26,129 bases of DNA from a virus, in the IMG/VR virus record IMGVR_UViG_3300021139_000123, positions 1 to 26,129 of that record; one strand, written 5' to 3'. The notes under the pieces were generated by a model. The model saw nothing but the letters and a program-made list of their open reading frames with translations. It ran no database searches and was not told the origin of the DNA. Position numbers and translations under genes: made by a program. Shown here piece by piece: positions 1-26,129 of the stretch. Each line of letters starts with the position of its first letter. Positions within the stretch are counted from its first letter, which is position 1.

Positions 1-135
1 ACTGTTTAGGATAGCTTGAGAGCCCGCGAGCTGGGCTCTCAACAACGTACCAAACTCTTCGTCGCTTGGATCAAGTTCTATGTCGAGAATGGTTTCGATC
101 TTGCGTAGCGCTTTGCCTGTAAGGCGTGTGAGCAT
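1..135 (-). CDS. Hypothetical phage protein, N-terminal 45 residues only
   Basis: The reading frame begins MLTRLTGKALRKI and stays open for 45 codons until the window edge, so the C-terminus is missing. Its ATG overlaps the stop codon of the ATP-grasp gene in a TAATG arrangement, which suggests translational coupling and supports this start. The visible part is predicted helical and charged: a basic first helix, then an acidic stretch (LDIELDPSDEEF), then an LRAQLAGSQAIL helix. This is the sort of N-terminus seen in small DNA-binding packaging or structural proteins. A small terminase subunit is one possibility, because no small terminase is recognisable elsewhere in the window, but that is inference and no diagnostic motif is visible. 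Confidence 0.7.
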   Translation of the reverse strand, partial: MLTRLTGKALRKIETILDIELDPSDEEFGTLLRAQLAGSQAILNS

Positions 136-1457
136 TACGCTGTTGTCGAGTACAACATCCCCTTCGCGAACCCCATCGCTTGTATTTTGGGTAATTGCTT
201 TGACAGGCGATCCCCAATGTCCGTCCGCCACATAGGGGAGTTGGGCACTATCAAGTTGTCCAAGCGACGGTATGCCCTGCGCTTTGCTTCCCTCACCGTC
301 TCCCCCGTCCCCGACATCACCAGCACATAATCCCCCGCCGTCACTGGGATCGGAGAGGTTATGATCGTCTCGCCCACTTCCATTGGCGCCATGCCCATCG
401 CCATCTCGCATGGGTGCAGGTTCTCCCAAATCCCCGGCTTGATCCCGTAGATTGGCGTCCCCACCACTTCCTTCTTCGTCAAGTGCGAGTATGGATAATC
501 CGGCACGGAGAGCACGACGCCGAGGGCTATCGTGTCCAGTGTCGTGTTTCGGGCGTCGCGGCCCTCCGCTAGGTCTCTGAGCCATTCTACACTATCTCCT
601 TCGTGTAGCGCCTGCTGAATGTTGAATGTCGGCCAGCCGGGGCGCATCGTAAACTCTAACGGCCAAGGGGTGCCCTCGTCGTCAATGATGCAGTTCACGT
701 CTATATACCCGACATACCCTACCTTTGCCAACTCATCTTCGAGCGGTGCCAGCACGGTCTCTGCAAGCTTGCTGTTGCGAACATACCGAATGACCGTACC
801 TTGTTCACCTGTGGCAACGCCCTTGTCGTCATTCATCAGCTTCTTGAACTCAAAGTTCTCGCACCAGCCTACATTGAACCCGTGCGGTCCGAACCAGCCG
901 CCCACGGCCATCTCTACGCCACCAATGAAGTCTTGCAGGATAAAGTCTCCTTTGAGCTTCTGGGCTTTTTTCCAGCGTTCCAACATGTAGACCATATCGG
1001 CGGGAGACTTGGCGACATAGGACAACGCCTTGTCCGCATCACCTGAAGGCTTCGAGACAAAGCGCCGCTGTTCCTTTTTGACGTAGCGGATAGCGTCATC
1101 ATAGTTGGAAAAGTTTTTGACTGGCGGCACGGCTATGCCGCACTTCTTGAACATCTTCATGCCTGTGTCACGCTCAAGTTCCCACTTGGCGCTCTCTACT
1201 GAAGCGCTGATAACCAATGCGCCTTCCTTCTTGGCCGCATCGAGCGAGTGCAGGTACATGGTGTTGTCTGAATTGAAAATCACATCCGCCCAGCGCAACC
1301 AAGGTTTAAAGTCGTCGATCAGCTCGACAAAGCCCTTACCAATGTACTTGGTTTTTTCCGTCTGACGGATGAAGTGCTTGACCTTATGCCCGTCCCGCTG
1401 TGCACGGATCGCAATGTCAAGAGCTGCGCCCTGAGGGTCGATAATAAGAAATTTCAT
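135..1457 (-). CDS. PurD-like ATP-grasp ligase
   Basis: This 440-aa protein looks like phosphoribosylamine-glycine ligase (PurD, usually about 430 aa) in its middle and C-terminal parts. The ATP-grasp region has K136 in SKPSGD, a FILQDFIGG strand near 172-180, and the metal/ATP-binding EFTMRPGWP segment near 268-276, equivalent to PurD's EFxxRxGxP. The C-terminal domain keeps PurD hallmarks: a VVLS..YP segment near 314-321 and SGTGETVREAKRRAY near 382-396. The N-terminus does not: PurD's phosphate-binding GNGGREHAL is replaced by IDPQGAALDIA, so the acceptor substrate may not be phosphoribosylamine. I chose the MKFLIIDP start because it overlaps the stop of the 1519-aa protein gene as ATGA; the frame is open 33 codons further upstream, but that stretch is implausible. 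Its place at the end of a virion operon is odd for a purine enzyme. The fold is fairly sure and the reaction unknown. Confidence 0.85.
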   Translation of the reverse strand: MKFLIIDPQGAALDIAIRAQRDGHKVKHFIRQTEKTKYIGKGFVELIDDFKPWLRWADVIFNSDNTMYLHSLDAAKKEGALVISASVESAKWELERDTGMKMFKKCGIAVPPVKNFSNYDDAIRYVKKEQRRFVSKPSGDADKALSYVAKSPADMVYMLERWKKAQKLKGDFILQDFIGGVEMAVGGWFGPHGFNVGWCENFEFKKLMNDDKGVATGEQGTVIRYVRNSKLAETVLAPLEDELAKVGYVGYIDVNCIIDDEGTPWPLEFTMRPGWPTFNIQQALHEGDSVEWLRDLAEGRDARNTTLDTIALGVVLSVPDYPYSHLTKKEVVGTPIYGIKPGIWENLHPCEMAMGMAPMEVGETIITSPIPVTAGDYVLVMSGTGETVREAKRRAYRRLDNLIVPNSPMWRTDIGDRLSKQLPKIQAMGFAKGMLYSTTA

Positions 1458-4400
1458 TGTGCGTTCGCCCTTTTGTATTGCTGCTCGATGATCCGCTTCA
1501 TCCGGTAGTTGACTGGCCGTCCCGCCGCAACTTCGTTGGCCGTGTACTGGTGCCAAGCCGCTTCAGCGTCTTTGCTCAGTCTAACCGCTTTCATCATGCT
1601 TTTGTAGCCTTCGGGGTCAATAAATTCCATAGAGGCGGGCTTTGCACCAAAGAACCGTGCAACTGGCCCAATGTCGGATGAAGGCGGCGCGTTAAATATG
1701 TTGGAGAATGAAATAGGTATTTCGGATTGCACAACAAACTCAAGGTATTTTTTAAGAGCTTGAAACCGCGTATCAGTAGAAGCCGTAATAGGGTCGCCAA
1801 ACCGAGCCGAGTCGGTGATGAGCGCTTTTGCAATCTGAAGCCCAACGCTAACTTTGTTTTCCGCCTCCTGCACAGGGTCATTATACCAACCAAATACATC
1901 CTTCATATAGCTAGGCCACTGCATACGGTTTGGTTTTCCTGTGCGGATGTCTATACCTCCTGTACGGGCGGCAAGTAAATCTTGAACATCCTGTGGCCCT
2001 TGACCAGTGTAAAGGTACTGTGTGATAGCGTTCATAGTTGCGTAGACCAAAGGCAACGCTACGGCATAGCCCATTTTATCAGTCCAAATTGGCTTTGCGT
2101 TTTCTTTGCCAAGCAATGCGCGACCTGCGCGGTACGGTGCTGTAGCTACGTCAAGAGCCCCGCCACCAAGAGTTTTGATCGTTCCGAGCTCGTAAGAGAA
2201 CGAAGTCAATAAAACCTGCGCGACTTGCTTTAAATTTTGCGACCAAAAAATATTTTGCTGGTTCATCTCACCAAAGCGTTCGTCCACTACATTTGCAACC
2301 TCACGAGCTTTGGCAACCTGCTCCGCATGGGTTGCATCGGGGTTGTCCTGAAGCCATTTCCCTAAGCTGTCCGTAAATGCGCCGTTTTTAATGGCGGGGA
2401 TATAATAGTCAAACAAAGGCGAAGAAACAGTTTCCATCCCTCGCCCAAGGTTTTTAGCGATGAGTTTCATCGTGCCCACCAGCGGGCGCAATTTTGCATC
2501 GTGCAGATCGGACAAAAGTTCTGCTTTCAGCGAGCCGCGTTTCCATGCCTGAACATAATTACCCTTGCCAGAAAAACGGTATTCGTCAGCGATGTTGCCC
2601 TTACCTTTGAACCGATAGTTGACCTGCACCCCAAGGTCAATAATCTTGCGTAGCTCAGGAGAAGCTTCTTTCAAATCAAGATATGCCTCCATTGCTCGCC
2701 TACCTTTACGGTACGAAGTAAACGGCTTTACAGGAGCTTCCACAAGTGACCGCGCCGCACCAGAAAAATTCCCGCGTGCGGCTTGATTGAACGCATCGGC
2801 AACGCCGCTGACAACGCCTTCTTGCCCCATCATGGCAAAATGGAATCCAGAAATAGCAAGTTTTAAAGCGGTTGCGGCGTTTGATACCCGCTGTGCAACG
2901 CGCAAAACATCCCCCACAGGTCCTTGCATGGTGCGGGAAATATGGTTGTTGTAAACACGGGCCCAGCCATCGGGGGCATAAGCATACGCTAATTTTCCGC
3001 CTTGTACCTTTGTCCTATGGCGTCCGCCAACTTCTGACCAGCCTTCAGGTGCATTACCCGCCGGAAAATAGCGCACTGTTTTTTGATCCATTGCCGTGCC
3101 AATGACTTCTTCGGCCACAATATACTTCGAAGCGTTTTCGACATAGCGCATCGTGATCTCAATCGGATCAAGCGTTACGGGCTCAAGCCCGCCTTCACGG
3201 ATGCCCTGCTCATAGCTGTCGTAAATGCGGCCTTTGGTAAAGCTTTTTGAACCTTCCTTGCCGCCACCAAAAAACTGTTCTGCTTTCTTCGGGTCTTTCC
3301 ACATCTGCCGCAGATAGTCATCCACAAAGTTCATTTGCTGTGTAGCGGGCAGTTGTTCAAGACGCGCACGGTAGAGCGCGTAAGTGTCTTTGACCGCCTG
3401 AAGAACGGGTTTTATTTCGGCGGGAATTTCCTTACCCTTCGCCAACATCTTGCCGGGCTGTTGTATCCACTGAATAAGGTCAAGCTTCTGTGCATCGCCC
3501 ATGGCGTTGACCATGCGCTGCATAGGCTCAAACACTTTTCTAACTTGCTCTGCACGTTGATTTTCGCGGCCCATTTCACGGCGCAAAGCCATTTCGGCAA
3601 CGCGACCCCCTTCACGAAGCTCAGGCGCAAAGATCGCTTTGAATGTATCTGCGGCGGCTTTTACCCCTTCTACACCAATATTGCGTAAGGGTTCAGCGGC
3701 AGCGCGGGCTTCGCGCTCACCTTTGATTTTGCTGTAAACATCAAAAAGAGGTTCTTCTTTTTTAGGCTCTTCTCCCGTGAAAGCTTCTTTAAGCGCTTCA
3801 TCTTCAGGGGTCATACCTTTGGTTTCGCTGATAACGTCGAATAAAGAAGGTGTGCTTTCGGTTCCGCGAAGCTCAGGGGCAATCTCGTCGAAAAATTTAC
3901 CTTGCTTGCGTAAGAAATCAGCAACTTCTTTGTTGGCGCTTTTGCGCCCTGTAAATTTTTCGTACAAAGCTTTCCACAGATTAGCGATACCTTTAAAGAA
4001 TTTATCGGCAACACTCACGGCTGCACGGTCTGTAGTTAAAAATTTAGAAACTTGATTGGCAAACCATTCATCAAATCGCCTCGTATACTTAGCCATACTT
4101 GAGTAATCAGGGGTGCGACCTTTTAATTCTTCCTTGGCGCGGGAAATTACCCCTTCGCCGACACCTGCGGCATAGGCTTCTTTGATTTCCTGCTTTTTAC
4201 TTTTTGGACGTTTTTCTGCCATTTCGCGTGTCCACGCGTCTATAATAGCTTTTTTTGTTGCTTCAGGTGCTCTGTCTAAAAGTTCTTTTTCTATGATATG
4301 CCCAAACTCGTGGGTTAATATCGTCGCCATTTCTGCAATGCCTAAACCTTCTTCAAACTCAATAATATGAGTTAAATATTTTCCCGTGTATTTATCTCTA

Positions 4401-6013
4401 AACATACTGGCTTGACCGCCCCGCCCCGAAAGTTTTTCCCGTTTAACGATATTAACCAACACGGAGCTTTTAATTCCAAAACGCTGGCGAAGCCCGTCGG
4501 CATAGGCGTGAAGGTATTGAGCTGCAAGAGGCGCTTTAGTTGGTGCGGTGGACGCACTTGGCTCAGTCGGCGTTTCGGGCAGAACCTTCATTCGCTCGTC
4601 AACCACTTTGCCCATAGGTTCAACCGTGATGGTGCTCTCAGGGTTCTTGTTGGCTTCAAACGCCTTTTGCACTTCGGGGGCGTATTCGGATGTGCTTGCG
4701 GCGGCGCGAAGCTCCGTGCCATCTGGCAGGCGCTCGACAACGTTCAGCGGCTGGTGCCCGCGCCCAACGCTGGCCTCCACATCGGCTTTATTGTAAGGGC
4801 CAAGGCCGAGGTGCTTTCCGAAACGGTCGGCTTCAATATCCTCTTTGAGCTGCTGCACACTTAAAGATTTTGGATCGTAATGGAACGTACCCTTGTTCGG
4901 ATCGGTATAAACCGCCGCACCTTTCGGCGGTGTAGGGATCGTTTCTTTGGGCATGGTGCTTGGATAGAACACGGCGGGTCGCCGTCCGGCCTCAAACTCC
5001 CTGAGCTGCGCTGCAATGGTGGCGGGGCTTTCAGGAATAGGGCGGTCTTTGACAGACACAGGTGCACGAGCTTCGACAGGTGCCGGAGGGATAGGCTCGT
5101 TTTTAATGGACGCGGGCGGCTCTTCCCCGCCGGGCTTACCTTCTTGAGGGTAACCCTTAAGGTGTTCGGAATGCAGCTCGCCCGTGAAGTCTTCCGGCAC
5201 TTGCTTGGCTTTGCGCGCAATTTCTGCGGCGGTGTTGCGGTCTACGAACTCTCCTGTGGACGTAAAGAAACCTTCGCGGCCACCTTCAGTGGATGGGTAC
5301 ATCTCTCGTACAGCCGCATGACTTTCGCCTGTGAAGTGCTGGCCTGTGATTGGGTTTTCAATTGCCGCACTCTTGATCGTAAGCGGCTGCCCTTCAGGTT
5401 GTTCTACAGGCTGTTTAAAATCTTCCCACGGCTTTGTGCCAGTTGGAGCAACAGAAGTTTTAGGAACTTCCGTGCGCGCAAGCTCTTTGGGCTTTGGCAC
5501 TTTTATTCCGGGCTCACCAGCGCGGCCCATTTCAAAAGCAAAATACGGATCAACAACTTCGCGTTGCGCTTTTTGCACGTTCTGTTCGTATTCAGCAGGT
5601 TTGCCCTGATAACCTGTTATTGCCCCACCGATAGCGCCAGCCGCCGCGCCGCCTACGGCACCGGGAATAGCATTAACTACATTTCCCACTTGATAAGGGA
5701 TTGCCATTGCCGCCTGCCCAAAGCGCGACGTGACGCCAGAACGGGCAATCTCCGTTTGCTGTTCTTCAGACAACGCTAAAGGGTCGCGTGGAATTGCGTT
5801 ATAAGCTTCAGTGCCAGCTCCGGCAAATGCGCCTTTGATTGCAGGAATAATACCCCCCGCCTCAGCCTGTGGAGCAACGGGCGAAACGGGGGGCGAGGCT
5901 GGAGCTTGCGCCCCAGCTTTGGGTAAAGGCTTGAAATCATCCCACGGCCCTGCTTTGGCTTGTGGCTTAGCAAAGTCATTCCACGGGCCATTTGCCGGAA
6001 GATTATCAGCCAT
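1454..6013 (-). CDS. Giant probable ejection (internal virion) protein with HEXXH metallopeptidase motif
   Basis: A 1519-aa protein preceded by a clear AGGA ribosome site. The N-terminus carries PWxDF motifs at about 9-14, 22-27 and 194-199, separated by Pro/Ala-rich linker and a Gly/Ala-rich hydrophobic stretch near 108-134. A zincin-type motif HEFGH lies at 568-572, with a likely third ligand E649 in FDEWFANQ, so an active metallopeptidase is plausible. Residues about 740-1000 are charged and probably helical. The C-terminal third has hydrophobic segments (for example LLTSFSYELGTIKTL and AVALPLVYATMNAITQYLY) and resembles C-terminal domains of phage 'large polyvalent' proteins. Position after the tail hub, transglycosylase and 451-aa gene matches ejected proteins that enter the host with DNA, such as P22 gp16 or T7 gp16. 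The role is inferred from size and context; which target the peptidase cuts is unknown. Confidence 0.85.
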   Translation of the reverse strand: MADNLPANGPWNDFAKPQAKAGPWDDFKPLPKAGAQAPASPPVSPVAPQAEAGGIIPAIKGAFAGAGTEAYNAIPRDPLALSEEQQTEIARSGVTSRFGQAAMAIPYQVGNVVNAIPGAVGGAAAGAIGGAITGYQGKPAEYEQNVQKAQREVVDPYFAFEMGRAGEPGIKVPKPKELARTEVPKTSVAPTGTKPWEDFKQPVEQPEGQPLTIKSAAIENPITGQHFTGESHAAVREMYPSTEGGREGFFTSTGEFVDRNTAAEIARKAKQVPEDFTGELHSEHLKGYPQEGKPGGEEPPASIKNEPIPPAPVEARAPVSVKDRPIPESPATIAAQLREFEAGRRPAVFYPSTMPKETIPTPPKGAAVYTDPNKGTFHYDPKSLSVQQLKEDIEADRFGKHLGLGPYNKADVEASVGRGHQPLNVVERLPDGTELRAAASTSEYAPEVQKAFEANKNPESTITVEPMGKVVDERMKVLPETPTEPSASTAPTKAPLAAQYLHAYADGLRQRFGIKSSVLVNIVKREKLSGRGGQASMFRDKYTGKYLTHIIEFEEGLGIAEMATILTHEFGHIIEKELLDRAPEATKKAIIDAWTREMAEKRPKSKKQEIKEAYAAGVGEGVISRAKEELKGRTPDYSSMAKYTRRFDEWFANQVSKFLTTDRAAVSVADKFFKGIANLWKALYEKFTGRKSANKEVADFLRKQGKFFDEIAPELRGTESTPSLFDVISETKGMTPEDEALKEAFTGEEPKKEEPLFDVYSKIKGEREARAAAEPLRNIGVEGVKAAADTFKAIFAPELREGGRVAEMALRREMGRENQRAEQVRKVFEPMQRMVNAMGDAQKLDLIQWIQQPGKMLAKGKEIPAEIKPVLQAVKDTYALYRARLEQLPATQQMNFVDDYLRQMWKDPKKAEQFFGGGKEGSKSFTKGRIYDSYEQGIREGGLEPVTLDPIEITMRYVENASKYIVAEEVIGTAMDQKTVRYFPAGNAPEGWSEVGGRHRTKVQGGKLAYAYAPDGWARVYNNHISRTMQGPVGDVLRVAQRVSNAATALKLAISGFHFAMMGQEGVVSGVADAFNQAARGNFSGAARSLVEAPVKPFTSYRKGRRAMEAYLDLKEASPELRKIIDLGVQVNYRFKGKGNIADEYRFSGKGNYVQAWKRGSLKAELLSDLHDAKLRPLVGTMKLIAKNLGRGMETVSSPLFDYYIPAIKNGAFTDSLGKWLQDNPDATHAEQVAKAREVANVVDERFGEMNQQNIFWSQNLKQVAQVLLTSFSYELGTIKTLGGGALDVATAPYRAGRALLGKENAKPIWTDKMGYAVALPLVYATMNAITQYLYTGQGPQDVQDLLAARTGGIDIRTGKPNRMQWPSYMKDVFGWYNDPVQEAENKVSVGLQIAKALITDSARFGDPITASTDTRFQALKKYLEFVVQSEIPISFSNIFNAPPSSDIGPVARFFGAKPASMEFIDPEGYKSMMKAVRLSKDAEAAWHQYTANEVAAGRPVNYRMKRIIEQQYKRANAQ

Positions 6014-6015
6014 AA

Positions 6016-7371
6016 CTATTCCTTTGATTGAGGTGCAGAAGCGCCATAAGCTGCCCAGCTTGCAGGGTCAGAAGGATCGCCCCCTTTAAAGGTGTACCCT
6101 TTATACACTGCGCCAACTTTAGGTGCCGCAATCGGCGCGGAACTTCCTGCTGGCGCGGCGTCCTCGTTACTACCGCCTTCTTTCTTAACAGGCGCTCCCT
6201 TTGCATCTGGAGGCGCACTGCTTGGCGCGGGGTCAGCTTTCAACCCTTCAATCTGCTGCTGCAACATTTCAACGTCTGCCTTATATGCGGGCTCCGAAAG
6301 CTGCTGCGGGGTGGCCGATCTGAGCAAGTTGGAAAGAGAGTTGACTGCATCCGTCTTAGCGCGGCGGTCGCGGTTAATCTGGTCTTCGATCAAACGTTGA
6401 GAAGATATATCCCCTTTACGTTTTGCTTCTTCGAGACGCGCCATGTTGAGCGCAAGATTTTCTTGATGCGCTTGTGCGGTTTGCTTTACGCGGTCGGCGG
6501 TCTGCTGAATACGCGCCCAACCCTGATCCCGTGATGTATTTGCGCGCTCTTGCTGCATGTTTGCAGTAAGCTGCTTGTAGTACATCTGGTCTTCTTGTTT
6601 CATGTACGGCAAAGCATTTTTCATCGCTTCTGCAATTACCTGCGGCGAAGCATCAGGATTGGCGCGTGCAATCGCCGCCGCTACCTGTTGCATACTGAAT
6701 GGCCCTTGCGCCATAATATTGCTTGCCGCACCTTGCCCACCCATAGGAGCCCCACCCATAGGAGCACCGCCTTGTGGAGGTTGCGGCGCGGGTTGGTTCC
6801 ATGCAGGCATTTGTGCTGGTGCGGCAATGCCGCCGCCAAAAGAATAATTCCCCGGCAAAGTACTTGGCGGAGGTGCGGGGGGTAAAGCGGGTGAAGGTGT
6901 GTAGCCACTTGTTGCTTCACGAGGAAGGTCATAAGCCATTACGCTTCCGGCTTCTCCCGCACGAGGAGGGTAATACCCTGTTAACTGCCGAGGGTCTGAA
7001 GCGTTTGGAGGCGGGCTGTTCATCAGAGTACGTTCAGCGGAATTTAATGGTGGCATCGGTTGAGCGGGTTGCGCCGCCTGAGCCATCGCCATAGCCGGAG
7101 GCATTTCTACGCCGCCTGTAGCTGGGCCAGCGGCAGCGTAGGAATACGGGTTGATAGAAGAAGCACCGCCAGCAGCAGGAGCACCGCCGCCAGCAGCGCC
7201 GGGAACGGAAGGAACATCCACCCCAAGGGACGCAAGAGTTTTACCCCATGCAGCGGTAGCATCGTCTTGATTTTTAAGGCGAGCTTGTTCTAAACCTTGC
7301 TGTTTCCATTTTTGGCTGAGGTCATATCCAGAGACAAGGCCACTGGCGAGGCCACCAAGACTAAAAGCCAT
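6016..7371 (-). CDS. Probable internal virion / DNA-ejection protein (451 aa)
   Basis: A 451-aa protein with a good AAGGA site upstream and only two bases before the next gene. It has a short Gly-rich N-terminus (LGGLASGLVSGYDL), a long low-complexity Ala/Pro/Gly/Gln region (about 55-225) that includes a tandem GGAPM repeat, a helical segment (about 225-370) rich in Gln, Arg and Glu that may form coiled coil, another Pro/Ala linker, and a C-terminal VYKGYTFKGGDPSDPASW motif. That C-terminal motif recurs in phage virion proteins of this operon position. No enzymatic domain is visible. By position between the transglycosylase and the giant protein it is probably the counterpart of a P22 gp20-type ejection protein, but this is analogy and not sequence similarity that I can demonstrate. 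Confidence 0.8.
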   Translation of the reverse strand: MAFSLGGLASGLVSGYDLSQKWKQQGLEQARLKNQDDATAAWGKTLASLGVDVPSVPGAAGGGAPAAGGASSINPYSYAAAGPATGGVEMPPAMAMAQAAQPAQPMPPLNSAERTLMNSPPPNASDPRQLTGYYPPRAGEAGSVMAYDLPREATSGYTPSPALPPAPPPSTLPGNYSFGGGIAAPAQMPAWNQPAPQPPQGGAPMGGAPMGGQGAASNIMAQGPFSMQQVAAAIARANPDASPQVIAEAMKNALPYMKQEDQMYYKQLTANMQQERANTSRDQGWARIQQTADRVKQTAQAHQENLALNMARLEEAKRKGDISSQRLIEDQINRDRRAKTDAVNSLSNLLRSATPQQLSEPAYKADVEMLQQQIEGLKADPAPSSAPPDAKGAPVKKEGGSNEDAAPAGSSAPIAAPKVGAVYKGYTFKGGDPSDPASWAAYGASAPQSKE

Positions 7372-7382
7372 TGTCGTTATCC

Positions 7383-8300
7383 TTAACCGTTGGAAGCCAT
7401 ATCGGAACTTCCGGTCTTCATAAATGTGGGGGTCTGCGAAGGTGCAGGGGCGGGTTTAGGGGCAAGGTTGCCCACGGACGAAGGTGTAGGCGAATAATTC
7501 ATTTTCTTCTCCGCCCACGAAAGCATATCGCTCCCTGTTTTCCCCGCAAGGAAAGGGTTTGCTTTTATTGCATTCGCGCTAAGATGATCCGACACAAGGT
7601 CGTTAGGGTTTTTCAAAACCGACGTTGCCCCGCCCGCACCAAAGAAATGGGCAAGATAAGTGGTTCCGGGTGTAGGCTCGATCCCACGCTTGGCAAGATA
7701 ATTCTGATTATCTTTTGTAAACTTTATGGCCGCTTGCGTGTTGGCTACAGGGTCGTACTTGTCCCCCTTGCCGTAAGCTTTCCAAGTTTTATCAGTAAAC
7801 TGAAACAACCCGCCCGCTGAAGATGCTTTGGCTTTTGCGTCAGGTTTAAAACTACTTTCCTGCTTTGCAACGGCGAGCATGTACTTCGGGTCAACGCCCG
7901 CTTCCTGCGCGTGCTTCGTAATAAGATTTTGTATGTCCCCACCGCCGTAGTTGGTTTGAGAAGGCGGAGGAGAAGCTGCGCTCATAGGCGGCTCTGGCAT
8001 ATAATGGTTTAGCGCGGGCGGCATAGTCATAGCGGTTTGAGGCGCCAAATAGTTGCCCATAGGCATTGGAGGCGGTGCGCTTGGAGGCGGCGCAAAACTA
8101 GGCTGTGACTGAGGAGCTGGGGGCCCCATAGGGTTCATTGCCGCGCTCTGCATTGGTGCGCCGGGCAAAGGTGGAGCTTTGCCTATTCCTGTTGCAGGGT
8201 CAAGGCGTGCTTGCATAGCCCGAAGAATTGCCTGCCGACGGTCGTTACCCTGTTGGATCAGGTTCGGGTTTGGAGCAAAAGAACTAGGGTCAAAAGCCAT
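7383..8300 (-). CDS. Virion-associated lytic transglycosylase (SLT domain)
   Basis: A 305-aa protein. Residues 1-115 are a Pro/Met/Ala-rich disordered region. From about 120 to 220 there is a soluble lytic transglycosylase domain: catalytic E148 in AVAKQESSF, followed by SSAGGLFQFTDKTW (about 160-173), the usual S-x-x-G-x-x-Q signature, and then YDPVANTQAAIKF and TTYLAHFFGAGGA. The enzyme should cleave peptidoglycan glycan strands, forming 1,6-anhydro ends. Lacking a signal peptide and sitting among ejection-type genes, it most likely travels in the virion and opens a local hole in the wall during DNA entry, rather than acting in lysis, for which a GH108 enzyme is present elsewhere. A GAGGTG ribosome site lies just upstream of the start. 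Confidence 0.92.
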   Translation of the reverse strand: MAFDPSSFAPNPNLIQQGNDRRQAILRAMQARLDPATGIGKAPPLPGAPMQSAAMNPMGPPAPQSQPSFAPPPSAPPPMPMGNYLAPQTAMTMPPALNHYMPEPPMSAASPPPSQTNYGGGDIQNLITKHAQEAGVDPKYMLAVAKQESSFKPDAKAKASSAGGLFQFTDKTWKAYGKGDKYDPVANTQAAIKFTKDNQNYLAKRGIEPTPGTTYLAHFFGAGGATSVLKNPNDLVSDHLSANAIKANPFLAGKTGSDMLSWAEKKMNYSPTPSSVGNLAPKPAPAPSQTPTFMKTGSSDMASNG

Positions 8301-8312
8301 GATACACCTCGT

Positions 8313-8951
8313 TTAAATCTTGCCGATCAAGGCTCCCCCTAATTGCCCGATCCCACCCCACATAGAGTTATCAGCGTTCTGCTGCGCATTATAAGCATTA
8401 ACCGCCGTGTTGCTGGCCTGTGTACCGCCCTGCATGTAATTAAGATAATCTTGCGTCTGTTGCTGTGGGATACCCATAGCATACTGCCCGCCCGCCTGTT
8501 GCAGATTTGCACCCATAGCCGTACCCGCGCCGTACTCTCCAAGAAGCCCCTGAGCTGTACCTGCGCCTGAAGCCATACGCGCAAGCGCCTGACTATCCCA
8601 ACCAAGGTTATAATTTGTATTAGCCTGATTAGTTAGCCCCGCACCGTAAGGCGTACCTGCTACACCCGCCGCAGCTTCAGCCGCAAGAGCTTGCTGAGTG
8701 TTGGTGTTTAATCCTTGCGTATATAAAGCGTGTTGCGGATCATACCCCGCCTGAAGCGCCGCCATTGCGTACTGTGGGAGCCCCGTTGCAGCGTCAATAA
8801 TTCCTTGTCCCTGAGCAACCGTATTTGCGGGGTTGTACCCCGTCGCTGCGGAGACCGTAGGTAAACTTTGAATGCCCGATATTGCGCCTGTATCGGCAGC
8901 GGGCATCGAGCTGTATTGGTGCACCGAGGGAGCGCTTCCACCACCAGACAT
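8313..8951 (-). CDS. Gln/Ala/Gly-rich probable internal virion protein (212 aa)
   Basis: A 212-aa protein with an AGGAG ribosome site. It starts MSGGGSAPS, is very rich in Ala, Gln, Gly, Asn and Tyr and nearly free of charged residues, and ends WGGIGQLGGALIGKI, a short Gly-rich hydrophobic tail. No known catalytic motif is seen. Proteins of this composition and size, directly upstream of the transglycosylase gene, are common in podovirus-like operons and are candidates for ejected proteins of the P22 gp7/gp14 kind. The assignment rests on composition and neighbours only. Confidence 0.8.
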   Translation of the reverse strand: MSGGGSAPSVHQYSSMPAADTGAISGIQSLPTVSAATGYNPANTVAQGQGIIDAATGLPQYAMAALQAGYDPQHALYTQGLNTNTQQALAAEAAAGVAGTPYGAGLTNQANTNYNLGWDSQALARMASGAGTAQGLLGEYGAGTAMGANLQQAGGQYAMGIPQQQTQDYLNYMQGGTQASNTAVNAYNAQQNADNSMWGGIGQLGGALIGKI

Positions 8952-8952
8952 A

Positions 8953-9480
8953 TTACTCTCCTATTATTTTAACGTAGCGGATTTCATGCGGTGTGTATTT
9001 AAGCCGCTTCATAATGCTGCTGACACTGTACCCGTTATCGTTCTTAAAATCAATCTTAGGCATCAAGTCGATACGCGAAACGCCGAACTCACGAAGACCT
9101 TCTTCGCATAGGCTCAAGAGCTTGTAACCAACCCAGCCTTCACGCTCTAAAGGATGTACCCAGAACGCATCGCTGATTGCCGTTTTGCGGCGTGTGCAAT
9201 GTAATTCAGGAGTTACAAAAATAGATAGGTAGCCTATCAGCGCACCGTCACGGCGGGCGCTAAAAAATTTTATAACGCCTGCGCGTTCCATTGCAAAGTA
9301 CTGGTCGAAGTTAGGTTCAAAGTCTCCCCCGTCCCCGGTCTCTTCCCAGTTCTTTTTAAGAAGAGGAAGCGCCTCGTGAATTGCATCCGCGAAGCGCTCC
9401 CACTGATAGGTAACTTTAGCAGCGTGGGCCAATGGTCGCCGAAGTTTCTGCGGTGCCTGTACGCACAGCGTTGCTGTCAA
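8953..9480 (-). CDS. GNAT-family N-acetyltransferase
   Basis: A 175-aa frame (if the 9480 start is used) with the features of a GNAT fold: a helical N-terminal half (ALPLLKKNWEET), a beta-rich middle (FFSARRDGALIGYLSIFVTPELH), a DAFWVHPLEREGWVGYKLLSLCEEGL segment matching the acetyl-CoA pyrophosphate-binding loop and following helix, and the strand SRIDLMPKI. Phage proteins of this family are known in podoviral late operons, but their targets are generally unclear. The start is uncertain. The longest start is TTG at 9480, overlapping the preceding 61-aa gene by 65 bases, and a second in-frame TTG at 9432 gives a 159-aa protein with only a 17-base overlap. Neither has a strong ribosome site. 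Substrate unknown: a virion protein, a host protein or an antibiotic-like small molecule are all possible. Confidence 0.85.
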   Translation of the reverse strand: MTATLCVQAPQKLRRPLAHAAKVTYQWERFADAIHEALPLLKKNWEETGDGGDFEPNFDQYFAMERAGVIKFFSARRDGALIGYLSIFVTPELHCTRRKTAISDAFWVHPLEREGWVGYKLLSLCEEGLREFGVSRIDLMPKIDFKNDNGYSVSSIMKRLKYTPHEIRYVKIIGE

Positions 9481-9601
9481 CTGAAGGGCCCATCTTGAGC
9501 TGGGTTGATTTGTCGCTGCTCGAAGGCATGCGATTTTTCATTCCTGCCGACATGCTTGCCTGACCTGATTTACCTGCTTTGCTTGATTTGTCTTTTGCCA
9601 T
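9416..9601 (-). CDS. Small Ser/Lys-rich hypothetical protein (61 aa)
   Basis: A 61-aa protein starting MAKDKSSKAGKSG, rich in Ser, Lys, Thr and Gly and almost certainly disordered. It is preceded by a clear AGGAG site seven bases from the ATG, which is the main support that it is real. It lies between the second fibre-like gene and the GNAT gene, and its 3' end overlaps the GNAT frame. A small disordered basic protein here could be a minor virion component or a substrate of the neighbouring acetyltransferase (it carries several Lys residues near its N-terminus), but this is speculation. No family recognised. Confidence 0.7.
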   Translation of the reverse strand: MAKDKSSKAGKSGQASMSAGMKNRMPSSSDKSTQLKMGPSVDSNAVRTGTAETSATIGPRC

Positions 9602-9616
9602 TTTACTCTCCTATAT

Positions 9617-9630
9617 GCCCTGTATAGGGC
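9617..9630 (-). promoter_or_regulatory. Short intercistronic hairpin after the second fibre-like gene
   Basis: Arms GCCCT and AGGGC enclose a 4-base loop, two bases past the TAA of the fibre-like gene and just before the AGGAG site of the 61-aa gene. The 5-bp GC-rich stem has no following T tract, so it is not a convincing terminator. It may stabilise an mRNA end or modulate initiation. Confidence 0.35.
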
Positions 9631-9632
9631 GG

Positions 9633-10832
9633 TTAAAACGCAAGCACGTTGTCCGTCCATCCATACGCCCGTATATAACAAGTGCCATCCCCTGCTGTGT
9701 AATATACGTTCGCGCTTTCAAGTGTAAATGTTGCGGGGATGGCGCTATACGAACTTGTAACACCCCCTTGTCCGCCTACGCTCACATACGCGGGATTTGA
9801 AGCAGAAGTAAGTACTCCGTAAGTAGAATTTGGGTTTAACGCGCACCCGTTAATATTGGATTGCGACATAACAAAAGAAATTTGCGCCGCCGTTGGGGGA
9901 ATAAAAGGTAATGTAGCTATAGTTGTCGTAGCCGTCCCATTGCCTATTAAAGGCAAAGTGCTTGTGTTTGTTGAAGCGGTTACTACATAATTTGCCTTTG
10001 CCCCTTTTTGCAAAGTGCGTAAGAATACGCTGCTGGCGCTTGTCCGCACCGCGCCCCAACGGCACGCATAAACATACCCTGAAGGAAACGAGGGCGCAGT
10101 GGCCGACAAACTGAGAAGCCCCGCCGTATTAGCGCCATTGTCGATCAACCAAACATAATACCAAGTGCTTGCCGCCAATGACCCTGTATCAAGCCCATTC
10201 GCTCCGGTGGTAGCGGCGTTAATCACTACGGACACATTTGAGCGAGTAAACGCTAACCCGCTGCCAGCGTAGTTGGCAAGCTGAACAAAATTGGAAGCCA
10301 CGTCCACTTGAGTATTTGGGGTGGTTGCATCGTTGTTTATCTGCAACCCTGAAGCCATGCAAAACCCAGACGGGTTTGCCGCCAAAGGCGACCAAGCAGG
10401 AGATGCCCCACCATACCCTTCAAAAAGATTGAGAGATGTATTGTACCGGATCATACCCGCGTTGGGGGACGCGTTGCGCTGCGCGGTTGTGCCTGACGGA
10501 AGGTCAAGCTCTCCTGTACCCGTCATGAACAAGTCGTTGCCCACGGTTGTAATTCCCAACACGTTAAACGCCCCGCCTACAGCTAAAGACCCCGAGAGCG
10601 TGCCCGAAGTCGCAGAGAAGCCAATAAGCCCAGTCAGGTAAGTAATGTCTGAGTTGGAACCGTTATGCGCCGCTCCGGCATTCACTGCTGAAGAAATAGC
10701 GTTGAAGTTGGCGTTTACCTGAGTAGCATCGGCAATCGTGCCGTTTTGAAAAGTGTAAGGGTAGGACGCAAATATCTGCGCCTGCGCGGGCGTAACCAGA
10801 ACCGCAAAAAGGAGTGCAAGCCATTTCTTCAT
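9633..10832 (-). CDS. Tail-fibre-like protein with signal peptide (399 aa)
   Basis: The first 19 residues form a textbook Sec signal peptide: two Lys, a hydrophobic core (WLALLFAVLV), and an AQA-type cleavage site before QIFASYPY. The mature part opens with TFQNGTIADATQVNANFNAI, a motif frequent at the start of phage fibre-type proteins, then Gly/Ser/Thr/Asn-rich beta sequence (a LDLPSGTTAQRNASPNAGMIRYNT segment, about 105-130, of the kind seen in phage fibres and appendages) and a C-terminal beta-rich domain with a STWYYVWLIDNG segment near 210-221 and three Cys spread through the last half. Its ATG overlaps the stop of the tail-hub gene as ATGA, so it is translationally coupled to the hub. 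Likely a receptor-binding or adsorption appendage. Why a virion protein should be exported is not explained. Function moderately sure, export prediction strong. Confidence 0.82.
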   Translation of the reverse strand: MKKWLALLFAVLVTPAQAQIFASYPYTFQNGTIADATQVNANFNAISSAVNAGAAHNGSNSDITYLTGLIGFSATSGTLSGSLAVGGAFNVLGITTVGNDLFMTGTGELDLPSGTTAQRNASPNAGMIRYNTSLNLFEGYGGASPAWSPLAANPSGFCMASGLQINNDATTPNTQVDVASNFVQLANYAGSGLAFTRSNVSVVINAATTGANGLDTGSLAASTWYYVWLIDNGANTAGLLSLSATAPSFPSGYVYACRWGAVRTSASSVFLRTLQKGAKANYVVTASTNTSTLPLIGNGTATTTIATLPFIPPTAAQISFVMSQSNINGCALNPNSTYGVLTSASNPAYVSVGGQGGVTSSYSAIPATFTLESANVYYTAGDGTCYIRAYGWTDNVLAF

Positions 10833-13009
10833 AGTGTCGCCTGTGTGTAATCGAGGATTTGACGCCTCAAGAAAATGTCACCGATCTGGAACCCCTGAGC
10901 ACAAGGGCCAGACACATATACAGCAATTCGTCTATAAACAACAGGGGCTGTAAACGCCGCACGTCGAGGGCGTAAAGAGTTGGAAGCCCCGCGCCATACG
11001 GTAGGAGACCCCCATGTCATCGCGCCCCACTTGGAAGGTGCGCCTGTAACTTGATAGGATACAGAATTATAAACTGAGCCATCCTGATCTATGAGCGCCA
11101 TGTTGATCTGCGCTTGCCCTGTAACCAGCGCCATGTTTACCGTAAGATCAGCAACGTTCATCATTGAAAGAGCGCCGGGGTCGGCCATCATTGCTGTCTG
11201 AAAAACAAACTGCATTTGAGCGCCGTTCTCAATCGAACTTGTTGTCGGGTTGGGCACAACCGCGCTTGCAAAAAGTTGCGCCGGAACTGCGCGAGGTACA
11301 ATAATGAACTCGTTATTGTAAGCGGTTATGGCTTGCGCCGGAAACGTATGTGGGCCAGACCAAAGATTGCGCGAAATGTCGTACCAGTATTCTTGATACG
11401 GCGTACCGACCACATCGGACGGTTGCACGTTTACGCGCATGACGTTGGCGTTACAAGAAGAAGCCACACGGCTTGGGTATAAGTTATTCAGGAACGGGTA
11501 CACAACCCCTTCACCCGCAACCCCAATCGGGTCAGAAATGCGGGCAAAGAAATCTACCACACGGTATCCGTCAGGGGCAAGGAAAGCCACGCCGCGAGGC
11601 GTATCCACGATTGACCAAGGAGACAACGTGCCCGTAGCCGCGTTGAGCGTGTTTACAGATAGTGTTGAACCTATATAGTCCCCAGTGATCTGGTAAATGT
11701 TGTTGGTGCTTTTGAACACAAGCAAGGACTGGATCACGCCGCCGTTTTGGTTGTTTAAAGGCAAGCCATGCGCCGCCGTTAATTTTAAGCTGTCGCCAAA
11801 TGTCAGTGCTTGGTTTGCGTTGCTGCAATTCAAAAAGAGCACATCGGTAAACACAACGGATGGTTGACCGACAGTTGGGTTGACCCCAAAATATGCCCGC
11901 TGTGCAAACTGAGACACCCATGAAGGCGGTGAAGTAAACGTAATAAGCCCGTAATAGGTCAGCGCTATTGCCGCACTAAACCCTGAACCCGTACCACCGA
12001 TGTTTGCTGCAGCGGTCGTTACCACGTCTGTCGTGTTGTACCCAGACCCGCTGTTAAGAATGACGATAGATGAGACCGCTCCTAATGCTACGGTGACATA
12101 TCCTGTCATCCCCGTGCCCGCAGAGATCGTGGCAACCTTGATAGAGAAGCCCGCGCCTGTACCACCCAGATTGGTGTTTGACGCCGAAAGCGTATCGTTT
12201 ACGGCGTAACCTACGCCGCCGCGAGTTATGGTCACAACCGTAACCGCGCCGCCCGCAACCTGCACCGTAGCTTGCGCTCCAGACCCTGAACCGCCCGTAA
12301 GCGGCACATTGTAATAGAACCCCGCTATATATCCAGAACCGCCGACAAGTGTGCCCAGCGTCAACGCTGAGGCGCAAGTGAACGTAACTAGAGGGTAAGT
12401 TCCGTTGGTGTAGCCGGAGCCGCCTGTGATCGTCCCCAGCGATTGTACAGCTCCCGGAGCTGCAAGATTGCCCGCGTTCCAAAAGATGTTGTTAGGATTG
12501 GATACATTGAACCAACCAATGTAGTTTGACCCCGTAAAGCCCGGATGGGTTACAATCACGTTTACGCCTACGGTGTCGATTGTTGGCGGCGCCCAATCCC
12601 CTGAACTTGCCTGAGTGGCAGGTAAGTTAGAAGAAGTGATGTTGTTCACAAGAACAAACGTGTTTGTTAAAAGATTGAATATGAACGGCTCATCGTACCC
12701 TGAATAAGTGATGCTGTTACGCATACCATAAAGCAAGTTACCGATAGCTTTGATGACGACAATAGGTCCTGCACCGCCTGAAAGCGAATTGAAGTCTGTG
12801 TTAAAATCAGCGTTAAAATCCGCAGGGAGAATAGGTCCCGCAGTTAAAGGCGTGGCCGCAGGACGGCAAGCCCACAAGTTCTTTGTGGTCGGATCAGGAA
12901 TAAGGTTTTGAAGGATCGCCATGCCGCCGGGCGCGGTGTTGGTCTCATCAAGACTGTCACACAGGCCAGAAGGGGAGAAGCGAACAACGTCCGAGTTTAT
13001 CGTAGCCAT
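10829..13009 (-). CDS. Tail hub / DNA-stabilisation-type protein with GSGY-repeat insertion (726 aa)
   Basis: A 726-aa protein immediately after the adaptor gene. Residues 1-180 and 355-726 look like the hub or packaged-DNA-stabilisation proteins of short-tailed phages (P22 gp10 position): N-terminal PGGMAILQNLIPD, a central QSLLVFKSTNNIYQITGDY segment, and a C-terminal RRIAVYVSGPCAQGFQIGDIFLRRQ. Between about 190 and 350 sits a Gly/Thr/Val-rich stretch with GSGY or GVGY at about 197-200, 224-227, 265-268 and 321-324, and GGTGxGFS after some of them. This is a beta-repeat module known from many phage tail proteins and probably exposed at the surface. A small FNADFNTDFN duplication occurs near residue 65. 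Start chosen at the ATG preceded by GGTG. The identity as tail hub is from order and general look, not from a diagnostic motif. Confidence 0.82.
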   Translation of the reverse strand: MATINSDVVRFSPSGLCDSLDETNTAPGGMAILQNLIPDPTTKNLWACRPAATPLTAGPILPADFNADFNTDFNSLSGGAGPIVVIKAIGNLLYGMRNSITYSGYDEPFIFNLLTNTFVLVNNITSSNLPATQASSGDWAPPTIDTVGVNVIVTHPGFTGSNYIGWFNVSNPNNIFWNAGNLAAPGAVQSLGTITGGSGYTNGTYPLVTFTCASALTLGTLVGGSGYIAGFYYNVPLTGGSGSGAQATVQVAGGAVTVVTITRGGVGYAVNDTLSASNTNLGGTGAGFSIKVATISAGTGMTGYVTVALGAVSSIVILNSGSGYNTTDVVTTAAANIGGTGSGFSAAIALTYYGLITFTSPPSWVSQFAQRAYFGVNPTVGQPSVVFTDVLFLNCSNANQALTFGDSLKLTAAHGLPLNNQNGGVIQSLLVFKSTNNIYQITGDYIGSTLSVNTLNAATGTLSPWSIVDTPRGVAFLAPDGYRVVDFFARISDPIGVAGEGVVYPFLNNLYPSRVASSCNANVMRVNVQPSDVVGTPYQEYWYDISRNLWSGPHTFPAQAITAYNNEFIIVPRAVPAQLFASAVVPNPTTSSIENGAQMQFVFQTAMMADPGALSMMNVADLTVNMALVTGQAQINMALIDQDGSVYNSVSYQVTGAPSKWGAMTWGSPTVWRGASNSLRPRRAAFTAPVVYRRIAVYVSGPCAQGFQIGDIFLRRQILDYTQATL

Positions 13010-13012
13010 TCA

Positions 13013-13723
13013 TCACCACCCTAAAGTCTTGGTGTTAGGCTGGCGATCAAAGCGGGAACCAAAGCGACGGCGATCAAGGTGCACGGTCTTAGCACGCCCG
13101 TCATCGTCTTTCTGAAGCTCAAGGTAGCGATGCAGGATGCCTTGAGCACCGTCTGGACCATTGCCCAAAAACGCTTGCTGGCGGCTGTCTCCCGCAATCT
13201 TCATAAGCTCGCCCGCAAGCCGCGTAATCAAATAGGTCTGGTTAGGGAACCAAGGGATAGACGTAGATGTCTCTGGCGTGGTGATGTCCGAGGGCTGCGA
13301 ATAATAACGGATAGTTGTGTTGTAGGCGCCGCCCGACGGAGGCCACACATACATAAGCATGTTGCCGACCCCGCCTGATACATCGGTGGCAAACTGTGCT
13401 GGATAATTAGAGATGCCCGCTTGCTGAACAAGGGCGTCGTATTCAGAGAGGTCGATACTTACCATAACGTAAGGAACGCCATCGACAAGGTAGAACACCT
13501 CATCCATTGCCATACGCAAATAATCTGAGGGCAGGTTGTAGGGGCCAGAACCTGTGGTCGTATTTAAGTTGACGGTGGCGCTTTTACGCGCCACCTCAAG
13601 GTCGTAGGTCTCTGCAAGATCGGCGAGGATCATGTTGAGCATTTGCCCCGCCTGCGATGTATAGCCGGGAACCTTAGCTATCTGTGTCGCCAGAGCGACG
13701 ATTTGTTGTGCTTGAAGTGCCAT
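13013..13723 (-). CDS. Head-to-tail adaptor protein (gp4/gatekeeper-like)
   Basis: A 236-aa protein starting MALQAQQIVALATQIA with AGAGG upstream. The layout is typical of short-tail adaptors that bind under the portal: a helical N-terminus with QMLNMILADLAETYDLE (about 28-44), beta strands (ATVNLNTTTGSGPYNLPSDYLRM, about 49-71), a middle section on a DGVPYVMVSIDLSEYDAL theme, and a helical C-terminus (TYLITRLAGELMKIAGDSRQQAFL) ending in an Arg-rich tail. Position between coat-associated genes and the hub fits the P22 gp4 or T7 gp11 role of attaching the tail after packaging. It overlaps the end of the coiled-coil gene by 50 bases in another frame. Confidence 0.82.
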   Translation of the reverse strand: MALQAQQIVALATQIAKVPGYTSQAGQMLNMILADLAETYDLEVARKSATVNLNTTTGSGPYNLPSDYLRMAMDEVFYLVDGVPYVMVSIDLSEYDALVQQAGISNYPAQFATDVSGGVGNMLMYVWPPSGGAYNTTIRYYSQPSDITTPETSTSIPWFPNQTYLITRLAGELMKIAGDSRQQAFLGNGPDGAQGILHRYLELQKDDDGRAKTVHLDRRRFGSRFDRQPNTKTLGW

Positions 13724-14150
13724 TTACTTTCGCCTCTTGCAGAACGATTTCGCGCTCGATCTTGTGAATTTCTTCCTTAAACCGTTTTACACTGACCAAT
13801 GCGTTGGAACGTTCGGCTTCGTGCTTGGCAAAATCTGCCTTGCTTTTAGCCTGACCACGGGAAGACTGAGAACCTGTTTCAATCTTGAACTGATTGTCAA
13901 GGCGAACCATGTCTTCTTCCAAGCGCTTTAAAGTTACCTCGTGATGTTCAAGGTCTTTGTGCAGCTTGACCAACTCATGCTTGGCTTCCTGACGCCCTGC
14001 CACCTGCTCCAGCTTATCGGAAAGCTTATTGATGTCCGATACTGCGGTGTCCTGTGGGACAAAGGTCTGGAAAACCATTGAACGTTTTTCGTCCACCTGC
14101 ACGGAATAAGAAATCCCAATCGCGGCGGCTGTTACCTGTTCCTCTTTCAT
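13674..14150 (-). CDS. Coiled-coil hypothetical protein (158 aa)
   Basis: A 158-aa protein with a strong AGGAG site 12 bases after the previous stop. Residues about 38-140 are dense in Glu, Lys, Leu and Val with heptad-like spacing (LSDKLEQVAGRQE, LHKDLEHHEVTLKRLEEDM, VKRFKEEIHKIEREIVLQEAKV), indicating two or three coiled-coil helices. The N-terminal 35 residues are mixed beta (ISYSVQVDEKRSMVFQTFVP), and the C-terminus is a Ser/Thr/Asn/Arg tail. No family recognised. Placed between coat-region genes and the adaptor, it may be an assembly factor or minor head protein. The 50-base overlap with the adaptor gene is long for this compact operon, but both frames have good ribosome sites. Confidence 0.75.
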   Translation of the reverse strand: MKEEQVTAAAIGISYSVQVDEKRSMVFQTFVPQDTAVSDINKLSDKLEQVAGRQEAKHELVKLHKDLEHHEVTLKRLEEDMVRLDNQFKIETGSQSSRGQAKSKADFAKHEAERSNALVSVKRFKEEIHKIEREIVLQEAKVNGTSSTTNRRSGDTDS

Positions 14151-14162
14151 GCTGTGCTCCTC

Positions 14163-14609
14163 TTACCGGGCAAAGTGCCCGGAATAAGGAATAGCAGTAT
14201 TTGGAGAAATTGCAACATTGCGTGGGCGGCGATACTCGTTTGCGTTTGCCCCGCCTACAGCCTTTTCATGCTTCCATGAGTTCTGCACAATCTCTTGCAT
14301 AGATGCGAGCTGACGACGGGTAAACTTATAAGTTTCGCCTTGGATGTACTGCACCCCGTCCACCCGAATTTCGCTCGCATATCCCGGCAAATCAATGGTG
14401 TATTCTACCAGCTCTTCGTTCGGATCAATGCGGGAATTTTCTTCGCGGATCATCGCCTCAAGAGCTGCCTTGCGTGCGGCTTTCTTGGCGTCTTCTCCGA
14501 CCTTTGCCTTTGCTTCATTACGAAGCGCTGTGACTTCAGCATCGGACAAAAGCTCGATGCCGGGCGCACGGGGGCGGGAAGGTTTTTTAACGGACGGGGT
14601 ATCAGACAT
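14163..14609 (-). CDS. Hypothetical head-region protein (148 aa)
   Basis: A 148-aa protein with AGGAG upstream. It begins with a Pro/Lys/Arg-rich stretch (VKKPSRPRAPGIELL), then a charged helix (SDAEVTALRNEAKAKVGEDAKKAARKAALEAMIREEN), then a beta section (ELVEYTIDLPGYASEIRVDGVQYIQGETYKF), and a helical RRQLASMQEIVQNSWKHEKAV with an Asn/Arg-rich tail. The beta part with IRVDGVQYIQGETYKFT looks like small phage head proteins encoded after the coat gene. No catalytic motif. The role is inferred from position only. Confidence 0.78.
   Translation of the reverse strand: MSDTPSVKKPSRPRAPGIELLSDAEVTALRNEAKAKVGEDAKKAARKAALEAMIREENSRIDPNEELVEYTIDLPGYASEIRVDGVQYIQGETYKFTRRQLASMQEIVQNSWKHEKAVGGANANEYRRPRNVAISPNTAIPYSGHFAR
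14166..14182 (-). promoter_or_regulatory. 7-bp-stem hairpin over the stop of the 148-aa gene
   Basis: Perfect 7-bp arms CCGGGCA and TGCCCGG with a 3-base loop encode the last codons before the TAA of the 148-aa gene, a few bases before the ribosome site of the coiled-coil gene. No T tract follows, so a terminator is unlikely. It could protect the upstream mRNA or adjust translation of the next gene. Confidence 0.45.
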
Positions 14610-14621
14610 TTAGTTTGCTCC

Positions 14622-14921
14622 TCAGGTGTGTGTCCACGGCCCATTGGCAATGGAATTGGCGGAGACAAGGATTGGCCAACCTTGGCTATCCACTCCGACA
14701 AAATCTCCCGGAAGAACCTGCAACACGCCCCTGTTTGGGATAATGAGCAAGCCGTTCGCGCTGAACGCGCCGGGGAAAATAGGTAAGCCATTTACGGCGT
14801 CGTTCTTAATGCCCTGTGCAACAGTAGCAAGATCAGCAGGAAGAATACCTGCGCCGCTATTTGCCCAAGACACTGAGGTAAGAGTTGTTGTGGCGTTTGT
14901 GCCAAGTGTGCGGGTTGCCAT
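14622..14921 (-). CDS. Small probable virion protein after the coat gene (99 aa)
   Basis: A 99-aa protein with a GGAGA site, the first gene after the coat protein and its hairpin. The sequence is Gly, Ala, Asn and Val-rich with few charges (LPIFPGAFSANGLLIIPNRGVLQVLPGDFVGVD), compatible with an all-beta decoration or head-stabilising protein. Small proteins directly after the major capsid gene often have this role. No specific family recognised. It shares only a general style (short beta strands, Asn/Gly turns, IIPN/VIPN segment) with the 95-aa protein near the portal. Confidence 0.75.
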   Translation of the reverse strand: MATRTLGTNATTTLTSVSWANSGAGILPADLATVAQGIKNDAVNGLPIFPGAFSANGLLIIPNRGVLQVLPGDFVGVDSQGWPILVSANSIANGPWTHT

Positions 14922-14947
14922 TCAATAGTCTCCACATGTGAGAAGGA

Positions 14948-14967
14948 AGCGGCCCTTCGGGGCCGCT
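14948..14967 (-). terminator. Strong hairpin after the coat gene, possible terminator or attenuator
   Basis: Perfect 8-bp arms AGCGGCCC and GGGCCGCT with a 4-base loop follow the tandem TAATAG stops of the coat gene by a few bases. On the minus strand the hairpin is followed by TTCCTTCTCAC, only a weak pyrimidine tract, so termination would be partial at best. A partial terminator or mRNA-stabilising hairpin here would let coat protein be made in excess over downstream genes, a common phage need. No promoter immediately downstream is obvious, which argues against full termination. Confidence 0.55.
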
Positions 14968-14972
14968 AACTA

Positions 14973-16334
14973 TTAGCCGAAGGTGGAGTTGAAGGCTGAA
15001 GCACTTTCGATACGCATCGCAAACTGATTGTTCTTGATGAGTGTACCGTAGAACACTTTCCAACCGACCACACGGAGCTGGTTCAATGGATCGGACTTAT
15101 CCGCACCAGCAAGCCAAGTGATCTTGATGTCGTCGAGAACAACCTGACCGTATGCACCGCGGCCGAACACATAGGTTGGGTAAACGGTAACACCTGCTGC
15201 CGGAGCGGCTGGCGGGGTCTGGGCAGTACCAGTACCTGTCAAGATAACAGTCTGACCGCCGGACATCTGGACAGCCTGACCAGTCAACGGACCGGAGGTT
15301 GGGCCAGCAACGGAGGTGGCAAGGTTGGCAGGTGAGGTGGTTGTACCGATGTAGGCATTGAAGGTAAAGCCCGCCAGAGTAGGCAGAACAACCGAGATTG
15401 AGCCGGTAGCACCCGTGACGGATACTGCGCCAGATACAGCGTAGATACGGCTTTCATATTGGTTCTGGGTATCAGAAGCAGTGATGATAACGTAGTAGCT
15501 GTTGGTTGCAAGCGAGCCTGCTGTACCTGCGGTGTAAGCTGTACCGACAGCACCGAGGTTGGCAACACCAGTCCACGAAGGAACCATGTTGGTTGAGCAG
15601 AAACGGATACCGTGCCACTGACCAACTTCGTAGTTGTACAGCTTGTTCACGTCGGAGTAAGACGAGGCCAGAACAAAGGTTGAGTTCTGGGTAAGATCGC
15701 CTTCAACGAACGGATGCACGATAGCCACATAGTGAGGCATACCGCGTGGGTTATTCGAGGCGCGTGCGCCACCAGCATCAGCTTCAAGCTTGGTGTTGGT
15801 CATCTCGTCGCCCATGTAGCGCGGTGCGCCAAGGGTAACAAGCTGCGAGTACGAGCGGTTGATTTCGTAGGTGTTGAGAACGTCACCAGCAACCAGTGAG
15901 CCACGTGCACCGCGAGAGTTTACATAGTTGACCTGTGTGAAACCAGCGAGGGTGTTGAACGTGTTGCGCTCAAGAGTTTCAGCCGTCTGAAGCGCTACGA
16001 GCTTCTTGGCTTCGTTCATGATCGGATGCTTGATGGTCAATTCAGCAACGTCGGTGACGGTGATGCGATCACCCCACTGTTGTAGTGTGACAGTGACCTG
16101 ACCAATGGTCATGGTCTCGCCAACTGGAGGGACGCCTTCCGAAAGAGGCTGGAAGGGCAGTGCAACGCGGTTATAACGGGTTGCGGTAAAGGTTGTACCG
16201 CGACCCTGTGGCAAGCGCTCTGGATCACCAAATTGGTAAGCCACAAGCTGACGCCGTGCCAAAGGAAGAGTTTCCTTGGCAATAAAGGCTTCAATATCGG
16301 CTGTAAACTGGCCGGAGCTATTCGTAGTCGCCAT
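14973..16334 (-). CDS. Major capsid protein, N4-gp56/P22-coat-like, with inserted domain
   Basis: A 453-aa protein preceded by AAAGGA. Its first 255 residues show the pattern of N4-gp56-type coat proteins: N-terminal LPLARRQLVAYQFGDPERLP (about 23-42), GTTFTATRYNRVALPFQPLSEGVPP (about 46-70), the strand pair TIGQVTVTLQQWGDRITVTD (about 76-95), helix IMNEAKKLVALQTAETLERN (about 105-124), and the HYVAIVHPFVEGDL segment (about 201-214). The usual closing segment YPTYVFGRGAYGQVVLDDI...VGWKVFYGTLIKNNQFAMRIES is at about 385-445. Between about 257 and 382 lies extra Gly/Thr/Ser/Val-rich sequence resembling an Ig-like or fibronectin-like domain. The scaffold gene directly upstream supports the assignment. 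The protein forms the icosahedral shell; the insertion is probably surface-exposed. Confidence 0.93.
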   Translation of the reverse strand: MATTNSSGQFTADIEAFIAKETLPLARRQLVAYQFGDPERLPQGRGTTFTATRYNRVALPFQPLSEGVPPVGETMTIGQVTVTLQQWGDRITVTDVAELTIKHPIMNEAKKLVALQTAETLERNTFNTLAGFTQVNYVNSRGARGSLVAGDVLNTYEINRSYSQLVTLGAPRYMGDEMTNTKLEADAGGARASNNPRGMPHYVAIVHPFVEGDLTQNSTFVLASSYSDVNKLYNYEVGQWHGIRFCSTNMVPSWTGVANLGAVGTAYTAGTAGSLATNSYYVIITASDTQNQYESRIYAVSGAVSVTGATGSISVVLPTLAGFTFNAYIGTTTSPANLATSVAGPTSGPLTGQAVQMSGGQTVILTGTGTAQTPPAAPAAGVTVYPTYVFGRGAYGQVVLDDIKITWLAGADKSDPLNQLRVVGWKVFYGTLIKNNQFAMRIESASAFNSTFG

Positions 16335-16366
16335 CTCTATGTCCTTTCAAAATGACGACCCATCAT

Positions 16367-17110
16367 TTAGATGAATACGTCAGCAAGTCTATCCTCAACG
16401 CTTTTGCCGCCACGACGGTCAGCCGAAACATTGCTTTGCGAATTTCCGGGGCGTGCCGACTGACGACGGATATTGTCCGCACCCGTCTGGCGCTGTTTAG
16501 TCCCGGCCACCCTACCCCGCTCTACTGCCTCTTTACCCGCGAGGTAGTACAACAAAGTTTGGCGGTCTACGTTTTGGCCGCGACTGCGCAAGATTGACAG
16601 TTCGGCCTCAACCTTATCCGACAACCGTGCGGCTGTCTTGTCTGTGGTTGCCAGTGTCTTGAATGCCACCTTATCGTTGCTGTCCCACATCTGGAACTGC
16701 ATTTGCTGAAGCTGTTGCTGATTGCGCTGTTCAGCTTGTTGAAGCTGATAGCTCATCCGCTCTTCAGGGGACATTAACTCAAGACGCTGGCGCTCTAAAG
16801 CAGGGTCAGGACGATAAGCCTGTTGCTGCTGTTGAGTGCGAAACTCTTCTAACTGACGACGGGTCTCTGCGGCCTCTTCCCGTGCTTTACGGGCTTCTTC
16901 TTTGGCCGCAAGGACAGTACGTTCGCGGCGGCCTAAGCTCCGCGTTTGCCTTTCTTCATCGCCTTCATCTTTTCCTTTGGCATAGGACGGGTCTCCATCT
17001 TGTCCATCCCGTTGCCCTTCGGCATCGTCTTCGGCTTCTTCTTCGACATCATCTTCGACTTCGTTGGCATTGTTCAGATCCTCGTCGTCATAGTCATCGT
17101 CAATAGGCAT
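16367..17110 (-). CDS. Capsid scaffolding protein
   Basis: A protein of 247 aa from the chosen start MPIDDDYDDED. It has a strongly acidic N-terminal 40 residues, a long Arg/Glu/Gln coiled-coil middle (RRERTVLAAKEEARKAREEAAETRRQLEEF, then Gln-rich QQAEQRNQQQLQQMQFQMW), and a basic Arg/Lys-rich C-terminus (ADRRGGKSVEDRLADVFI). This acid-helix-basic build next to the coat gene is typical of phage scaffolds, whose basic C-terminal end contacts the coat. Three ATGs are close together (17122, 17113, 17110). The GGAGA site is five bases from the one at 17110, too near the second and downstream of the first, so 17110 is preferred. Scaffold function is inferred from composition and position. Confidence 0.85.
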   Translation of the reverse strand: MPIDDDYDDEDLNNANEVEDDVEEEAEDDAEGQRDGQDGDPSYAKGKDEGDEERQTRSLGRRERTVLAAKEEARKAREEAAETRRQLEEFRTQQQQQAYRPDPALERQRLELMSPEERMSYQLQQAEQRNQQQLQQMQFQMWDSNDKVAFKTLATTDKTAARLSDKVEAELSILRSRGQNVDRQTLLYYLAGKEAVERGRVAGTKQRQTGADNIRRQSARPGNSQSNVSADRRGGKSVEDRLADVFI

Positions 17111-17125
17111 CATACTCTCCATAGT

Positions 17126-17163
17126 GGCTTACGGTCACTGGTCGCACGGTAGCTTACGGCCAC
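17126..17163 (-). repeat. Two 13-base direct repeats in the scaffold/coat leader
   Basis: Reading the minus strand, GTGGCCGTAAGCT (17163-17151) and GTGACCGTAAGCC (17138-17126) match at 11 of 13 positions with 12 bases between them. The outer parts can also pair (GTGGC with GCCAC) to form a hairpin just upstream of the GGAGA site. They lie in the leader between the promoter candidate and the scaffold start, so regulation of scaffold and coat expression is a reasonable guess. Confidence 0.55.
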
Positions 17164-17176
17164 CAATCGAGAATGT

Positions 17177-17207
17177 ATTATTAACCCGCCTTAACCTAAA
17201 TTGTCAA
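17177..17207 (-). promoter_or_regulatory. Candidate promoter for scaffold and coat genes
   Basis: On the minus strand a perfect -35 TTGACA (17207-17202) is followed after 18 bases by TAATAAT (17183-17177), an imperfect -10. It lies in the largest gap inside the late block, directly after the stop of the membrane coiled-coil gene and about 67 bases upstream of the scaffold start. An extra promoter here would raise coat and scaffold over lysis genes. The -10 match is only partial, so this is tentative. Confidence 0.5.
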
Positions 17208-17216
17208 GTTTGAGCG

Positions 17217-17504
17217 TTAAGGCATTGTTCTGTTTGGTAACGCCATGCGAGCATCAATCTTCTTTAGCTCTTCAAGGATGTTTTCCAATTTATCTTCAAG
17301 CCGAATAAGGCGGTCTTTAGCCCCGTCGGCGTTTTCTTTCATCTTTGCTAATTCTGAAGTTGTAACCACGTCATGCAGTTCGATGGTCGTAACCCGGCTA
17401 TCAAGCTTTGAGGCAAACCATATTAAAGAAAAAGCGTTGAGCGCCAAACCTACAATGAGGCCTAGCGGAACTTTCTTGTCTAAATGCCATGCCTCATCGT
17501 TCAT
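17217..17504 (-). CDS. Membrane-anchored coiled-coil protein, spanin-like topology (95 aa)
   Basis: A 95-aa protein with one membrane segment at about 12-33 (VPLGLIVGLALNAFSLIWFA) after a short N-terminal tail, then an entirely charged coiled-coil region (LAKMKENADGAKDRLIRLEDKLENILEELKKIDARM). Such N-anchored proteins with a periplasmic coiled coil have the topology of inner-membrane spanins (Rz type), and the gene is in the lysis cassette with a lipoprotein gene two genes upstream. That lipoprotein could be the outer-membrane partner. The length is shorter than classical Rz and no family motif is visible, so a different small membrane role (for example holin accessory) is possible. Confidence 0.72.
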   Translation of the reverse strand: MNDEAWHLDKKVPLGLIVGLALNAFSLIWFASKLDSRVTTIELHDVVTTSELAKMKENADGAKDRLIRLEDKLENILEELKKIDARMALPNRTMP

Positions 17505-17513
17505 AGTAGTCTC

Positions 17514-17714
17514 CTAGATAGGCGCTTGCAGCGTGGTACGAAGGGACGTTTCCATACCCTTCAATGTAGCCCAGTCGGCATCTGTAGGGTCAGACCCCGT
17601 GGTAATAATTTTGTAAACGGTCTCTGCAAACGGGGCTATGTCTTTTCCCGCCTGAATAAGAAACGGTACAAGGTTCATAGCTTCTGTAAGAAAGGCGATA
17701 ATTGCTGGTGTCAT
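17514..17714 (-). CDS. Small lysis-region hypothetical protein (66 aa)
   Basis: A 66-aa protein, nine bases upstream of the coiled-coil gene with a TAGGAG site in reach. Residues 1-25 are hydrophobic with few charges (MTPAIIAFLTEAMNLVPFLIQAG), possibly one amphipathic or membrane helix, and the rest is TGSDPTDADWATLKGMETSL, typical of small phage proteins near lysis genes. Whether it is membrane-bound is unclear. It is not recognisable as a known holin class, although it could act with the holin-like protein. Confidence 0.68.
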   Translation of the reverse strand: MTPAIIAFLTEAMNLVPFLIQAGKDIAPFAETVYKIITTGSDPTDADWATLKGMETSLRTTLQAPI

Positions 17715-17722
17715 AACGGCTC

Positions 17723-18103
17723 CTACTTAATGCCTGAAGCAACAGCGAGTTGTTCTGCTTCGGTTATAGCCAAAATAGCGGCGTCGTATAAACCGTTTAC
17801 ACCAAGATCGCCGGGGTGAGCGCGGGTAAAGATTTCCACATTGTCAAGCGCCATCTCTACCTGCTGGTCAGCCACCTGCAACTTGCGTACGATTGCCGGG
17901 TCAGCGCATGGGGCTTTAAGCGAACTCTTCGTGCCTGAAGCACAAAGCCCAAGCTTGCGGTAGTTTGCCGCTGGCGCCAAAAACGCCGCGTCGTATGAGG
18001 CGCGTATTTCATATACTGTCTTCAAGCTAGGAGCTTGAGTGTTTAACGCCGCGCACCCCGCAAGAGATGATGCAGCAATAAAAAAGACAATAAGCTTTTT
18101 CAT
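17723..18103 (-). CDS. Phage lipoprotein in lysis cassette (126 aa)
   Basis: A 126-aa protein starting with MKKLIVFFIAASSLAGC: two Lys, a hydrophobic core and a lipobox with Cys at 17, so it should be lipidated and anchored in the outer or inner membrane. The mature part is helical and Ala-rich (TVYEIRASYDAAFLAPAANYRKL; IVRKLQVADQQVEMALDNVEIF), with two further Cys (about 53 and 65). The start codon overlaps the holin-like gene's stop (ATGA). Position and lipidation suggest an outer-membrane spanin (Rz1-like) role, but it is longer than classical Rz1 and not Pro-rich, so superinfection exclusion or an envelope role is also possible. Confidence 0.8.
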   Translation of the reverse strand: MKKLIVFFIAASSLAGCAALNTQAPSLKTVYEIRASYDAAFLAPAANYRKLGLCASGTKSSLKAPCADPAIVRKLQVADQQVEMALDNVEIFTRAHPGDLGVNGLYDAAILAITEAEQLAVASGIK

Positions 18104-18282
18104 TTGCCGCCCCCGACTGGTGTGTTGGTAATGGCGCGAAGGCCGATGATGATTGCGCCAATAGCTGCGCCTGCGCTTGGCGAAACACCAAGGCTATGCC
18201 AATCAACGGCACCAAGGTAATTCAGAACTGCGGGGCCAATGGCTACAAGCAACCCAAACGATACTGTTTTAAAACCTGTCAT
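18100..18282 (-). CDS. Small membrane protein, holin-like (60 aa)
   Basis: A 60-aa protein with an AGGAGCAC site before its ATG. It has two hydrophobic stretches, about 8-24 (FGLLVAIGPAVLNYLGA) and 35-50 (SAGAAIGAIIIGLRAI), separated by a short polar turn (VDWHSLGVSP), and a Gly-rich basic tail. A two-segment small membrane protein directly after the muramidase gene is most simply the holin that lets the muramidase reach the peptidoglycan. The assignment is by size, topology and context, since holins share little sequence. Confidence 0.72.
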   Translation of the reverse strand: MTGFKTVSFGLLVAIGPAVLNYLGAVDWHSLGVSPSAGAAIGAIIIGLRAITNTPVGGGK

Positions 18283-18297
18283 GTTGTGCTCCTCATG

Positions 18298-18804
18298 TTA
18301 TGCCGCAATACACGCCATGCGGCAAGCGTTGACACGGGATGTCCACCCGTGCCCGAATATACTAAACGACGGAAGCCGCTCAAGAAAATTTAATCTGTGT
18401 TCACAAATGGCTTGCGCTATGGCTTTAGCATTAGCGTTATTGGCTTCCGCCAAAGTTTTTGGGCCAAGTACGCCATCGGAGGTTACGCCTAAAATAGATT
18501 GCAAGGTGCGGATAGCGGCGGTCACTCCAAAGTTTACCGCGTAATCAAACACCGCCAGATCAATGCTTGCGGGCAGCTCATCACCGCGGACGTGATCCCA
18601 GTAACAGGTTTTGTAAATGTCGGCAGCTTCACCACGAGTTAAATTACGAACGTCTTGTATAGTAACCGCCGCGTGCCGCCATGCCGCCAAAGTAATATGG
18701 GTTATGCCCATGTTAGTTGCGCCGCCTTTATCGTGCGGGTTGTCGCTGAAGCCACCTTCATATTGAAGGGTAAAGTCAAGACACTTGGTAAAGTTCTCTT
18801 GCAT
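18298..18804 (-). CDS. Endolysin, GH108 N-acetylmuramidase
   Basis: A 168-aa protein. The GH108 signature is clear: YEGGFSDNPHDKGGATNMGIT at 15-35, with catalytic Glu16, followed by a YWDHVRGDELP segment (about 68-78), DLAVFDYAVNFG (about 82-93) and a C-terminal putative peptidoglycan-binding part with DGVLGPKTLAEANN (about 110-123). It hydrolyses the beta-1,4 bond between N-acetylmuramic acid and N-acetylglucosamine. There is no signal peptide or anchor at the N-terminus (MQENFTKCLDF), so release by a holin is expected, and a holin-like gene follows. The length is normal for the family. Confidence 0.93.
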   Translation of the reverse strand: MQENFTKCLDFTLQYEGGFSDNPHDKGGATNMGITHITLAAWRHAAVTIQDVRNLTRGEAADIYKTCYWDHVRGDELPASIDLAVFDYAVNFGVTAAIRTLQSILGVTSDGVLGPKTLAEANNANAKAIAQAICEHRLNFLERLPSFSIFGHGWTSRVNACRMACIAA

Positions 18805-18813
18805 GATAGTTCC

Positions 18814-20367
18814 TTAGTAAGCAAAGCAGGATACTGCCAGTATGTCGCTGGCAACCCAAGCTGTAGCTACGGCTACATCCGAATATTGGGTTAGTGTTAC
18901 CGACGTGGTAGTAGATGCAGTTTGTTTTGTGCGGAACACCGCCGTTGAAGTTGTAGTTACGTCATCAGCAAAACAGTTCCAGCCTGTCGTTGCCGCAGGC
19001 AAACCTATCACGCCCGATGTTGCTGTGCCGCCTGTTCCCACGTTGATGCGGAACGCCGCTGTACCGTTGTTGGCTGTGACTGAAGGCGAAGTTCCAAAGC
19101 CGGACGATATGGTTGGAGCCGCGTTGCTTACAAGCAGGTTAGTCTCAGTGATTGTGGTAAACTTGCCTGTACTGGCGGTTGTAGCCCCTATTGATACGTT
19201 GTTGATAGTACCCGCTGTAGCCGGGCTAATTGTAACAACACCCGTACCCGTAGGCGAAAGAACCACGTTGGCGTTTGCAGGGCTAAGAGTAACTGTGCTT
19301 GATGCTCCAAGAGTGGTAAACGATCCTGTGGATCCGCTGATTGGCGTGCTCGCAATACTACCGCCTGTGATCGCCGCGCTGCTTGAAGCAAATTTGTTGG
19401 ACGTAACTACGCCCGACGAAACACCGCCGATAGTGATGGTGCCTGTGCCTTTGGCGTTAATGGTTAAGTTTTCGTTTGTGCCTGAAGATAAAACTGAAAG
19501 ATCTTCACCACTGCCCGCAGCGTTAGACTTTATGTTTAACCCTGTAGCCGCTGAAGCAGCAGTAGCGTCTACCGTAAAATAAGAGTTTGCCGGAGTAGCT
19601 TGGGAGAAATAGTTAAAAGTGTATGTTCCCCAAGAAACATTGTTTGGAACAAAAGCATATCCCGCCCAGTTGCCTGTAGCAGTAGCGTTTGAAGTAGAAT
19701 AGATATACCCAGCCATGCCATAAGGTATGGCGCTAGACAAAACTGTACCCGCGCTATCTTGCAAAGCAATGGCGGTTGTACTGTCGTTGTCAATTATATA
19801 TGCTGTACCCGCAGGGACAGTTGTTTCGTTTGGCAATTTAATTGTTTGTGCTAACGTGCCAGTTGTGTTCTGCACATACGTTGATGTTGCCGTAAGCGTA
19901 GTTGTACCGCCCGTTGTTGGTATGGCGGTATAGCCTGTAGAGAAGTTTGTAAACGACGGGTTTACAAATGCTGGGTTGGTAGACGCGGAAATTGCGCCTG
20001 AGCCATTAAGGTTTTGGGTAAGCGCCGTAGCAACGTTTGTGCCCAATCCAGACAACGATGAAGAAGGAACCGTTGTGCTGGCCGTTAATGCGCCCGATCC
20101 ATTGCCGTACAAATAACCCGTCAAGGTCGAAAAGATTGGCGCAACAGAATATGTTTGAACTGACGACCATGTGTTTGGGTCGAGCAATGTGCCATAGCTC
20201 AATATGCCCGCGCCGATCACCGTGTTTAGTTTAGCCCCAGTAATTGCACCAGAACCGTTAGTGGTAATGTTGGTGTTGTTCTGTGACGTGAGCGCTGCAC
20301 GAGTAGATTGCGCCGCCGCCGGAGTTGCAAGCGTTAAGAGTGCGAGAAGGGCAAGTAGGCGGCGCAT
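18814..20367 (-). CDS. Tail-fibre-like protein with signal peptide (517 aa)
   Basis: The first 19-20 residues are a strong Sec signal peptide (two Arg, Leu/Ala-rich core, PAAAQ cleavage region). The rest is very rich in Ser, Thr, Gly, Ala and Asn and low in charge, with repeated fibre-type segments: GNGSGALTASTTVPSSSLSGLG (about 88-109), an LNINAKGTGTITIGG-like stretch near 300-315, VVLSPTGTGVVTISPATAG and NNVSIGATTASTGKFTTI (about 375-410), and a C-terminal domain with two Cys (FADD and the final SCFAY). These TGTGVVTIS/IGATTPSTGKFT motifs are typical of phage tail-fibre and appendage proteins. Unusually it lies between a portal-linked gene and the lysis genes. An AAGGA site supports the start. 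Function as adsorption appendage likely; the reason for export is unknown. Confidence 0.82.
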   Translation of the reverse strand: MRRLLALLALLTLATPAAAQSTRAALTSQNNTNITTNGSGAITGAKLNTVIGAGILSYGTLLDPNTWSSVQTYSVAPIFSTLTGYLYGNGSGALTASTTVPSSSLSGLGTNVATALTQNLNGSGAISASTNPAFVNPSFTNFSTGYTAIPTTGGTTTLTATSTYVQNTTGTLAQTIKLPNETTVPAGTAYIIDNDSTTAIALQDSAGTVLSSAIPYGMAGYIYSTSNATATGNWAGYAFVPNNVSWGTYTFNYFSQATPANSYFTVDATAASAATGLNIKSNAAGSGEDLSVLSSGTNENLTINAKGTGTITIGGVSSGVVTSNKFASSSAAITGGSIASTPISGSTGSFTTLGASSTVTLSPANANVVLSPTGTGVVTISPATAGTINNVSIGATTASTGKFTTITETNLLVSNAAPTISSGFGTSPSVTANNGTAAFRINVGTGGTATSGVIGLPAATTGWNCFADDVTTTSTAVFRTKQTASTTTSVTLTQYSDVAVATAWVASDILAVSCFAY

Positions 20368-20376
20368 GGGATGTCC

Positions 20377-20664
20377 TTACGTGTATGATACTGCTACAGT
20401 TTGTCCGGCACCGGGGACAATCGCCAGACCGTTAAAAAACGGGAAGTTAACATCGTACACGCCAACCGTGTTTGGGATGACTGCAATCTGGTTGCCCGCG
20501 ACTGCGCCGCCAGCGGTGCCCACATCGTTGACCGATCCTGCCGCACTGCCCGCAACGATCACGCTAACTTTTGCCACTCGTCCTAAGCCGCCTTTTATAA
20601 GGGTGGCGCTGCTTATGTACAATGCGCTCTGAGCGCCAATCTGGATTTCTTGTCCGAGTATCAT
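20377..20664 (-). CDS. Small probable virion protein after the portal (95 aa)
   Basis: A 95-aa protein starting MILGQEIQIGAQSALYISS one base after the portal stop codon; its GGAGA site is inside the end of the portal gene. It is almost wholly beta-type, rich in Gly, Ala and Val (VAKVSVIVAGSAAGSVND; NQIAVIPNTVGVYDVNFPFFNGLAIVPGAGQTVAVSY). The final GLAIVPGAGQTVAVSY motif is frequent in small phage proteins encoded near the portal. A head-decoration or tail-appendage role is plausible. No firmer function can be given. Confidence 0.78.
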   Translation of the reverse strand: MILGQEIQIGAQSALYISSATLIKGGLGRVAKVSVIVAGSAAGSVNDVGTAGGAVAGNQIAVIPNTVGVYDVNFPFFNGLAIVPGAGQTVAVSYT

Positions 20665-20665
20665 C

Positions 20666-22807
20666 TTACATTCTCCGAGGCATAACGCTAGGGTCGCGCA
20701 TTTGATCTTGTGCTATCATACCGGGCGGTTGCTGTCCACCACGGGGAACCATAGGTTGAGCACCGGGGCGCGGCTGACCCGGTGAACCCGGACCTGCTCC
20801 TCCCGGCATACCCGGCTGTCCTTGCGGCGCCAAGGCTTGCTGCTGCGCCTGCTGCTGTTGCATGAGCGCCATCTGATGTTCGAGCATGTGTGCACGGAAC
20901 GTGCCGTGCGGATCGCCCTGTTCCTGCATCCCTTGTATATGGGCTTGCATGTGCTGCTGATGGTTATCCAAAGGATGAACAGGGACGTTGTGTCCTTGTC
21001 CGAGAAGATCATTCTCTTTCTTTGGATCAATCGACAACGATGACCGCAGGTCTTCAAAGACTAAAGGCGCAAGGCGTGGACCGAAAGTATTCTCCATCAT
21101 CTGAGCAATGACAGGTGCAAGGTTGAGCTTGTAGCCTTGGTACAGTTGTGGCGGAATGCCCTTGACGATATTCATCATGGCTATCTGTTGCTGCACTTGC
21201 TGCATTGTACGTGCGGCCTCAACGCCGAACCAACGAAACTGATACCGAGAGTTCATCTGGATCGGATCAATGTCTTGCATTGCCGCTCGCATACCCAGTT
21301 CACCAAAGGCGCGTATCTGAAGCGTCTCATCGCGGAACTGATGATCAAGCTCGATGAAGCGCTCAATGATCGGCGTCAACACGGCGCTTTCAACAACCGT
21401 AACCACATCGGCGGTGGTCAGCATATCTACTTGCTGTTCGTTGGCAACTTCCGCTTGGCTCTGTTTCTTGCGCGCCCCTTGCGTAATCTGTGAAGGGTTG
21501 ACGCTAAGCGTTTGAAAAACCTGTTGTTGTATAGAAGCGACAATTTCAAAGCCGGATTTCCAAAGCTGCGGGAACTCCGCAAACTTGGTATCATTCGGGC
21601 TGGTCTCCCAGATTGCGGCCATGCTCAACACCATGCTGCCGACCTTGGGGTTCTTCTCAGGGTCAGTCATCACGATAGGCATAAGCCCGTAAGCCATGCT
21701 GTCTGCGGCTTCGTTCACTGTATCGTTGGCAAGGTACTGTAGATCGGCAACGGCTTGGATACGGCTGATACCCTTAACCGATCCCTGTATCTTTTCAAGC
21801 GGTTCTGAAATTAAGGGAAGCTTGTCCGACCAATAAGGGTTACGCATACAAGACAACACTTTGTCCGCGCCGCCAAAGTAGGTGCGGCACAGTCGCCACC
21901 CGTCTGGGGTCTTGACGTTTGACCATGTCTCATACACCAAAGCAAACTTGCCTTGGCCTGTACCCTTGATGCCTGCTGCATCGGCCATTGCCTTTGCTTT
22001 GTCCGGCGTATGCGAGCGATTGTCTTTCGACATTTCTTCAATCAGGGCTTCGCCTTCTTTGCTGTCAATCTGCCCTTCGGAGATCATAGCCTTGATCTTG
22101 GCTTTGCCCCACCGCCGGATGATTGTAGCAGAGCCCCCAGACGCAATAGCATCCTCGGCGCGGCTTGCCGTTGCAGGAAGTATGAGCACGTCGCTGTCGG
22201 CCAATATCTCAACTGTAGGGTGCGCGGATTTCAAGGTTTCTTCCTCGATGTCCTCAACCTCTTCGTCGGGGGCAACTATGCCGGGCTCAACTTGTGCAGG
22301 GCGCTTTACGCGGCGCACCACGTGGCGTTCGCGCTCCGACCAATCCACATACACGTTGAACTGGCCTTCAATGTCAGCGTTGCGCAGAAGGGCAGGGATA
22401 AGCTCACGAAGGCGAGCCTTGCGAACGTAGTGCTCTGCAAGCGCCATCACCGCATGAGGTGTTGTGCCATCCGAAGATGTCACCTCAACGTAGCGGCCAG
22501 ACTGCGGGAAGATTTGGTTTGCGAAACGTGTCTTACGGGCATTGACCGCGTTGTACACTATAGGCAGGAAGATACGGCTGTTGCCGGAATAAAATTGGTT
22601 CTCGCCTAGCTTACAGTTGTAGATGTCCCAATAGTCCTGCATGTCGTTTGAGCGCGGAAGCTGGTCTTCAAAACCTTTCTCCACGTCGCGGTACAAGTCA
22701 ATTAGTTTCTCGCGGGTCTTTTTAGACTTGGCAAGGTTCTTAGAACGATCCTTCAATCCTGAAGTATCATCTTCCTCAACGTTGAGAAGTTCTTCTTCCT
22801 CAGCCAT
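20666..22807 (-). CDS. Portal protein
   Basis: A 713-aa protein, the length expected for P22/podovirus-type portals. After an acidic N-terminal stretch (MAEEEELLNVEEDD) it has LYRDVEKGFEDQLPRSNDMQDYWDIYN (about 39-65), IFLPIVYNAVNARKTRFANQIFP (about 84-106), the segment ALAEHYVRKARLRELIPALLRNADIEGQFNVYVDWSER (about 122-159), and central FGGADKVLSC...LPLISEPLEKIQGSVKGISRIQAVADLQYLANDTVNEAADSMAYGLMP, the conserved wing/stem region of phage portals. The C-terminal 100 residues are Gln, Pro, Gly and Met-rich. It forms the dodecameric ring at one capsid vertex through which DNA is packaged and ejected. Placement two genes after the terminase supports this. Confidence 0.9.
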   Translation of the reverse strand: MAEEEELLNVEEDDTSGLKDRSKNLAKSKKTREKLIDLYRDVEKGFEDQLPRSNDMQDYWDIYNCKLGENQFYSGNSRIFLPIVYNAVNARKTRFANQIFPQSGRYVEVTSSDGTTPHAVMALAEHYVRKARLRELIPALLRNADIEGQFNVYVDWSERERHVVRRVKRPAQVEPGIVAPDEEVEDIEEETLKSAHPTVEILADSDVLILPATASRAEDAIASGGSATIIRRWGKAKIKAMISEGQIDSKEGEALIEEMSKDNRSHTPDKAKAMADAAGIKGTGQGKFALVYETWSNVKTPDGWRLCRTYFGGADKVLSCMRNPYWSDKLPLISEPLEKIQGSVKGISRIQAVADLQYLANDTVNEAADSMAYGLMPIVMTDPEKNPKVGSMVLSMAAIWETSPNDTKFAEFPQLWKSGFEIVASIQQQVFQTLSVNPSQITQGARKKQSQAEVANEQQVDMLTTADVVTVVESAVLTPIIERFIELDHQFRDETLQIRAFGELGMRAAMQDIDPIQMNSRYQFRWFGVEAARTMQQVQQQIAMMNIVKGIPPQLYQGYKLNLAPVIAQMMENTFGPRLAPLVFEDLRSSLSIDPKKENDLLGQGHNVPVHPLDNHQQHMQAHIQGMQEQGDPHGTFRAHMLEHQMALMQQQQAQQQALAPQGQPGMPGGAGPGSPGQPRPGAQPMVPRGGQQPPGMIAQDQMRDPSVMPRRM

Positions 22808-22810
22808 GTC

Positions 22811-23068
22811 TTAGCTCGCCAATACTACAGGAGGAACAGAAGGATCATATAATGTTTCGTTGCCGCGCAGCGCAGTTTCATTCAGGTTAAGGTTTGATGT
22901 CACCACAGTAGCATCGCCTGCTACTTCCTGCACAGCGTCGGGAATTGCTGGAGGAAGGGCTGTGGCTAAACGTCGCATCTGTGCAAGGATCGCTTGAGAG
23001 TGTTCATCGCCAAGCATAATGGATGTGCCCATAGCTATGTCGATGTCTATGAGAAATGTTTCGCGCAT
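22811..23068 (-). CDS. Small hypothetical protein between terminase and portal (85 aa)
   Basis: An 85-aa protein whose ATG is two bases beyond the terminase stop and whose GAGGG ribosome site lies inside the terminase end. It starts MRETFLIDIDIAMGTSIMLGDEHSQAILAQMRRLATALPP. The N-terminal half is mixed beta/helix and the C-terminal half is Asn, Thr and Val-rich (VVTSNLNLNETALRGNETLYDP). Small genes between the terminase and portal genes often encode head-assembly or packaging accessories, but no motif identifies this one. Confidence 0.75.
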   Translation of the reverse strand: MRETFLIDIDIAMGTSIMLGDEHSQAILAQMRRLATALPPAIPDAVQEVAGDATVVTSNLNLNETALRGNETLYDPSVPPVVLAS

Positions 23069-23069
23069 A

Positions 23070-25031
23070 TCAGTCCCTCGTTGCCAAGGCGCTCATATAG
23101 CGCCGCCCGTCCGATGTGGTTGCGTATCTTATACCTTCATTCTCGGTATCGTGCAAGCCGGAGGACAGCGTGGCCGCGAAACACTCCAAGCCTTCGCACA
23201 GAACCTTGTACACGCCCTCGACTGCATGGTCATGCCCGATCTCTCTGGCGTAGCCCCCAGACAGCGCCCTGAGCGTCCATGAGGCCAGCGTGCTTACTCT
23301 GAAGGCTGGGCGGCCATGCGAGAGCTTCCGCATCATGTCCCTGATCTCTGCCCTCCCTTTCACCTCTACCCCGCCACGATTGATTGAGACAGGTATGCGC
23401 TTGGCAACGCCTACAAGCCCTGTCTGGTCGTACTGTTGAAAGTGCCGGGTCGGTGCAACGAGTGTAAAGTTCTTTCGGGCAAACACGCTTGCTTCGCGTA
23501 TCAAGTCAGCGAGCACGGCGCCGGGATCGCCTTCACGCACAAAGTCTGCCAGCACTGATAGCATGCCGTCATAGACCTGCACTACCATCGCGGTCGTAAT
23601 CGAGTTGGTTGCGTTGACGCATAGGTACGCCGGATGTCTCTGGGCAACGGGGATGTCTTCGTTTATGTTGACTGCACCGAAGCCGTCAAACATCGGTATG
23701 CCGGGGCGAAGCTTAAGGAAATAGGCGAGCGCGTTTGGTATGTCGATCCTGCCAGATGGAAAGGACATAAGTTGATTTTCAAGTTCTTGGAAGTTCAGTT
23801 TATCGCCAGCGAAGATAACCTCTCCCGCTTTGAAGAATGGTTGCAGACTACGGATGAAGTCAAGTTTGCCTTTGGGGGCTTTCAGAGCTCGTATCGGGAC
23901 GGGGTGTCCACGGTTTATCTGAGCATGTCTGAGCGGCTGCATAATGAACTCATGCAGGCCGTCTTCTTCGACGCCGATACTAATGGGGTTGTACCGTGCG
24001 TCGACGTTGAAGATGTCCTCGATAATCTCGTCCGGCTTCCAGAGGTGCCCTGCCGCTTCCCAGATAATCAGTCGGTTGTTTACCCACGACCCGACTATTT
24101 TACCAGTCATGGCCGACGTTGACTTTACCGTGCGTGCAGGGTCGTAGACCGCGTAGACAGGCTGCCACGTTCTGATCTGCGGCTCACACCTAAACAAGTC
24201 TGGCGTAAATATTTTATCCTCTGGGTTCTCTGCCTCGCACATAAACTCCTGCTGCCATGCGTGCCGCTGCCCAAGGCTTTCATACTCCCGCCGTTTGTTA
24301 CGGCACCAGTCCAGCGAGTACCGCTCCGGCCATGTCGCCGCTTCCTGCCCCGCCGCATCCTTGTACAGGATGGGATACTTACGCACTACCCAATCTGGAG
24401 AGCGTGACAGCTTTAGGGCAAGTGCTTCTGGATGTAACGGGGTAGCCGCCATGCGCACGCGAGCTCTAGGATCGAGAGCAGGCATAAACGTTTTGACAAA
24501 CCAGTCCATTGTCTTCTGGCGGGCTTCAGGGGTCCTGACACTTTCCTCATCTTCCAAGTCATCGAGGAAGGCTATATCAGGACGATAATGCAGATGCTTA
24601 ACACCACGCAAAGACTGACCACGGCCATGAGCTCGCAGTACTGTTCCATTCGATAGCTCGATGTAAGTCTCTTGCCATTTACGCCCTTTGAGATCGCCAA
24701 ACAATTCAAGCAGGTCTTCGTTGGTTTCAAACTCATGCTTGATAGCGGCAAGGCGTTCTTGTGCACGGGGTTCGGTTTCACCGATCACTAATCCGTTTTT
24801 GAACTGTTGAAGGCATGCCATGACAATGATCGCTTCTTCCGCCACAGTTGATTTGCCACCGCCACGAAACACCATGTCCAGAACACGCGGCGCATCAGAG
24901 TGCCAATCCTCAATTATGGTTTTGTGGAAATGCTGGGTAGCTTCAGGATGGCGATGACGGAACAAAGCGCTGTGGGCAAGAAGAGGATCGCGCCCAAGAT
25001 GAAGGATGATGTCGTCACGGATGCTTGTCAT
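23070..25031 (-). CDS. terL: Terminase large subunit with extended C-terminus
   Basis: A 653-aa packaging motor. The N-terminal ATPase has Walker A FRGGGKST at 55-62, a Walker B-type DIAFLDDLEDEE at 152-163 and a coupling MAATPLH motif at 194-200. The RNase H-like nuclease follows from about 292: D297 (VYDPAR), E355/E356 (GVEEDG) and D430 (GRIDIPNALAY). Terminases are usually 450-600 aa, but here about 170 more residues continue after the nuclease. In that tail N473 (CVNATNS), an APTRH segment at about 527 and GHDHAVEGVYKVLCEGLECF at about 599-618 recall the strand order of a second, degenerate RNase H-like fold. The protein translocates DNA into the prohead through the portal and cuts it. 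The start MTSIRDD is chosen as the first ATG; the ribosome site is weak. Confidence 0.95.
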   Translation of the reverse strand: MTSIRDDIILHLGRDPLLAHSALFRHRHPEATQHFHKTIIEDWHSDAPRVLDMVFRGGGKSTVAEEAIIVMACLQQFKNGLVIGETEPRAQERLAAIKHEFETNEDLLELFGDLKGRKWQETYIELSNGTVLRAHGRGQSLRGVKHLHYRPDIAFLDDLEDEESVRTPEARQKTMDWFVKTFMPALDPRARVRMAATPLHPEALALKLSRSPDWVVRKYPILYKDAAGQEAATWPERYSLDWCRNKRREYESLGQRHAWQQEFMCEAENPEDKIFTPDLFRCEPQIRTWQPVYAVYDPARTVKSTSAMTGKIVGSWVNNRLIIWEAAGHLWKPDEIIEDIFNVDARYNPISIGVEEDGLHEFIMQPLRHAQINRGHPVPIRALKAPKGKLDFIRSLQPFFKAGEVIFAGDKLNFQELENQLMSFPSGRIDIPNALAYFLKLRPGIPMFDGFGAVNINEDIPVAQRHPAYLCVNATNSITTAMVVQVYDGMLSVLADFVREGDPGAVLADLIREASVFARKNFTLVAPTRHFQQYDQTGLVGVAKRIPVSINRGGVEVKGRAEIRDMMRKLSHGRPAFRVSTLASWTLRALSGGYAREIGHDHAVEGVYKVLCEGLECFAATLSSGLHDTENEGIRYATTSDGRRYMSALATRD

Positions 25032-25121
25032 AAAAGAACCGGGAACCTTCAGGGGAAAGTCCCCGGCAAGTTAAGGGAGGAAACGCGCCCTCGAGAACAA
25101 CATATATCCGAAAGCCTGAAT

Positions 25122-25150
25122 ACCATAATCTTGGTGCGTGAGGTTGTCAA
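25122..25150 (-). promoter_or_regulatory. Leftward late promoter upstream of terL
   Basis: On the minus strand a perfect -35 TTGACA (25150-25145), a 17-base spacer and TATGGT (25127-25122; 4 of 6 to TATAAT) would start transcription near 25115, leaving a leader of about 85 bases before the terminase ATG. The leader contains a hairpin-forming stretch (arms GGGGA/TCCCC, plus outer CCGGG/CCCGG). This is the best promoter I can find for the whole structural operon. Confidence 0.62.
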
Positions 25151-25298
25151 CGATACTATTTGGTTGTTGAAAGTCGATTTCAAAAATACGTGCGGTTTTT
25201 ATATGGGGGGTAAAATAAATAAGGTAAGGGGTGGTCGGTGGGGGGTTTCCCTGAGTTGGGCCCCGGCCTCTGGCCTCCCTCTGGCCTAGCCCTAGCCC

Positions 25299-25470
25299 AT
25301 GTAATAAACGTTACACCATGCACCTTGCTGCACCCGTCACAGGGTGCGACCCGCCCACGTAACAAATGCAACATGTAACAAATGGGCACTGGCTGGCTGG
25401 CGCATAAGGGCAGGGCGTAACATCTGATAGATAATGTAAGGTATGCACCTTTTGGGCGTGTAACATCTAG
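25299..25470. repeat. Cluster of GTAACA-type short repeats
   Basis: Related ten-base units: ATGTAATAAA (25299), ACGTAACAAA (25357), ATGTAACAAA (25373), GCGTAACATC (25415), GTGTAACATC (25458), with a further ACGTAACAAA at 25772 just upstream of the early operon. Two units carry the same flank, GGGCG before GTAACATCT (25413 and 25454). A nine-base ATGCACCTT repeats at 25318 and 25443, and a hairpin with arms GCACCC/GGGTGC is at 25330-25347. The clustering suggests protein-binding sites. Confidence 0.6.
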
Positions 25471-25586
25471 CTTGAAGCGGCGAGCTAAGTGCATGAAAAC
25501 AAAGGGCAACCTATATATTTTTTTAAGTAACTATATATATTATTAAACTATTTAAAAAAATAAGCACCCCCTTAGGCCAATTTTTT

Positions 25587-25607
25587 TAGGTCAACATTAC
25601 TGACCTA
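25587..25607. promoter_or_regulatory. Inverted repeat in AT-rich core, possible operator
   Basis: Perfect 7-base arms TAGGTCA and TGACCTA are separated by 7 bases. It lies in the AT-rich core between the two divergent operons. The geometry suits a dimeric DNA-binding protein; no promoter with good spacing overlaps it visibly. Confidence 0.5.
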
Positions 25608-25704
25608 TTACCAAATGATACAAAGAGCTTAAAAAGCTACGATATTATAAGTGTATCCTCAAAAAACACCTATAGTTTTTTAGTTATTGAAAACATTGAT
25701 CTTT

Positions 25705-25733
25705 TTGTCACATAGCTTGCCAAGCTATGTAAA
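25705..25733 (+). promoter_or_regulatory. Rightward promoter with palindromic operator in its spacer
   Basis: -35 TTGTCA (25705-25710), a 17-base spacer and -10 TGTAAA (25728-25733; 4 of 6). A perfect 10-base-arm palindrome (ACATAGCTTG, one base, CAAGCTATGT; 25710-25730) spans the spacer and touches both hexamers. A repressor bound there would block polymerase. No T tract follows, so it is not a terminator. A second, weaker possible promoter is TTGACG at 25769 with CACATT after 17 bases. Confidence 0.6.
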
Positions 25734-25831
25734 GGCAAAACAAAATAGGTAAAATTTGCAACGGGTTATTGACGTAACAAACAGGACATGCCACATTAAC
25801 AGCGTCAAATAATTGACAGGAGACAAACACA

Positions 25832-25927
25832 ATGAAACTCGCATTGATCCTACTCTGCTCACTGGCCGTAGGCTACGCAACGCCTTATCTAGGCCTTGCC
25901 CTGCTTGTGCTCTATTACGCAAAGTAA
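25832..25927 (+). CDS. 31-aa membrane peptide, first gene of rightward operon
   Basis: A 31-codon frame with an AGGAGA ribosome site eight bases before the ATG. It is hydrophobic over nearly its whole length (KLALILLCSLAVGY, then a Pro-containing bend, then LGLALLVLYYAK), so probably one or two short membrane helices. It could also be read as a signal-like peptide. Its good ribosome site, its start-to-stop closure right before another ribosome site, and the promoter upstream support a real gene. Function unknown; small early membrane peptides in phages sometimes affect host envelope or exclude other phages. Confidence 0.62.
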   Translation: MKLALILLCSLAVGYATPYLGLALLVLYYAK

Positions 25928-25950
25928 CATTTTTAACGGGAGAATAACAA

Positions 25951-26129
25951 ATGAACCTTATTACAGCACTATGCAACGCGCACGGGTTGACCCGTGCGCA
26001 ATTAGCCGGACAGCTTAGAGTATCACGCCAAACACTGCACCGATGGGAGCGGGCGCCAACCCTGCCCACGTACGCGCACGAGGAGATAGCACGCTGGCAG
26101 AGCGACCAACCTATAACAGCACTACGCGA
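25951..26129 (+). CDS. HTH transcription regulator, Cro/XRE-like, 3' end missing
   Basis: The frame runs from ATG with a GGGAGA site 24 bases after the previous stop and is still open at the window edge after 59 codons. It shows a helix-turn-helix of the lambda-repressor/XRE kind: LITALCNAHGLTRAQLAGQL, then VSRQTLHRWER (turn and recognition helix about 24-34). The rest (APTLPTYAHEEIARWQ) resembles small phage Cro-like regulators. As the second gene of the rightward operon, beside an operator-like palindrome, it is a plausible early regulator acting on this control region. Confidence 0.85.
   Translation, partial: MNLITALCNAHGLTRAQLAGQLRVSRQTLHRWERAPTLPTYAHEEIARWQSDQPITALR

Follow-up and report, generated by a model that had tools for sequence, protein, structure and literature searches.

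A PurD-like protein encoded at the late end of a phage structural operon is probably an ATP-grasp amide ligase and not a GAR synthetase

Why does a phage carry a gene resembling purD, which encodes glycinamide ribonucleotide (GAR) synthetase, as the last gene of its structural operon? The question is raised by a 26-kb virus fragment (26,129 nucleotides, analysed at its full length and called the window below) in which the recognisable structural genes are all on the minus strand (Table 1). The gene order is TerL, portal, capsid, tail-tube-like genes, a GNAT acyltransferase gene, a 212-aa gene, a lytic transglycosylase gene, a 451-aa gene, a 1519-aa ejection-type gene and finally the PurD-like gene, called the ligase gene below; among the neighbours from TerL to the 1519-aa gene, only the transglycosylase and GNAT names are backed by profile search. 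The start codon of the ligase gene and the TGA that ends the 1519-aa gene share the sequence ATGA, and a purine-rich AAAAGGG lies 5′ of the overlap. Both the overlap and the place at the late end of the structural operon had been noticed in an earlier sequence-only reading, and both were recovered here. The 1519-aa protein also contains an HEFGH motif of zinc-metalloprotease type (residues 568-572; 4298-4312, minus strand), which is kept in its closest relatives.

Table 1. Features of the window and the grounds on which they were assigned
Feature	Position	Strand	Basis or remark
PurD-like ATP-grasp ligase gene, 440 aa + stop	135-1457	-	ORF, profile matches, predicted fold
DPQGAALDI, residues 7-15, where PurD has the phosphoribosylamine-binding GxGGREHAL loop	1413-1439	-	alignment
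ATP-grasp core, residues 93-272: E93 R96 K136 Q175 E182 E203 K205 E218 D253 N255 E268 T270 R272	642-1181	-	alignment
E203-F204-K205	843-851	-	E203 in place of the glycine-binding Asp (A. aeolicus D212); K205 is the kept ATP/Mg Lys; PMC8880213
D253-V-N255 in place of PurD Y-A-G	693-701	-	alignment
EFTMRPGWPT, residues 268-277, in place of PurD EFNxR(L/F)GDPE	627-656	-	E268 and R272 kept; Asn, Asp and Glu lost; PMC3261824
ATGA stop/start overlap of the ligase gene with the upstream late gene	1454-1457	-	
1519-aa ejection-type protein gene, directly upstream of the ligase gene	1454-6013	-	context
GNAT acyltransferase gene, structural operon of the ligase	8953-9480	-	profile search
TerL	23070-25031	-	read from size, sequence and order
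Portal	20666-22807	-	read from size, sequence and order
Capsid	14973-16334	-	read from size, sequence and order
Tail-tube-like genes	10829-13723	-	read from size, sequence and order
Lytic transglycosylase	7383-8300	-	profile search

The window protein matched the purD profile TIGR00877 with 72 bits (E 4e-20), about a quarter of the curated NCBIfam cut-off of 288 bits, and the profiles GARS_A and GARS_C with 28 and 27 bits. GAR synthetases in the PDB were matched by sequence with E-values down to 1e-14, and identity to E. coli PurD is about 23% over residues 72-415. An AlphaFold2 model, built from an alignment of 77 sequences (pLDDT 94.5, pTM 0.92), was compared with solved structures by Foldseek and VIA-align 2, and GAR synthetases ranked top with Z scores of 32-36; 2YW2 aligned over 394 residues (Z 36.1, rmsd 3.1) and E. 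coli PurD, 1GSO, over 385 residues (Z 33.0, rmsd 3.6). PurK, PurT, PylC and biotin carboxylase also matched the model (Z 22-25). The likeness to PurD that had been seen in the middle and C-terminal domains was thus confirmed, and the match of the predicted fold runs over the full length of the protein. The model retains the N-terminal fold, and what has changed is its loop. The predicted fold, together with the invariant residues E93, K136, E182, K205 and E268, places the protein in the ATP-grasp superfamily. The window protein matched no PHROGs family, and BFVD structures gave generic ATP-grasp matches only (TM, normalised by query length, was at most 0.47 in the top rows); therefore, there is no annotated viral family to lend it a function.

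The active site was examined in an alignment of 16 true PurDs (that of E. coli and 15 from genomes also carrying the relative), 53 cellular relatives and 30 phage proteins, using the residues reported to contact ATP, metal and glycine in PurD (PMC8880213; for glycine Asp212, Arg287 and Glu292, A. aeolicus numbering). Four of the ATP and metal residues, E100, K143, E192 and K214, are kept in the window protein as E93, K136, E182 and K205, and two are changed, K103 to R96 (Arg throughout) and E185 to Q175 (Gln). Two of the three glycine residues are replaced, D212 by E203 and E292 by T277, and R287 is kept as R272. The GxGGREH loop, which binds phosphoribosylamine (PRA), reads DPQGAAL in the window protein and is an unrelated sequence in every aligned phage and cellular relative. 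Elsewhere the window protein has ATGEQG for NTGGMG, RPGWPT for R[LF]GDPE, EFTMRPGWPT for EFNxRxGDPE and DVN for YAG. Among positions invariant in PurD, G7, G9, R11, E12, H13, E187, D214, NTGGMG, N288, D293 and E295 are replaced in the relatives, while E102, K145, E194, K216, E286 and R290 are retained. D214 has become Glu and the Mg-ligand Asn, N288, has become Thr, and E295 is Thr, Leu, His or Ser in the phages. The sequence-only reading had described the change as a replacement of GNGGREHAL at the N-terminus; DPQGAALDI is indeed found there, but the change is not limited to that end, as the glycine-site Asp and Glu, NTGGMG and the Mg-ligand Asn are replaced as well.

What remains is highly uniform. 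The ATP/Mg core E93, K136, E182, K205 and E268 and the carboxylate-binding R272 are invariant in phages and cells, and a new signature, R96, Q175, E203, E218, D253, N255 and T270, is 98-100% fixed in the cellular rows and in those of phage groups A and B, the exception being N255, in 8% of group B rows. In group C phages six of the seven signature positions are present in 8/8, with Ala at position 255 in two. D253 lies in a GYxDVN strand that is followed by LEFT, like the metal-binding Asp...Glu arrangement of other ATP-grasp ligases such as D-Ala-D-Ala ligase, and by this analogy it is likely a metal-ligand Asp.

Homologues of the window protein were found in more than 130 viral contigs at 41-100% identity, including several near-identical copies from different samples; many of the source habitats are freshwater and soil. 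Group A, obtained by a related-locus search from the window gene, comprises 80 viral loci (56-100% identity). Group B adds 49 loci around MW202796, the one annotated phage, whose protein is 46% identical to that of the window, and group C consists of eight loci with 41-49% identity to a third query. All 20 phage records counted (20/20) have exactly one copy each, and none (0/20) exceeds the purD cut-off. The median dN/dS was 0.09 over 836 pairs, some of them cellular pairs, indicating strong purifying selection. This value and the number of viral contigs with homologues rule out a chance ORF. Low-identity hits in the annotated phage collection (MT838306, MT839088, OR845008 and Salmonella records) were rejected as phage members: they are 22-24% identical and look like ordinary purD genes on bacterial-type contigs, and MT838306, MT839088 and OR845008, phages by GenBank name, may be bacterial contigs. 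Phage-like contigs with the ligase gene were also seen in MAGs binned as Methylococcaceae, Elusimicrobia, Sphingomonas and Saccharibacteria (L087, L088, L089 and L090), which may reflect either hosts or mis-binning.

The position of the gene is conserved. Groups A and B keep the order of tail genes, GNAT, a small gene, a transglycosylase or other gene, a large ejection-type gene and the ligase gene; on the 3′ side, convergent genes follow directly in group A, and further late genes and then convergent genes in group B. The start of the ligase gene overlaps or abuts the upstream gene within 8 nt in 89 of 120 loci, mostly by 4 nt, and the 4-nt overlap is present in 8/8 group C relatives. The GNAT gene was found in 40 of the 52 loci having the full upstream flank. 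An iterated profile detected a relationship to the 1519-aa protein in 49 of 119 upstream proteins, and the ligase gene stays in place in the rest. It is therefore tied to the late operon and not to one ejection protein. Coupling to a virion protein gene, as proposed from the window alone, accordingly stands in the sense that in many phages translation of the ligase gene is coupled to that of the last structural gene and the gene keeps its end-of-operon place beside ejection-type genes, but a dedicated tie to the 1519-aa protein does not, the upstream partner being exchangeable. A YGGPQ(Q) motif that recurs at the C-terminus of group A upstream proteins (for example at L057, L058 and L044) was considered as a modification site and set aside, because its codons supply Shine-Dalgarno-like bases just before the ATGA; they may be the Shine-Dalgarno sequence of the ligase gene, so that translation coupling explains the motif simply. 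A few other phages also encode GNATs with weak similarity to this one, in one case adjoining a tail-tube gene.

The remaining gene content was examined in three near-complete relatives of 42-44 kb. Among their 50 mostly non-structural genes (short ORFs left out), no other purine-biosynthesis gene was seen; Pfam identified a primase-polymerase, DNA polymerase A, a SNF2 helicase, nucleases, one Dam methylase, a KTSC protein and lysis genes. Neither an amidoligase nor a GATase was found in the scanned genes of these three relatives, the GNAT alone being common to the operon.

A scan of genome contigs for relatives of the gene revealed about 60 non-phage loci, mostly 30-37% identical over the full length, and in addition four phage-like MAG contigs. 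The cellular relatives come from Micrarchaeota, Woeseiaceae, Acidobacteriota, CPR bacteria and others, haloarchaea included, and the window protein has the signature of this cellular family, R, Q, E, E, D, N and T at positions 96, 175, 203, 218, 253, 255 and 270. A true PurD over the cut-off is also present in 20 of 25 genomes with a cellular relative. Those without one include a Nanoarchaeota and a Parcubacteria MAG; MAGs are incomplete, and purine synthesis is often absent in both groups. The spread is sporadic, with the gene in 23/148 genomes of the Nanoarchaeota sample (two via GNAT or a partial gene), 29/146 of the Micrarchaeota sample and 7/147 of the Woeseiaceae order, and in only 1/274 genomes of the class of the Woeseiaceae genome. 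A search of viral contigs with an Altiarchaeales query found no cellular-type members. In trees, true PurDs, cellular relatives and phage proteins fall into three separate groups, and the phages form one clade beside the cellular family; the root is not fixed and the cellular group is weakly supported.

Haloarchaea have previously been reported to possess 'extra' PurD-like proteins, Hlac_1553 and rrnAC0307, which were judged not to be GAR synthetases on the grounds of a divergent N-terminal loop and loss of the Asp of RLGDPE (PMC3261824). By description these cellular proteins resemble the window protein in both respects. They probably belong to the same family as our cellular relatives, judging from the published description and from a Halarchaeum plasmid protein that is 55% identical to an Altiarchaeales member of that family.

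The neighbours of the cellular genes were also surveyed. One Nanoarchaeota protein (L139, 9144-10946) combines a PurD-like part and a GNAT in one chain, there is a second, partial fusion (L254), and at other cellular loci a GNAT or Acetyltransf_6 gene directly adjoins the PurD-like gene. No similarity was detectable between the phage GNAT and that of the Nanoarchaeota fusion, so the fusion is no proof of the same partnership. Among 64 operon neighbours the only repeated families were SET, DapF-like, Acetyltransf_6 and Acetyltransf_1, four each; GNATs made up 8/64 neighbours versus 2/64 distant control genes of the same contigs, a marginal difference (one-sided Fisher p 0.048). A DapF-like epimerase gene lies 3′ of the PurD-like gene in four CPR loci. 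In Woeseiaceae (L122, 2446-9278; L113, L125 and L133) the PurD-like gene is accompanied by a starch-synthase-type glycosyltransferase, two ATP-grasps and a PGM1-type ligase, and lies 3′ of the glycosyltransferase, an ATP-grasp and the PGM1-type ligase; a GlgC/GlmU-type nucleotidyltransferase is also beside it. The cluster has the look of a pathway for amide formation, not yet described, in the vicinity of glycogen-type genes. Together the neighbours show a weak trend towards amino-acid and acyl chemistry, partly shared by descent. In contigs from CPR bacteria and archaea (L147, L140 and L245) the PurD-like gene has SET-domain genes next to it, as it does on the Sphingomonas plasmid L229, there on the opposite strand. 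A Planctomycetota fusion of 1341 aa (L095) was discarded, as its N-terminal 900 aa are an arginine/proline-rich frame without any Pfam domain.

Compared with known systems, the window protein shares with PurD (TIGR00877, 2YW2, 1GSO) the N-terminal, ATP-grasp and C-terminal fold, the ATP/Mg residues Glu, Lys, Glu, Lys and Glu, the Arg and the C-terminal RxDIG, and differs in lacking GxGGREH, NTGGMG and GDPE. The amidoligase or peptide-bond modules of phages phiM6, PA11 and phiRIO-1 (PMC6256558) have in common with it phage amide-bond chemistry with proposed peptide or cell-wall targets, but they are multi-gene modules of other enzyme families, whereas the window phage has a single PurD-derived ligase at the operon end. 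The R2K-type peptide ligases found in jumbo phages, for which a transfer of aminoacyl groups to proteins of the host has been proposed (PMC7824862), are likewise ATP-grasp enzymes and are likened to it by description; they belong to a different ATP-grasp family and phage group. No link between a PurD-like gene and internal virion proteins was found in the literature searched.

A rival reading, a genuine GAR synthetase acting as an auxiliary metabolic gene that raises the purine supply for phage DNA, would fit the full-length PurD fold and the best solved matches, all of them GAR synthetases, and virome studies count purD as a viral metabolic gene (PMC11097641, PMC12043954). It is nevertheless very improbable, given that the PRA-loop, glycine-site and Mg-site residues are replaced in every member, that the profile score is far below the curated cut-off, that no other purine-biosynthesis gene occurs among the non-structural genes of the three near-complete relatives and that the cellular relatives coexist with true PurD. 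We conclude that the product of the window gene is almost certainly not a GAR synthetase, in agreement with the sequence-only reading. A domesticated PurD fold that has lost catalysis and now serves as a structural or ejection component of the virion would explain the fixed place after ejection-type proteins in three phage lineages; a protein with only a structural role would not need the ATP/Mg-site residues, yet they are invariant in phages and cells alike, which makes this very improbable.

If the protein is an enzyme of the proposed class, the target may still differ. Modification of phage DNA bases would suit its descent from a nucleotide enzyme, but is hardly credible: in the three relatives Pfam revealed no thymidylate or cytidylate hydroxymethylase, base kinase, deazaguanine or PLP-dependent base-modification genes and only one Dam methylase, and a late structural position would be unusual for a base-modification gene. 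An amide on a small molecule or in the envelope of the infected cell is a serious contender, with well under an even chance; the late alteration would then affect a metabolite of the host, a peptide of its peptidoglycan or the head group of a lipid. PurD relatives act on small molecules, the cellular members adjoin DapF-like epimerases and, in Woeseiaceae, ATP-grasps, a glycosyltransferase and a GlgC/GlmU-type nucleotidyltransferase, and modification of host peptidoglycan has been suggested for amidoligase modules in other phages (PMC6256558). Against this, no small-molecule pathway genes accompany the ligase gene in phages, where the operon holds structural genes and the GNAT only. A peptide or protein is the target we slightly favour, in view of where the gene lies, late and coupled, and of the GNAT in its operon, while still giving it somewhat less than an even chance.

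Our preferred reading is that the window gene encodes an ATP-grasp carboxylate-amine ligase of a PurD-derived family which does not make glycinamide ribonucleotide; this is likely for the enzyme class, a grading that does not extend to the target. The suggestion that an amino-acid-type ligase acts on something other than the PurD substrate thus remains the best reading, the ATP/Mg core and Arg272 being kept and the PRA loop lost. From its invariant catalytic residues and the selection on it, the protein is predicted to be, very probably, an active amide ligase. The kept Arg and the acidic residue at the amino-group site suggest an amino-acid-like acyl donor, and glycine is a possible one, as the place at which glycine is held in PurD still has a carboxylate, that of Glu203, and the Arg. 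In the proposed reaction, MgATP would phosphorylate the carboxylate of the amino-acid-like substrate, held by Arg272 with its amino group at Glu203, and an amine other than phosphoribosylamine would attack the resulting acyl phosphate to give an amide. Made late, from the end of the structural operon, the ligase would most likely conjugate an amino acid to the amine of a peptide or protein, possibly with the GNAT of the operon. Only tentatively do we suggest a phage aminoacylation system not described before, in which a recruited PurD paralogue, co-translated with ejection-type proteins and together with the GNAT, would attach an amino acid, late in infection, to proteins or peptides of the virion or the host; as a complete scheme this is rather unlikely.

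These results describe a PurD-shaped family of phages, bacteria and archaea which is annotated as purine biosynthesis and has lost residues for both PurD substrates. Virome counts of purD as an auxiliary metabolic gene may include members of this ligase family, for which the purD label is probably wrong. With a gene so constantly late and coupled to ejection-type genes, a ligation reaction specific to phages can be tested directly, and the substrates can also be sought with the proteins of the cellular family.
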